Made by a program: the position numbers and the translations under genes. Of a DNA stretch of 54,883 nucleotides, positions 1-54,883 are shown in pieces. Origin of the DNA: Clostridia bacterium (lineage in GTDB: Bacteria > Bacillota > Clostridia > Oscillospirales > CAG-272); contig JAGBYM010000007.1 in the NCBI GenBank assembly GCA_017628755.1, forward strand, positions 1-54,883. The letters are read 5' to 3'. The notes below the pieces were generated by a model. That model saw nothing but the letters and a program-made list of their open reading frames with translations, was not told where the DNA came from and did not search any database. Within the stretch, counting starts at the first letter, position 1. Every line of letters starts with the position of its first letter.

Positions 1-10
1 AGGAAGAAAA

Positions 11-1231
11 ATGAAAAAAACAACATCGACGGGAGTGTTTCAGCTCCCAAATGGCATGTGGGGATTCAGGTATGCCTGCTGGATCGACGGTAAGCAGAAG
101 GATATCAAGCGTACCAAGGATGAGAACGGAGATCCGTTCAAGACCGAAAAGGCGGCTATAAAAGCCCGAGAAGCTGCCATCATTCGAGCACAGGCGGAAT
201 TGTCGCAGCACCAAAAATCACCAAAGAAAAGAGCGACCGTGGCAGAGGTGTTCGCCGAATACTGTGAGAACGGTCGCTGCGGCAAAGCTTACGGTACTAC
301 CAGAAAGCAGGACAGCCTGTGGAAGAATCATATATCAAAAAAGTTCGGTAAAAGATACGTGGATGATATAAGCGTGTCCGAAATAATGGATTACTTAAGT
401 TTGCTTTACTATCAGGAGGAAAGAGCATATTCTTACGTCGAAGCTTTTCTAAAAATGTTCTATCTTATATTCGGACAGGCTTATTCAAGAAATTACTTGG
501 ATGTGGATACTTATAATACACTCTGTGTAAACAAGAACACTAAAATCCATATGCCCAAAATGAAGGTTGACGAGGACGATGAGATCGTAGCATTCAGCTC
601 AGCCGAGTTGGATGCTTTAGACGAATACTTCAAGGGGACAAATGCAGAAACCGCTTATCTTCTTGGACGGTATTGCGGTCTTCGTATCAACGAATGTTAT
701 GGACTAATGTGGAGTAATATCGACTTTGACAATGACTGTATTCATATAGAGCAACAAATGCAGTATCAAGAAGGTATTATAACTCTGTCTCAGCTTAAGA
801 CCAGAAATGCAAAACGCACTTTATATATGCACTCAAAGCTGAAAGCTCATTTGCTTGCGGTTAAGGAAGCAATTGACAAAGCGGCTATCAATATACCTAA
901 TGTCCGAAAGCAAAACCAGACGATGATAACAGACACAACCGGAAATCCCCTCTCTTCCTTGCAGTTGGTTAATTCACTAACGAACGGCAAGATACAGACG
1001 GTCAATTCAATGAAGTATCATTCACGAAAGATCAAAGAAACATTAGGAATAGAGTTCAAATATCACTATCTCCGCCACACCTACGGCACCCGCCTCGCCG
1101 AACAGAATCTCCCCGCCCACCTGCTCTGCAACCAAATGGGCCACGCCGGCAGTAGAGTCACCGAAAAGTACTATATTGCCATATCCAAACACGGGACGGA
1201 GATTATTAAGGATAAGGTTGAGGGGCTTTGA
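11..1231 (+). CDS. Tyrosine recombinase / phage-type integrase
   Basis: This 406-aa site-specific recombinase integrates and excises mobile DNA by breaking and rejoining strands through a tyrosine nucleophile. An N-terminal AP2-like arm-binding region (about residues 5-60) precedes a SAM-like core-binding domain (about 75-165). The C-terminal catalytic domain shows Arg225 in GLRINE, His352-x-x-Arg355 in HYLRHTYG, a GHAG box and the nucleophile at about Tyr387 in TEKYY. Length and order fit the Tn916/phage integrase class. The ATG at 11 follows AGGAAG at the very start of the window, so the gene looks complete. The cognate attachment site is probably left of the window. Excisionase was not seen nearby. 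Confidence 0.93.
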   Translation: MKKTTSTGVFQLPNGMWGFRYACWIDGKQKDIKRTKDENGDPFKTEKAAIKAREAAIIRAQAELSQHQKSPKKRATVAEVFAEYCENGRCGKAYGTTRKQDSLWKNHISKKFGKRYVDDISVSEIMDYLSLLYYQEERAYSYVEAFLKMFYLIFGQAYSRNYLDVDTYNTLCVNKNTKIHMPKMKVDEDDEIVAFSSAELDALDEYFKGTNAETAYLLGRYCGLRINECYGLMWSNIDFDNDCIHIEQQMQYQEGIITLSQLKTRNAKRTLYMHSKLKAHLLAVKEAIDKAAINIPNVRKQNQTMITDTTGNPLSSLQLVNSLTNGKIQTVNSMKYHSRKIKETLGIEFKYHYLRHTYGTRLAEQNLPAHLLCNQMGHAGSRVTEKYYIAISKHGTEIIKDKVEGL

Positions 1232-1435
1232 TCAGGCATTATAATATTTATCCGCTTCGTTCTGATACTTATAGCATAGATTCTTTCAAAGCTATATTAG
1301 ATATCTCTCAGAAGCCTTTTGCGAAATGTAAACGCTTTGTAAACAGTTGCTCGATATATGACGTTTTTCAATAAATTTCCCATATATATACGAACCCGCA
1401 AAGCGGAGAAAAACAAAATAAAAAGGAGAACAACT

Positions 1436-1780
1436 ATGGGATTTACAAAGTATTTTGAGGACGATCTGGAAATTATGGAGGAACGCCAGTATTGGATGAG
1501 AGTTGAAGAAACAATACCAATAATAATGTCATCAATGGCAACAGAAATGACAATAGACACAGTAACAGTGACGACGATGGAACAACTACCCAGAACAAAA
1601 TTGAAAAGAAAAACAAAAAAGCTTGTCTGCTGTGAATGCGGGACAAGCTTTCTTTTTACAGGAGGTGAACAGAACTATTATGAAACACATAATTTGAGCG
1701 ACCCCAAACGATGTTTAAAATGCAGAAAAAACAGAAGACAACAAAATAATGTACTTAAGGAGGAAGAGCATGAATCTTGA
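1436..1780 (+). CDS. Small protein with zf-trcl-like zinc ribbon
   Basis: A 114-aa protein. The ATG at 1436 was chosen because AAAAGGAG sits about 7 nt upstream; an earlier in-frame ATG at 1358 has no such site. The C-terminal half holds CCECG, then FTGGEQNYYE, then CLKC about 25 residues on. This pattern matches the 'probable zinc-ribbon' family zf-trcl (PF13451), in which two CxxC pairs bind zinc. The function of that family is unknown to me. The acidic N-terminal half resembles nothing I recognise. The end overlaps the next gene by 11 bp, which suggests translational coupling. Confidence 0.7.
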   Translation: MGFTKYFEDDLEIMEERQYWMRVEETIPIIMSSMATEMTIDTVTVTTMEQLPRTKLKRKTKKLVCCECGTSFLFTGGEQNYYETHNLSDPKRCLKCRKNRRQQNNVLKEEEHES

Positions 1781-2114
1781 TGATATACTCGGTTCGTGGA
1801 AAGAATATCTGAAAAAGGACAAAATCAAAATAGTGAATCTGCAGAAATTAAATGATATTATGGCTGCATACAGAATACTGAGTTCGATAATTAATATACA
1901 AGATAAAGATGTAACCGTAGAGATTCGAGAAGGAGATTTGGAATTTGGGGACATTTACATAAGAATTGTGGCACATCAATTTACTTCATATGATATAGAA
2001 GCATTGACTCAAGCAATTAGTAAGGCAGATAATATTGATATATATCCAACTGCAGACTACCGAATAAAAATTGATGTTATGTTTTACAAAGCTTACTATG
2101 TAAGTACAATATAA
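1770..2114 (+). CDS. Hypothetical protein, accessory gene of the element
   Basis: A 114-aa acidic protein that I do not recognise. The start was set at ATG 1770, which has AAGGAGG about 6 nt upstream inside the end of the previous gene; an ATG at 1749 in the same frame lacks a site. The sequence is a short helical N-terminus followed by alternating beta-like stretches (VTVEIREGD, YIRIVAHQF, YRIKIDVMF), so an alpha/beta fold is likely. There is no signal peptide, membrane segment or metal motif. It is coupled to the zinc-ribbon gene. Confidence 0.6.
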   Translation: MNLDDILGSWKEYLKKDKIKIVNLQKLNDIMAAYRILSSIINIQDKDVTVEIREGDLEFGDIYIRIVAHQFTSYDIEALTQAISKADNIDIYPTADYRIKIDVMFYKAYYVSTI

Positions 2115-2229
2115 GAACCCCAATGATTTCGCAACAATTGCAACATTTCCGTAAACATCCATCACTCCCTATTCGCAATCGCACGATTTCACGTTATAAT
2201 TATTCTAAAACCAGCCGAGAGTGATAATT

Positions 2230-2517
2230 ATGAGATCAATTTTAGAAGAACTATTCTACGGAAACGTATATCCGAGCACGGACTGCAGGGGCGATGACAA
2301 GGAAGCCCGTGAGCTGATGGGGTATGTCGCGAGCCATCACGAAAATCTATTGAAAACACTGGATGACGAGCAAAAAGGAATCCTCGAAAAGTTCAATGAC
2401 TGCTATGACGAACTGACCGATATCAACGAGCGCGAGATTTTCGTCTATGCTTTTCGGCTCGGTATGAGGATCGCTATTGAAGTGCTTTTGCCCGACAGCA
2501 ATTCTATTATTCGCTAA
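2230..2517 (+). CDS. DUF6809-like small protein
   Basis: A 95-aa helical protein beginning MRSILEELFYGNVYPS, with later motifs KFNDCYDEL and FVYAFRLGMRIAIEVL. I recognise this layout as the DUF6809 family, which is frequent beside integrases, resolvases and conjugation genes in Clostridia and has no known function. ATG 2230 is preferred over GTG 2221 because GAGAGTG lies about 7 nt upstream of the ATG. The gene has no close partner. A 115-bp gap precedes it and a 60-bp gap follows. Family assignment is from memory of the pattern, not from a search. Confidence 0.65.
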   Translation: MRSILEELFYGNVYPSTDCRGDDKEARELMGYVASHHENLLKTLDDEQKGILEKFNDCYDELTDINEREIFVYAFRLGMRIAIEVLLPDSNSIIR

Positions 2518-2579
2518 ATTATATAGAACAACACTTTGCGCTCTGTTGTTAAATATGAATTTAGAAAGTGAAAAGCATT

Positions 2580-2942
2580 ATGGAGAATATTGAAAACAAG
2601 AATAACAAAATCGTAGAAGCACTAGTTAAAGAGTTAGAAAGTCTAAGCCCTGAAGGACTAAATGAATTCTTTAAGTTCTTCTATAAGATGAATCACACAC
2701 AAGGATGTATGATCTCGACGGATCAGTTTGAAGAGTTTCTGGAGTCCTTTGACAGTAATCCCTTTAAGCTCAATGATGATAAGAAAATTAGAAAGCAGTT
2801 GATTGATAATATAATCAAGTATGCTTCTGATTATATGAGCCTGATCACTGCTGCGGTGTTGATCAAGAAGAAATTCACGATTGAAGAAATTATCGAGAAC
2901 TACTACACAAATGTCGACGTATTTTGCGGTAGTTGGTATTAA
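2580..2942 (+). CDS. Hypothetical helical protein
   Basis: About 120 residues of mostly helical sequence, with no motif I recognise. ATG 2580 is one possible start; a GTG at 2568 in the same frame is the alternative, and neither has a strong ribosome site. The stretch ESLSPEGLNEFFKFFYKMN followed by FEEFLESF resembles in layout the start of the next gene (KLDNRQFKLFYGMLVHYW), so the two may be distant paralogs, but this is weak. A strong intrinsic terminator follows at 2986. Confidence 0.5.
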   Translation: MENIENKNNKIVEALVKELESLSPEGLNEFFKFFYKMNHTQGCMISTDQFEEFLESFDSNPFKLNDDKKIRKQLIDNIIKYASDYMSLITAAVLIKKKFTIEEIIENYYTNVDVFCGSWY

Positions 2943-2985
2943 ATAATTTACCTCTTGCAGGCAGCGCAAAATGTCTGTAAATAAG

Positions 2986-3021
2986 AAAGCTGATGATTGA
3001 AAGTTAGATCATCAGCTTTTT
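2986..3021 (+). terminator. Intrinsic terminator
   Basis: A perfect 12-bp stem, AAAGCTGATGAT (2986-2997) and ATCATCAGCTTT (3008-3019), with a 10-nt loop followed by TT. It ends the unit containing the 2580-2942 gene. Confidence 0.8.
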
Positions 3022-3105
3022 GCATATTCCGCATAATTATGCGCTAAATTAAATGAATGGTATAAAAAGACGTAGCCAGGATTAGGCTTAAGAAAGGAAT
3101 TAGAA

Positions 3106-3591
3106 ATGTATAATAAAGTTATTAGAAGAAAACTGAAAGAAAGATTGCTCAAGTTAGATAATAGACAATTTAAGCTATTCTATGGCATGTTGGTGCACTA
3201 TTGGGTGAAAAACAAATATTTTATAAGCAGTCAGAACTTTTTGAATCTCTGGTGTGAGCTGAATTATCTTTGCTCCGAAGTAGACGAAAGCTTCCCCGAT
3301 CCTTATGATGACTGCGAATTACTTAAATCCTATTGCCAAGCACACCCATATTATTTTATAGACATACTCGAGCCTGGGCTTATCACGGATCTCTTTTGTA
3401 AGTACCTAGATGACCGCCTAAACATTCTGGTAGCTATCCTAGATAAGCTCACCACGGGAGATCTACGGGCTTCGTATGAGTACTCGAATAAGGCATTAGG
3501 GCTCAATGAAGATGTTGATGAATTGGTCGTAGAATCGTTGGAGCATTTGAAGACTTATGAAAAGCCAGGCGGTAAAAAAATATTAATATAA
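3106..3591 (+). CDS. Hypothetical protein
   Basis: A 161-aa protein, ATG 3106 with AAAGGA about 8 nt upstream. It is rich in Leu, Tyr, Trp and acidic residues and predicted mostly helical. There is no transmembrane segment, signal peptide or metal-binding motif. The N-terminus is basic (VIRRKLKERLLKL), which could contact nucleic acid, but that is a guess. It stands between a terminator and the AT-rich repeat block, so it is probably monocistronic. I do not recognise a family. Confidence 0.5.
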   Translation: MYNKVIRRKLKERLLKLDNRQFKLFYGMLVHYWVKNKYFISSQNFLNLWCELNYLCSEVDESFPDPYDDCELLKSYCQAHPYYFIDILEPGLITDLFCKYLDDRLNILVAILDKLTTGDLRASYEYSNKALGLNEDVDELVVESLEHLKTYEKPGGKKILI

Positions 3592-3600
3592 TAAAGATAT

Positions 3601-3656
3601 TGATACATTAATTGACAAGTTAAAATAGACTTTTCTACTTGTCAACTAATGTATAA
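3601..3656. repeat. Long imperfect inverted repeat
   Basis: Arms 3601-3620 and 3637-3656 match at 18 of 20 positions when folded; the core is TTGACAAGT / ACTTGTCAA with a 16-nt AT-rich loop. It lies just after the 3106-3591 gene but has no T-tract behind it, so it is a weak candidate for a terminator. It may be a structured part of the replication region. Confidence 0.6.
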
Positions 3657-3856
3657 AATAATAATTAATTTATATATTTTTTACCTCGCCTGTTTTTCTC
3701 AACTTTTAATATATGTATATAAAATATATTAAAATAAATAATTTATAAATCTAATTTACTCTTATACTTCCTGCAACTGTTACCTATATAAATATCTATC
3801 TCTAAATCTCCTCTCAAATATCTATCCCCATTAGCCCAGCTCACCTGCCCTGCCAA

Positions 3857-3875
3857 TCGTTCAATTTTTGAACGA
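3857..3875. repeat. Palindrome TCGTTCAA-TTT-TTGAACGA
   Basis: Perfect 8-bp arms around a 3-nt centre. The TTCAA core is shared with the iteron-like repeats 160 bp to the right, so it could be an inverted half-site for the same DNA-binding protein. Confidence 0.55.
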
Positions 3876-3935
3876 CTATTTTATTTTCATTATATTTACT
3901 CAAAATAGTAATATAGATATTTTACTAAAGATAAT

Positions 3936-3965
3936 TGCTATAAAGCTTTTTAATGCTTTATAGCA
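3936..3965. repeat. Perfect 11-bp inverted repeat in AT-rich DNA
   Basis: TGCTATAAAGC (3936-3946) and GCTTTATAGCA (3955-3965) are separated by 8 nt of A/T. It sits in about 560 bp of very AT-rich noncoding DNA (3592-4155) that holds no gene I can support. Confidence 0.6.
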
Positions 3966-4035
3966 TAAATATTATTAATTAATATTATTATTTATTATTA
4001 TTTATGTTCAGTTTCTGCCCCGAATAGGTTCAATA

Positions 4036-4101
4036 ATTCAACCGCTATGATTCAAAAATTCAACCATAATCGTATGATAATTCAACTATAATCATCTGAT
4101 T
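4036..4101. repeat. Three 22-bp iteron-like direct repeats (candidate origin)
   Basis: Three tandem 22-bp units (4036-4057, 4058-4079, 4080-4101) each begin ATTCAAC and mostly continue with a CATAATC..ATGATA-like sequence. Exact 22-bp spacing, two helical turns, is what iterons of Rep-controlled replicons show. They lie between an AT-rich stretch and a gene encoding a Rep-like winged-helix protein, so an origin of replication is the natural reading. Activity is inferred only. Confidence 0.6.
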
Positions 4102-4121
4102 TTTGAACTATACAAAAGTAT

Positions 4122-4143
4122 GCCCGCGCCAGAAAGCACGGGC
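4122..4143 (-). terminator. Probable terminator of the Rep-like gene
   Basis: On the minus strand GCCCGTGC and GCGCGGGC pair (one G-T wobble) around a 6-nt loop, then the sequence turns T/A-rich. It lies 12 bp past the stop codon of the 4156-4596 gene. Confidence 0.5.
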
Positions 4144-4155
4144 TATCTTCATTTC

Positions 4156-4596
4156 TCAAAACGAGAATCCTTCAAATTTTCGTTTCGGTAATCGGTCTTC
4201 GGACCCTTGGTTATAATCTCTAGGCTCTACGGCTTCATCACTTGTATTAGCATTCAATTCAAAGTCATTATATAGCTTCTCAAAAGCCGTCGAATCAAAC
4301 TTGAAATATCTCTTCTTAGGCATACCATGATACTTAACCTTAATAATACCATAGTCCTCAAGTTCTTTACAGGCTACAAGCTGCTGATGCTTACTGAGCC
4401 CGGAGTTATAATAGATATTCTCAACAGTACTATAGAACCATCCACCTTGCTGAAGCTCATTACGATCTCTCCAATATGTATATTCAGAATAGATCTCTGA
4501 CAACATCACAGCTGTGTTTAAGTTGAACTTTCTGATGAACGGTCTAGGAACTCTGATGAAGTCGCTTTCGAACATCTTGTTTAATTTGTTTTTCAT
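4156..4596 (-). CDS. Replication-initiator-like winged-helix protein
   Basis: A 146-aa protein. The opening MKNKLNKMFESDFIRVPRPF, then LNTAVMLSEIYSEYTYW, then a helix-turn-helix (about residues 58-90, with GLSKHQQLVACKELEDYG) ending in GMPKKRYFKF matches the N-terminal winged-helix domain found in RepA/DnaD-like initiators of Firmicutes plasmids and integrative elements. It would bind origin DNA. It is short for a full initiator and lacks a visible helicase-loading domain, so it could instead be a regulator. It points toward the iteron-like repeats, 54 bp past its stop codon. No clear ribosome site precedes the ATG. Confidence 0.6.
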   Translation of the reverse strand: MKNKLNKMFESDFIRVPRPFIRKFNLNTAVMLSEIYSEYTYWRDRNELQQGGWFYSTVENIYYNSGLSKHQQLVACKELEDYGIIKVKYHGMPKKRYFKFDSTAFEKLYNDFELNANTSDEAVEPRDYNQGSEDRLPKRKFEGFSF

Positions 4597-4745
4597 TTTA
4601 AAATATAAGCAGGCTTTAGATTTTTATAAATGGATATAATGAGCCCACTCACCCTTTCAAAATATAATACAATAAAACGTTCGACGATATTTCAGTACCC
4701 AAACTAACCTTTGCAAACATTGTACTAATTTTGCTCAAAAAGGGC

Positions 4746-4773
4746 TTACAAAAAGATCAAAACACGGCATAAT
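4746..4773 (+). promoter_or_regulatory. Possible promoter of the serine recombinase
   Basis: TTACAA and CATAAT are separated by 16 bp, about 50 bp before the ATG at 4822. The match to the housekeeping sigma consensus is moderate. Confidence 0.35.
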
Positions 4774-4821
4774 TATAGCATCGAAAGTATCTAAAGCTAC
4801 TTCTAATACTGGAGGAACCCT

Positions 4822-5535
4822 ATGATTTACGGTTATGCACGTGTATCAACGCCACATCAAAAACTCGAACGTCAGATCACTAATATCTTGAATCTTTACC
4901 CTAAAGCTCAAATCTTTAGAGAGCACTTCACCGGTACTACTCAGTCGAGACCAATATGGGACAAGCTCATCAACTTAGTTCAAGCAGGCGATACCATCGT
5001 CTTTGATTCGGTTTCAAGAATGTCTAGAAACGCTACCGAAGGCTTTCAAGATTATAAAAAGCTCTACGAACTCGGCATCTCCCTTATCTTCTTGAACGAG
5101 CCACTGATTAACACTTCGGTTTATGAGAACTCCAAGAGCAACTTATTGAGCATAAACATAGAAACAGGTAATCAGGCAGTTGACGACTTCTTCAAGGGTA
5201 ATGTTATGCTCATCAACGACTTCCTTATGGCTCTAGCCGAAGAGCAGATCAAAGCAGCCTTCGAGCAATCCGAAAAAGAAGTCAACGACCTACATACACG
5301 TATCAGCCAAGGAATGCGAGAAGCCAAAAACAAGGGAGCCCATATAGGACTCCCTAAAGGTACAAGCCTCACGACCAAGAAATCGATCGAGTGTAAAGCT
5401 ATTATTCAAAAGCATTCCAAAGACTTTGGTGGTAGTCTCGAAGATCCGGATGTTATTAAGTTGTGCGGATGTTCGAGGAATAGTTATTATAAGTATAAGA
5501 GGGAAATTAAAACAAATATTGATTGTAATCAATAA
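4822..5535 (+). CDS. Serine recombinase / resolvase
   Basis: A 237-aa recombinase of the resolvase/invertase class. The start MIYGYARVST places the nucleophile at Ser9. The following VFDSVSRMSRNATEGFQDY region fits the catalytic core with its conserved arginines. A long helical segment (about 120-175) leads to GMREAKNKGAHIGLPKG and a C-terminal helix-turn-helix (CGCSRNSYYKYKREI). Such enzymes resolve multimers or invert DNA within mobile elements. The core carries a 40-residue insertion (NEPLINTSVYENSKSN onward) relative to compact Tn3 resolvases. It is preceded by GGAGG and probably monocistronic. Confidence 0.88.
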   Translation: MIYGYARVSTPHQKLERQITNILNLYPKAQIFREHFTGTTQSRPIWDKLINLVQAGDTIVFDSVSRMSRNATEGFQDYKKLYELGISLIFLNEPLINTSVYENSKSNLLSINIETGNQAVDDFFKGNVMLINDFLMALAEEQIKAAFEQSEKEVNDLHTRISQGMREAKNKGAHIGLPKGTSLTTKKSIECKAIIQKHSKDFGGSLEDPDVIKLCGCSRNSYYKYKREIKTNIDCNQ

Positions 5536-5568
5536 AGCCTTTTTCATCGTCGCAATGGATAGTTTTAA

Positions 5569-5597
5569 TTGACAAAAACAAACAATTATGATATAAT
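5569..5597 (+). promoter_or_regulatory. Consensus sigma-A promoter of the three-gene operon
   Basis: TTGACA (5569-5574), a 17-bp spacer and TATAAT (5592-5597): a perfect match. It lies 55 bp before the first start codon of the 5652-11487 operon and no terminator stands between. Confidence 0.88.
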
Positions 5598-5651
5598 ACA
5601 GTTTAAGAAGAGTTTATGTTTTGTAATATTAGCTAAAGGAGTTTAGTGGTT

Positions 5652-8414
5652 ATGCAATATATCTTTCGCAGCGATAGTATAGATGTTTTACAGCTTCCGA
5701 AAAGAATAAATAATTGCGCTCACCGCGTCGGTGCACATACTATAGGAGATTTTCTAACCAAATCTGCTGAAGAATGGATGAATACCAAAAATATTGGAAA
5801 ACAAGCACTCGACGAGATTCTTCGTATTACGAAAGAAATACTTGATGGCACCGGAGAATTCATACTGTCAGATGCAAATAGAGAAAGCATCCCAGCGGGT
5901 AATACAGATGAAGTATTTATTGACCCCGCCACATTTAACTTCGTTGCCAATACTATATATATTGACAATAACGGAAAAGTTATCAGAGATATTGATGTGG
6001 AAGTTATAGCCCCTTCTCCTTCGGCTTGCCAATCACTAAAAGAAGCTGGATATTATTTCGCATCACAACTTATAGGCATGTCAAATGAAAGTATCTCGAA
6101 ATTACATCATATTAGTATTAAAACTAAGAAAGAAATCAGGCAGATAATTTCAAATTTGGCTGTTGAAACTATTTCGATCTCCCCAACCGAAAACAACGCT
6201 AACAACTCTAAACATTGTGATATAGTAGAAGAATTATGCAATACATTCGGTAATTCTAGTGATTTTTGGACTCGCGAAATTTTTGCAGTGAAGACAAAAC
6301 ATCTGGATATTGATAAAGAATCTTTGATCTATCAACTATACAATGGTGAAACCGTTCGCAATATTTTGCAAGAATTTATACTAGAACGAATAGAGGCAGA
6401 GGATAGACTTTCACGCATTTTCCTTAATCAGATGATGCCTAAACATCTTTCTAATACCTCAATAGTCGAAGAATTACTGTTTGAACTTGAAAAACAAGAA
6501 AAAATTATATGCTCCGAAAATGAAATAATCAGAATATATCCATCTATTATGAAATATGTCGATCTTATTGAGGACGAAATCAAACGCACTATCCTTACAG
6601 ACCGATTGAATGGTAAAACTTTAGATGCTATTGGCGCAGAATATCAAAAAACTCGTGAAAGAGTCAGACAGATCTCGGAGTTTGAATTCAGGCGCATATG
6701 CAAACTCTACCGTCAACCCAAATTCTATGAAGACAAGTATCTTCCTATCTATAGCAAATATCAACTGTATGCAAAAGATTTCGTTTCCGCGTTTGATGAA
6801 CCATTATCAACATTTTTATATCTTGATTGGGTTGACAATAAGAAATTTGAGGAGAAACTCCCCATCGAATCCATCCTGACAGATAATACAATTTCGCGCG
6901 ATGTCAGAAAAAAAGCAGAAAAAATTATATATAAAAACTATATTACCGACAATGGTATTCGTGTTAAAATCGACCGTCCAATTCTTGTAAAGCACTATAT
7001 AAAACAGTACTGCAAAGCTCTCACGGAATACGATAAATTTCAGGATTCATATAATCAGTGGGTTGGTAAATATGATATAATCAATTGCGACCTCAATTCG
7101 CGCGCTTATGAAAATAAGATAACGGAATGTGAGTACGCACTTTGGAATCGCGGCAGAAGATTCAGATATTACAATATTTTTGAGCGTGATTATACCGAAC
7201 TTCTCGAAATGCTTGATTTGGATCAATATACTAATATCGAAATGTCAACTGCCAAATGGATGCGAGAGTTTCCGGAAGTTATGCAATCATATGATATTCG
7301 AGATGAATATGAATTGCACAATCTGTTAAAAAAATTAAAAATCGCCGGCATCATACAAAATAATATAATTGCTTTTGGTAAAATGCCGACAATTATATTC
7401 GGTAACAGTAATAAGCAAAATCAGATTTTCGAATTAATCGTTCAATATGCTCCTCTTTCTGCAGAAGACTTGTCGCAAAAGTATGAAGATTTGTATGGCG
7501 TACGTGCGGATTCTTTACGTGGAAGTCCTGATTTTAAGACTATGGATATATATTTCGAAAAAGGTATGTATCGAATTGACCATCCCTCTATGTCTTCCGA
7601 GCAAGTCAAACAAATGACAAATTGTTTGGTTAATGATTATTACAGCCTTGAAGAAATCAAGCTCATTTTCAAACGCAGCTTTCCGGATTCTGATATTAAA
7701 CTCATCAACACATATAGTATAAAATCACTTGGATTCCATGTCTATTCTGCCGGAAACGGTTATGTAATAAAAAATACATATCAAAACGCGTCAAGATATT
7801 TCAAATTCTTGCTAACCAAAGATCCCGTATTCGATACTAGGAATTTCCCTCAATCTATGAGAAACTTGCTATCGTATACAAAGGAATTGTATGAGCTTCG
7901 TAATAATTATGAAATTATTGAGTTTGCTCCATCACAGTATATCAACATTTCGAGATTGAACGATTTAGATATCTCAAAAAAATTGCTCTGGGATTATTGC
8001 AAGGAAATCGAACGCAGAACCGAAATTGGTGAGTATTTCACAATAAAATCTCTTAGAGACAACGGTTTTACACATTCTTTGGATGATATTGGCTTTGACG
8101 AATGGTTCTATTCATCAATTATAGCTACACATATGCAGAGCTTCTCGTTTGCCAAAATTGGAGGAACTAGACTATTTTTGAGAGATACCAATGAACAAAA
8201 ATGTTCTTGTTCATTAGAAGGATTGTTAAAACACATACTCAATTCCTTCAAAAAAATTGATTTTTTCGATTTGTCCGATTATTTAATTAATAAATTTGGA
8301 ATTAAACTTCAGAAAGAAAAAATCAAAGAGGCAATTAGAGAATCAGATTTATACTACGATTCTATTATGGACACTGTTTACATCGATTACGATACATATT
8401 TTGAGGAGATATAA
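5652..8414 (+). CDS. Large protein with alpha-CTD-like and sigma-region-4-like DNA-binding segments
   Basis: About 920 residues. ATG 5652 and GTG 5646 are both possible starts; AAGGAG ends at 5641. Near residues 12-62, LPKRINNCAHRVGAHTIGDF followed by NIGKQALDEI has the helix-hairpin-helix layout of the RNA polymerase alpha C-terminal domain. A second, weaker copy is near 125-170 (LKEAGYYFASQLIG...ISIKTKKEI). Near 308-345, LNGKTLDAIGAEYQKTRERV resembles the sigma-70 region 4 helix-turn-helix. The rest (about 350-920) is long, helical, probably with winged-helix modules, and unrecognised. I see no nuclease or NTPase motif. It heads an operon, 2 bp before the ParB-like gene. Role inferred: DNA recognition or promoter mimicry for a ParB/helicase machine. 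Function unknown. Confidence 0.8.
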   Translation: MQYIFRSDSIDVLQLPKRINNCAHRVGAHTIGDFLTKSAEEWMNTKNIGKQALDEILRITKEILDGTGEFILSDANRESIPAGNTDEVFIDPATFNFVANTIYIDNNGKVIRDIDVEVIAPSPSACQSLKEAGYYFASQLIGMSNESISKLHHISIKTKKEIRQIISNLAVETISISPTENNANNSKHCDIVEELCNTFGNSSDFWTREIFAVKTKHLDIDKESLIYQLYNGETVRNILQEFILERIEAEDRLSRIFLNQMMPKHLSNTSIVEELLFELEKQEKIICSENEIIRIYPSIMKYVDLIEDEIKRTILTDRLNGKTLDAIGAEYQKTRERVRQISEFEFRRICKLYRQPKFYEDKYLPIYSKYQLYAKDFVSAFDEPLSTFLYLDWVDNKKFEEKLPIESILTDNTISRDVRKKAEKIIYKNYITDNGIRVKIDRPILVKHYIKQYCKALTEYDKFQDSYNQWVGKYDIINCDLNSRAYENKITECEYALWNRGRRFRYYNIFERDYTELLEMLDLDQYTNIEMSTAKWMREFPEVMQSYDIRDEYELHNLLKKLKIAGIIQNNIIAFGKMPTIIFGNSNKQNQIFELIVQYAPLSAEDLSQKYEDLYGVRADSLRGSPDFKTMDIYFEKGMYRIDHPSMSSEQVKQMTNCLVNDYYSLEEIKLIFKRSFPDSDIKLINTYSIKSLGFHVYSAGNGYVIKNTYQNASRYFKFLLTKDPVFDTRNFPQSMRNLLSYTKELYELRNNYEIIEFAPSQYINISRLNDLDISKKLLWDYCKEIERRTEIGEYFTIKSLRDNGFTHSLDDIGFDEWFYSSIIATHMQSFSFAKIGGTRLFLRDTNEQKCSCSLEGLLKHILNSFKKIDFFDLSDYLINKFGIKLQKEKIKEAIRESDLYYDSIMDTVYIDYDTYFEEI

Positions 8415-8416
8415 TT

Positions 8417-9625
8417 ATGAATTTATTATACGAAGGCATTGAAGCTCATATTGTTGAAAAAACGACCTTGACTAGAAAGTTAACTGTTGATGGTATAACA
8501 AAAGCGTATCCCGTATATAAAATACGTCTAGATGCACTTTATTACAATGATCAAAACGATCGCATCGCTACATGGATTGCGCAATACAAATCACAGAACG
8601 GAGGAAAATCTCCAAATCGTAATAACAAAGAAGATTATAATAATATTATCGAAAATTTCATATATGAAAGCAACCCGGATTCTATCAACAAAACTCAAAA
8701 GAACATTGAACTTGTAGACCAGCGTGAACCCGGCGTCGTGCTTTCGGATGGTCGTATTATTGACGGAAACCGCCGTTATACCTGTTTGCGCAGACTTTCT
8801 TCCAAAAGTGATCGATTTAACTATTTTGAAGCAGTTATTCTCGATCGAAATATTGAAAGTGATGCTAAGCAAATAAAAATGCTTGAGCTTTCTATACAGC
8901 ACGGAGAAGAAAGCAAAGTTGACTATAATGCCGTTGACAGACTTGTTGGAATTTACCACGACATTATTGAAACCAATCTTCTTACGATTGGAGAGTATGC
9001 CAGAAGCACTAATGAAACTGAATCCGAAGTGAAAACACGTATTGAGGTCGCAAAATTGATGGTAGAATTTCTTGAGTTTATCAATGCACCACTTCAATTT
9101 CATATCGCAAGGGACTTGCAATTATATTATCCCATTGAAGAATTATACAAGTTGACAAAGAAGTGCCATACCGAAGATGAAATCGAAGACTTAAAGAACG
9201 CTGTTTTTACCAACATCCTCTTACAGCCTTCGACCGATATGACTCGATTTGTCAGAAACATAAAATCCATCGTAGGCTCAGACTATCAAAACGAATTTTT
9301 TGAGGAACAAACAGAAATAGCGGCAAAAGTTATAGAAAGTCTTCCGGTATCAGCAGAAATAACCTCATCAACTATTCGTGAAGTTATTCGTACCAATAAC
9401 GAGTTGGTCGGAGAGCTTGAACGCTCTATGGAAAAATCGCTTACCAAAGTCAAGAAAAACGAGACTCGCAATCGCCCTATTCAACTAGTAGAAAAAGCAA
9501 CAACTTTTCTTGAAAGTGTCGATACTAATATTATTTTTAAAATGAACGATAGCGAACTTCGTAGATTTGAACGTCAACTTGAAAAGTTGGAAAATGTTGT
9601 TGCATCAATTAGGGAGAATCTTTGA
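8417..9625 (+). CDS. ParB/sulfiredoxin-fold-like protein
   Basis: A 402-aa protein whose central motif VVLSDGRIIDGNRRYTCLRR (about residues 107-126, Asp116-Gly-Asn-Arg-Arg) fits the nucleotide/DNA-binding box of the ParB N-terminal fold, which in ParB relatives binds and hydrolyses CTP or acts as a nuclease. A following helical region (about 165-215, IGEYARSTNETESEVKTRIE) looks like a ParB-type helix-turn-helix. The C-terminal third is coiled-coil-like (about 320-400). The start codon is 2 bp after the upstream stop, and its stop overlaps the downstream ATG (TGATG), so all three products are probably made together. It does not look like a chromosomal partition ParB: no parA is near and the surrounding genes differ. 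Confidence 0.75.
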   Translation: MNLLYEGIEAHIVEKTTLTRKLTVDGITKAYPVYKIRLDALYYNDQNDRIATWIAQYKSQNGGKSPNRNNKEDYNNIIENFIYESNPDSINKTQKNIELVDQREPGVVLSDGRIIDGNRRYTCLRRLSSKSDRFNYFEAVILDRNIESDAKQIKMLELSIQHGEESKVDYNAVDRLVGIYHDIIETNLLTIGEYARSTNETESEVKTRIEVAKLMVEFLEFINAPLQFHIARDLQLYYPIEELYKLTKKCHTEDEIEDLKNAVFTNILLQPSTDMTRFVRNIKSIVGSDYQNEFFEEQTEIAAKVIESLPVSAEITSSTIREVIRTNNELVGELERSMEKSLTKVKKNETRNRPIQLVEKATTFLESVDTNIIFKMNDSELRRFERQLEKLENVVASIRENL

Positions 9626-11487
9626 TGTGGGAATTAGACTTCGATAAAGTTTTACTTTTGCGTATACCATTTGATGAAGCTGTTTCTTTTGATAAAAGTG
9701 CTTTATTCAAGTTGTTTTTAAGGCGATATATAAGCGAGATTTGTGTAAACTTGATTAGATTCAAATCCTCTTTGACTTATTTGGATTTCAAAAAGATTAT
9801 TGAATTATGTCAAAAAGAGGCTACAAAATGCAATTTTGAGCTTTTTGTGTCAAACGCTCTTTCCAACTACATAGCCAATAAAGAAATGCATTTGGAAATC
9901 AGATCACGCCTTGGCATAGAACTAAAAGCCAAAGACGAAAAACTACTGATTCATTTTAAAAAGTACAGTTCCACCGTCAATTCTTTAATGGCGCGCAAAC
10001 TCCGAGATAAACAAATGTGGGACTCGTTTTTCATGTATACAATGAAAAAATCAGCCAACTTTTCTGTTCCCGGATCGGGTAAAACTTCATCAGTGCTTGG
10101 CGTTTATGCCTATCTCAAACACACAGAAAATATTAACCGAGTTGTCGTTGTGTGTCCCAAAAACGCTTTTGGATCATGGATAGATGAATTTTCAGTATGT
10201 TTCGAAGGAATAGAGCAATTGCGAGTTTTAAACATCCATTCGCATCAATACAAAAATCAAGCTCAACGAAGATCTGCTTTGCAATTTCATTCCGGATCTT
10301 GTAACTTAATCCTCGTCAACTACGAAGCTGTCGGTGGTGTTGTTGATATATTAGGAGATATAATAGATGCTTCAACACTGCTAGTCTTTGATGAAGTACA
10401 TAAGGTAAAACGCATTAATGGGGAATATGCAACCAACTCAGTAAGGCTTGCCCAAAAGGCTTATTATGCAATTGCAATGACAGGCACCCCCATCCCTAAC
10501 TCGTATACTGACATTTACAATCTTCTCAACATTCTTTATCCGGATGAATATGATGAATTCTTCAATTTCACAATACCAATGCTCCGCAATCCCACTAGCA
10601 ATGAAATTCAAGAAATTAACAATAAACTCCAACCGTTTTTTTGTCGAACAACAAAAGATCAGTTGGGAGTTCCTCCCGCAAATGCAGACAAGCTTTGTGA
10701 TATAGTTGCATCTAACTCGGAAAGCAGATTATTACAAATTCTCAAGACTAAGTATAAAAACAATAAACTTGCTTTTTTGATTCGTATATTACAGCTTGAA
10801 AGCTGTCCAAGAATGCTGCTTAACGCTCTAGATTTAAGCGAATTTGAGTATTTGCTTGATGATTCCGTTGATATATCTAAAATTGATTATGCTGACTATA
10901 GCGATGAAGTCAAGAATCTCATAGAATCCATCCCGACTTCGACGAAATTTACCAAATGTATAAATTTAACAGCATCTCTTGTCAAGCAAGGAAAGCCTGT
11001 CATAGTCTGGTGTATGTTTGTGGATTCAATAAAACGTATAGAGCAAACACTTTGCACAATGGGCATTCGCTGCAAATGCATATATGGCGAAGTCGAGTTA
11101 GATGACCGACAGCAAATAATTACAGATTTTAAATCTGGAGAACTTCAGGTGCTGTTGACTAATCCGCATACACTCGCAGAATCGGTATCGCTCCACAACA
11201 TTTGTCACGATGCCATTTATTTCGAATACAGTTACAACCTCGTTCATTTACTTCAATCGAAAGATCGAATACACCGCCTGGGACTTTCGGAAAATCAATA
11301 TACGCAATATTATTATATGCAAACCTATTACAGCACCGATGACGGAAATTGGAGTATGGACAGAGCGGTATATGACAGATTAAAAGAAAAAGAGCAAATA
11401 ATGCTCGATGCTATTGATAATAATATTCTCGAAATTATGCCTACCAGCAATGACGATCTTGATATTATTTTCGGTAAATTAAAATAA
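9625..11487 (+). CDS. SNF2-type (superfamily 2) helicase/translocase
   Basis: About 620 residues, start ATG 9625 overlapping the upstream TGA. The N-terminal 130 residues are unrecognised. Superfamily 2 motifs follow: Walker A PGSGKTS (Gly150-Thr154), motif II DEVH (256-259), motif III AMTGTPIPNS, and motif VI DRIHRLG (547-553) in the SNF2-like form. A VIVWCMFVDSIKRIEQTL segment is the start of the C-terminal RecA lobe. It should hydrolyse ATP and translocate on double-stranded DNA, remodelling protein-DNA complexes. No nuclease or methylase is fused. It ends the operon, followed by a perfect terminator. Confidence 0.88.
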   Translation: MWELDFDKVLLLRIPFDEAVSFDKSALFKLFLRRYISEICVNLIRFKSSLTYLDFKKIIELCQKEATKCNFELFVSNALSNYIANKEMHLEIRSRLGIELKAKDEKLLIHFKKYSSTVNSLMARKLRDKQMWDSFFMYTMKKSANFSVPGSGKTSSVLGVYAYLKHTENINRVVVVCPKNAFGSWIDEFSVCFEGIEQLRVLNIHSHQYKNQAQRRSALQFHSGSCNLILVNYEAVGGVVDILGDIIDASTLLVFDEVHKVKRINGEYATNSVRLAQKAYYAIAMTGTPIPNSYTDIYNLLNILYPDEYDEFFNFTIPMLRNPTSNEIQEINNKLQPFFCRTTKDQLGVPPANADKLCDIVASNSESRLLQILKTKYKNNKLAFLIRILQLESCPRMLLNALDLSEFEYLLDDSVDISKIDYADYSDEVKNLIESIPTSTKFTKCINLTASLVKQGKPVIVWCMFVDSIKRIEQTLCTMGIRCKCIYGEVELDDRQQIITDFKSGELQVLLTNPHTLAESVSLHNICHDAIYFEYSYNLVHLLQSKDRIHRLGLSENQYTQYYYMQTYYSTDDGNWSMDRAVYDRLKEKEQIMLDAIDNNILEIMPTSNDDLDIIFGKLK

Positions 11488-11500
11488 TCCAATAAAAACA

Positions 11501-11534
11501 AACCTCCGAGAAACCAAAATCTCGGAGGTTTTAT
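11501..11534. terminator. Bidirectional terminator between convergent genes
   Basis: A perfect 11-bp stem, AACCTCCGAGA (11501-11511) and TCTCGGAGGTT (11520-11530), with an 8-nt loop and a T-rich tail. It separates the helicase gene from the opposing coiled-coil gene. Confidence 0.85.
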
Positions 11535-11579
11535 GCTTTATTTTTCTTTGATCGCTTTAGAAAAGTACAAGAAATATTG

Positions 11580-12851
11580 TTAATCTATTAATTTATAGCG
11601 AGTGGATTTACCAACTTTTTTACTTTCGACAAGAGGAGGATTGTGTTCTATCAACCTCTGCATTAAGGAACTGACTTTCTGCTCCGATAAATCAGATATT
11701 GGCAAAATACTCTTCATTAACTCACCTATGGTATACTGCTTACCCTCTTCCATACCTTTTACAATCTCTCTCATCAAGGCATTGTTTGCAATGGCATATG
11801 GAGTGTTTCCGGTCGGAACTATTAAGTATTCTCGAGGTTTCTTCGGCTTAGCCGGTAGCGGAAACTTTTCTTCAACTTCTTTGGCAATGCGTTTTTTCTG
11901 TTTATTGACCCACTGATCAATTGAATTAATGTCCGACCTATATTGGTTTTCTGCCTCTATAAGCGAGGCTTCAATTTTATTGATTTCTTCGGAAAGTTCT
12001 TCAATATGTTTATTTAATCTCATAGTTTCTAACAATTGCCAAAACTTAAGAGACTCCATTCTTTCCTCTGCTTCGCTCTTTTCTTTTTGGAGCTCGCTAA
12101 GTTGTGTATTCGCCTTACTTACAGATGTGCTATAGTGCTTTTCAACTTTTTCCTTTCGCTTTATCGTGGCTTCTTCCATCAATTGTGACGTTAATTCATC
12201 TCTTTGGGAGTTTATTTGCTCGGCTTTAGCTAACCATTTCTCATATTTCCGGTTATATTCACTCTCTGCCTTGATGCGGTCTTCCTCTTCTTGATCTTTT
12301 CTCTTTTTTGCTATCTCTGCTTTTCTTTCCTTTTCAGCCTTTTCTGCTTCTTTTTTTACTCGTGTGATTTCTTTTTCCGTTTCTTCTTTATCGGGATGCA
12401 TGTCATATTTAGTCTCCCAAAAACTTTGTATCATTTTGCTTTCAAGAGACGGATAATATCTAATATTGGCAACATCACCCAAACTGTTATAATTTAAAGA
12501 TGCAGTAAAATTATTCTCTATTTCTGATGATTTATTGAGCCATTCTATCATGTCTCTGACTTCGCGAATCGATGCTGCATCCGGATTTTGATCCAAAAGA
12601 GGCCGACATTTTTCGTCAAGAATAACAACTAGGGTTTGGCAGGACGAATAGAGTGCTTCACAAATTCGTCTCGCTTCGCTTGCTATGTCCGCAACTGAAC
12701 TGACAGCGTGCCCGCCAAACAAATCTATATTATGGCTTGTTTTTGATTGTAACGCTCTCGATGCGCTCTCGAATTCACGCTCTGCTTTCTCGGCGCTTTT
12801 TTTGACTGCGTTTACAGCATTTCTTATTGCTTCACTTGCGGTATTAGACAT
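11580..12851 (-). CDS. Coiled-coil protein with C-terminal winged helix
   Basis: A 423-aa cytoplasmic protein. Residues 1-50 are helical, 60-145 form a compact domain I do not recognise, and about 155-340 are highly charged coiled coil rich in Lys and Glu (REITRVKKEAEKAEKE-like heptads). After a KPKKPREYLIVP linker the last 70 residues (YTIGELMKSILPISDLSEQK, then SSLMQRLIEHNPPLVESKKV) look like a winged helix. No enzyme motif is visible. It has its own perfect promoter and converges on the helicase operon across a shared terminator, so it may be a partner or simply a neighbour. Low GC matches the helicase operon more than sbcDC. Confidence 0.72.
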   Translation of the reverse strand: MSNTASEAIRNAVNAVKKSAEKAEREFESASRALQSKTSHNIDLFGGHAVSSVADIASEARRICEALYSSCQTLVVILDEKCRPLLDQNPDAASIREVRDMIEWLNKSSEIENNFTASLNYNSLGDVANIRYYPSLESKMIQSFWETKYDMHPDKEETEKEITRVKKEAEKAEKERKAEIAKKRKDQEEEDRIKAESEYNRKYEKWLAKAEQINSQRDELTSQLMEEATIKRKEKVEKHYSTSVSKANTQLSELQKEKSEAEERMESLKFWQLLETMRLNKHIEELSEEINKIEASLIEAENQYRSDINSIDQWVNKQKKRIAKEVEEKFPLPAKPKKPREYLIVPTGNTPYAIANNALMREIVKGMEEGKQYTIGELMKSILPISDLSEQKVSSLMQRLIEHNPPLVESKKVGKSTRYKLID

Positions 12852-12898
12852 AATTAAAGACTTATCCTTTCGATCGAATACAATATATGATTACAACA

Positions 12899-12927
12899 AT
12901 TATAACACAATTTCAAGGACATGTCAA
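12899..12927 (-). promoter_or_regulatory. Consensus promoter of the coiled-coil gene
   Basis: On the minus strand TTGACA, 17 bp, TATAAT, ending 47 bp before the ATG at 12851. A perfect sigma-A match. Confidence 0.85.
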
Positions 12928-12967
12928 GTTTGTTTCAATGAAACATCATTATTTATATTAAAATATC

Positions 12968-12996
12968 TTGATATTTATACATATTTATGTTATAAT
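12968..12996 (+). promoter_or_regulatory. Promoter of the sbcDC operon
   Basis: TTGATA (12968-12973), 17-bp spacer, TATAAT (12991-12996), 49 bp before the sbcD start. It is divergent from the coiled-coil gene's promoter 40 bp away. Confidence 0.85.
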
Positions 12997-13045
12997 TAAT
13001 CAATAAATATTATTATAGGCCCAACATATTCAAAGGAGTGTCACT

Positions 13046-14185
13046 ATGAAGCTATTCCACCTTTCCGATTTACACCTCGGCAAGCGAGTAAACGATTTTT
13101 CGATGCTCGATGAACAGGAAGCTATATTAAAGCAAATTATTGATTATATCAAACGTGAAAGTCCCGACGGAGTATTAATTGCGGGCGATATTTATGACAA
13201 ATCCATTCCGTCCGCTGAAGCGGTACAGTTGTTCGATAATTTTCTGGTTGAGCTAGCGAAACTTCATCTGCAGGTCTTCATAATCAGCGGCAACCACGAT
13301 TCGCCCGAGCGCATTGCGTTTGGCTCGCGGATTATGGATGTCAGCGGTATTCATCTGTCTCCTGTGTATAACGGTGAAATAGCGCCGATAAGTCTGTCCG
13401 ATGAATACGGAGCGGTTAATATTTATATGCTCCCCTTCATCAAACCCGCACACGTTCGCAGATATTTTGAGGATGAAGATATCGTTACATATACCGATGC
13501 AATGAAAGTTGCAATAGACAAAATGGCTGTCGATGAAACAGAGAGAAATATTCTGGTTACTCACCAGTTCGTCACGGGTGCCGCTACTTGCGAATCCGAA
13601 GATATATCTGTCGGTGGCACCGACAACGTAGATGCTTCCGTATTCAGTCCGTTCGATTACGTTGCCCTCGGACACATTCACGGTGCCCAGAACTGCGGCG
13701 ATGAACGCATCCGTTATTGCGGAACGCCTTTGAAATACTCCTTCTCCGAGGTTCATCATCAAAAATCAATTACAGTTGTTGAGCTTGGCGCCAAAGGTGA
13801 TCTCAATATATCGACCATTGAGCTTACTCCCGTACATGATATGAGCGAGATCAAAGGCACTTTTGCGGAGCTTACAGATCCCGTATACTACACAGAAAAT
13901 TCGATCGTCAACAACTATCTTCGCATAACTCTCACCGATGAAGAGGACGTTCCTGATGCAATCGGGCGGTTACGTCAGATTTATAAAAACCTGATGCGCC
14001 TTGATTACGATAATACAAGAACAAGAAGCAATACCATTTTCTCCGACGGAGGGGATACCGAGAGAAAAACACCGTTTGATCTCTTCTCCGAATTCTATGA
14101 GATGCAGAACAATGCGCCTATGTCGGAGGAACAGCGCGAATATATGAAAAAGCTTATCGAAAAGATCGAGGAGGAGATAGCATGA
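13046..14185 (+). CDS. sbcD: Exonuclease subunit SbcD
   Basis: A 379-aa metallophosphoesterase, the nuclease half of the SbcCD (Mre11-Rad50 type) complex that cuts hairpins and protein-blocked DNA ends. Metal-binding motifs run in order: HLSDLHLGK (residues 5-13), AGDIYDKS (about 46-53), SGNHDSPER (about 80-88), and the later GHIHG box. ATG 13046 has AAAGGAG 9 nt upstream. The stop overlaps the sbcC start by 4 bp. The complex usually acts in the nucleoid on replication and repair intermediates and on phage ends. Here it heads the array that continues to 25433. Confidence 0.95.
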   Translation: MKLFHLSDLHLGKRVNDFSMLDEQEAILKQIIDYIKRESPDGVLIAGDIYDKSIPSAEAVQLFDNFLVELAKLHLQVFIISGNHDSPERIAFGSRIMDVSGIHLSPVYNGEIAPISLSDEYGAVNIYMLPFIKPAHVRRYFEDEDIVTYTDAMKVAIDKMAVDETERNILVTHQFVTGAATCESEDISVGGTDNVDASVFSPFDYVALGHIHGAQNCGDERIRYCGTPLKYSFSEVHHQKSITVVELGAKGDLNISTIELTPVHDMSEIKGTFAELTDPVYYTENSIVNNYLRITLTDEEDVPDAIGRLRQIYKNLMRLDYDNTRTRSNTIFSDGGDTERKTPFDLFSEFYEMQNNAPMSEEQREYMKKLIEKIEEEIA

Positions 14186-16950
14186 GACCGACAAAACTTA
14201 CAATATCAGCTTTTGGACCGTATGCGGGTCTCACAGTGCTTGATCTGGACAAGCTAGGTGAATCGGGACTTTATCTCGTCACCGGAACCACCGGTGCAGG
14301 AAAGACCTCTATCTTTGATGCCATAACCTATGCTCTTTACGATCAGCCAAGTGGCAACGCGCGCGATGATTCTATGCTCCGCTCAAAATATGCAGATCCT
14401 TCAACGGATACTTTTGTCGAATTGGAATTTCTTTATAACGGAAAGTCTTACAAGGTAAGAAGAAGTCCGGAGTACACCCGCCCGAAAAACCGCGGAGAAG
14501 GTATGACCAAACAGCTTGCCAAGGCGGAATTGAAGTATCCCGACGGTCGTATCGTTGATAAAAGCAAGAAGGAAGTCACCAAGGCGGTCGAGCAAATCAT
14601 CGGCATCGACAGAAATCAGTTTTTACAGATCGCTATGATAGCGCAGGGCGACTTTTTGCGCCTTTTGTTAGCAAAAACCGAAGAGAGAAAAGCAATCTTC
14701 CGGCAAATATTCAAAACGCAGAAGTTTGAAAAGATCCAATATGCACTCAAAGACGAGGCAAAGCAGCTTTACGGTAGATTCTCGGATTCAAGAAAGAGTT
14801 TGCTGACTTATGCCGCGGGAATCGTTTGCAATGAGGAAAATCCGCTTTATCCGGATGTAAAGGCCGCAAAAGAAGGAACCTGCACAACCGAGAGAACTGT
14901 CGAACTCATTCGCAAACTCATCGCCGAAGATGAAACTTCACAAAATGAGTTGGTAAGCGAGATGGAATCTCTCGCCAAAGAGCTTGCCGCCGTCAACGAA
15001 AACATCGGAAAAGCCGAGGAGTACAAGAAAAATCTTGAAGCTTATGAGCGCAAGCAGCTTGAAGTTCCTATAATAACAGGGAATTTTGCCGATTCTCAAA
15101 AAGCACTTGAGCAAGAGCAAGCAAAACAACCCGAAAGGGAGCAGATCGAAAAGGATATTGCAACCATTGACTCCGAGCTTCCGAAATATGATGCAATTGA
15201 ATCACTCGCCCGTGAAATCGCGGAACTTGAACGCAAAATAGGATCAGATCAAAAACTTCAGGAGTCAACTCAAAACCAAATAGACGTAAAAACCGCAGAG
15301 ATCGAAGCAAGCAAGAAAAAAATTGCTTCCCTCGAATCCGCGGGAGCAAAAAAAGAACAGCTTGAATCAGAACGCGAACGTCACAATGACCGAAAGACCA
15401 AGCTTGAATCATTGAAAACCGACTTGTCCGCATATTTCGCTCTGTGCAAGGAACTGAAAGTTAAGCAGAGCAAATACGAAAGCCTCGCTGAGATCGCGGA
15501 CAATGCTTTAAGCAAGTACAATATGATGAACCGTATGTTCCTTGACGAACAAGCGGGAATTATCGCCTCTACCTTGGAGGAAGGTAGTCCTTGCCCCGTT
15601 TGCGGTTCGGTACACCATCCCGTCCTTGCGACAATGTCCCAAAATGCCCCCGGTGAGGCAGATCTGAAGGCAGCTAAAAAGGCATCCGACCAGGCTCAAC
15701 AGGATGCCAACAATATGAGTGTCGAATGCGGTAAGCTGAGAGGACAAGTCGAAAAGGCTGCAGAGACATTGGATAAACAAATCAAAGAGATGCTCGGTGA
15801 TATTACGGCTGAAGAAGCGGATTCACAAATCGGCACAGTCATTGATGAAATCTGCAATGAAATCTTTGATCTTACCCAAAAGGTTATGCTCGAGGAACGG
15901 AATATTAATGAAAAAGAATCTCTGTCCCAAACCCTTCCTTTTCAAGAACAAGCTCTTGAAAAGCTTCGCACAGAGCTCAACCTCTATATTCAATCGATGG
16001 CCGCAGATACTGCAACAAAGAACAGCAAGCAAGAACAGCTTGCACAAGTGCAGAAAGAACTGCGATTTGCCAATAAAGCTGAAGCCACCCGAAAGCTTAC
16101 CGATTTAAGATCAAGAAAAGATTCACTCCAAAAAGCTCTTGAGAACGCAAATGCGGAGTATAATAAGCGAAAAGAGGCGCTTGCCAAGTTAGAAGGCGAG
16201 CTGGAAGTACTTGCGGAAGTCGTCTCCAAGGTCTGTACCATCAACCTCGAAGAAGAAAAAGGAAAAAAGAAAGATCTAGAAACCCAAAACGCAGCATATC
16301 AGAAAGTAAAAGAAAGCGTCATTTCCAGACTTGATGCCAACACCTATTGTCTAAAGAAAATTGAAGAGGCCACTGAAGAAGCCAAGGCTCTGGAGGCGCA
16401 TTACAAGTGGATCAACACTCTCGCCGAAACTGCCAACGGAGGTTTGAGCGGTAAAGAAAAGATTATGCTGGAAACTTATATCCAGATGAACTATTTCGAC
16501 CGTATCCTCATCCGCGCAAACATAAGACTGCAAAAGATGACGAACGGTCAGTACGATCTCGTGCGCCGTACCAACGATGGCAACCGTCAATCACAGGTTG
16601 GCCTTGATCTCGACGTCATAGACCATTACAACGGTACACAGCGTCCCGTCAACTCGCTTTCCGGCGGAGAATCCTTCAAGGCATCTCTCGCATTGGCTCT
16701 CGGACTTTCGGATGAGATACAAGCATCATCTGGAGGCGTCCGTCTTGACACGATGTTCGTAGACGAAGGCTTCGGTTCTCTTGATGATGAATCCCTGCAG
16801 CTTGCCATTTCAACTCTTCAGGAGCTCACAGAAGGCAATCGACTTGTCGGAATAATCTCTCACGTAGGCGAACTGAAAACAAGGATTGATAAGCAGATCG
16901 TCGTTACAAAAGGGCTTACCGGCGGAAGCAGCTGTAAGATTGTAGTTTAA
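14182..16950 (+). CDS. sbcC: Exonuclease subunit SbcC, SMC/Rad50-like ATPase
   Basis: A 922-aa Rad50-type ATPase. Walker A is GTTGAGKT (35-42), followed by long coiled-coil arms broken by the zinc hook CPVC (Cys471 and Cys474). The C-terminal ABC signature LSGGESFKAS, Walker B and D-loop (MFVDEGFGSLD) close the ATPase head. It opens and closes DNA ends to SbcD. Size is near the usual range for Firmicutes. It is translationally coupled to sbcD. The next gene begins 57 bp later with no terminator between, so read-through into the vWA-SIR2-MoxR cluster is likely. Confidence 0.95.
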   Translation: MRPTKLTISAFGPYAGLTVLDLDKLGESGLYLVTGTTGAGKTSIFDAITYALYDQPSGNARDDSMLRSKYADPSTDTFVELEFLYNGKSYKVRRSPEYTRPKNRGEGMTKQLAKAELKYPDGRIVDKSKKEVTKAVEQIIGIDRNQFLQIAMIAQGDFLRLLLAKTEERKAIFRQIFKTQKFEKIQYALKDEAKQLYGRFSDSRKSLLTYAAGIVCNEENPLYPDVKAAKEGTCTTERTVELIRKLIAEDETSQNELVSEMESLAKELAAVNENIGKAEEYKKNLEAYERKQLEVPIITGNFADSQKALEQEQAKQPEREQIEKDIATIDSELPKYDAIESLAREIAELERKIGSDQKLQESTQNQIDVKTAEIEASKKKIASLESAGAKKEQLESERERHNDRKTKLESLKTDLSAYFALCKELKVKQSKYESLAEIADNALSKYNMMNRMFLDEQAGIIASTLEEGSPCPVCGSVHHPVLATMSQNAPGEADLKAAKKASDQAQQDANNMSVECGKLRGQVEKAAETLDKQIKEMLGDITAEEADSQIGTVIDEICNEIFDLTQKVMLEERNINEKESLSQTLPFQEQALEKLRTELNLYIQSMAADTATKNSKQEQLAQVQKELRFANKAEATRKLTDLRSRKDSLQKALENANAEYNKRKEALAKLEGELEVLAEVVSKVCTINLEEEKGKKKDLETQNAAYQKVKESVISRLDANTYCLKKIEEATEEAKALEAHYKWINTLAETANGGLSGKEKIMLETYIQMNYFDRILIRANIRLQKMTNGQYDLVRRTNDGNRQSQVGLDLDVIDHYNGTQRPVNSLSGGESFKASLALALGLSDEIQASSGGVRLDTMFVDEGFGSLDDESLQLAISTLQELTEGNRLVGIISHVGELKTRIDKQIVVTKGLTGGSSCKIVV

Positions 16951-17007
16951 TATATACATATAAAGCACAACGTCAAAGTAATACTTGGGAATCCGAGGGT
17001 GCAAAAA

Positions 17008-18363
17008 ATGAACGAAACAGAAAAGTGGAAACAAGTGAATAAACTCGCAAGAGACGTGTTAATTCTGTCCAGAAATACACTTTTGGTTAACCTTCGTTTT
17101 CTGGATATCGCCCTCAGTAAATTCGAATACATCCCGATACAGGAATCCTCCATCTTGACTGACGGTGAACTAATTTTTTACAATCCCAAGCATCTGCTTG
17201 AAAACTATAAGCTTGCCAAAGAAATTCCGGTAAGGGATTATTTGCACATTGTGATGCATTGCGTATTCCGACATATGTATATGGATCCGACTCTGAACAG
17301 ACCTTACTGGGATCTGGCTTGCGATATTGCCGTAGAAAACGTAATAACCGATCTCAATTTAAAATCAGTTTCTGCACCGAGAGAACGATATCAAGCCCAA
17401 TATCTCTTAGAGTTAAAAAGCCAATTAAAGCTTTTAACTGCTGAAAAGATCTATTCTTTTTTGATGCAGACTAAACCCGATCCCGTGAAAATTTCGGAGA
17501 TTCGCGGCTTGTTCTACGCAGATAACCATGAGATCTGGTATATGACCGATAAGGAAATCGAATTGAAATTTGGTTTATCACCTTGTCAGACAACGGACTG
17601 TAACGAAAGCAAAAGCAATCAATCCCGAACCGCCATGGCTTCCGTATGGCAAACAATATCAGAGCGAATGCAGGTAGATTTAGAAACCTTTGGCAAACAA
17701 CGAGGGGTGAATCCCGGTTTTCTGACACAAAACCTTCAATCTGTAAACCGCGAGAAATACGATTATACTTCGTTTCTCAAGAAATTTGCCGTTATGGGCG
17801 AGGCAATGAAGATCAACGAAGATGAGTTCGACTATATCTTCTACACCTACGGACTGCAGCTTTACGAAAACATGCCTCTCATTGAACCTTTGGAGTACAA
17901 AGATATCAAAGCAATAAAGGAATTCGTCATTGCAATAGACACCTCCGGGTCCACTTCAGGTGAGTTGGTGCAGAAATTTGTGCAAAAAACCTATAACATT
18001 CTCAAATCCACCGAAAGCTTTTTTGCGAAAATCAACCTGCACATCATCCAGTGCGATGCGGATATACAGGAAGACGTAAAGATTACCCGTCAGGAAGAAT
18101 TTGATGAATACATCAAAAATATGAAAATACGGGGATTAGGCGGAACCGACTTCCGACCTGTGTTTGAATATGTAGAACAGCTTCGACAGAAGAAGGAATT
18201 TACAAATCTCAAAGGTATAATATACTTTACCGACGGGTATGGGGTATTCCCTGCCAATAAGCCGGACTACAATACAGCTTTTGTATTCGTCGATGATAAT
18301 TATAATAATCCGGAAGTGCCCTCATGGGCAATCAAATTGATTTTACAAAAAGATGAAATATAG
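17008..18363 (+). CDS. DUF2201-like / vWA-domain protein, partner of the MoxR ATPase
   Basis: About 451 residues. ATG 17008 was chosen because GAGGG lies 8 nt upstream; GTG 16999 is embedded in that site. The N-terminal domain resembles the putative metallopeptidase DUF2201: His80-x-x-x-His84 and His89, then WDLACDIAVENVI. The position usually holding the catalytic Glu (HExxH) is Ile81, so it may bind metal without cleaving. The C-terminal von Willebrand A domain keeps a full MIDAS: DTSGS (from Asp311), Thr380 in GGTDF and Asp409 in FTDG. vWA/MoxR pairs act as ATP-driven chaperone-like machines; the MoxR partner is encoded 2.6 kb downstream. Confidence 0.82.
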   Translation: MNETEKWKQVNKLARDVLILSRNTLLVNLRFLDIALSKFEYIPIQESSILTDGELIFYNPKHLLENYKLAKEIPVRDYLHIVMHCVFRHMYMDPTLNRPYWDLACDIAVENVITDLNLKSVSAPRERYQAQYLLELKSQLKLLTAEKIYSFLMQTKPDPVKISEIRGLFYADNHEIWYMTDKEIELKFGLSPCQTTDCNESKSNQSRTAMASVWQTISERMQVDLETFGKQRGVNPGFLTQNLQSVNREKYDYTSFLKKFAVMGEAMKINEDEFDYIFYTYGLQLYENMPLIEPLEYKDIKAIKEFVIAIDTSGSTSGELVQKFVQKTYNILKSTESFFAKINLHIIQCDADIQEDVKITRQEEFDEYIKNMKIRGLGGTDFRPVFEYVEQLRQKKEFTNLKGIIYFTDGYGVFPANKPDYNTAFVFVDDNYNNPEVPSWAIKLILQKDEI

Positions 18364-18374
18364 GAGGCAAAAAT

Positions 18375-18741
18375 ATGGGATTTGTTATTAAAGGCGGAAT
18401 CCTAAAAAGTACGCAGAAGAAAACGGAGTAACTGAGGTAATTGTGCCGGACGGCAAGAACATCCGTGTCAAACGTTCTCACGGATGGGGATTTCTCCTAC
18501 ATTCGAAAATCTATGCTCCGAATGTAGTGGAAGCATATTCTCAATACGTGGGCAGTCAAAAAAGTACTATCTGCCTGAGATTTTCAAAAAGGATTTGGTA
18601 CAGGGATTGGTTACCTACGCGGAACTTGGCAAAATAACCAAAGCAAATTTTGAAAAAGATTATCTTGCACTCGCAACCGAGTATGGAGCAGTACAGTGTA
18701 TTGCGTATTTGTTGGAGTGGAAGAAAACGATATTGAAATAG
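18375..18741 (+). pseudogene. Frameshifted LRR-family gene remnant
   Basis: A good ribosome site (AGGAGG) precedes ATG 18375, and the product starts MGFVIKGGILK like the neighbouring LRR proteins, then stops after 18 codons. Adding one A at the A-run near 18404 restores YAEENGVTEVIVPDG onward, and one A at the A-run near 18560 restores YYLPEIFKKDL through to VQCIAYLLEWKK. The C-terminal 60 residues then resemble the middle of the next gene (LLPKLYTEDNVDGLRIFANT ... QCVAFLLNLK). Both breaks fall at A-runs followed by GTAC. It is either a decayed short paralog, a sequencing or assembly error, or a slippage-dependent gene. Confidence 0.75.
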
Positions 18742-18757
18742 GAGTGTTTAAATTTAT

Positions 18758-20047
18758 ATGAGTAGCGCAAGTGATTTTATTATTAAAAACGGTATACTGA
18801 AAAAGTACGTTGGCCCCGGTGGGTATGTGGTCATCCCGGAGAGCGTGACAGAGATTGGCAACGAAGCCTTTGCAGATAATAAAAACATCACTGAAATCTG
18901 TATGCATGATGGGTTACAGAGAGTTGGCAAGAAGGCATTCTATAATTGCCGACAGTTAGCAAAAATAACTCTCTCATCTCAACTTGTGTTCGCTGGCGAA
19001 GAGGCGTTTTCATTCTGCACAAATCTGAAAACACTTATATTACCCGACAGTCTTGTCGTTGCAAATGTCGATAAGATTATAAACGACTGCTGGAATCTAA
19101 GAGAAATATACATACCCCGGGGGGCTGGAATTAAAGCGACTAAAGATTACGAAAAACTGATGGGACCATGGTATCTTCGTCTGGATGGATGCAACCGCAT
19201 CGAAAAAATTACAGCACCGCATATTTCTTGCGAACAAATTGCTGAAAAGCGAGTTCTTGCTGCACTATGGGGATATTTATGCAGCCCAGAAATCTATTGT
19301 GAGCATGTTGTTGAAGACTATCAGCAAAGCTGTTTCAAATTTAGAAAAAAATTACTCCCAAAGCTCTACACAGAGGATAATGTAGATGGATTGAGAATCT
19401 TTGCCAACACCGGTAAAATCACTCTAAAAAATATTGACAAAGATTTTCTGGAGCCCGCACTTGTTGCAGGAGCAACGCAATGTGTCGCTTTTTTGTTGAA
19501 TCTAAAAAATGAGTGCACCACTTCTTCTAAAACACCACCTCGTACCAACAGCATAATCAAGAGTACAGAAAACAAAAAGAAATCCGTTTCTCCTGAAGAG
19601 CGAATGCTAAAAAAATTGTGGGGATTTGAAGAAAAAAACAACAAAATTCGTCTTCTAACGTACAAAGGCGAAGAAACAACAGTAATCATACCCGCCCATA
19701 TTGGACAAAGTGCCGTCGCAGTCATTGCTCGCGGTGCCTTTACTGGTACTTATGGACACGGCAGTAACCGAAGGGAGCGCGCGATTTCCGAAATAGTTTC
19801 AATCGAAATCCAAGATGGTGTTCGCGAAATCCAAGGGGCTGCGTTCCGCTGGTGTAATAATTTAGAAATGATCAAAATCCCTAAAAGTGTTAAAAAGATT
19901 GCGACATATCGGTTTGATGAAACACGTAAAAAGTTGTTGAGCGAGCCAGCATTCATGGGATGTCCCAAATTAACCATCTACGCCCCGGCGGGCAGCTATG
20001 CTGAAACATATGCAAAAGAAAATAACATCCCCTTCGTGGCGGAATAA
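18758..20047 (+). CDS. BspA-type leucine-rich-repeat (LRR_5) protein, cytoplasmic
   Basis: A 429-aa protein with no signal peptide. After SDFIIKNGILKKY, LRR_5 units run from about residue 24 to 110 (VIPESVTEIGNEAF, ITLSSQLVFAGEEAF, ILPDSLVV). A middle module (about 165-250) is shared with the upstream pseudogene. After a Ser/Thr/Lys linker a second LRR block (about 310-415) ends with the family's usual LTIYAPAGSYAETYAKENN. The LRR face would bind a protein partner, so a sensor or adaptor role is likely, but that is inferred. The stop is 14 bp before the SIR2-like gene. The ribosome site AGGAG lies about 13 nt before ATG 18758, longer than usual. Confidence 0.82.
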   Translation: MSSASDFIIKNGILKKYVGPGGYVVIPESVTEIGNEAFADNKNITEICMHDGLQRVGKKAFYNCRQLAKITLSSQLVFAGEEAFSFCTNLKTLILPDSLVVANVDKIINDCWNLREIYIPRGAGIKATKDYEKLMGPWYLRLDGCNRIEKITAPHISCEQIAEKRVLAALWGYLCSPEIYCEHVVEDYQQSCFKFRKKLLPKLYTEDNVDGLRIFANTGKITLKNIDKDFLEPALVAGATQCVAFLLNLKNECTTSSKTPPRTNSIIKSTENKKKSVSPEERMLKKLWGFEEKNNKIRLLTYKGEETTVIIPAHIGQSAVAVIARGAFTGTYGHGSNRRERAISEIVSIEIQDGVREIQGAAFRWCNNLEMIKIPKSVKKIATYRFDETRKKLLSEPAFMGCPKLTIYAPAGSYAETYAKENNIPFVAE

Positions 20048-20061
20048 GGTGAAAAACCAAA

Positions 20062-20955
20062 ATGGAAGAAAGTAAATTGCAATTGGCATATGGACAAGTT
20101 CCCAAAGTATTGCTTTTGGGAAACGGTATTAACCGAGCCTATGGATTTGCCTCTTGGGATGAAATGATCGAGTCAATTCGAACGAAAGATTTATCGGATA
20201 GAGAAAAGGAATGTGTGAAAAATATTCCCTATCCGTTGCAACCGGTGATTTTGACCAGCGACCATTTGGGAATGCAAATGGAAATCATCTCCGAGCAGCT
20301 TTCATTACTGAATGCTGGAACAGAAGAAAATGAAATGCTGCGCACTTTTGCTTCCTTGCCAGTGGACACAATTCTTACCGCTAATTATACCTATGAACTG
20401 GAAAAAGCATTGAACTCCAGCTTTACCTGTCTGCCTGGACGTAGATGCAGCTTCAGAAAAAGTGCGTATACGGAAGGTGGAAAATATAACACTGAGCAGT
20501 TGCATACCTACTTTGATGTAAACAAGTATCCACCGATATGGCATATCCATGGAGAAGCCGCACGGCACAACACAATGGTTTGGGGGCACTACTATTACGG
20601 AAAGCTGTTAGCTAAAATGCAACAATATATATCATCGTTACTGTCATGCTACAACGCAAGAGCGGCCAAGGGGCAAAGCATGAATCTGCGCAGCTGGCTG
20701 GATTACTTCATGTTGGGAGATGTACATATTGTCGGATTGGGTATGGCACTATCAGAGATAGATCTTTGGTGGCTGGTCAACTGCAAGAAACGTCATTTTC
20801 CGGACAGGCAAGTGATCCTGTATAAGCCGGATATGAAACCGGAAGAAAAACTACTAGCTGAGGCATACAGTGTAACGGTGAATACCGATGGCTTTACCGG
20901 AGATTATAAAGCCTACTACAGTTGGCTCTGCACAGAGCTGGAGAGAATACTATGA
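20062..20955 (+). CDS. SIR2-like domain protein, candidate NAD+-consuming effector
   Basis: A 297-aa protein with the SIR2-like fold signature: VLLLGNGINRAYG (15-28, dinucleotide-binding loop), LTANYTYELE (106-115, with Asn108), IWHIHGE (159-165, candidate catalytic His) and HIVGLGMALSEIDLWW (222-237). In anti-phage systems such as Thoeris, DSR and SIR2-Argonaute pairs, this fold depletes NAD+ and stops the cell. Being SIR2-like, it lacks the zinc cysteines of classical deacetylases as far as I can see. It overlaps the MoxR gene by 4 bp (ATGA), so the two are made together. Activity is inferred from family knowledge. Confidence 0.8.
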   Translation: MEESKLQLAYGQVPKVLLLGNGINRAYGFASWDEMIESIRTKDLSDREKECVKNIPYPLQPVILTSDHLGMQMEIISEQLSLLNAGTEENEMLRTFASLPVDTILTANYTYELEKALNSSFTCLPGRRCSFRKSAYTEGGKYNTEQLHTYFDVNKYPPIWHIHGEAARHNTMVWGHYYYGKLLAKMQQYISSLLSCYNARAAKGQSMNLRSWLDYFMLGDVHIVGLGMALSEIDLWWLVNCKKRHFPDRQVILYKPDMKPEEKLLAEAYSVTVNTDGFTGDYKAYYSWLCTELERIL

Positions 20956-22469
20956 ACATCAAACAAGCTAAACAACAAATTATGAACGCTATACAGGCGT
21001 ATTTCACCAAGGATCAATTTGGTAATTATATAATTCCGATAGAGCGACAGCGCCCAGTATTTCTTATGGGCCCTCCCGGTATTGGAAAAACCGCAATTAT
21101 GGAGCAAATTGCCCAAGAGTTGGGAGTGGGTTTGGTTAGTTACTCTATGACCCACCATACCCGCCAGAGTGCGCTTGGTCTGCCCTTCATCGAGAAGAAG
21201 CTTTATGGCGGGCAAGAATACAGTGTGTCAGAGTACACTATGTCCGAAATCATTGCCTCTGTCTATGATATGATGGAGAGCACTAGCATAAAAGAAGGCA
21301 TACTGTTCTTGGACGAGATCAACTGCGTTTCCGAGACACTTGCCCCTGCTATGTTGCAATTTTTGCAGTATAAAATTTTCGGAAGACACCGCGTGCCTGA
21401 CGGTTGGATCGTTGTTACTGCAGGAAATCCCCCCGAATATAACAATTCGGTTCGCGAGTTTGACATAGTAACGTGGGATCGCCTCAAGCGTATAGATGTG
21501 GAGCCTGACTATAATGTATGGAAAGAATATGCCTACAAGAAGGGCGTTCACGCTTCTATTATAACATATTTGGATATCAAGAAGTCTGACTTTTACAAAA
21601 TCGAAACGACAGTAGACGGAAAAAGCTTCGTTACTGCGCGAGGTTGGTCGGACCTTTCAGATATGATTAAGCTGTACGAGCAGCACGGTATCACGGTAGA
21701 TGAAAAGCTGATCGGTCAGTATCTGCAAAATAAAAAGATTGCAAAAGATTTTGCCATCTACTATGATCTGTTCAAGAAATACAAATCCGATTATCAGGTA
21801 GACACCATTCTCGCCGGCGAAGCATCAGAAGATATCAAATCACGTGCGAAAGAAGCAAAGTTTGATGAGCGCCTGGCTTTACTCGGGCTAATATTAGATG
21901 CCGTTACAGGCGAGTTACGGAAAATCAGTATTTTCGAGCAAACTCTTGCAGAGCTTCTTGGCTGCCTGAAAAATATTAGAAATGAGCTAACCCAACCCGA
22001 TGTCTCCGCCGCAATTTCCCTTAAGAAGCAGATTGATAATCTTAAGAACAAGATTCGAATTGGCAAGCTGGCATCCACGCTATCCACAGATGCAGAGTAC
22101 TCTTATAATAGTGCAATTTCTATTTTGGATGAAATGCAAACAATGATTATCAGTAAGGAACCTATGTCAGGTACAGATGATTTTAAGTTGCTGAAAAGCG
22201 AATTCGACAAACAAACGAAATTGCTGAAAAGACAAGCCGACTTTGCAGGGAAACAGCTATCCAATGTGTTTACATTTTGCGAAGATGTGTTCGGTGACGG
22301 ACAGGAGATGCTTATTTTAGTTACCGAGTTGACCATAAGTTACTATGGAGCACACTTCATCAGCCGCTATGGATGCGATAAGTACTTCAAACATAACAAA
22401 GAATTACTATTCTATGAACGTCAGAAGGAAATCATTCGGGAAATTGAAAATCTGGAATCGGAGGATTAA
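20952..22469 (+). CDS. MoxR-type AAA+ ATPase with C-terminal helical extension
   Basis: A 505-aa ATPase. ATG 20952 was chosen because it overlaps the SIR2-like stop in the ATGA form. Walker A GPPGIGKT (40-47), Walker B LFLDEINC (Asp121-Glu122) and sensor 1 TAGNPPEYNN fit the MoxR branch. The C-terminal 200 residues are charged and helical, probably coiled coil, and not part of the usual short MoxR. MoxR proteins work with vWA-domain partners to remodel or activate other proteins; the vWA gene at 17008 is the obvious partner. It sits between the SIR2-like gene and the LRR-DUF4132 gene. Confidence 0.88.
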   Translation: MNIKQAKQQIMNAIQAYFTKDQFGNYIIPIERQRPVFLMGPPGIGKTAIMEQIAQELGVGLVSYSMTHHTRQSALGLPFIEKKLYGGQEYSVSEYTMSEIIASVYDMMESTSIKEGILFLDEINCVSETLAPAMLQFLQYKIFGRHRVPDGWIVVTAGNPPEYNNSVREFDIVTWDRLKRIDVEPDYNVWKEYAYKKGVHASIITYLDIKKSDFYKIETTVDGKSFVTARGWSDLSDMIKLYEQHGITVDEKLIGQYLQNKKIAKDFAIYYDLFKKYKSDYQVDTILAGEASEDIKSRAKEAKFDERLALLGLILDAVTGELRKISIFEQTLAELLGCLKNIRNELTQPDVSAAISLKKQIDNLKNKIRIGKLASTLSTDAEYSYNSAISILDEMQTMIISKEPMSGTDDFKLLKSEFDKQTKLLKRQADFAGKQLSNVFTFCEDVFGDGQEMLILVTELTISYYGAHFISRYGCDKYFKHNKELLFYERQKEIIREIENLESED

Positions 22470-22475
22470 AAACAA

Positions 22476-25433
22476 ATGAGTACCGCAAAGGATTTTGTAA
22501 TTAAAAAAGAAATACTAATCAAATACAAGGGCGCTGGCGGTCAAGTGATAATTCCCGAAGGCGTGACGAGAATTGGCGATAAAGCGTTCAGTGAGTGTAA
22601 GAATCTCACAAGCGTGGTTATCCCCGAGGGCGTGAAGAGTATTGGCTGGGCAGCGTTCAGCCATTGTTATAACCTCACAAGCGTAGTTATTCCGAAAAAT
22701 GTGACAAGTATTGGCACATTTGCGTTCAGCTATTGTTATAGCCTAACAAGCATAGTTATTCCCGAGGGCGTAACAAGTATTGGCGATAATGCGTTCATCC
22801 ATTGTTCTAACCTCACAAATGTGGTCATTCCGGAAAGCGTAACGAGTATTGGCGATGCAGCGTTCCAAGAGTGTAAGGGACTCGCCGATGCGCATGGTTT
22901 TGTTATTGTTCGAGGAATGCTTTATCACTATTATGGTACATCCGTGGATGTGGTTATTCCGGAAGGTGTGACGAGTATCGCAGATCGTGTGTTCAGCAAT
23001 TGTAATAATCTTACAAACATAGTTATTCCGGCTGGCATGATGAGTATCGGCTATCAGGCGTTCAAAGACTGCAAGAGCCTCACAAGTGTGGTTTTTCCCG
23101 ATAGCATGAAGAGTATCGCCTCTGACGCATTTTGGGGTTGTGAAAGTCTCGCAAATGTGGTTATTCCCGAAGGTGTGACGAGCATTGGCAACGGTGCGTT
23201 CTGCGGATGTACAAGCCTTACCAGTGTGGTTATTCCCTCAAGTGTAACGAGCATTGGCTGGTTTGCGTTCAGTGGATGTACGAATCTCAAGAGCGTGGTG
23301 GTGTCCGAAAACGTGGAAGACATTGGTGATGAGGCTTTTCTCGGTTGCAGAAATCTTAAAATACTCGGACATCTTTCCTCGTCATGCAAGCTGGGAAAGA
23401 ATGTGTTTGGCGAAGAATTGTCCGAAGAACTTTTAAAGTTGGGCATCGCATTTTGGGTGTGTATGTCGGATGCTCAATTCAAGAAATATTTTCTCAACAA
23501 ACAATCATGGGATGCGCTCACAAATGAAGCGAGAGCGGAGAGCTTTCTGACACGACAGGGCAAGTCTTTGCTAGGTACCTATCAATCGCTCGTTGGTGCG
23601 GAAGAAGCTGCGTTGATCGGAGAAATGCTGATAAAGAAGCTTTCAGACGAACCGAATGCAAAAGATTGCACCGTCGCCGCGAACTTTATGACAATATTCT
23701 TTGATATTGCAACGACAGACCTGCTCTGTACGCTTTATTCCAAACTGAAGAATTTGAAGGAAGCAAAAAAAGCACTCGATGTGATTGAGAAGCACGCGCC
23801 ACTGATGGAAAAACTTAGTTGCGACATAGGTGTTGTCGAATCCTTACCTGAAGCAGAGCAAATGATTATGAACATACTACTCGCGAAAAAGTTAATTCCG
23901 AAAGATATAGAGAAGAAATTTAAGGATTTTTACAGCCTTACGTTTTCCAATTTGCCTGAACTGCAGGATGCAAACGGGAAGGTATTAAATCCTATTGTTC
24001 TTGCCTATCTCCTAACGATACACGAAATGCAGTTGGAATATTTGGGAGTTTTTGCTGACTATAAAGATCCCGGTCTTTGCCCCGAAGCAAAAGAGATTGT
24101 CAAACTTCTCGATGAACAAAGCTTGCAACGATCATTGATGAAGCTGGCGGACGCCAATTTGGGCCTTGCGGGACATAGCAAGAAGAAGGATCTCGCCTAT
24201 CCTATTTGCCGCTATGCCAATGAAGCGACTATGGCGGAGCTGACCAAACGCGCTCCGTTATGGCGTTCTTCCGTTTCCGGTGACAATGCACCTCCGTTTG
24301 CAACATTCTGTTATGCGAATATGTATAGCAACACGCGCGCTGCTATGCTCTTTGCTGATAAGTACAATAAACTTGCCAGATATGCTGAAATCCGCAACAC
24401 AACTGAAGATGATTTGCGAGATCGATTCCTCTCCGATGTTGGCGTTCATGAGAATGGACGAAAGAGCTATGATCTCGGCAATCAAATAGTCACTGCGGTA
24501 CTGCAAAATGACTTTGGATTCCTGATTGAGCTTCCGAATGGTAAGATGGCTAAGAGCTTGCCTAAAAAAGGTGCAGATGAGGGAAAGTACGCAATTGCCA
24601 ATGCAAGCTTTACGGAGATGAAAAAGGCAGTCAAGCGTATAGCCAAAAACCGTAGTGCCAGCCTTTTTAAGCACTTCCTTAATGGCAATACAAGAAATGC
24701 AGATGATTGGAAAAACGTCTATCTTTCCAATCCGATTCTGCGTATGACAGCAAAACTTCTTGTTTGGACACAGGACGAAAAAACATTTACTCTTGGAGTA
24801 GATAACGCTATTAATGCGATCGGTGAGTCGTATACACTTTCAGATTCTCCCATCAGGCTCGCTCATCCGATGGAGATGACAACGGAAGACGTTAATGCAT
24901 GGCAGAAATATTTTTCTACTCAGGGAATCAAACAACCTTTTGAGCAGATCTGGGAGCCGATCATCGATCCCGCATCGGTTACAAATGATCGTTATAAGGA
25001 TTGCGGTATTCCGTATTATCGCTTCCACGATCAGAGCAAGCGCGGAATTACCGTCGAGGATTTAAACTTCCATGATGACATAAGAATCTCTATCGAAGGA
25101 TGCGAAACTGTAATAACGCGTCTTGATTTCGAATCCCATTGTATTGATATGAATCATCGCTTTGCCGTGCAGGAATTTGGATTCAAGGATTACACACGCA
25201 GGGTTAATCATATCGTTGCGTATCTTGACCGAATAACCGTATATGACCGCATTAAGAAAGACGATGTATCCGTTGCACCTCTCTTGTCGCAGTTCACGCT
25301 AGCACAGATTACAGAGTTTATTAAGGTCGCGCAAGAAAATAATTGCACAAACGTTACCGCAATCTTGCTTGACTTCAAAAACCGTGCGTTTGCTGACTTC
25401 GATCCAATGGATGAGTTCACATTTGAGATTTGA
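22476..25433 (+). CDS. LRR_5 repeat protein fused to DUF4132
   Basis: A 985-aa protein with GGAGG before its ATG and 6 bp after the MoxR stop. Residues about 24-300 hold about eleven LRR_5 units of the form VIPEGVTSIGDxAFxxCxxLT, with one diverged insertion (ADAHGFVIVRGMLYHYYGTS). A large helical middle (about 310-780) leads to a C-terminal DUF4132 (MolR_C-like) signature, RLAHPMEMTTEDVNAW then QPFEQIWEP (about 788-830). DUF4132 proteins recur with MoxR/vWA conflict systems in comparative-genomics literature. The LRR part may sense a target and the DUF4132 part signal to the ATPase; this is inference. It ends the array, and two terminators follow. Confidence 0.85.
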   Translation: MSTAKDFVIKKEILIKYKGAGGQVIIPEGVTRIGDKAFSECKNLTSVVIPEGVKSIGWAAFSHCYNLTSVVIPKNVTSIGTFAFSYCYSLTSIVIPEGVTSIGDNAFIHCSNLTNVVIPESVTSIGDAAFQECKGLADAHGFVIVRGMLYHYYGTSVDVVIPEGVTSIADRVFSNCNNLTNIVIPAGMMSIGYQAFKDCKSLTSVVFPDSMKSIASDAFWGCESLANVVIPEGVTSIGNGAFCGCTSLTSVVIPSSVTSIGWFAFSGCTNLKSVVVSENVEDIGDEAFLGCRNLKILGHLSSSCKLGKNVFGEELSEELLKLGIAFWVCMSDAQFKKYFLNKQSWDALTNEARAESFLTRQGKSLLGTYQSLVGAEEAALIGEMLIKKLSDEPNAKDCTVAANFMTIFFDIATTDLLCTLYSKLKNLKEAKKALDVIEKHAPLMEKLSCDIGVVESLPEAEQMIMNILLAKKLIPKDIEKKFKDFYSLTFSNLPELQDANGKVLNPIVLAYLLTIHEMQLEYLGVFADYKDPGLCPEAKEIVKLLDEQSLQRSLMKLADANLGLAGHSKKKDLAYPICRYANEATMAELTKRAPLWRSSVSGDNAPPFATFCYANMYSNTRAAMLFADKYNKLARYAEIRNTTEDDLRDRFLSDVGVHENGRKSYDLGNQIVTAVLQNDFGFLIELPNGKMAKSLPKKGADEGKYAIANASFTEMKKAVKRIAKNRSASLFKHFLNGNTRNADDWKNVYLSNPILRMTAKLLVWTQDEKTFTLGVDNAINAIGESYTLSDSPIRLAHPMEMTTEDVNAWQKYFSTQGIKQPFEQIWEPIIDPASVTNDRYKDCGIPYYRFHDQSKRGITVEDLNFHDDIRISIEGCETVITRLDFESHCIDMNHRFAVQEFGFKDYTRRVNHIVAYLDRITVYDRIKKDDVSVAPLLSQFTLAQITEFIKVAQENNCTNVTAILLDFKNRAFADFDPMDEFTFEI

Positions 25434-25453
25434 TATGCTCAAAAGTAGTATCA

Positions 25454-25499
25454 AAAACAGACGATATCCGGCTAATGCTGAATGTCGTCTGTTTTATAC
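25454..25499 (+). terminator. Terminator of the SIR2-MoxR-DUF4132 array
   Basis: AAAACAGACGA (25454-25464) pairs with TCGTCTGTTTT (25485-25495) around a 20-nt loop, 20 bp past the stop codon, then turns T/A-rich. Confidence 0.75.
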
Positions 25500-25532
25500 T
25501 TATCAATCGCAACCATTCCGCAAACAACTCTC

Positions 25533-25562
25533 AAAGCCTATTCGCAAGGATAGGCTTTTTTG
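25533..25562 (+). terminator. Second intrinsic terminator
   Basis: AAAGCCTAT (25533-25541) and ATAGGCTTT (25550-25558) with an 8-nt loop, followed by TTT. It backs up the one at 25454. The 140 bp that follow to the next hairpin hold no gene I can support. Confidence 0.8.
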
Positions 25563-25698
25563 ATATAATAAATCTGTGGGGGAGAGTTCCCAAAAGACTT
25601 CCAAAAGCGTTTCCGATTTGAGAGTTTCGGGGCATGGAAATTCCACGAAAGTTCCAATGATTTTGTGTGTATGTGGGTGTGTAATCGTCAAAAGAAAA

Positions 25699-25726
25699 CA
25701 GGAACAGAGCCGAGGCTCTGTTCCTG
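25699..25726 (-). terminator. Terminator of the rubrerythrin gene
   Basis: A perfect 13-bp stem, CAGGAACAGAGCC and its complement, around GA. On the minus strand it is followed by TTTTCTTTT. Confidence 0.85.
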
Positions 25727-25765
25727 AAGTTGTTATAAAGTTGTTGTTTTACAAGGTTTTGTAGC

Positions 25766-26353
25766 TTATTTGAAATATCTCTTAAGCATACCCTCGAGAG
25801 CCTTGCCGTGGCGAGCCTCGTCGCGCGCCATCTCGTGGACGGTGTCGTGGATAGCGTCGAGGTTGTTCTTCTTTGCGCACTTTGCAAGGTCGAACTTGCC
25901 TGCGGTTGCGCCGTATTCGCAGTCAACGCGCCAAGCGAGATTGTCCTTGGTTGTCGCCTTCATGTTGGGCTCGAGGTCCTCGCCGAGGAGCTCAGCGAAC
26001 TTAGCTGCGTGCTCTGCCTCTTCCCATGCTGCCTTTTCCCAGTAGAGACCGATCTCGGGATAGCCCTCTCTGTGCGCGATGCGTGCCATGCAGAGATACA
26101 TACCGACCTCGGAGCACTCGCCCTGGAAGTTAGCCATGAGCTGCTCGAAGATGTACTTCTTGTCTTCCTCGGAGATATCGGGGTTGTTCTTTACAGTCTT
26201 TGCGTAGATGCCGTACTCGTGCTCAGCCGCGAGAGCTGCGCCCTCTTCCATTACCTTGAACTTAGATGCGGGAACCTTGCAAACGGGACACTTTTCGGGA
26301 GCCGCGTCACCTTCGTGAACGTATCCGCATACGGAACATACAAACTTTGCCAT
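25766..26353 (-). CDS. Reverse rubrerythrin (N-terminal rubredoxin plus ferritin-like di-iron domain)
   Basis: A 195-aa peroxidase that reduces hydrogen peroxide in anaerobes with electrons from NADH carriers. The rubredoxin iron site comes first (CSVCGY at 6-11 and CPVC at 22-25), and the ferritin-like di-iron domain follows ([41 protein letters not shown]). This order is the reverse of classical rubrerythrin, as in the oxygen-induced reverse rubrerythrins of Clostridium. The gene lies 32 bp downstream of the HD-hydrolase gene on the same strand and may share its promoter, though the two functions are not obviously linked. Confidence 0.93.
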
Positions 26354-26385
26354 TGTTGATTTACCTCACTTTATAAAATTAATTT

Positions 26386-28065
26386 TTAATTTATACCAAG
26401 CTTCTCGGCTGCTGCCTCGATAGCATCGGATTCTTTAAGGGACGAGAAAAGCATTTCTCTCTTACACCTTATGCCGTTGCGCTCAAGCACGGTATATGCC
26501 GCAAGGCTGACCACGGGCAGTATTTCGGGCTCGGCGAAGATATAGGCGTTCCAGGACTGACCCGCAAAGGAGCGTGTCCAGTCGTTGAGATTGACAGCCT
26601 CCGACATCGGAATGAACTCGCCGTCATAGGTCAGGACAGGCGTGCGGCTGTAATCCTTCGCCATACTGATATGCGGGATCGCGATGTGAATATCGTACAT
26701 CTCGGGTCTCTGCATATCGAGTTTTTCGGCGTAGATGCGAGCCTGCGCAAGGATCTCCTCGCGGAGTCTCGGAAGCAGACTTACTGCCGCCGCAAGACCC
26801 GAAATTCCGAGGTCGCGCGCGGCGATTCCGCCTGCGGAATGAATATTCGACTGGCTGATGACGAGCGCCTTCTTCGGCAAGCGTCTTGCAAGAACTCTTG
26901 CCGCCATATCGCCGACGGTCACGTCGCTTTCATCCGAAAGCTTCCAGTCGGTAACGGCGGGACGGAGTGCCTTATCCGCGCTCGGCGCGCCGATCGAGTA
27001 GATATCGTTGTCGCAAAGGTAGAGAAAATCTATCGGATGCTCAAATCTGCCGCCGCGCTGCATACCGACGACCATGTCCTCGATGAGGGATTCCGCGGCG
27101 AGGACTTTTTGGTGCTGATAGATATATCTCGAAAGCATCAGCTTTGAGAAGACCATTTCCTCGACCGTCGAAAGACCCGAAACGGGTACGGTCAGGTGAC
27201 GCTCGACGATTCCGTCATCGCCCGTGCGGTCGGCAAGGCGGAGCTTATAAAGGAAGCGGTCGATGTGGTAGCCGAGCGCCAATCCCGTGGCGTAGCTATC
27301 GCGGCGGAGATAGTCGAGGGCGTCGGCATCGAACTGACCGTTGATCATTTCGGTAAGATAAACGTATCTGACGCCGTCCTTTACCTCGGGCGGTGCGCCG
27401 ACGATCATGCGTCCGACTTCTTCAAGCAGCTCGGCGGCATTCTCACCGTCCTCAAAGGGATAACCGAGGGACTCGCCGAAGCATTTGACGAAGGTGGGGG
27501 TGTTTATTATGATATAACCGATAATTTCGTGCGGCTGTGCGCGCTCGAACATCGGCTCGGTCGCCTTCAATTCCTTCATTACGGGCATTTCGCCGTAGAT
27601 CGTCTCGGAAAGATGCGAGAAGAAGCAATGTCCGACGTCGTGCAGAAGCGCGGCGAGACGGAGACGGCGCTGATGCGATGCGGGGATGGTCTGCTCCTTG
27701 CCCGCCATAACGGCGGCATCATGGCGCGCGACGCCCGCGATCATCTGTGCGGTTACGGCAACAACACCGAGGGTGTGCTCAAAACGCGAATGGTGCGCGG
27801 AAGGATAGGTCAGCTGGGCAAGTCCGAGCTGATTGATGCGGCGCAGACGCTGCAGAAGGGGAGAATCTATAAGCTCAAGCTCCCAGGGGTAGAACATAAC
27901 CGTGCCCCAGACGCAGTCGTGGATGACCTTTGTGCCCTTTATGGTACGCGGACCCCAGCCCTTCATATTATCGGCGACGAATTCATCGGCTCGGCGCTGA
28001 AAATCAAGATAAAGCTCGCTTGACGGCGCTTTGGGCGACGGGCGGGAGAAGGAAGAGTTTTTCAT
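26386..28065 (-). CDS. HD-superfamily phosphohydrolase (YdhJ/dNTPase-like)
   Basis: A 559-aa metal-dependent phosphohydrolase. ATG 28065 was chosen because GGAGG stands 8 nt upstream; the longer reading translates a noncoding repeat. HD motifs run in order: RFEHTLGVV (His), LAALLHDVGHCFFSH (the HD pair) and NGQFDADALDYLRRDSYATG (the late Asp). This layout is shared by dGTP triphosphohydrolase relatives and the YdhJ family. The substrate cannot be told from sequence; nucleotides are the usual guess. A helical C-terminal region (about 400-559) is unassigned. A good promoter lies at 28162. Confidence 0.85.
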   Translation of the reverse strand: MKNSSFSRPSPKAPSSELYLDFQRRADEFVADNMKGWGPRTIKGTKVIHDCVWGTVMFYPWELELIDSPLLQRLRRINQLGLAQLTYPSAHHSRFEHTLGVVAVTAQMIAGVARHDAAVMAGKEQTIPASHQRRLRLAALLHDVGHCFFSHLSETIYGEMPVMKELKATEPMFERAQPHEIIGYIIINTPTFVKCFGESLGYPFEDGENAAELLEEVGRMIVGAPPEVKDGVRYVYLTEMINGQFDADALDYLRRDSYATGLALGYHIDRFLYKLRLADRTGDDGIVERHLTVPVSGLSTVEEMVFSKLMLSRYIYQHQKVLAAESLIEDMVVGMQRGGRFEHPIDFLYLCDNDIYSIGAPSADKALRPAVTDWKLSDESDVTVGDMAARVLARRLPKKALVISQSNIHSAGGIAARDLGISGLAAAVSLLPRLREEILAQARIYAEKLDMQRPEMYDIHIAIPHISMAKDYSRTPVLTYDGEFIPMSEAVNLNDWTRSFAGQSWNAYIFAEPEILPVVSLAAYTVLERNGIRCKREMLFSSLKESDAIEAAAEKLGIN

Positions 28066-28079
28066 AGTAAAACCTCCGA

Positions 28080-28112
28080 ATGAGTGCAGAGTGCAGAATG
28101 CAGAGTGCAGAG
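28080..28112. repeat. Short tandem GAGTGCA-type repeat
   Basis: Four near-copies of GAGTGCA/GAATGCA with 7-10 bp spacing lie in the leader of the HD-hydrolase gene. Such runs are common junk in gut Clostridia genomes. Confidence 0.6.
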
Positions 28113-28161
28113 TTAAGGAAGCTTTTCGCTTTGCGAAAAGCATTTATAATAAACCAATTTT

Positions 28162-28190
28162 ATTATAACACAATTTTTACCAAATTGCAA
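28162..28190 (-). promoter_or_regulatory. Promoter of the HD hydrolase/rubrerythrin unit
   Basis: On the minus strand TTGCAA, 17 bp, TATAAT, about 95 bp before the start codon at 28065. Confidence 0.75.
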
Positions 28191-28255
28191 TAGGAAGATA
28201 AAAAATATTCGGTTTTGCATGAATAGCTGACAATGCTTTATAAACCAAATCAGCC

Positions 28256-28704
28256 ATGTTAGCACTCGCAAAACGGGGTGCAGGGGCGAAGCCCCTGCAA
28301 GAAAGACTATGTCATCCTGAGGGCGCGCTCGCAAGCCGCTTGGCGCCCGAAGGATCTCGTGACGCGCAAATTGTTCTTTGCGCGTCGCGGTGCTGGCGAA
28401 GTGGTCTGCTCAGCACCGACCAAACTAAATTTATATGAATATGGAAAATCACTGTGTACAATCAATATTACACAGTGATTTTATTATTTTGCCTTTTAAA
28501 AGTGCAAACAACTACTTTTGACTATAATTATACGATTATGCACATTAAATCTCTTTGTGCCGGTTCCGCGCCGCCCTTGTAAATGGGGGCGGCACGAGAT
28601 CCTTCGGCGGCGGAGCGGCTTGCGAGCGCCCGCCTCAGGATGACAACGTTTTTCTTGAAGGGGGCTGCGCCCCCTTCACCCCTGCATCGCGAGTGCGAAC
28701 ATAG
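28256..28704. repeat. Long imperfect inverted repeat pair with internal hairpins
   Basis: Arm 28256-28365 and arm about 28590-28704 are inverted relatives. Shared parts include GCACTCGC, GTCATCCTGAGG, GCTCGCAAGCCGCT and GAAGGATCTCGTG. Each arm has its own GC-rich hairpin with different bases: GCAGGGGC-GAA-GCCCCTGC on the left and AAGGGGGC-TGC-GCCCCCTT on the right. The family (containing ATCCTGAGG..GAAGGATC) is a common dispersed noncoding repeat in gut bacteria. The 874 bp from 28066 to 28939 hold no gene. Confidence 0.65.
28445..28486. terminator. Strong hairpin, possible terminator
   Basis: A perfect 14-bp stem, AAAATCACTGTGTA (28445-28458) and TACACAGTGATTTT (28469-28482), then an A/T tail. 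It sits inside the inverted-repeat pair and no gene obviously ends here. Confidence 0.6.
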
Positions 28705-28872
28705 CAAATTAAAATTTGTACAAATCTCTAAATATTAATTCACTAATATGGTTTAGCGGCTATCTAAACTTTTTCAATATAATTGCAAACCATCCTCAAA
28801 GTCCTCTGATTTTGTAATTCCATCACCGAAAACCAATCAAAATAATGATATAATATAAATGGAAGATAATTA

Positions 28873-28901
28873 TTGACAAATCGAATTGTTAATGATATAA
28901 T
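28873..28901 (+). promoter_or_regulatory. Consensus promoter of the SGNH-TlpA-HAD-VanY-MORN operon
   Basis: TTGACA (28873-28878), 17 bp, TATAAT (28896-28901), 38 bp before the start codon at 28940. A perfect match. Confidence 0.85.
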
Positions 28902-28939
28902 TATTATGTATTAATATGCAAAAACGGAGGAAATTAATA

Positions 28940-29578
28940 ATGTCCAATCTTACCGGCAAAACACTCGTCGCGATCGGCGATTCCCTCATCTACGGCTCGA
29001 AGCTCGGAAACGAGGTCACTTGGGTCAACAAGCTCGCAAAAAAGCACAACATGACAGTATATAACCACGGTCTCAACGGCGGAACCGTCGCGCTCCAGAC
29101 CGCAGAGCCGAACAAGGTGCCGATGTGCATCCGCTACAAGGATATGGAGGACGGCGCGGATTACGTCGTTGTTCTCGGCGGCGCGAACGACAAGCGTCTC
29201 TCGATCCCTCTCGGCGAGATTGATTCCGAGGACGAAGCGACCTTCTGCGGCGCGCTCAACTCCCTCATTCTCGGTCTGACCGCGAAATACCCCAAGGCAA
29301 AGTTCCTTTTCCTTACCAACTACGACCGCTGGAGATCGAAGAACCAGCAGGGTCTTTCCGACATCGACTACGTTGACGCAATGATCAAGGTCTGCGCGCG
29401 CTGGGGTATGCCCTGCTTCGACAATTACAGACAGGCGGGCTTCTCCTTCTACAATCCCGCGCAGTGCGAGTGGCTCGACGAGGGCTGTGTTCTTGAAGGC
29501 AAATCGAACCGCCACTTCTCGGACGAGGGCTACGACTTCCTTCTCACGAGATATGAGGCACTTCTGGAGGCACTTTGA
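28940..29578 (+). CDS. SGNH/GDSL-family hydrolase
   Basis: A 212-aa cytoplasmic esterase-like protein. ATG 28940 has GGAGG 9 nt upstream. The SGNH blocks are visible: VAIGDSLIYGS (block I with the Ser nucleophile), HGLNGGTV (block II Gly), VLGGANDKR (block III Asn) and RHFSDEGY (block V Asp/His pair). The substrate, usually a carbohydrate ester or lipid, cannot be told. No signal peptide is present, although the next genes encode lipoproteins. The stop overlaps the next ATG (TGATG), so it is the first gene of an operon running to 33715. Confidence 0.85.
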   Translation: MSNLTGKTLVAIGDSLIYGSKLGNEVTWVNKLAKKHNMTVYNHGLNGGTVALQTAEPNKVPMCIRYKDMEDGADYVVVLGGANDKRLSIPLGEIDSEDEATFCGALNSLILGLTAKYPKAKFLFLTNYDRWRSKNQQGLSDIDYVDAMIKVCARWGMPCFDNYRQAGFSFYNPAQCEWLDEGCVLEGKSNRHFSDEGYDFLLTRYEALLEAL

Positions 29579-30159
29579 TGACCAAAAGAATCATCTCACT
29601 CGCGCTTGCGGCGCTGATTCTCCTCTCTTTCGCGTCCTGCGATAAGGGAGACCCCATCGAGACGGTAGCTCCCGATACGACAGAAGCACCCGCCGACCAC
29701 ACGCACGCGGACGGCGAAGAGGCGATCGAGCCCGAGGCGGCACCCGACTTCACCGTCTACACCGCGGACGGCAATCCCGTCAAGCTTTCGGATATGCTCG
29801 GCAAGCCGATCGTGCTCAACTTCTGGGCAAGCTGGTGCCCGCCCTGCAAGTCCGAAATGCCCGATTTCGACGAGATCTGCAAGGAATATGACGGAAAAGT
29901 CACATTCATGATGGTCAATCTGACCGACGGCGTGCAGGAGACCGTCGAATCGGCTCGCAACTTCATTCATATGATGGAGTACAGCTTCCCCGTTTACTAC
30001 GATACCGACATGGACGCCTCGAACACTTACGGCATCCAGTCGATCCCCACAACCTTCTTCATTGACGCCGAGGGAAAGCTTATCGCATACGCAAACGGCG
30101 CAATGGACGGCGAAACACTCAAACGCGGCATTGGAATGATCTATGCCGAGGAAAAATAA
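29578..30159 (+). CDS. TlpA/ResA-like thioredoxin-fold lipoprotein
   Basis: A 193-aa exported lipoprotein. Signal peptide about 1-17, lipobox LSFASC with the lipidated Cys near residue 21. A Thr/Glu/Ala linker (about 22-50) leads to a thioredoxin fold with redox pair WCPPC (86-90), a VKLSDMLGKPIVLNFWAS start and SIPTTFFID as the cis-Pro loop. It would reduce or oxidise disulfides at the outer face of the membrane. ResA/TlpA relatives serve cytochrome maturation, but no cytochrome gene is near. It is translationally coupled to the SGNH gene. Confidence 0.9.
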   Translation: MTKRIISLALAALILLSFASCDKGDPIETVAPDTTEAPADHTHADGEEAIEPEAAPDFTVYTADGNPVKLSDMLGKPIVLNFWASWCPPCKSEMPDFDEICKEYDGKVTFMMVNLTDGVQETVESARNFIHMMEYSFPVYYDTDMDASNTYGIQSIPTTFFIDAEGKLIAYANGAMDGETLKRGIGMIYAEEK

Positions 30160-30178
30160 TTATATCAGGTGAAAAAAC

Positions 30179-30964
30179 ATGAAAAACATTATTGAAAAGC
30201 AGGGATTCATCTGCGACATGGACGGCGTTATCTATCATGGCGACAAGATCCTTGACGGCGTGCGCGAATTTGTAAACTGGATGCTTGACAACAACAAAAA
30301 GTTTGTCTTCCTCACCAACTCTCCCGAAAGAACACCCCACGAGCTCTCGATGAAGCTTGAGCGCATGGGTCTTTCGGTCTCTCCCGACCATTTCTACACA
30401 AGCGCAATGGCAACCGCGGAATTTCTGCGCAGTCAGGCGCCCGGATGCACCGCATACGTAATCGGCGAGGCTTCCCTCTCCAAGGCTATGTACGACCAGG
30501 GCATCTACATGAACGACGTCAATCCCGATTACGTCGTTGTCGGTGAGACCCGCACCTATTGCTTTGAGAAGATCGAAAAGGCTATCGCTCTCGTCAACGC
30601 GGGCGCAAAGCTGATCGGCACCAATCCCGACACCGTCGGCGTTACCGACCGCGGAATTATGCCCGCGACCGGCTCCTTGGTTGCTCCCATCGAGATCGCA
30701 ACCGGCAAGAAGGCATATTTCGTCGGTAAGCCCAACCCCGTTATGATCCGCCACGGACTCAAGCGTCTCGGATGCCATTCCGAGGACATTGCCTTCATCG
30801 GCGACCGTATGGACACCGACATCATCGCGGGTATTGAATCGAACGTTGACACCATCCTCGTTCTCAGCGGAGTTACCGCGCGCGAGGATATCGGCAACTT
30901 CCCCTACAGACCCAAATACATTTTCGGCGGCATCGGAGACATTCTGGAGGCTGCGAATGACTGA
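30179..30964 (+). CDS. HAD-IIA family phosphatase (NagD-like)
   Basis: A 261-aa haloacid-dehalogenase phosphatase. Motif I CDMDGVIYHGD carries the Asp nucleophile, motif II is FLTNSPERT, and motif IV is AFIGDRMDTDIIAG. The C2 cap between them (about 80-190) marks the NagD/4-nitrophenylphosphatase class, which acts on sugar phosphates, nucleotides or glycolytic by-products. FVGKPNPVMI is the usual lysine motif III. Its last codons overlap the next gene's start by 8 bp. It is probably a housekeeping metabolite phosphatase; the substrate is unknown. Confidence 0.9.
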   Translation: MKNIIEKQGFICDMDGVIYHGDKILDGVREFVNWMLDNNKKFVFLTNSPERTPHELSMKLERMGLSVSPDHFYTSAMATAEFLRSQAPGCTAYVIGEASLSKAMYDQGIYMNDVNPDYVVVGETRTYCFEKIEKAIALVNAGAKLIGTNPDTVGVTDRGIMPATGSLVAPIEIATGKKAYFVGKPNPVMIRHGLKRLGCHSEDIAFIGDRMDTDIIAGIESNVDTILVLSGVTAREDIGNFPYRPKYIFGGIGDILEAAND

Positions 30965-31826
30965 TAAGTCCGGCATCAAATACGCCGCCGTTCTGCTTTT
31001 ACTGATATTTGCGGCGGGAATGCTGACTTCATGTAATATCTTCGGACTGGGTGGCGAGACGATCATACTGACCGACGAGGAAAGCGAGATCATCCCCGCT
31101 CCCGAAACCGACCCCGAAACAGAGCCCTCTGCTCTTCCTCCCGAAACCACCGCGGAGGTCACAACGGAATTACCCGAAACCACTCTCCCCGAGACAACGG
31201 AGGAGGTCACAACAGAGCCCGAGCCCGAAACGACTCCCGAGCCCGAGGTGACCGAGACGCCCTGGTATCTCGTTCTGATCAACCCCTGGCATCCGCTCCC
31301 CGAGGACTACACCTTTGAGTTGACCACAGTGACAGGCAAATATCAGGTCGATTCGCGCTGTGCCGATGCGCTCAAGGCGATGCTTGCCGACTGCAAGGCG
31401 GCAGGATACACGCCCTATATCTGCTCGGCGTACCGCACGTGGGACGATCAGGTCTACCTCTTTGACAAAAAGGTGAAATCCTTTACCGACAAAGGATATT
31501 CCGAGGCGGAAGCAAAAGTTCTTGCCGCAAAGGAGACCGCCGTTCCCGGAACGAGCGAGCATCAGCTCGGTCTCGCCGCGGATATCCTCTGCACCTCGCG
31601 TCCCTGGCTCGACGAGGGTCAGGCGAACACCGAAACGCAGAAGTGGCTTATGGCTAACTGCCACAAATACGGCTTCATCCTCCGCTACCCCAAGGGTACA
31701 ACCGACATCACGGGCATCATCTACGAGCCCTGGCATTACCGCTACGTTGGCGTTGAGATCGCAACCGAGATCATGACGCGCGGGATTACTCTTGAAGAAT
31801 ATCTGGGAAAGATCGGCGCGCCCTAA
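30957..31826 (+). CDS. VanY-like D-Ala-D-Ala carboxypeptidase lipoprotein
   Basis: A 289-aa exported lipoprotein. ATG 30957 was chosen because it overlaps the upstream stop and begins a signal peptide; lipobox GMLTSC puts the lipidated Cys near residue 26. A Pro/Glu/Thr-rich linker (about 40-100) precedes an M15B peptidase domain: SAYRTWDDQV, SEHQLGLAADIL with the His and Asp zinc ligands, and EPWHYRYVG with the last His. It trims D-alanine from peptidoglycan stems at the cell surface. It resembles VanY/DacY housekeeping enzymes; no vanA-type genes accompany it, so vancomycin resistance is not implied. Confidence 0.9.
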   Translation: MTDKSGIKYAAVLLLLIFAAGMLTSCNIFGLGGETIILTDEESEIIPAPETDPETEPSALPPETTAEVTTELPETTLPETTEEVTTEPEPETTPEPEVTETPWYLVLINPWHPLPEDYTFELTTVTGKYQVDSRCADALKAMLADCKAAGYTPYICSAYRTWDDQVYLFDKKVKSFTDKGYSEAEAKVLAAKETAVPGTSEHQLGLAADILCTSRPWLDEGQANTETQKWLMANCHKYGFILRYPKGTTDITGIIYEPWHYRYVGVEIATEIMTRGITLEEYLGKIGAP

Positions 31827-31846
31827 AGTGCCGTTGAGACAGATTA

Positions 31847-33715
31847 ATGAACAACACACAGAAAAAATTTGCAATGAGAATGGCAGTGCTTTTGCTCTGC
31901 CTTCTCGTATTTGCGTCAATTCTTTCATCCTGCGGTTATTTTACCGAGCAGTTCCTTTCGGAATACGCATACGGCATTTACAGTCCGGATGATTTTCTTG
32001 AAAACGATGAAACGACGCGAAGACAGCCGACGGTGATCACGCAAAATTGGCCTCAAAATACCGAAAGATCTCCTTCTACCACGCGTGCTCCCGAGGCGAC
32101 ACGTGCTCCCGAGACTACGCGCAAGCCGGAAACCACAGTTCCCGAAACGACGGACAACATCCCCGATGAATTCCAGAATCACGTCTTTCTCGATATGAAG
32201 GACAGCGGAAGATGTGACGAGCTTGTCGGTAACGTGCTTGTGACCGTCATTCTCATAACAGATTCCGAGGCGGCGTGGAGTGTGGATGACACAACTGCGG
32301 CAAAAAAGACACTTTATGAGCAGGAATTGCTGCTTGAAACCGCCGCCGCAAAATACGGCAAAAAGCTCGATATAGTCTTCTCGTACATAAAAGTCTCCTA
32401 TTCCGGCAAGATCATGTCGGGTGACGAACCGGAGTCTTGGCAAAATGCAGTTGCCCTCTCTGCGGGTTTTTCGAGCCTGAACAAAATGCAGACCGAGCTT
32501 GACAACTCGAACGATTACGATTCAAATCCCGTCGCATTCCTTCTCAATAAACCGGGACGCGCATACGCAAACTGGTCGACTTCAACAAGCCGCACCGAGA
32601 GAATGACCCTGTTTTCATCCGATCTTACCTCATTCAGCCACGAGATCTGCCATCTCTTTGGCGCGCAGGACTATTATTATCCCGCAGAGGTCAAGGAATC
32701 TGCCGAAAATCTCATCCCCGAAAGTATTATGAACAGCGGAGAGCAGTTTGACGCTTTCACGGCATTCTGCATCGGATGGGACGATGAGATCGACAAAAAC
32801 GCATATGATTTTCTCGCCTCAACCGCTCATCTGACGAATGAGTATCTGAACGCGGAAAACGAAAAGCAGTCAACAACCGGCAACGTCACGGATTTTTATC
32901 TTTCAAATTACAAGGGAACATACACCGGATACCTCGACCGCGGTGTTCCGAACGGTCAAGGTTCAATGAAATACGACAACGGAAACAGCTATGAAGGCTC
33001 CTACCGTAACGGCAGCCACCACGGAAAAGGCGTTTTCCGCTGGAATGACGGTGCTGTTTATGACGGCGATTGGGTAGACGGCGATAAGACCGGTAAGGGA
33101 ACTATGACATATGCGGACGGAGACTCTTACTCCGGCGACTGGGTCGATAACGAACTTCACGGAAAAGGCACCTACACATGGGCAAGCGGATCAAAATACG
33201 TGGGCGACTGGGTAAACAGCGAACGCACGGGTCAGGGTACGTATACCTGGAATGACGGCAGTGTCTACAAGGGCGCATTTGTTAACGGCGTCCGCACGGG
33301 CTACGGTGTTATGACCAATCCCAACGGCACACGTTACGAAGGTTACTACGTTGACGGCAAATATGATGGTCAAGGAACCTACACGGCCTCGGACTATTCC
33401 TATACGGGAAGCTTCAAGGGCGGCAAGTTCCACGGATACGGCAAGATGACCTGGTCGGACGGCGCATATTACGAAGGCGATTACCTGGACGGCAGCCGCC
33501 ACGGTCAGGGTACCTATAAATACGCCGCAGGCCACGTATACGTCGGCGCCTGGGAGAACGGCGAACGCTCGGGCTACGGAGAAATGTCCTGGAACGACGG
33601 CTCGTCATACGCAGGCTATTGGCAGAACAGCAAACGCCACGGCTACGGAAAATACATAAACAAGAACGGAACAGTATTTGAAGGTCAGTGGTATAACGAT
33701 CAGTTCCAGTCATAA
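31847..33715 (+). CDS. MORN-repeat lipoprotein with HExxH metalloprotease-like domain
   Basis: A 622-aa exported lipoprotein. Signal peptide, lipobox SILSSC (Cys near residue 29), and a Thr/Pro/Glu/Arg-rich linker (about 55-105). The middle domain (about 110-330) carries SHEICHLFGAQD, an HExxH zinc site with His265, Glu266 and His269 and an Asp where metzincins have a third His. The last 270 residues are about twelve MORN repeats (YEGSYRNGSHHGKGVF type). MORN repeats bind lipids or proteins; the fusion to a protease-like domain is unusual. It ends the operon; a bidirectional terminator follows. Confidence 0.85.
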   Translation: MNNTQKKFAMRMAVLLLCLLVFASILSSCGYFTEQFLSEYAYGIYSPDDFLENDETTRRQPTVITQNWPQNTERSPSTTRAPEATRAPETTRKPETTVPETTDNIPDEFQNHVFLDMKDSGRCDELVGNVLVTVILITDSEAAWSVDDTTAAKKTLYEQELLLETAAAKYGKKLDIVFSYIKVSYSGKIMSGDEPESWQNAVALSAGFSSLNKMQTELDNSNDYDSNPVAFLLNKPGRAYANWSTSTSRTERMTLFSSDLTSFSHEICHLFGAQDYYYPAEVKESAENLIPESIMNSGEQFDAFTAFCIGWDDEIDKNAYDFLASTAHLTNEYLNAENEKQSTTGNVTDFYLSNYKGTYTGYLDRGVPNGQGSMKYDNGNSYEGSYRNGSHHGKGVFRWNDGAVYDGDWVDGDKTGKGTMTYADGDSYSGDWVDNELHGKGTYTWASGSKYVGDWVNSERTGQGTYTWNDGSVYKGAFVNGVRTGYGVMTNPNGTRYEGYYVDGKYDGQGTYTASDYSYTGSFKGGKFHGYGKMTWSDGAYYEGDYLDGSRHGQGTYKYAAGHVYVGAWENGERSGYGEMSWNDGSSYAGYWQNSKRHGYGKYINKNGTVFEGQWYNDQFQS

Positions 33716-33720
33716 AATTC

Positions 33721-33747
33721 AAAACCCGCCCATTGGGCGGGTTTTTT
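33721..33747. terminator. Bidirectional terminator
   Basis: AAAACCCGCCC (33721-33731) and GGGCGGGTTTT (33735-33745) around ATT, with T-runs on both strands. It serves the MORN operon and the opposing GH127 gene. Confidence 0.9.
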
Positions 33748-33764
33748 CATTAACTTTTTACTTT

Positions 33765-35666
33765 TCACTCCGCATGCGGCAGCCATGCGGCAATATCACT
33801 TGCCATATCCTTGCCGGCGGAGGCATAATCGATGAGGAAGAATTCGCGTCCGTCCTCATCCTCAAAGCGGCATTTGATCATGCAGGGATCGTTTCCAATC
33901 TTACTGCCGATCTGCGTTTCGCATTCGATCTTGCCCTTCTTTCTCGCAAACGTGAAATCAGATTTCGCGTCCTTTCCGAGTCTTGAATCCGCCGCAAGCG
34001 TCAGCGGACCGCGCGAGAGCGAAATGAATCTGTCGTCCTCGTCATTGTGGCGAACGGGCACGGGCGGTCTCATCCTTCCGCAGGTGTTGATATAGAGGAC
34101 GTCCATATCCCATTTTTCGGGCAGAGTCTCGCGGATCGACATATCGAGCTCAATTTCGACCTCGCGCTCGCCCGCGGAAATTTCCATCTCTGCATAACCT
34201 TCAAAAATCCTCGAGTTATCGGGGATTTTTGTTTTTTTCGACCACTCGGGAACACGCAGACGGAGTCTGAAATTGCATGCCGACGAGATTTTCAGCTTGA
34301 TCTTGCCGTCAGCGGGGTAATCGGTCTCGGTTACAAGCGTGATCTTGCCTTCGTCGGTCTCAATCAGAGTCTCTCCGGCTTCGTAGAAGTTGACGGTAAC
34401 GGCGTCCGCGGACTGCATTACCGCATGCTTCGCAACAACTCCGACGCCCGCCGCGCCTATGCAGACACAGCAACCGTAGTAGCTCTTGTCAGCCATGAAC
34501 TGAAAACCGCCGATCTTTCTTCCGCGGCTGCCGGGGATCAGGGGAGAATAGCTGTCAAAGGGGAGCGCGATGAGGGTCGGTTCACCCTCTCCAAATTCTT
34601 TTTTATATCTTTTTTCGATATATTCGGAGTCGATCGAGGCGATCATATTGATGTTGAGCGAGCCGAGGTAAGCGTTGTAGAAGGAGCGCTCCATCTCATC
34701 GGCAAAAATGCTCTCGCCCGTCAGGCGCAAAAGCTGTGAGCAGAGCTTCATCCAGGTGACGGTAACGCAGGTTTCCTGCATAATTCCGTCGTAAAACTGC
34801 GTCTGGCGCGTTTTGGTGTGGTCGAAGAGCTCGTGCGTGCATCCGCAGGAGCCGATGACGGAAACCTCGGTCTCAATTATCGACTTTGCGAAGTTTATGA
34901 CAGCGGTTTTATATTTTTCATTTTCCGAAATGCGGTAAAATTCGAGAAGTCCCTCAAAGCAGGACATCATCTCGTATGCCTTCGCAACGCCGTACTGATA
35001 GGGCTTGAGGATGTTTTCGTATGCGCGGTCGAAGATATTGAGTCCCTTGGCACCGCCCGACTCAACGATGTATTTGCAGAAATTGAAATACTTCATCGAG
35101 CCCGAGAGTCTGAAGAGCCTTACCATCGGCTCGAGGATCGAGGACGAATTGAGTCCGAGCCAATGATTTGACGCCTCATTTATCGGGATCTGTCCCTCGC
35201 CATCGCCGATGCGGCAGATTATTTGGTCGGCTACGCGGCAAAGCGCGGAAACTATATCCTGCTTGAGCCATGTCTCGTCGGCGACGTCGTAAAAGTATTC
35301 GAGTCCGAGCATAACGTACTTGCGGCACCACATATCCCAAGCGCGGAACTGGGTCTCCTCTGTGAAGGACGAAACCTTGCCGTGGGTTCCGATGACCGAG
35401 AGCATATCGCGCACGGTTTCCTCAAGCACGGCGTAAAGCTCGCGGTCGCGGGAATATTCGTAGACCAGCGCGCCCGCACGCATCATCTTGCCCCAATATT
35501 CGCCGCGCCAACCGTTGTTGGTGCCGTCGATGGGATAGCGGAACTGATCGACAAATCTCTTCCACATTTCGCGGTCGAGAAGCTGATTTTCGGTCAGAAA
35601 CGAGACCGCGCGGTTGATCTGTCCCTCGTATTTCTGTGTTAAGTTCAAATATTTCATTGCATCCAT
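33765..35666 (-). CDS. GH127-like beta-L-arabinofuranosidase (DUF1680)
   Basis: A 633-aa cytoplasmic glycoside hydrolase. ATG 35666 was chosen because GGAGGT lies 4 nt upstream; the longer form reads into noncoding repeats. The (alpha/alpha)6-barrel comes first, with NNGWRGEYWGKMMRAGALVY and the family motif QETCVTVTWMKL (the Glu-Thr-Cys motif). The later YYGCCVCIGAAG supplies the paired cysteines of the zinc-linked Cys nucleophile seen in HypBA1. Two beta-sandwich domains follow. It likely releases L-arabinofuranose from plant cell wall oligosaccharides. Sugar transport by the neighbouring PTS is not obviously linked. Confidence 0.85.
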   Translation of the reverse strand: MDAMKYLNLTQKYEGQINRAVSFLTENQLLDREMWKRFVDQFRYPIDGTNNGWRGEYWGKMMRAGALVYEYSRDRELYAVLEETVRDMLSVIGTHGKVSSFTEETQFRAWDMWCRKYVMLGLEYFYDVADETWLKQDIVSALCRVADQIICRIGDGEGQIPINEASNHWLGLNSSSILEPMVRLFRLSGSMKYFNFCKYIVESGGAKGLNIFDRAYENILKPYQYGVAKAYEMMSCFEGLLEFYRISENEKYKTAVINFAKSIIETEVSVIGSCGCTHELFDHTKTRQTQFYDGIMQETCVTVTWMKLCSQLLRLTGESIFADEMERSFYNAYLGSLNINMIASIDSEYIEKRYKKEFGEGEPTLIALPFDSYSPLIPGSRGRKIGGFQFMADKSYYGCCVCIGAAGVGVVAKHAVMQSADAVTVNFYEAGETLIETDEGKITLVTETDYPADGKIKLKISSACNFRLRLRVPEWSKKTKIPDNSRIFEGYAEMEISAGEREVEIELDMSIRETLPEKWDMDVLYINTCGRMRPPVPVRHNDEDDRFISLSRGPLTLAADSRLGKDAKSDFTFARKKGKIECETQIGSKIGNDPCMIKCRFEDEDGREFFLIDYASAGKDMASDIAAWLPHAE

Positions 35667-35678
35667 GGTGACCTCCGT

Positions 35679-35786
35679 CTTGCTTCGCAAGAATGGTTAT
35701 CGCCTTCGGCGAATGGTTATCCGCTTTGCGGAATGGTTATTTGCCTTCGGCAAAATGAAAGGTGAATTTCCGCCGAGGCGGAAATT
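35679..35786. repeat. Tandem mini-hairpins with AATGGTTAT spacers
   Basis: Four small hairpins in a row: CTTGC-TTC-GCAAG (35679-35691), CGCC-TTC-GGCG (35701-35711), CCGC-TTT-GCGG (35721-35731) and TTGCC-TTC-GGCAA (35741-35753). They are separated by AATGGTTAT repeated with a 20-bp period at 35692, 35712 and 35732. A fifth stem, AATTTCCGCC-GA-GGCGGAAATT, lies at 35765-35786. The stems differ in sequence but always pair. They fall in the 5' leader of the GH127 transcript, between its promoter (35805) and start. Confidence 0.85.
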
Positions 35787-35804
35787 TTCATTTTTCTTAC
35801 CTTA

Positions 35805-35833
35805 ATTATACATCCCATTGCTCCCCTTGTCAA
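35805..35833 (-). promoter_or_regulatory. Consensus promoter of the GH127 gene
   Basis: On the minus strand TTGACA, 17 bp, TATAAT. This predicts a leader of about 130 nt that contains the mini-hairpins. Confidence 0.85.
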
Positions 35834-35909
35834 TAAAAAAATTCAAGAAACGAATATTTACCCTAAAAAAACTAAATAATAATTACAAAATGAAGGAAAG
35901 GGTTATTTC

Positions 35910-36182
35910 ATGCAAAGCTTTAACCATACACTAAACTGCGTTGGCGGACTGCACGCGCGTCCCGCGGGGGTCATCGTCAACGCCGCAAAGCAATTTTCAT
36001 CCGATATTCTGATCAGAAAGCTTTCCGCCGAGGGCGCCAAGGAAGCCGACGCCAAAAGGCTGATCTCGCTTATGAGCCTCGGCGCGCGCAAGGGGGAGAC
36101 GATCACGTTTTATATCAACGGCCCCGACGAGGCGGCTGCCGCAGAAAAGCTTCTCGCCGTTTGCCGTGAGACGGTGGGATGA
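35910..36182 (+). CDS. ptsH: HPr-like PTS phosphocarrier lacking the Ser46 site
   Basis: A 90-aa phosphocarrier. GGLHARPAGVIV puts the phosphorylated His at residue 15, the same number as in classical HPr. EI phosphorylates it there and it passes phosphate to EIIA proteins. Ser46 of Bacillus HPr falls in KSIMGVMSLG; here the segment is KRLISLMSLG, so the regulatory Ser is Arg. A 4-residue insertion precedes it, and Ser56 is the general MSLG Ser. That suggests it escapes HPr kinase/phosphorylase and hence Ser-P control of CcpA. It starts the pts operon at ATG 35910 after AAGGAAAGGG. Confidence 0.9.
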   Translation: MQSFNHTLNCVGGLHARPAGVIVNAAKQFSSDILIRKLSAEGAKEADAKRLISLMSLGARKGETITFYINGPDEAAAAEKLLAVCRETVG

Positions 36183-36185
36183 GCG

Positions 36186-37829
36186 ATGTCGAGTTCGGCA
36201 AAACACGCGCTCTACCGCGGAATCGGCATCGGCGAGAGCGCGGTTTACGGAAAGTTGCGCTTTCTTGGTAGTAAAAAGAGCACTCCCGCACCGCAATTCC
36301 GCGACAGACAGACCGAGGAGCGCGATTTCCGCGATACTCTCGACCGCGCCCGTGCGGAAACCGAGGCACTCCGCAAAAGAACTCTCGCGTCTGCGGGTGC
36401 GGAAGCCGCCGCTATCTTTGAAATTCACGAAATGCTCCTTTCCGATCCCGATTTCATCGACCTTGTGATCTCGGGGATATCAAAGGGGCTTCCCGCGGCA
36501 GTAGCGGTCAGCGAAGCTGGCGAGTCGCTCGCGGCAATGTTTGAATCGATTGACGACGAATATCTTTCCGCGCGTGCCGCGGATATGCGCGATATTGCCT
36601 CCCGCGTCCGCGCGATACTGCTCGGCGAGAGCGATTATTCGGAGTCCGGCGACTCCTCCGATATCATCGTCGCCCGCGATCTGACGCCCGCAGAAACCGC
36701 AAAGCTCGACCCCGATCGCGTTGCGGGATTCGTCACCTTTGCGGGGTCGGTTAATTCGCACACCGCAATTCTTGCACGCGCGATGGACATACCCGCCCTC
36801 ATACGCGCCGAGGAATTTTCATCCGATCTGAACGGCGCGCCCGCGATACTTGACGCGCGCACCTCGACTCTTTCGGTCTTTCCGACGCCCGAGGAGATGT
36901 CGGATTTTGCCGACGAACTCCGCCGCCGCGATGCCGAAAAGAGTCGACTGCGCACACTCGCATCCCTCCCCGCCGTCACAAAAAGCGGCAAAAAGATCGC
37001 GCTCTACGCCAATATCGGTTCGCTTCCCGAGGCAGAGGCTGCTTACAAAAGCGGAGCCGAGGGGATCGGTCTTTTCCGAAGCGAATTTCTCTTCATCGGG
37101 CGGGAGGATCTGCCGAGCGAGGAAGAGCAGTTCCGCGCTTACCGCGAGGCGGCGCGTCTTTTTGCCGACAGACCCGGGCCCGTTGTGATACGCACCCTCG
37201 ATATTGGCGCGGACAAGGTGCTTCCCGCACTCCACCTCGGCATCGAGGACAATCCCGCGCTCGGCTCGCGGGGCATCAGGCTATGTCTCGCACATCCCGA
37301 GCTCTTCCGCGCACAGCTCCGCGCCATCCTCCGCGCCTCAGCTTTCGGCAAGACGGCGATCATGCTCCCCATGATCAGCACCGCCTCGGAAATTGCGGCT
37401 ACGCGCAAGCTTCTTTCGGAGGAGAAAAACCGCCTGCGCTTCGAGGAAGTGGCATTTGACGAGTCGATCGAGCTTGGAATCATGATCGAAACGCCCGCCG
37501 CTGCGATAATGGCACGCGAGCTTGGGCGCGAATGCGACTTTTTCTCGGTCGGCACGAACGATCTTTTTCAGTACACGCTTGCGGCGGACAGGCAGAATCA
37601 GAGTCTATCCTACCTCTACACCGAGGGCGGCGAGGCTGTTATGCGCCTGATCCGTATGGCGGCGGACGGCATCCACGCCTCGGGTGATGGCAAATGGCTC
37701 GGCATCTGCGGTGAGATGGCAGCCGACACCGCGCTTACAGAACAGCTCATCTCCCTCGGCGCCGACGAGCTTTCGGTCTCCCCGCCGTATATTGCGCGGG
37801 TTAAGGAAAGAATCAGAGAAATTGATTGA
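36186..37829 (+). CDS. ptsI: PTS enzyme I (phosphoenolpyruvate-protein phosphotransferase)
   Basis: A 547-aa PEP-dependent kinase that phosphorylates HPr. The active-site His is in GSVNSHTAILARAMDIP. PEP-binding motifs follow in order: GLFRSEFLF, GPVVIRTLDIGADKVLP, GSRGIRLCL, ETPAA and GTNDLFQYTLAADRQN, then the acid-base Cys in WLGICGEMAAD. The length fits the family, the N-terminus only slightly shorter than classical EI (about 570 aa). It starts 3 bp after the HPr stop and is clearly in one operon with HPr and EIIA. Soluble in the cytoplasm. Confidence 0.95.
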   Translation: MSSSAKHALYRGIGIGESAVYGKLRFLGSKKSTPAPQFRDRQTEERDFRDTLDRARAETEALRKRTLASAGAEAAAIFEIHEMLLSDPDFIDLVISGISKGLPAAVAVSEAGESLAAMFESIDDEYLSARAADMRDIASRVRAILLGESDYSESGDSSDIIVARDLTPAETAKLDPDRVAGFVTFAGSVNSHTAILARAMDIPALIRAEEFSSDLNGAPAILDARTSTLSVFPTPEEMSDFADELRRRDAEKSRLRTLASLPAVTKSGKKIALYANIGSLPEAEAAYKSGAEGIGLFRSEFLFIGREDLPSEEEQFRAYREAARLFADRPGPVVIRTLDIGADKVLPALHLGIEDNPALGSRGIRLCLAHPELFRAQLRAILRASAFGKTAIMLPMISTASEIAATRKLLSEEKNRLRFEEVAFDESIELGIMIETPAAAIMARELGRECDFFSVGTNDLFQYTLAADRQNQSLSYLYTEGGEAVMRLIRMAADGIHASGDGKWLGICGEMAADTALTEQLISLGADELSVSPPYIARVKERIREID

Positions 37830-37890
37830 GTGCTCCGTGCAAGTGCGAAATTAACCTTCAACTAGTAACTATTTCCCGTCAGAGGTTCAA

Positions 37891-38367
37891 ATGAAACTTT
37901 TTTCCAAATCACAAAAGACAAACCACCACCTCCTCGCCGTTTGTGACGGTGAGGCAGTCTCTCTCGAAGCCGTGCCCGACGAGGCGTTTTCCTCGGGCAT
38001 GCTCGGCGAAGGATACGCGATCGTTCCGAAGGACGGAACAATCCTTGCTCCCGCCGACGGCGTCATCGAATCGGTCAGCGACTCGCGCCACGCTTACGCG
38101 ATCTCCTCGGAGATCGGCGACCTGCTTGTCCATATCGGAATCGACTCGGTAAAGCTCCCCGATGCCTTTGAACCGCTCGTGGGGAAGAGCGAGAGCGTCT
38201 CGGCGGGTCAGCCTATCGCCCGCGCCAACTTGGCGAAACTCCGCGCGGCGGGCATAAACACGATCATCCCCGTGCTCATAACCGACAGACGTGCGGCGGG
38301 CGAGGTCAAGATCAAGTGCGGACCCGTCCGCGGCGGCAAGGACACCGCTCTTATCATCGAAAAATAA
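37891..38367 (+). CDS. crr: PTS glucose-family EIIA
   Basis: A 158-aa phosphocarrier of the glucose/sucrose (EIIA-Glc) class. The motif GDLLVHIGIDSVKLPD holds the phospho-accepting His, and AYAISSEIGD before it is the first half of the site. GYAIVPKDGTILAPADGVI is the usual EIIA-Glc start region. It takes phosphate from HPr and passes it to the EIIB domain of the transporter encoded next. It begins 61 bp after ptsI, then a 227-bp gap with hairpins precedes the transporter. Confidence 0.92.
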   Translation: MKLFSKSQKTNHHLLAVCDGEAVSLEAVPDEAFSSGMLGEGYAIVPKDGTILAPADGVIESVSDSRHAYAISSEIGDLLVHIGIDSVKLPDAFEPLVGKSESVSAGQPIARANLAKLRAAGINTIIPVLITDRRAAGEVKIKCGPVRGGKDTALIIEK

Positions 38368-38399
38368 ATATCCGATTATAAATTTCCGCAAAATTAAAT

Positions 38400-38580
38400 A
38401 AAATCCGTTTTTTCGGTGGCTCTGCCGACGAAAAAACACCGCCAAGACGAGCAAAGCGAGTCCGCGCGCCGAGGGGAGCCGTCAAAATTTGAGATTTTGG
38501 CGGCGGCGATAAGCGCGCGTACCCCGCCGCGCGGGTCTTCAATTGTAAAACGCAGTTTTACAATTGCCTAATCAATTATA
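38400..38580. other. Noncoding gap with nested hairpins between EIIA and EIICB
   Basis: This stretch is GC-rich and palindromic. GCCGTCAAAAT (38478-38488) pairs with ATTTTGGCGGC (38494-38504) with one wobble, and CAATTGTAAAA (38540-38550) with TTTTACAATTG (38556-38566). No T-tract follows, so they are more likely mRNA-stability or dispersed-repeat elements than terminators. No gene is seen. Confidence 0.55.
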
Positions 38581-38594
38581 AAGGAAAAACCAAA

Positions 38595-40250
38595 ATGAAT
38601 GCTTCAACAACCAAACCCGCGCGCGGCGAAGGACGCCTTTTCGGCGTGCTCCAGAGAGTCGGACGCTCCTTCATGCTCCCAATCGCGCTCCTCCCGATAG
38701 CGGGACTCCTCCTCGGCGTCGGCTCGTCGCTGACGAACGCGGCAATGATCGAGAGCTACGGGCTCGAAAACATCCTCGGCGAAGGAACGATCCTGAATTC
38801 TATCCTGACAGTCCTTTCCGCCGTCGGATCGATCATTTTTGACAATCTGCCGATCATTTTTGCCATGGGCGTTGCCCTCGGCATGGCGGAAAGCGAAAAG
38901 GCGACCGCGACTCTCTCCGCCGCCATCGCCTTTTTCGTCATGCACGCTACCGTCTCTACTCTTCTCGATCTCACGGGCAAGATATCCGACGGCTCGCTCC
39001 ATGAGGGTAGTATTGCCGAGGTCGTCGGCATAACCTCACTCCAGATGGGAGTTTTCGGCGGAATCATCGTTGGTCTCGGCGTTGCCGTGCTCCACAACAA
39101 GTTCTACAAGATCAAGCTCCCCACCGTCATCTCCTTTTTCGGCGGAACGCGATTCGTTCCGATCATTTCAACCGTTGTTTACGTCGGCGTCGGCGCGCTG
39201 ATGTTCTTCATTTGGCCCTTCATTCAGGAGGGAATTTTCGGACTCGGCAACCTCGTTCTCAATTCGGGCTACGTCGGCACAGCGGTCTACGGCTTTATCG
39301 AGCGAATACTGATTCCCTTCGGACTCCACCACGTTTTCTACCTCCCATTCTGGCAGACGGGCGTTGGCGGAAGCGCGATGGTGGACGGCACCCTCATCAT
39401 GGGCGCGCAGAACATCTTCTTCGCCGAGCTTGCAAGCCCCGCGACAGAGGTGTTTTCGGTCTCGGCAACGCGCTTTATGTCGGGTAAATTCCCCTTTATG
39501 ATCTTCGGACTCCCCGGCGCGGCGCTGGCGATGTACACCTGCGCGAAGAAGGAGAAGCGCAAAGTCGCGGGCGGACTTCTCCTTTCGGCGTCGCTGACGG
39601 CAATGCTGACCGGCATCACCGAGCCGATCGAATTCACCTTCCTCTTCGTCGCGCCCGCGCTCTACCTCTTCCACTCGCTCTTTGCGGGACTTTCCTATAT
39701 GTTCACGCACCTTTTCCGCGTGGGCGTCGGAATGACTTTCTCGGGCGGAATTATCGACCTTTTGCTCTTCGGAGTCCTTCAGGGTAACGAAAAAACGCGT
39801 TGGATCGCGATAATCCCGATCGGAATCGGCTATTTCCTTGTCTACTTCCTCCTTTTCCGCTTTATGATACGGAAATTCGACTACGTCACTCCCGGACGCG
39901 AGGACGACGGCGAGACCAAGCTTTACACCCGCGCCGATTACAATGAAAAGAAGCGGAAGGGCGCTGAGGTTGCGGGCGAGCCCGAGATGTCGGATGCCGC
40001 TGTCGGGCTTGAGAGCACGTCATCGCTCATCGTCCGCGGTCTCGGCGGACGTGAAAACATCCGCGACCTCGACTGTTGCGCGACCCGCTTGCGAGTGACG
40101 GTCAAAAACCCCGACCTTGTCACCGATTCGCTCCTCAAAATGAGTGGAGCCGCAGGCGTCATCCGCCGCGGAAACGGCGTTCAGGTCGTCTACGGCCCCC
40201 AGGTCAGCGTCATCAAAAGCGAGCTTGACGATTTTCTTGCGAAGAAATAA
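38595..40250 (+). CDS. PTS glucose/N-acetylglucosamine-type EIICB transporter
   Basis: A 551-aa membrane permease that imports and phosphorylates a hexose. The EIIC domain (about 20-420) has roughly ten hydrophobic segments and the family motifs FGGTRFVPIIS, FGLHHVFYLPFW and LTGITEPIEFTFLF. The C-terminal EIIB domain (about 470-550) has the phosphorylated Cys in LDCCATRLRVTVK. EIIA is a separate gene upstream. Sequence alone does not decide between glucose (PtsG) and N-acetylglucosamine (NagE). It ends 3 bp before the stop codon of the opposing ATPase gene. Confidence 0.92.
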   Translation: MNASTTKPARGEGRLFGVLQRVGRSFMLPIALLPIAGLLLGVGSSLTNAAMIESYGLENILGEGTILNSILTVLSAVGSIIFDNLPIIFAMGVALGMAESEKATATLSAAIAFFVMHATVSTLLDLTGKISDGSLHEGSIAEVVGITSLQMGVFGGIIVGLGVAVLHNKFYKIKLPTVISFFGGTRFVPIISTVVYVGVGALMFFIWPFIQEGIFGLGNLVLNSGYVGTAVYGFIERILIPFGLHHVFYLPFWQTGVGGSAMVDGTLIMGAQNIFFAELASPATEVFSVSATRFMSGKFPFMIFGLPGAALAMYTCAKKEKRKVAGGLLLSASLTAMLTGITEPIEFTFLFVAPALYLFHSLFAGLSYMFTHLFRVGVGMTFSGGIIDLLLFGVLQGNEKTRWIAIIPIGIGYFLVYFLLFRFMIRKFDYVTPGREDDGETKLYTRADYNEKKRKGAEVAGEPEMSDAAVGLESTSSLIVRGLGGRENIRDLDCCATRLRVTVKNPDLVTDSLLKMSGAAGVIRRGNGVQVVYGPQVSVIKSELDDFLAKK

Positions 40251-40253
40251 TAT

Positions 40254-42884
40254 TCAAACCCCATCCTTCTTCCCGCGCAATCTCCGCCAGAATATATGAA
40301 GAACTCCCGCGGGGAGTGCCGCGAGTGCCATAGAGAGCGAAAACCAAAGCTCGGCGGCACTCAGCGGAACTGTGCGCAGAATACTGCCGCCGAGATAGGT
40401 GAAAAAAAGCTGTACGAACGCCACAGAGCACATTATCAGGACAAAAAGCGGATTTTTAGAAAGTCCCGAAAAGAGATTGAGCCTATCGCTCCGCGAATTG
40501 AAGCAGTTGAAAAGTCCGAGAAAGACGAAAAAGGCGAAAAATCCCGTAAGCATCCTCTCTTCTCCCGCGCTTTCGGCAAAATGCGCCGAAACGCGATCCG
40601 AACAGAGGAAAAAGAGCGAGAGCGCGAAGCTGAAAAGTCCGAGAAAGGTTATCCGCGCGCGCATATAGGGCGAAAGTATCTCCTCGCCCCGCGCCTTCGG
40701 CTTTTCGCGCATGATCCTCTCCTCTGCCGCCTCGCCCGCGAACGCGAGACCGCCAAGGGTGTCCATGATTATGTTCAGCCAGAGCATCTGAACCACCGTT
40801 ACGGGCGCTTCGATGCCGATAAAGGGTCCCGCCATCGAAACGCCGACCGCGGAAAAGTTGACCGTCAGCTGGAGGCAGATGAATTTGCGGATGCTTTTGA
40901 AGATATTTCTGCCGTAGAGGACGGCGTTTGCGATGCCGTCAAGGTCGTTTGAGAGAATGACTACGTCGCCCGCATCCTTCGCAACCGCGCTTCCGCACCC
41001 CATCGCAAACCCTACGTCGGCGGCGCGGAGCGCGGGAGCATCGTTTATGCCGTCCCCCGTCATGCCCGTGACCCGCCCCGCGCCTTGAGCGATGCGGACA
41101 AGTCTGCTCTTATCCGTCGGAAGCGCACGCGCCACAACACCGAGTCGGGGCAGAATTTCTGCTATCTCGGTGTCGCTCATCCGCGACATCTCATCCGAAT
41201 CAATAACACGGTCGATTCTGCCCGAAAGAACGGCGCACTCGCGCGCGATCGCCTCTGCGGTCTCGCGGCTGTCGCCCGTGACCATAACCGTCTGAATACC
41301 CGCGCCGCGAAGCCTCTCTATCGCCGCGCGGGCGTTTTTTCTTACGGGATCGCGCAAAAGTATGCCGCAGACGAGCTCAAGCGACTCGGGGATCTTCTCT
41401 TTTTCCGGCAGACTTCCGCGATAGAGTGCAATCGCGACCGCCCGCGCGCCCTTTGCGCAACTTTCCGCAACCGCTAGCCGAAACGCGCGCTTGTTACCGC
41501 GGCATTTCGCCAGAATATACTCGGGCGCGCCCTTGTAGAGACAAAAACGCTCGCCGTCAGCCTCGACCTCGACCGCCGAAAATTTCCGCGCGCTGTCAAA
41601 AGGTATCTTTTTTATCACTTTTACACCGCTTTGCGGCTTCTTTATCGGCAAAAGCAGACCGCGGTCAGTAGGATTTCCGCCGATAACCTGCACGCGCCCG
41701 TCCTTTTTTCCGAAGGCGGAGGAGCTGTTGAACTCCGCCGAGATCATGGCAAGTCTTCCCTCACGCGGGCGCGAGCGCAAAAATCCGCCGTATCCGTCAA
41801 AAGCCTCACCGTTCGGCGCAATGACGGCGGAAAGGCGCATCTCGCCCTCGGTCAGGGTACCGGTCTTATCGGTAAAAAGCAGATCCATGCTCCCCGCCGC
41901 CTCGATTCCGACGGGCTTTTTGACAAGCACACCGCTCCGCGCCATCCTATGTACGTTTGACGAGAGCACCACCGCGATCATCATCGGAAGCCCCTCTGGC
42001 ACAGCCATGACGACCACAGTCAGCCCGATCATAAATGCTTCAAGCAGTCTTTCGGCGACAAAATGCCAATCCGAGAGCTTTGAGAGGATTATTTCTCCCG
42101 AAAATGCGCTGTCGATGAGAAAAACGTTGACGAGATACGCGATTGCGACGAGTGCCGCCGATATGTATCCGATGACGCTGATCTGCCCCGCAAGCTTGCG
42201 CAGGCGTGTTTTCAGCGGACTTTCGCGCGTGTCAAGCTGAACCTCACGCGAGATCGAGCCGAGCATAGTCGCGCCGCCGACCGCCATGACCCGCATCTCA
42301 CCCTCGCCCGAAACGGCGCGCGCACCGCGGAGCATTGACGAGGGCGACGACGGCGCAAGTCCCGCGTCATCACCCGGTATCTTTTCGACCTCGCGGCTCT
42401 CGCCCGTCATACTGCTCATATCGAGTCCGACTCTGCCCGAGATCAGCACTCCGTCCGCGGGAATCTCCTCGCCCGCCGAGATCATAACGATATCCCCGAC
42501 GCAAACCTCTGAAAACGCGATCTCGCAGATCCCCTCGCGTCGGCGGACGCGACACCGTCCGTCTCCGCTTGACGCCTCAAGCTTCTCAAACGTGCGCTCG
42601 CTCCCGCGCTCGGAGAGCGTCGAGATCAGCGTTGCCAATACGATAGAAACCGCAATTCCGACCGTCTCCCAGACGTCACCCGATCGGAAAAGCAGTAAAA
42701 TGTCCACGGCGAGGGCGCAAAGCAATATTTTTATGACGGGATCACCGAGGTTTTTGATAAATGCCAAAAGAAAGGACTTCCTTTTCACCCTCGGAAGTAT
42801 ATTTTCGCCATGCTTTTGACGCGACTGGCGCACCTCCTCGGCGCTCAGTCCATCATGTCTTTTTATAGTCTCCAATATCTGCAT
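40254..42884 (-). CDS. P-type cation-transporting ATPase, Ca2+-ATPase class
   Basis: An 876-aa membrane pump. The N-terminal cation-ATPase domain starts near residue 10 (DGLSAEEVRQSRQKHGEN). Transmembrane helices lie near 45-100 and 235-310, with the PEGLP ion-site motif in AVPEGLPMMIAVVL. The phosphorylated Asp339 is in DKTGTLTEGEMR, and the hinge is MTGDGINDAPALRAADVGFA. Four C-terminal helices complete the P-II class. It most likely exports calcium from the cytoplasm, though manganese is possible. It converges on the pts operon with 3 bp between the stop codons. Confidence 0.92.
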   Translation of the reverse strand: MQILETIKRHDGLSAEEVRQSRQKHGENILPRVKRKSFLLAFIKNLGDPVIKILLCALAVDILLLFRSGDVWETVGIAVSIVLATLISTLSERGSERTFEKLEASSGDGRCRVRRREGICEIAFSEVCVGDIVMISAGEEIPADGVLISGRVGLDMSSMTGESREVEKIPGDDAGLAPSSPSSMLRGARAVSGEGEMRVMAVGGATMLGSISREVQLDTRESPLKTRLRKLAGQISVIGYISAALVAIAYLVNVFLIDSAFSGEIILSKLSDWHFVAERLLEAFMIGLTVVVMAVPEGLPMMIAVVLSSNVHRMARSGVLVKKPVGIEAAGSMDLLFTDKTGTLTEGEMRLSAVIAPNGEAFDGYGGFLRSRPREGRLAMISAEFNSSSAFGKKDGRVQVIGGNPTDRGLLLPIKKPQSGVKVIKKIPFDSARKFSAVEVEADGERFCLYKGAPEYILAKCRGNKRAFRLAVAESCAKGARAVAIALYRGSLPEKEKIPESLELVCGILLRDPVRKNARAAIERLRGAGIQTVMVTGDSRETAEAIARECAVLSGRIDRVIDSDEMSRMSDTEIAEILPRLGVVARALPTDKSRLVRIAQGAGRVTGMTGDGINDAPALRAADVGFAMGCGSAVAKDAGDVVILSNDLDGIANAVLYGRNIFKSIRKFICLQLTVNFSAVGVSMAGPFIGIEAPVTVVQMLWLNIIMDTLGGLAFAGEAAEERIMREKPKARGEEILSPYMRARITFLGLFSFALSLFFLCSDRVSAHFAESAGEERMLTGFFAFFVFLGLFNCFNSRSDRLNLFSGLSKNPLFVLIMCSVAFVQLFFTYLGGSILRTVPLSAAELWFSLSMALAALPAGVLHIFWRRLRGKKDGV

Positions 42885-42991
42885 ATAGCGCCTCGCATGA
42901 AAGTTTTTACTGAATTTTATTCATTCTCCGCCATTAATATGACCGCGGGTATCCCCGAATGTGTCTTTTCCTTTAAAATCAAATGGAATCT

Positions 42992-43020
42992 ATTGACTTA
43001 AAGAACAAAATAAGGTATAA
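42992..43020 (+). promoter_or_regulatory. Promoter of the secreted stalked protein
   Basis: TTGACT (42992-42997), 17 bp, TATAAT (43015-43020), 50 bp before ATG 43071. Confidence 0.8.
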
Positions 43021-43070
43021 TATTTTTATCGTTTATGAAACGAAATAAAATTTTAAAGAGGTTTAATACT

Positions 43071-44765
43071 ATGCGTAGAACACTCTCGATCATCCTCAGC
43101 GCTATTATGCTTCTTTCCGCTTGCGTTTTTGCAATCCCCGCATCCGCTGCCGAAGGAACCGCCATCAATACCGCTGACGAATTCCTTAACATGGCGGCTG
43201 AAGGTACATATTACCTCAACTCCGATATCACCCTCTCGGGCACTTACGTCAACGCTTTCAAGGGCACCTTCGACGGCAACGGCCACACCGTAACCGTTTC
43301 AAGTCCCATGTTCGCTGACTTCTCCGGTGTTGTAAAGAATCTTACCATCAACGGCGCAGTTAACTATATGGACGCCGACGCCGCTGCCTTTGCGGTTCTT
43401 TCCAGCTACGGTATCCAGGCTGAGAACGTAACCAACAATGCCAAGGTTACCGTTATGGGTAACGGTCAGTACGCTGCAGGCTTTGTTTGCATAGACAAGG
43501 CTACACAGAACGACAAGAGCAGCGAGGGAAGCTCCTTTACCAACTGTGTAAACAACGGTGAGATCTACATCGACTCCACCGTAGCTAAGAATCCCACCGC
43601 TGCAGGTCTCGTTGCACGCGCGGACAGCATCACCTTCACCGGATGCACAAACAACGCAAAGGTCACCTCCAAGGGTAATATTGCTGTTGCTGCAGGTATC
43701 TGCGCCCGTATTTCTCCCGTTGCCGGCAACAACAATGCTATAGCATACAACTGCGTAAACAAAGGCGACATTACCTCGGTTGAGGCATATGCAGATGCAG
43801 CGGGCAAGTTAAGCACCGGCGCATCCGAGACCGCAGGTCTCTTCGCTAACATCGGCGTAAAGAGCAACGTTGGTACTTACATCGTATACGGTTGCGTAAA
43901 CAACGGTAACATCACCGGTACTTACAGAACCTCCGGATTTGTAGGCTACTGCTACGGCTCTGGTACAAACCAGTACCTCGATCTCCAGTTCTGCATCAAC
44001 ACCGGTAACATTACCTACGGCAGAACCGCTTCCTCTGACTCTAACGTTTACGACTGGTGCGGTCCCTTCATTGGCTACACCAACACCAAGGAAACAGTTG
44101 TCAAGTACAATATCGACATCGGTTCCTACACCAAGGATCCCGCTTCCATCAACAAGAACCCCGGCATGAGCTTCTTCGGATGCTCCACTGCTGACGTAAT
44201 GGTTTGCGATATTCAGCACAACTACCTTATCAACAAGGAATCCTTCTCGTACTACACCTATGCATCCTCCGATGACAACGCGGCTCAGAGACACGTTATC
44301 GATGAGTGCGACGGCGTTCTCCCCGTAACTCTTGAGGATCTCAAGTCGGGTAAGATCGCGTACATCATCAACGAGGCTGCAAAGGCAGACGATTACGGCT
44401 ATGCAGAAGGATACGCTTTCTATCAGAACCTCGGTTCCGATGACCTTCCCACCGTTGATTCCACTCACGGTTGGGTAACCCTTTCCGGCAGCAATTACGT
44501 AAACGGTGATCCCAACGCAACCGAGCCCGAGGCTACCACCGCGGCGCCCGAGGTTGAAGAGACCACCGCAGCTCCCGAAGAGGGCGACGTTACCACCGCT
44601 CCCGAGGGCGAAGGCGAAACCACCACCGCTCCCGAGGCACAGCAGACCGAGGCACAGCCCGGCGACACCGAGCCTGCAAAGAGCGGCTGCGGCGGATTCG
44701 TTGCAGGCTCCGTAGCAATCGTTGCTATTCTCGGAACTGCTCTTATCATCAAGAAGAGAGACTGA
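43071..44765 (+). CDS. Secreted cell-surface protein, GLUG-like repeats and C-terminal membrane anchor
   Basis: A 564-aa exported protein. ATG 43071 has AAAGAGG upstream and opens a signal peptide (IILSAIMLLSACVFAIPASA, cut after ASA near residue 26). The body is a beta-helix-like series of FTNCVNNGEI / FTGCTNNAKV / YNCVNKGDI / YGCVNNGNI units, each followed by an AGL or SGF turn, resembling GLUG repeats of adhesins. A Thr/Pro/Glu stalk (about 480-535) leads to SGCGGFVAGSVAIVAILG and a KKRD tail, a Clostridia-type C-terminal anchor without LPxTG. It probably binds a surface or substrate. A strong terminator follows. Confidence 0.85.
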   Translation: MRRTLSIILSAIMLLSACVFAIPASAAEGTAINTADEFLNMAAEGTYYLNSDITLSGTYVNAFKGTFDGNGHTVTVSSPMFADFSGVVKNLTINGAVNYMDADAAAFAVLSSYGIQAENVTNNAKVTVMGNGQYAAGFVCIDKATQNDKSSEGSSFTNCVNNGEIYIDSTVAKNPTAAGLVARADSITFTGCTNNAKVTSKGNIAVAAGICARISPVAGNNNAIAYNCVNKGDITSVEAYADAAGKLSTGASETAGLFANIGVKSNVGTYIVYGCVNNGNITGTYRTSGFVGYCYGSGTNQYLDLQFCINTGNITYGRTASSDSNVYDWCGPFIGYTNTKETVVKYNIDIGSYTKDPASINKNPGMSFFGCSTADVMVCDIQHNYLINKESFSYYTYASSDDNAAQRHVIDECDGVLPVTLEDLKSGKIAYIINEAAKADDYGYAEGYAFYQNLGSDDLPTVDSTHGWVTLSGSNYVNGDPNATEPEATTAAPEVEETTAAPEEGDVTTAPEGEGETTTAPEAQQTEAQPGDTEPAKSGCGGFVAGSVAIVAILGTALIIKKRD

Positions 44766-44771
44766 TTCAAT

Positions 44772-44803
44772 AAAAAAGAACCTCCCGAGGGAGGTTCTTT
44801 TTT
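44772..44803. terminator. Bidirectional terminator
   Basis: A perfect 15-bp stem, AAAAAAGAACCTCCC (44772-44786) and GGGAGGTTCTTTTTT (44789-44803), around GA, with T-runs on both strands. Confidence 0.95.
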
Positions 44804-44822
44804 ATTAGGGCAAAGAGCAAAG

Positions 44823-45608
44823 TTAACTCTGCACTTTTACGCAATTCACCCTTCCGCTTCTCACGGTGCAGGCGTCGATGGCGATGATGCCGTCGGCGTA
44901 AAAGGGATCGCTCACAGCGCCGTCGCCGTGTTCGGGGCATATCCCGCTGATGTGCGAATGTCCCCAAGCCGTATTGACGTGTCCGCAAACGACCGTCTTT
45001 CCCGGCTCGCGGATACCGCGAATACAGCACATCTCCATACCGTTGCGCCATCTCGCGCGGTGCCATTCAAGTCCGTCAGCCTCGCGCCAGTTCGGATTGT
45101 AATGATATACCGCGGTCATATCAACGATTTCGACATCAAGCGGTATCCAGCCGTGGCAGAAGATGTATTTATCGGTCTCGTAAAAATCAACGGCGGTCGG
45201 CAACAGCTCGGTGTAATAATCTGACGCGCGGACGCGCCTTATCAGCTCGTCGGGATAAAGCAGGGCTTCGTTGATGCTCATACCGCTGAGCGCGAGGACA
45301 GTTCCCCACGTGCCGTTGCGGTAATGGTATGAGTCGCCCGACGCGATCCTCGCAAGAGCGCCCGCGGCAATATCCTGCAGGCATTTGTCGATAAGCTCCT
45401 CGTGATTGCCGAAAATATAGATCAGTCTGCCCTCTCTGTGGAGCGAAAGCAGTAAATCGACCGTCTCGCGCACCTGCTTGCCTCTGTCGAGGGCGTCACC
45501 GACGACAACGAGTTTGTTTTCGGGCGACGAGAAAAATCCCGCCTCGTCAAGTGCCTTTTTCGTCTGATCAAAAAATCCGTGTATGTCCGCAACCGCAAAC
45601 AATGCCAT
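44823..45608 (-). CDS. Calcineurin-like metallophosphoesterase
   Basis: A 261-aa phosphatase of the PPP/bis(5'-nucleosyl)-tetraphosphatase-like group. ATG 45608 (MALFAVADIHG) was chosen since the metal motif starts at once and AGGCGG lies upstream. Motifs: ADIHGF, VVVGDALDRGKQ, IFGNHEELI, FCHGWIP and VVCGHVNTAWGH, which supply the two-metal ligands. It probably removes phosphate from Ser/Thr residues or from dinucleoside polyphosphates. It lies 63 bp downstream of the lipoprotein gene on the same strand. Confidence 0.9.
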   Translation of the reverse strand: MALFAVADIHGFFDQTKKALDEAGFFSSPENKLVVVGDALDRGKQVRETVDLLLSLHREGRLIYIFGNHEELIDKCLQDIAAGALARIASGDSYHYRNGTWGTVLALSGMSINEALLYPDELIRRVRASDYYTELLPTAVDFYETDKYIFCHGWIPLDVEIVDMTAVYHYNPNWREADGLEWHRARWRNGMEMCCIRGIREPGKTVVCGHVNTAWGHSHISGICPEHGDGAVSDPFYADGIIAIDACTVRSGRVNCVKVQS

Positions 45609-45671
45609 GTCTATCACCGCCTTTCCTATCATTCCGCTTCAGCGGATATATCACTGCTCCCATCGGGAGCA

Positions 45672-47225
45672 CTATTCATCTTCATCCTCAACTTCGATAT
45701 AGATGACCTTTACGTTTGCCGAATCTCTTGAGATGATCTCAAGCTCGACCTCGCGTTTCAGCTCGTAGGTCTTGCCTCCGACCTCCGCGAGAGCCGAAAA
45801 CTCGTATCCGATCGAGGATATTTCGCCATCGGCGCCGACCTTTATATAGGTATAAGCCGTAACTTCGCTCAGTTTCACCGAGGACGAAAGCACTCCCGCG
45901 CGCAAAAGAAGATTGCCCGCGATATTATTCACGGCGTTTTCTCTCAGCGTGAACGCCAGCATTGACCCATCCGACCGCGCGGAGTCCATGCCCGCGCAAT
46001 GCTCAAAGGCAAAAAACGAGGTCGTGAAGGGATAGTAGAGCGTGAACGCGAGATTGTTCGCGTTTACCGTGGTATCGACGAATATGCTTCCGCCGTCGAT
46101 CTGCGAAAATCCGCGGCGGCGGTTGAAGTGGGTCAGGGTCGTGTGCCTTCCCGTGCCGTCACCAAGATCGAACGCCTTATCAATGCTTGCACCGATCTTC
46201 GAATTGTAGGCGTAGACGGTTTTTGAGGTCAGTGGCAGCTTCATCGAGCCCGACGAGATCATCATATCGTCGCGCACGGAATACTCATATTTGCTGTAGG
46301 ATGAAGTAAAATCCGCGATCTCGCCGATGAGAGTGGAATATTTTGCCACCGATTCGTCATCCGTGAAGAAAACGTAATCCTCCGCATTCGGCAGAGTGAG
46401 CGCAAAATCCTTGGCGATATCGGTTTGTGTAGTTTCGGTCCTGATTTCTACCGTCATAAGCACCTGACCGCCCATGCTGACGGAAAGCCCGATCTCAACA
46501 GCCGAAGAAAGCATATTTGCCATGCTGTCAACTCGCATAGTAAGATAAGTTTTATCGAAAGCGACGTTGTATTCTGTCGGCAGACCGAGCATTTCGCATA
46601 TCAGGGCTTTTCCGCTGTCGCCAAGCTCGGTGAAGGTCAGGGTATAATCCTCGCCATCCTTCTGCATCTCACCGCCGGTGAAGGCTGTGCTTATCGGCAT
46701 ATCTGCCACAATAGAGAGAAATCTTTCGCGGCTATAACCGCCGATGCGGCATTTGCCGAGCTCATTTTCGGTATAAAGCTCGTTTTCGACAAGGTAAAGA
46801 TTCTCAAATCCGTCCTTGCCGCCGCGGCGGAAAACCGCGGATTCGCCCTTGACGCTGAGCTCGGAATCGGTTTCCGTAAAGGTTTCGGAGCCCAGAACGT
46901 CGATTACAAGCGACGTCAGCGTGTGTCTGCGGAAAGAATAATACAAAGAAGGACGCATTTCGACGAGGTCGAGCAATTGCTTCGGTGAAAGAAGCTCAAT
47001 GTCCTCGACATCAGGCAAAGTTGTCTCGGGAATCTCTTCGGTCTCGGGCGCAGAAGTAACTTCTTCGGTAACTTCCTCGGTCGGTTCGGGTTCAGGAAGA
47101 GTTTCCGTCACGGTTGCGATCTCTTCGGTCACAGACGCGGAAATCGCGGGTTCATCGGGGATCTCGTGTGCGCAGGAAGAAAAGAGCATCAAAGCGGCGA
47201 GTGCGAGTGCCGCATGGCGCTTCAT
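45672..47225 (-). CDS. Exported lipoprotein of unknown function
   Basis: A 517-aa lipoprotein. Signal peptide with lipobox MLFSSC (Cys near residue 18), then a Thr/Glu/Pro linker (about 25-70). The remaining 440 residues are mixed alpha/beta and unrecognised; repeated blocks such as SLVIDVLGSETFTETDSEL and LSSAVEIGLSVSMGG look like the beta-strands of LolA/LppX-like lipid-carrying lipoproteins, but this is only a shape guess. It overlaps the small membrane protein gene by 4 bp and is downstream of tmk. A GCTCCC/GGGAGC hairpin follows the stop codon without a T-tract. Confidence 0.7.
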   Translation of the reverse strand: MKRHAALALAALMLFSSCAHEIPDEPAISASVTEEIATVTETLPEPEPTEEVTEEVTSAPETEEIPETTLPDVEDIELLSPKQLLDLVEMRPSLYYSFRRHTLTSLVIDVLGSETFTETDSELSVKGESAVFRRGGKDGFENLYLVENELYTENELGKCRIGGYSRERFLSIVADMPISTAFTGGEMQKDGEDYTLTFTELGDSGKALICEMLGLPTEYNVAFDKTYLTMRVDSMANMLSSAVEIGLSVSMGGQVLMTVEIRTETTQTDIAKDFALTLPNAEDYVFFTDDESVAKYSTLIGEIADFTSSYSKYEYSVRDDMMISSGSMKLPLTSKTVYAYNSKIGASIDKAFDLGDGTGRHTTLTHFNRRRGFSQIDGGSIFVDTTVNANNLAFTLYYPFTTSFFAFEHCAGMDSARSDGSMLAFTLRENAVNNIAGNLLLRAGVLSSSVKLSEVTAYTYIKVGADGEISSIGYEFSALAEVGGKTYELKREVELEIISRDSANVKVIYIEVEDEDE

Positions 47226-47719
47226 TCCTCCACCTCACAGCCGATCTCGCGCATGAGCCCGATCATTTTTTCATCGGGAGTGAATTTGACGTAGCCTTCG
47301 CCGTCGCGCTCGGGAACCTTAAAAACCCAGGAATTCGGAGAGAAGGGCGAGGGACGGTAATCGTATACGGCTCCGTCGGGCTTTTTTGACTTTTCGTCGC
47401 GGTAAAGCTTGCCGCCCGCGATCGAAACACGGCAAACCGTGCGCGTGACCTTGCCCTTAAGCTCGGTTATGACGAGGTCGGGCGGAGTTCCGTCCGCGGC
47501 GGACTCGATAATATACGTGTACCCCGAAAGGAGAAATCTCGAGCAGAAAAGCACGCCGAAGAGCGCGATAATGAATCCCGCGGTCAAGAGGATCGGCTTA
47601 TATTCAGCGAGAATTTCCGAAAGGAGTATCAACGCGCCCGCGCTACCGAGGATCGCAAAGGCAATCGCCTTCGTGGTGCCGTCGGCAGATTCGGGTTTAT
47701 AGGAATAGATCGTGATCAT
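47222..47719 (-). CDS. Two-helix membrane protein
   Basis: A 165-aa protein with two hydrophobic helices (AIAFAILGSAGALILLSEIL at about 20-40 and LTAGFIIALFGVLFCSRFLL at about 50-70) and a C-terminal soluble domain (about 75-165) rich in beta strands. Its layout resembles PH-like membrane proteins of Clostridia, but I see no decisive motif. Start and stop overlap tmk and the lipoprotein gene by 4 bp each, so all three are translated together. Confidence 0.65.
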   Translation of the reverse strand: MITIYSYKPESADGTTKAIAFAILGSAGALILLSEILAEYKPILLTAGFIIALFGVLFCSRFLLSGYTYIIESAADGTPPDLVITELKGKVTRTVCRVSIAGGKLYRDEKSKKPDGAVYDYRPSPFSPNSWVFKVPERDGEGYVKFTPDEKMIGLMREIGCEVEE

Positions 47720-48354
47720 TTGCCTATACCGAGAGCGGAAAAGACCTGCTCCTTGATGTCGGTGGAGACGCTGTCGATATCTCGCGATGCATCAACAACT
47801 ACCACATTCTCGCCGCGGCTCTTGAGAAACTCGATGGCGTCAAGATAGTTGCGGCGTATGCGCGCCTGCTTGTCATCGCCGTCATAAATTTCCTTATCGG
47901 CGCGGTTCTTGTCGCGGCGCTCCTTGGTGATCTCGGTGGGAACGTCAAGGAAGACGAAGAGATCGGGCTTCATCGCCTCGATGCAGGGCTTGTTCATGGC
48001 GTAGATATCCTCCATCGAGATGCGGGAGGTCGTGTTGTACGCCATATTCGAGAGATAATAGCGGTCGCAAACGATATTCGTGCCCTTTTCGATGAGGGGG
48101 CGCATGAATTCGATGTGTTCAAGGCGGTCGGCGACGTGGAGATACGCCATACTCTCGGTCAGAAACTTGACTCCGCCGTAAAGACCCGAGCGGATGATCG
48201 CGCCCGCAGCGTTGCGCTCGTTCGGCTCGCGCTCGTAAAGACAGGGTCTGCCCGTCGCTTCTGCGACAGCGGCACGGAGGCGCTCGGTCTGCGTGGTCTT
48301 GCCGCAGCCGTCACAGCCTTCAAAAACGATAAAATATCCGCGTGTGTTGTTCAT
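47716..48354 (-). CDS. tmk: Thymidylate kinase
   Basis: A 212-aa kinase that makes dTDP from dTMP and ATP. P-loop EGCDGCGKTTQ (about 10-20), CDRYYLSNMAYN (the DR motif, about 98-109), and the lid region with TKERRDKNRADKE. Length and order fit TMK. It heads an operon with a membrane protein and a lipoprotein, which is unusual because tmk more often sits with holB or cell-envelope genes. A promoter lies at 48389. Confidence 0.92.
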   Translation of the reverse strand: MNNTRGYFIVFEGCDGCGKTTQTERLRAAVAEATGRPCLYEREPNERNAAGAIIRSGLYGGVKFLTESMAYLHVADRLEHIEFMRPLIEKGTNIVCDRYYLSNMAYNTTSRISMEDIYAMNKPCIEAMKPDLFVFLDVPTEITKERRDKNRADKEIYDGDDKQARIRRNYLDAIEFLKSRGENVVVVDASRDIDSVSTDIKEQVFSALGIGK

Positions 48355-48388
48355 GGGATATACCTCTTTGCATATTAGTTCAGTTTAA

Positions 48389-48417
48389 ATTATACCACAA
48401 CGCAAGCGGAAAGTCAA
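48389..48417 (-). promoter_or_regulatory. Promoter of the tmk operon
   Basis: On the minus strand TTGACT, 17 bp, TATAAT, ending 35 bp before the start codon at 48354. Confidence 0.8.
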
Positions 48418-48463
48418 GAAGGGAGGACAAAATTGAGGGCTGCGTGAATTGTTCGCGGAAAGG

Positions 48464-48492
48464 TTGCAAGTGGGCGATTTTTGTGGTATAAT
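48464..48492 (+). promoter_or_regulatory. Promoter of the 48616 gene
   Basis: TTGCAA (48464-48469), 17 bp, TATAAT (48487-48492). It predicts a leader of about 115 nt with no feature I recognise. Confidence 0.7.
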
Positions 48493-48615
48493 ATAAATGA
48501 ACATTGATTTAATCTCCAAGAAACCAATATAAATACAGATTTTTCACATCATCCAACCTGTCCCATTGGCAGAAAATCCCCGGAATTGCTTGTATCATAA
48601 TAGGAGTATCGGACA

Positions 48616-49404
48616 ATGAAAATCAGAAAAAATAAAACTAACAATATGCCAAAATCCCCTTGCATCATGGAAATGTCAAACATCGATTTTGGTTCGCCCG
48701 ATCAACTGTTTCGCCCGTATAAGCACTCGCCGTGTGCTGAAATATTTCATCGGAATCTGAAAGAAAATACAGGGATCGAAGCTGTTGCTACATTTGTATA
48801 CGGAGATCTTAAGCTATATCCGCAGATGCAATTATTTGTATGGGTGCAAGACTCGGCGGCTACAGAGCAGATCTTGCAAAATACCCCATATCAGTCCTGC
48901 GGCCGCAATCATCCGTTGTTCCGGACTATTATAGAGTGCCTGATCGATGCGCTTCAAGAGAATGACAATCAAGCATTGGCGAGCGTATCCGACCTTTGGA
49001 ATATGCAGCAGGTGAACGATGCAAACGGCGAAGATAAAATATACGTCAGCGTTACGCTTCTGTCTTATTTGCGATGCTACACAGACGATGTATTCGGCGC
49101 AACCAAAAATGAGGTTTCCGAGGCTTTTGCGGAACACTTCCCATCCTACGAAAAATTAGCGTGCGGCTCATACTCTTTAGAAAGCGGACCGCTCGCGCAT
49201 AACCATTTGTATCTGTTTTTCACTCCGGAGGATCAAAAACGCGCCGAAGCCTCGGGGGATATTGAAAAAATGAAACGGCTTGCTTACGATATTATCAGAA
49301 CAAAAGACGTTCACGGATATATATCATACGAAGCGTATGCGCCTCAGACCGCCAATCGAAGACAGCTGACAAGTGAGCAGCTATTCTTTATCGCGAGAGA
49401 ATAA
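48616..49404 (+). CDS. Hypothetical cytoplasmic protein
   Basis: A 262-aa protein, ATG 48616 with AGGAG upstream. It has no signal peptide or membrane segment. Two cysteine-containing patches (KSPCIMEMSNI, KHSPCAEIFHR) and His-rich stretches (AHNHLYLFFTPED) are present, but the spacing suggests no known metal site. The C-terminal part (EKMKRLAYDIIRTKDVHGYI) is helical. Its GC is lower than that of the tmk operon beside it. I do not recognise a family. Confidence 0.6.
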   Translation: MKIRKNKTNNMPKSPCIMEMSNIDFGSPDQLFRPYKHSPCAEIFHRNLKENTGIEAVATFVYGDLKLYPQMQLFVWVQDSAATEQILQNTPYQSCGRNHPLFRTIIECLIDALQENDNQALASVSDLWNMQQVNDANGEDKIYVSVTLLSYLRCYTDDVFGATKNEVSEAFAEHFPSYEKLACGSYSLESGPLAHNHLYLFFTPEDQKRAEASGDIEKMKRLAYDIIRTKDVHGYISYEAYAPQTANRRQLTSEQLFFIARE

Positions 49405-49803
49405 AAAGCGGGCGACGTTTCCCAGTCTTGCATAAATGCTATCTGAAATGTGGTCGAGATGCCAGAACTCTGAACCTCCATTTGCGCGCGTAATTTGTGC
49501 TAAACCGGTTAATGCGCGAAAATGATTTCGGAATGTCTCGCAATCCTTGTGCGAATGGACTTGTAATTCCCCAAGGTAGATACCGAGGATATTTTCATAG
49601 TGCTCTGTAAAAACCACTTTTCCGTTTTCACTAAAGGTGACCTATTTGTAAGAACGATTCCATACCTCTCCGTTGCTTTGGTTATGCTATATCACAAAAT
49701 AACAATATTGCCGAGCAATAACCGGTTGCACAAAGATGCCGATACCATAGTCAAAAGACTGCGGTATCGGCATCTTCTATTAAAAAACACATTGATGCTT
49801 GCT
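49405..49803. other. Noncoding stretch with tRNA-3'-like sequence and a strong hairpin
   Basis: GGTCGAGATGCCAGAACTC at 49452-49470, continuing with TGAACCTC, resembles the tRNA-Pro 3' end at 52402 with several changes and one extra T. A 14-bp stem, AAGATGCCGATACC (49733-49746) and GGTATCGGCATCTT (49763-49776), could end the small minus-strand gene beginning at 49929. A minus-strand open frame of 78 codons crosses the tRNA-like part (49381-49617) but has no ribosome site. Confidence 0.5.
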
Positions 49804-49929
49804 TTAGTTTCCCCCGGGGCCGTCTCTTCGCGCGCGGGTATCGGAGACTTCGATCTTGCCCTTGATATCGCCGGGTTTGGTAAGAGGCTTTTGCTCTTTA
49901 TCTTTTTTCATATTCTTGTTTTCAGCCAT
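49804..49929 (-). CDS. Small 41-aa Gly-terminated protein
   Basis: A short minus-strand gene. AGGAG (49938-49942) stands 8 nt before ATG 49929; an ATG at 49935 is too close to it. The product opens MAENKNMKKDKEQKPLTKPG and ends with DTRARRDGPGGN. It is highly charged and probably unstructured until bound. I recognise no family. A GPGG tail recalls modified or radical-enzyme substrates but nothing here supports that. It lies 22 bp downstream of the thioredoxin-domain gene on the same strand and is likely co-transcribed with it. A strong hairpin follows 28 bp past the stop. Confidence 0.6.
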   Translation of the reverse strand: MAENKNMKKDKEQKPLTKPGDIKGKIEVSDTRARRDGPGGN

Positions 49930-49951
49930 ATCCATCACTCCTTTCCGCTAT

Positions 49952-51904
49952 TCAGTTTTCGCAAGTTTGAGCCGATTCATACAAGTCATTGGTTGGCGGC
50001 AGACAACTGTGATCCCGGCACACATAATAAGTGGTTTTGCCGTTTTTGAGAGGATAATCCTTTGTTGGATCTTTCAAAATGATAACCGCATCGTGCGGCA
50101 ATTCAAGCGGCAAGGTGTTTTTATTTGCCGTTTCATCGGGTATGACGGTTATTTTCATTGGCGGATTCTCGTATTCGGAAAGGGCTGTCAAAAACATTGC
50201 GTGACCCGTCGGATACCTTGACGCGCTTTGCGCAAGGAATTCAATCTGCCGCTTTGCTTCTCTTTTGTATTTTTCCTCGTCTGTAAGAACTGACAAGCGG
50301 ACAAGATCATAAGCCATAAGCGAATTTCCGCTCGGGATCGCACCGTCGTAGGTTTCCTTCGGGCGCAGGATCAGCTCCTCGTGGCCATTGCCGTACAGAT
50401 AAAATCCTCCCGCACTGTCGCCGAAATCCGCTATAACCTTGTCGCACAGATTTTTGGCGCGGTTTAAATATTCGCTATCCAATGTGGCGCGGTACAGCGA
50501 CAGATTTGCAAAAATATATGCCGAATAATCGTCAAGAAAGCCTCTGACGCCGCGTTTTTCCATATGGAAGCTGACGTAGAGCGTGCCGCCTTCGCACAGA
50601 TGTTTTTGTATGAAGCCGTCCGCATTTTGCGCGGCGGAAAGATATTCCTCCTTTCCGCAGGCAATATAAAGCTCGCACATAGCGGCGATCATCAGACTGT
50701 TCCACGAGGTTAATATCTTCTCGTCGCGATACAGAGAGTGCCGATTTTTTCGGTAATCATAAATCGCGTAGAGAAAAGGCTCAAATTCTTTATTATCAGG
50801 ATCGCTTTTTAACAGATTCGGAATATTTTTTCCTTCAAAATTACCTTTTTCCGTGATGTCAAAATGACGGTTAAATCTCGCACCGTCCTCTTCTCCAAGC
50901 AAATTTGTGATCTCACTCGGAGTAAATAAATAGTATTTGCCTTCCTCGCCCTCGCTGTCGGCGTCTTGCGAGCTGAAAAATCCCCCTTCGGACGAGGTCA
51001 TCTCGCGAAGAATATAGCTTGCCGTTTTTTCGGCAACGTCAAGGTAGATATCCTTTTTTGTGACCGCATAGGCCTTGCAATAGGCAAGCATCAGCAGCGC
51101 GTTGTCATATAACATTTTCTCAAAATGCGGAACGAGGAATTTTTTGTCGGTGGAATAGCGGCAAAATCCAAATCCGATGTGATCGAAGATTCCGCCGCGG
51201 TACATCTGCATCAGCGTGTGCTCCGCCATGTGCAGGCACGCGGAAATTTTGTTTTTCTCGCAGTAATCAAGCAAAAAGAGCAGATTGTGCGGCGTTGGGA
51301 ATTTCGGTGCACGTCCAAATCCGCCGTGCTTTTCGTCATAGATGTGCTCGTATTGCGCCGCCGCGGTATGAATCAGATCAATATCCGGGATACTTGAGAC
51401 GGTCTCCGATCTGTTCAGATGGCTGATGATTTCCTCCGAATCCCGCAAAAGCATACCGCGGTCGGACACCCATTTTTCGTGTATGGCGAGCAGCAGCTCG
51501 CGAAATCCTATCATGCCGCCCCGCGAGACTTTCGGGTAATACGTTCCCGCGAAAAAGGGCTTTCGGTCGGCGGTCATAAAGATACTTGTCGGCCAGCCGC
51601 CGCTTCCCGTGAAGGCTTGGCAGACTGACATATAGACACTGTCAATGTCGGGGCGTTCCTCCTTGTCAACCTTGATGGATATAAAATATTTGTTGAGTAT
51701 TTCGGAAATTTCTTCATCCTCAAAGCTTTCGTGAGCAAGCACGTGGCACCAATGGCACGCGCTGTATCCAATGCTCAGAAAGATCGGCTTGTCCTCCCTT
51801 TTTGCACGCTCAAATGCTTCCTCCGTCCAAGGATACCAATCAACGGGATTGTCCTTGTGCTGAAGCAAATAAGGGCTCGTTTCGTTTGCTAAACGATTGC
51901 TCAT
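49952..51904 (-). CDS. YyaL-like thioredoxin-domain protein (DUF255)
   Basis: A 650-aa protein. ATG 51904 was chosen because GGAGGTG lies 7 nt upstream. It opens [20 protein letters not shown], the DUF255 start, with the thioredoxin-like active site [16 protein letters not shown] (about 40-55, CHWC). The rest is a six-hairpin-like (alpha/alpha) domain with [10 protein letters not shown]-type and [18 protein letters not shown] motifs. This is the YyaL/spermatogenesis-associated-20 family, widespread but poorly understood. It is predicted cytoplasmic. It is divergent from the 52025 small gene and followed by the 41-aa gene. Confidence 0.9.
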
Positions 51905-51961
51905 ATCTTCACCTCCGTTTTTTCTTATATTTTGGGCATTGCACGGCTGATTTATACGATA

Positions 51962-51990
51962 AATTGGCAGGTATGAGTATCCTGCCAATT
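51962..51990. repeat. Hairpin in the divergent promoter region
   Basis: AATTGGCAGG (51962-51971) and CCTGCCAATT (51981-51990), a perfect 10-bp inverted repeat with a 9-nt centre. It lies between the divergent thioredoxin-domain gene and the small gene at 52025, so it may be an operator or leader hairpin for either. Confidence 0.55.
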
Positions 51991-52024
51991 ACCATACTAT
52001 TTATAACAAATTGGAGGTGAAAAG

Positions 52025-52222
52025 ATGAAACAAGACGAAATGCCGGTTGGCTTTGCCATGGCTCTGGCGATGAATCCGGACGCGATGGAGAAATTCGCAA
52101 CGCTTGGCGAAGAGCAAAAACAGAAGATTATCGCAGGCACACACGCGATAAAAAGCAGAGAAGAAATGCACCGATATGTAGATGATCTCGTGTCAACCAA
52201 GAGAAATGAAACCAAGGCATAA
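52025..52222 (+). CDS. Small helical protein
   Basis: A 65-aa acidic, Met-rich helical protein: MKQDEMPVGFAMALAMNPDA, then EKFATLGEEQKQKIIAG and SREEMHRYVDDLV. GGAGG stands 9 nt before the ATG. I have a general memory of similar small hypothetical proteins in Clostridia but no function for them. It has no membrane segment. A degenerate tRNA-like sequence begins 16 bp past its stop, and no terminator is obvious before that. Confidence 0.65.
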   Translation: MKQDEMPVGFAMALAMNPDAMEKFATLGEEQKQKIIAGTHAIKSREEMHRYVDDLVSTKRNETKA

Positions 52223-52238
52223 AATACGGTATTGGTTT

Positions 52239-52267
52239 TCGAGATGACAGGATTCTGAACCTCTGCG
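52239..52267 (-). other. Degenerate copy of a tRNA 3' end
   Basis: TCGAGATGACAGGATTC at 52239-52255 equals the tRNA-Pro 3' sequence 163 bp to the right, followed by an inserted T and GAACCT. It shares the inserted T and nearby GCGCGCG with the copy at 49452. It cannot fold as a full tRNA. Confidence 0.6.
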
Positions 52268-52317
52268 CGCGGCAAAACTTAGTGCAAACCAACATTTCGG
52301 TGTAGCCGCGCGCTATG

Positions 52318-52335
52318 GCAAACGCAAGCGTTTGC
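52318..52335. repeat. Short perfect palindrome
   Basis: GCAAACGC (52318-52325), AA, GCGTTTGC (52328-52335). Its role is unknown; it lies between two tRNA-like sequences in a 600-bp gene-free stretch. Confidence 0.5.
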
Positions 52336-52362
52336 GAGGTTCATCATCAGTAATATTCAAAG

Positions 52363-52402
52363 AAATAAAGGCAACCCGAACAAGTTCGGATTGCCTTTAT
52401 TT
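52363..52402 (-). terminator. Native terminator of the truncated tRNA-Pro gene
   Basis: AAATAAAGGCAA then CCGAAC (52363-52381, with one mismatched base) pairs with GTTCGG then TTGCCTTTATTT (52384-52402). On the minus strand it directly follows the tRNA's CCA end. Confidence 0.8.
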
Positions 52403-52446
52403 GGTCGAGATGACAGGATTCGAACCTGCGACTTCCACGTCCCGAA
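52402..52446 (-). other. 3' half of tRNA-Pro(CGG): attachment site at the element edge
   Basis: Read on the minus strand, the 45 nt hold anticodon loop TTCGGGA (anticodon CGG), stem CGTGG, variable AAGTC, T-stem/loop GCAGG-TTCGAAT-CCTGT, acceptor CATCTCG and ACCA. The 5' half is absent: after the loop the sequence becomes unrelated AT-rich DNA. That is what remains when an element integrates into a tRNA gene, so this is probably one attachment site with the intact tRNA at the other end of the element, to the right of the window. Confidence 0.85.
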
Positions 52447-52570
52447 AATGGAAAATTATGTAAATTATAAGGTGCTTTATGAGTATTGCACGAAAAATCT
52501 TACCTTATTTCAACGTATATAACACCCAAACTGTGCAACTTTTATACCGCAAAATACTTAAAAACACACT

Positions 52571-52613
52571 TGCGTAGCAAACTGCGTAGCAAATCAAGCA
52601 AAATTGCGTAGCA
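52571..52613. repeat. Three TGCGTAGCA direct repeats, candidate integrase arm sites
   Basis: TGCGTAGCA occurs at 52571-52579, 52583-52591 and 52605-52613. Short direct repeats 100-200 bp inside an attachment site are the usual arm-type binding sites of tyrosine integrases. Confidence 0.65.
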
Positions 52614-52650
52614 GGAATTTTCATTATTATAATAGGTAATTAACTCACAC

Positions 52651-52680
52651 GGGCGATCTTCGGATCGCTCTTGTTTTTTG
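52651..52680 (+). terminator. Intrinsic terminator
   Basis: GCGATC (52653-52658), loop TTCG, GATCGC (52663-52668), then TTGTTTTTT. No coding gene precedes it on this strand inside the element edge; it may shield the Fic operon from outside transcription or end a short RNA. Confidence 0.65.
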
Positions 52681-52744
52681 AGTTCAAGCTGCTTAAAATA
52701 CTTGATAATATTCCGAAGAAATTATTATATTATTCCGCAAACGC

Positions 52745-52773
52745 TTGACTTTGTGCCGCAAAAGTGATATACT
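52745..52773 (+). promoter_or_regulatory. Promoter of the Fic-HsdR genes
   Basis: TTGACT (52745-52750), 17 bp, TATACT (52768-52773), 50 bp before the Fic start. Confidence 0.75.
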
Positions 52774-52823
52774 TATACTGATAAATTATAAATTCGAAAT
52801 CTCAACGTATCGAGGTATAGATA

Positions 52824-53732
52824 ATGGCTATGACAACAAAACAAGCCGCAGAAAAATGGGGTATCTCCGACAGACGTGTCCGTACACTTTGTGTAAACGG
52901 ACAGATTGACGGAGCGTGGCGCGAGGGCAAGCTCTGGTTTGTTCCCGATAATGCCACCAAGCCCGTAGATGGACGTTTCCGCACGAAAGAAACTCTTCTT
53001 GCACAAATCGAAAGAAAGAAAGTTGAACTCGACGGTCGCCGTCCGCTCACCGAGGGTGAAGTAGCGCGTCTTAACGAGGACTTTATGATTGAATATACCT
53101 ATAACTCCAACGCAATCGAGGGCAATACCCTTACTCTGCGAGAGACCGATATGGTACTCAAGGGCTTGACCATCGACCAAAAACCGCTGAAGGATCATAT
53201 GGAAGCCGTCGGACATAGGGACGCATTTTATTTCATTTGCGACCTCGTCAAGGAACGCACTCCGCTGTCTGAAACCGTTATCAAGCAGATCCACTCCCTC
53301 GTTCTCGCAGATAAACCTCTCGACCGTGGCGTATACCGCAGAGTCCCCGTCCGTATTATGGGCGCGAAGCAGGATCCCGTTCAGCCGTATCTGATCGAGC
53401 CGAAGATGAATGACCTTATGATGGAGTACGCAAACGACGATCGCAATATCGTGGAAAAGCTCGCCGACCTTCATATCGCGTTTGAATCGATCCACCCCTT
53501 CATCGACGGCAACGGCAGAACCGGACGCCTCATTATCAACCTTGAACTGATGAAAGCCGGATATCCCCCCATCGATATCAAATTCACCGATAGAATGCGT
53601 TATTACGACGCCTTCGACCACCGCTCCGAGATGATTAAGCTCTTCGCGGAGTATCTAAATAAGAGATTGGATCAATATTTGGAAGTATTAGAAACTTCTT
53701 TTTCGAAGACCGATGAAACGAAAGGAGTATAA
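52824..53732 (+). CDS. Fic-family AMP/NMP-transferase with N-terminal helix-turn-helix
   Basis: A 302-aa protein. The first 60 residues (TTKQAAEKWGISDRRVRTLC) look like an excisionase/MerR-type helix-turn-helix. The Fic motif HPFIDGNGRTGR begins at His224. An inhibitory-helix motif of the T/SxxxEG type lies in TYNSNAIEGN (about residues 92-101), so it is probably self-regulated. Fic enzymes transfer AMP or other nucleotides to proteins. It sits 3 bp before the type I restriction gene, a common location, where it may tune the restriction enzyme; that is inferred. Ribosome site GAGG precedes the ATG. Confidence 0.9.
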   Translation: MAMTTKQAAEKWGISDRRVRTLCVNGQIDGAWREGKLWFVPDNATKPVDGRFRTKETLLAQIERKKVELDGRRPLTEGEVARLNEDFMIEYTYNSNAIEGNTLTLRETDMVLKGLTIDQKPLKDHMEAVGHRDAFYFICDLVKERTPLSETVIKQIHSLVLADKPLDRGVYRRVPVRIMGAKQDPVQPYLIEPKMNDLMMEYANDDRNIVEKLADLHIAFESIHPFIDGNGRTGRLIINLELMKAGYPPIDIKFTDRMRYYDAFDHRSEMIKLFAEYLNKRLDQYLEVLETSFSKTDETKGV

Positions 53733-53735
53733 AGT

Positions 53736-54883
53736 TTGAGTATGATACCAAAACATTTAATGTCCGAAGAAGATATTAAACTGCAGTTTATTACTCCTGC
53801 AGTAACTGCAAAATGGGATATTAGCAAAATTACCATGGAAACAAAGCTCACAGATGGAAAAATCAATCTGAAGGGCAATTTTGTTGTGCGTGAAAAGCCG
53901 AAGCGCGCAGATTATGTATTATATTTCGCTCCTAATAATCCCATCGCTGTTATTGAAGCTAAGGACAATAACCATAGTATTTCTTACGGTTTGCAGCAAG
54001 CAATGACATATGCTCAAATGCTCGACCTTCCTTTTGCATATAGCTCTAACGGTGATGGATTTGCAGAACATGACTTTTTGACCGGTATGGAGCGCCAATT
54101 TGGTATGGATGAATTTCCTACAGAACAAGAGTTAATCGCTCGTTATAAATTGGAATCCGGAATGACTGCTGAACAAGAAGCTATTGTAAAGCAACCGTAT
54201 TATTCCAGTCAAAATACATATCCTCCTAGATATTATCAACGTATCGCTATCAATAGAACTCTTGATGCTATTGCACGCGGCCAGAATCGACTTCTGTTGG
54301 TGATGGCAACCGGTACCGGTAAAACCTACACCGCATTTCAGATTGTTTACCGCTTGCTTCAAAGCGGTGTAAAGCGTAAGATTTTGTATCTTGCAGACCG
54401 CAATATTCTCGTTGACCAATCGATTCAACAGGATTTTGCTCCTTTAGAAAAGGTTATTCATAAAATTAATGTTGCCTCGGATAACCCTAGCACTATAACA
54501 TCTCATCAGGTGTATTTTTCCTTGTATCAGCAACTTGTCGGAGATGAAGGAGAAGAACATTTTCGCAAATTGTTCCAACCTGACTTTTTCGATCTTGTTA
54601 TTGTGGATGAGTGTCACAGAGGATCGGCTAAAGAAGAAAGCCGATGGCGTTTGATTTTAGAATACTTTAAGTCTGCTACACAAATTGGTATGACTGCAAC
54701 GCCTAAAGAAACCAAATATATATCTAATATCAATTACTTTGGAGATCCCGTTTATACCTACAGCTTGAAAGAGGGCGTAGAAGATGGATTCCTTGCTCCT
54801 TTTAAAGTTATCAATATTATGACTGATATTGGTGAAGGATGGCGTCCTCATCGTGGTCAATTGGATATAAACGGTGTTGAAAT
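53736..54883 (+). CDS. hsdR: Type I restriction enzyme R subunit (HsdR, EcoEI-like), 3' end outside window
   Basis: The first 382 residues of a large restriction subunit. TTG 53736 has GGAG 8 nt upstream; ATG 53742 is the alternative. The nuclease domain comes first: YVLYFAPNN then AVIEAKDNN (the Asp and Glu-x-Lys of a PD-(D/E)xK site, about residues 68-82). A DEAD-type translocase follows: MATGTGKTYTAF (Walker A), VDECHRGSA (DECH) and IGMTATPKE. The protein would translocate and cut DNA lacking the host's methylation. The S and M subunits are presumably further right. The upstream Fic gene is in the same operon. Confidence 0.9.
   Translation, partial: MSMIPKHLMSEEDIKLQFITPAVTAKWDISKITMETKLTDGKINLKGNFVVREKPKRADYVLYFAPNNPIAVIEAKDNNHSISYGLQQAMTYAQMLDLPFAYSSNGDGFAEHDFLTGMERQFGMDEFPTEQELIARYKLESGMTAEQEAIVKQPYYSSQNTYPPRYYQRIAINRTLDAIARGQNRLLLVMATGTGKTYTAFQIVYRLLQSGVKRKILYLADRNILVDQSIQQDFAPLEKVIHKINVASDNPSTITSHQVYFSLYQQLVGDEGEEHFRKLFQPDFFDLVIVDECHRGSAKEESRWRLILEYFKSATQIGMTATPKETKYISNINYFGDPVYTYSLKEGVEDGFLAPFKVINIMTDIGEGWRPHRGQLDINGVE

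What the first reader, a model, noticed from the sequence alone, without database searches (positions are those of the whole stretch)
12968..25558. SbcDC fused by operon layout to a vWA-LRR-SIR2-MoxR-LRR/DUF4132 array
From one promoter to two terminators, eight co-directional genes (one broken) run with gaps under 60 bp. SbcCD detects DNA ends and hairpins; MoxR plus vWA pairs are ATP-driven remodellers; SIR2-like proteins deplete NAD+ in several defense systems; DUF4132 recurs with MoxR/vWA conflict systems. Together they suggest a system in which aberrant DNA is sensed and an NAD+-depleting effector is gated by an ATPase chaperone, with LRR proteins as recognition parts. The full combination is not one I know as described.
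Basis: partly seen in the sequence, partly recalled or inferred. Interest (0 to 1): 0.82.

Follow-up and report, generated by a model that had tools for sequence, protein, structure and literature searches.

The report
LRR–MoxR–vWA island with DNA-end nuclease
A gut bacterium carries, on a mobile-looking DNA island, a run of genes pairing a protein-remodelling machine and leucine-rich-repeat proteins with a DNA-end nuclease and an NAD-cutting-type enzyme; related gut bacteria repeatedly place the same nuclease near the machine, which hints at an undescribed defence or DNA-damage system.

Summary
In detail: eight co-directional genes (one broken) at 13046-25433, gaps under 60 bp, two 4-base overlaps. 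The core is a DUF2201-type vWA protein plus a MoxR ATPase (motifs intact) with LRR proteins. Of 80 related loci, 69 hold both vWA and MoxR; 55 of 69 have an LRR gene within 3 kb, 10 of 69 a DUF4132 gene, and 1 of 80 a SIR2 gene. So SIR2 is optional.

SbcDC is optional too, but its linkage is not random. sbcD lies within 20 kb of MoxR in 8 of 80 other loci (upper-bound expectation 0.83), on six branches of the SbcD tree besides the window's. In the 49 genomes also searched for a type I methylase, 8 of 30 sbcD genes are linked against 1 of 50 methylase matches (P 0.0013; 0.0076 with one clade counted once). Against this: 30 of 30 other same-family sbcDC loci fetched show no cluster. The stem-loop terminators lie in sequence conserved in a relative without the island, and an upstream SNF2 module recurs near the same cluster.

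Best reading: a new LRR-based variant of the vWA-MoxR conflict systems, with facultative SbcDC, SIR2, DUF4132 and SNF2 modules. Function is inferred. (Counts.)

The parts
13046..14185 (+). sbcD (Mre11-type nuclease, 379 aa)
   Evidence: TIGR00619 173 bits over cut-off; PF12320, PF00149; phosphoesterase motifs intact by eye; only SbcD match in the held genome, 72.7% complete
14182..16950 (+). sbcC (Rad50-type ATPase, 922 aa)
   Evidence: NF041751 340 bits, TIGR00618 272 bits, both below their cut-offs; Walker A, CPVC hook, signature and Walker B present by eye; 4-base overlap with sbcD
17008..18363 (+). vWA protein with DUF2201_N metallopeptidase-like domain
   Evidence: PF09967 and PF13203; D311, S313, S315, T380, D409 and H80/H84/H89 invariant in 13 relatives
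18375..18741 (+). broken gene of the LRR family (remnant; frames interrupted)
   Evidence: start resembles that of the next gene by eye; profile hit 18553-18726, 83 bits
18758..20047 (+). LRR_5 protein (429 aa)
   Evidence: PF13306 E 5.6e-30
20062..20955 (+). SIR2/AbiH-like protein, candidate NADase effector
   Evidence: AbiH 1.1e-6 and SIR2_2 1e-3, both below Pfam cut-offs; ThsA PADLOC 8.9e-6; profile hit to ThsA 6lhx E 0.0015, Asn and His-Gly positions aligned
20952..22469 (+). MoxR-type AAA+ ATPase
   Evidence: PF07728, bpMoxR 28.5 bits over cut-off 27; Walker A/B, N159, R177 invariant in 13 relatives; ATGA overlap with SIR2
22476..25433 (+). LRR protein with C-terminal DUF4132 (985 aa)
   Evidence: PF13306 1.5e-93, PF13569 2.5e-27; C-terminal part aligned in 13 sequences; E 6e-13 to E. 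coli YehI
12968..12996 (+). sigma-70-like site before sbcD
   Evidence: 11 of 12, TG before -10; number of such sites not above shuffles
11580..12851 (-). divergent coiled-coil protein (by eye), possible facultative partner
   Evidence: no family over cut-off; relatives between sbcC and vWA in L044 and before vWA in L046
5646..11487 (+). upstream module: HTH/RNAP-alpha-CTD-like protein, unknown 402-aa protein, SNF2 helicase
   Evidence: same trio directly upstream of vWA in L030; two of three near the cluster in L036, L044, L046, L051
11..1231 (+). tyrosine integrase of the island
   Evidence: PF00589 7.1e-16
25434..25505 (.). right edge of the island (lies between these positions)
   Evidence: genus relative L277 matches from 25505 rightward, with other genes in place of the island; GC shift

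Best explanation
An island-borne vWA-MoxR-LRR ternary NTPase system, most likely a phage/plasmid defence system. MoxR forms the ATPase ring, the vWA protein is its peptide-holding partner, and the LRR proteins (some with DUF4132, elsewhere some with BRCT) are the third, faster-diverging component that recognises the trigger or substrate. ATP-driven remodelling by MoxR-vWA switches attached modules. In this island these are SbcDC, which would recognise or cut aberrant DNA ends, and a SIR2-type enzyme whose gene overlaps moxR, which would deplete NAD+ and arrest the infected cell. SbcDC, SIR2, DUF4132 and the SNF2 module are interchangeable add-ons, not the core. Shown: gene content, intact motifs, operon layout, recurrence of the core, non-random linkage of SbcDC. 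Inferred: complex formation, sensing, NADase activity, defence.
For: Both vWA and MoxR in 69 of 80 loci; LRR within 3 kb in 55 of 69. Motif residues invariant in 13 of 13 vWA and 13 of 13 MoxR chosen for alignment. LRR less conserved than vWA and MoxR in 24 of 24 pairs from six groups that I chose. sbcD within 20 kb of MoxR in 8 of 80 loci, upper-bound expectation 0.83, P 2.7e-6 if independent; inside the held loci 5 against 0.31. Linked SbcD need 7 changes on the SbcD tree, window included. Control PF02384 in the same 49 genomes: 1 of 50 matches within 20 kb of MoxR against 8 of 30 sbcD, P 0.0013, or 0.0076 with the L042/L043/L047 clade counted once. SIR2 profile hits NADases ThsA and KomC. 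Island with integrase and low GC. Sporadic: MoxR orthologue (68% or more) in 4 of 196 family genomes.
Against: No functional data. 30 of 30 other family sbcDC loci fetched lack the cluster in the held DNA, and 41 of the 49 sbcD-bearing genomes of the MoxR set show no link (many contigs are short). Counted only inside the held loci, the clade-collapsed contrast with the control is not significant (3 of 28 against 1 of 50, P 0.13). Only one control gene was used. SIR2 in 1 of 80 other loci; its hits are weak (E 0.0015-0.032) and below Pfam cut-offs. No LRR near the pair in 14 of 69; no vWA in 11 of 80, of which L050 and L052 are not cut short upstream. No relative found in viral contigs. BRCT and alkylation-repair neighbours fit DNA repair as well as defence.
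Confidence: 0.5

Rival explanations
1. SbcDC is an ordinary accessory repair pair that merely shares the island and transcription with an unrelated MoxR-vWA-LRR cluster.
For: 30 of 30 other family sbcDC loci fetched have no vWA or strong MoxR in the held DNA and no widely shared neighbour of their own (largest group 6 of 30 loci); SbcDC is sporadic in the family, 32 of 196 genomes; islands gather accessory genes.
Against: sbcD within 20 kb of MoxR in 8 of 80 loci on six further branches of its tree; gaps of 12, 27 and 54 bp to a cluster gene in L047, L042 and L071; an accessory methylase is near MoxR in 1 of 50 matches.
Confidence: 0.27
2. A DNA-damage response or repair-assembly machine rather than a defence system: MoxR-vWA remodels LRR/BRCT proteins and the SbcDC complex at broken ends.
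For: BRCT domains in 10 of 76 neighbour proteins, including one inside an LRR protein of L036; DNA-alkylation repair and MGMT-domain genes follow MoxR in L062; MoxR-vWA pairs elsewhere act in assembly of enzyme complexes (PMC7159879, passages read).
Against: Sporadic and island-borne, faster-changing LRR part, SIR2 effector-like protein in two loci (window and L049); no close MoxR orthologue in 192 of 196 family genomes, though two of these hold a distant MoxR-vWA pair at about 27%.
Confidence: 0.18
3. A chaperone system for metalloenzyme or other non-DNA complex assembly, as for RavA-ViaA or the uncharacterised E. coli Yeh operon.
For: DUF4132, MoxR and vWA genes together in E. coli yehI-yehQ.
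Against: YehL and YehP resemble the window proteins only in short stretches; DNA-acting partners recur.
Confidence: 0.05

Closest known systems
MoxR-vWA-centric ternary conflict systems (Kaur et al. 2020, PMC7159879; passages read)
   Same: MoxR AAA+ plus vWA pair with MIDAS residues, a third component, variable effectors including SNF2-type helicases
   Different: LRR proteins instead of VMAP, iSTAND, FtsH or beta-propeller; vWA is of the DUF2201 type; hosts here are mostly gut Clostridia-type bacteria. In that main text the words DUF2201, BRCT, SIR2, SbcC and leucine-rich do not occur, and LRR occurs only in a reference title
E. coli yehI-yehK-yehL-yehM-yehP-yehQ (uncharacterised)
   Same: DUF4132, MoxR and vWA genes in one run; DUF4132 homologous, E 6e-13
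   Different: MoxR and vWA barely alike (E 0.16 and 0.002); no LRR, SIR2 or SbcDC among the gene names listed
Lamassu (SMC/Rad50-like LmuB with LmuA effectors, PMC10586767; passages read)
   Same: Rad50-like ATPase as likely DNA-structure sensor with interchangeable effectors that may be SIR2
   Different: Here a 922-aa SbcC with SbcD nuclease and Walker B Glu kept; no LmuA or LmuC model hit in the operon; MoxR-vWA-LRR is not among the Lamassu parts named there
Thoeris ThsA and KomC (SIR2 NADases)
   Same: SIR2 core; with ThsA the Asn and His-Gly positions align
   Different: Similarity weak; family is AbiH/SIR2_2-like; no other Thoeris gene among the PADLOC hits of the operon
Phage-borne families phrog_1314 (vWA) and phrog_1297 (ATPase)
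   Same: Both window proteins match these families at E about 1e-40
   Different: Whether the two are paired in phages, and what they do there, was not examined

Membership tests
MoxR-vWA ternary conflict system | MoxR AAA+ with Walker A/B and arginine finger | tested here: met
   residues invariant in 13 of 13; roles recalled
MoxR-vWA ternary conflict system | vWA with MIDAS aspartates, encoded beside MoxR | tested here: met
   both held in 69 of 80 loci, gap under 3 kb in 64 of 69
MoxR-vWA ternary conflict system | third component VMAP, iSTAND, FtsH or beta-propeller | tested here: not met
   not among Pfam hits of the window operon or the 25 of 54 families shown for 76 neighbours; LRR stands in their place
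MoxR-vWA ternary conflict system | variable effector or nucleic-acid modules | tested here: met
   SbcDC, SIR2, SNF2, DUF4132 vary between loci
Lamassu | short LmuB (about 650 aa), generally Walker B Glu to Gln, with LmuA | tested here: not met
   922-aa SbcC with VDEG kept, paired with SbcD; LmuB models at 80 bits or less against SbcC models at 272-340 bits; no LmuA hit in the operon
SbcCD | adjacent sbcD and sbcC with nuclease motifs, ABC ATPase and zinc hook | tested here: met
   SbcC scores below NCBIfam cut-offs; motifs read by eye
SIR2-type NADase effector | catalytic Asn and His of SIR2 in an NADase | tested here: inconclusive

The most novel reading that the evidence does not exclude
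A bacterial NLR-like immune machine in which LRR receptors are worked by a MoxR-vWA ATPase to switch an Mre11-Rad50 (SbcDC) complex and a SIR2 NADase, with SbcDC recruited from repair into defence repeatedly, on about seven branches of its tree.
Probability: 0.2. Interest if true: 0.85.

Novelty: new variant of a known kind. Interest (0 to 1): 0.6.

Why it matters
MoxR-vWA conflict systems are described as preponderant in multicellular bacteria, with other third components. An LRR version, sampled here mostly from gut and rumen Clostridia-type MAGs, would put LRR receptors and an AAA+ motor into one bacterial system. The repeated placing of SbcDC near it makes a concrete question testable: whether a repair nuclease complex is used as a defence sensor or effector outside Lamassu.

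Tried and rejected
Operon limits as given (promoter to two terminators): rejected as the biological unit, because the terminators look chromosomal and the upstream module recurs with the cluster.

SIR2 as a core part: rejected (1 of 80 other loci; 3 of 196 family genomes including the window's own; the other two, L003 and L004, show other genes beside it in the 3.8 kb held).

Lamassu membership: rejected. Identity with the E. coli Yeh system: rejected for MoxR and vWA.

att repeats at the island ends: none convincing; the left end is off the contig. Phage or plasmid carriage: no relative in viral contigs; the 20 of 37 plasmid MoxR hits listed are 22-28% identical; vWA hits at 37-53% lie in seven short unannotated 'Bacteriophage sp.' records, not followed. 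ParB-like nature of the 402-aa protein: suspected by eye, not supported by profile search. PDB search of vWA: none.

Sample and control limits: one search kept the best 80 of 85 relatives found by patterns from the window's own MoxR, so distant systems are missed. All 50 were placed by shared sequence, contig length or contig number: one, in L048, is within 20 kb of MoxR. All 80 loci were also scanned with a profile from 14 of the matches: 1 of 80. Of 34 family sbcD rows (32 genomes), 30 loci besides the window were fetched; G148 and the fragment rows were dropped. The SbcD tree used 79 of 122 sequences, identical and short ones dropped. P values assume independent loci, which related genomes break. 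One search counted L044 as inside the held loci although only part of its sbcC is; one search corrects 6 to 5 and replaces the Fisher values.

Papers: PMC7159879, PMC10910872, PMC10586767 and PMC11090510 seen as passages; others as search listings. Searches for DUF4132, DUF2201, MoxR with DUF4132 and vWA, MoxR with vWA, conflict system and ternary, SbcC with MoxR and defense, yehL/yehP/yehM, MoxR with von Willebrand, leucine-rich repeat and anti-phage, and SbcCD with anti-phage and SIR2 listed no paper whose title or shown abstract start describes this gene set. The library is open-access papers only.
Full report
What is there. The window is contig 114 of a 2.43-Mb, 170-contig draft genome, 72.7% complete. 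Between 13046 and 25433 eight co-directional genes, one broken, are spaced by -4 to 57 bp: sbcD, sbcC, a vWA protein with a DUF2201_N metallopeptidase-like domain, a frame-broken LRR-family remnant, an LRR_5 protein, a SIR2/AbiH-like protein, a MoxR AAA+ ATPase and an LRR protein ending in DUF4132. sbcD/sbcC and SIR2/moxR overlap by four bases. The sequence 1-25.4 kb has 30-46% GC against mostly 45-60% to its right. It begins with a tyrosine integrase and holds a resolvase. A same-genus genome matches the window from 25505 rightward and has other genes (a solute-binding-type protein first, by eye) where the island is. The counts of promoter-like and terminator-like sites in the region do not exceed shuffled sequence.

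The core. A scan for relatives of the MoxR protein kept 80 of 85 loci, from 78 genomes, mostly gut or rumen Clostridia-type MAGs, 43-91% identical (genomes counted). In 69 of 80 both vWA and MoxR lie in the held DNA. Of the other 11, most are cut near MoxR; L050 and L052 are not cut upstream and L050 not downstream. In 64 of 69 the two are under 3 kb apart (42 under 200 bp); 55 of 69 have a co-directional LRR gene within 3 kb and 14 do not. 10 of 69 hold a DUF4132 gene; SIR2 is in 1 of 80 (L049). Pfam over 76 neighbour proteins that I picked: LRR_5 in 43, BRCT in 10, DUF4132 in 8, RNase_T in 3; in L036 an LRR protein itself carries a BRCT domain. MIDAS-type residues and three histidines of the vWA protein, and Walker A, Walker B, Asn and Arg residues of MoxR, are invariant in 13 of 13 chosen sequences each; residue roles are recalled. 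In 24 of 24 pairs from six groups the LRR protein is less conserved than both vWA and MoxR. In the window's own family a MoxR orthologue of 68% identity or more is in 4 of 196 genomes; 17 more have weak hits, two of which (G089, G056) are distant MoxR-vWA pairs. It is therefore a sporadic system with vWA and MoxR constant and LRR usual.

SbcDC. SbcD is found in 32 of 196 family genomes. Thirty of those loci besides the window were fetched and none has vWA or a strong MoxR hit in the 6.4-20 kb held; L163 has a 25-bit MoxR trace. They share no widespread neighbour of their own. Seen from SbcDC, then, the cluster is the exception. Seen from the cluster the picture differs. SbcD is in 49 of the 78 genomes (6 of 6, 22 of 36, 21 of 36; a few matches are partial). 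In five the sbcD gene lies inside the held locus (L042, L043, L047, L051, L071) and in three more on the same contig just outside (L036, L044, L049): 8 of 80 within 20 kb of MoxR, against at most 0.83 expected from genome sizes (P 2.7e-6 if independent; six lineages, P 2.2e-4). Inside the loci it is 5 against 0.31 (P 2e-5). In the six genomes the linked SbcD is the only full-length match. On the SbcD tree the linked state needs at least 7 changes: L036, L044, L049, L051, L071, the L042/L043/L047 clade and the window. Same-strand placing with a gap under 60 bp to a cluster gene occurs in the window, L042 (27 bp), L047 (12 bp) and L071 (54 bp). L043 has the order of L042, but the DUF4132 gene before its sbcD is hardly recognisable. 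In L036 sbcDC is divergent, in L044 a reversed gene intervenes, and in L049 and L051 other DNA lies between.

Control. The type I methylase family PF02384 has 50 matches in 27 of 49 of these genomes; one, in L048, is within 20 kb of MoxR. In the same 49 genomes 8 of 30 sbcD are: Fisher P 0.0013, or 0.0076 with the related clade counted once. Counted only inside the held loci it is 5 of 30 against 1 of 50 (P 0.026), or 3 of 28 with the clade collapsed (P 0.13). The linkage is real but moderate, one control gene was used, and island clustering is not fully excluded.

Other modules. The window's genes 5646-11487 (a protein with RNAP-alpha-CTD-like and HTH segments, a 402-aa protein without Pfam match, an SNF2 helicase) have relatives standing directly before vWA in L030. 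Two of the three also stand near the cluster in L036, L044, L046 and L051, in changing order and strand. The 402-aa protein is in 2 of 196 family genomes, the window's and that of L030, both with the cluster. The reversed gene 11580-12851 has a relative at the same place, between sbcC and vWA, in L044 and a partial one before vWA in L046. The finding is one arrangement of a shuffled set.

SIR2. The protein falls below Pfam cut-offs for AbiH and SIR2_2. A four-sequence profile finds the NADases ThsA (E 0.0015) and KomC (E 0.026); in ThsA the TxNY asparagine and the His-Gly pair align. That these are catalytic in ThsA is recalled; one aligned ThsA entry (8bto) carries Ala at the Asn position. 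NAD+ cleavage is plausible, not shown.

Comparison with what is known. In the passages read, Kaur et al. 2020 (PMC7159879) define MoxR-vWA ternary systems by VMAP, iSTAND, FtsH or beta-propeller third parts; word counts in its main text show no DUF2201, BRCT, SIR2 or SbcC, and LRR only in a reference title. PMC10910872 (passages) links vWA-MoxR-VMAP to CRISPR loci. E. coli K-12 has yehI (DUF4132), yehL (MoxR) and yehP (vWA) in one run: DUF4132 is homologous, while MoxR and vWA resemble the window's only in short stretches. Lamassu couples a Rad50-like protein to effectors that may be SIR2 (PMC10586767, passages), but SbcDC here keeps its Walker B glutamate and its nuclease partner. Literature searches listed no paper whose title or shown abstract start describes this set; the library is open-access only.

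Verdict. Observation confirmed; interpretation partly supported. The best reading is a new LRR-type variant of the vWA-MoxR conflict systems with facultative SbcDC, SIR2, DUF4132 and SNF2 modules. The step from gene content to sensing of DNA ends and gated NAD+ loss is inference (about 0.5 for the general reading, 0.2 for SbcDC as a working part).

Noticed in passing
window 5646-11487: Three-gene module (HTH/RNAP-alpha-CTD-like, 402-aa protein, SNF2 helicase) with relatives beside the same vWA-MoxR cluster in L030 and partly in L036, L044, L046, L051.
   Followed up: partly
window 11580-12851 minus; L044 2435-3274; L046 5608-6198: Coiled-coil-looking protein of unknown family, divergent from sbcD, with relatives near vWA in two other loci.
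   Followed up: partly
window 1-25505: Low-GC island with tyrosine integrase and resolvase; right edge found, left end off the contig.
   Followed up: partly
L036 4913-7966 and 10 of 76 neighbour proteins: BRCT domains among neighbours of the vWA-MoxR pair, in L036 within an LRR protein.
   Followed up: no
L062 11547-13219: DNA-alkylation repair and MGMT-domain genes directly after MoxR.
   Followed up: no
L077, L097, L058: MAGs named Anaerobiospirillum, Coriobacteriaceae and Solobacterium carry MoxR 54-65% identical to the window's: transfer between distant lineages or mis-binning.
   Followed up: no
phage records MT837836, MT839739, MT838983 and others: Short faecal 'Bacteriophage sp.' records hold vWA relatives at 37-53%; true phage carriage or bacterial fragments.
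   Followed up: no
L034, L035 (G089, G056): Distant MoxR-vWA pairs (MoxR about 27% identical) in two other genomes of the family; not examined further.
   Followed up: no
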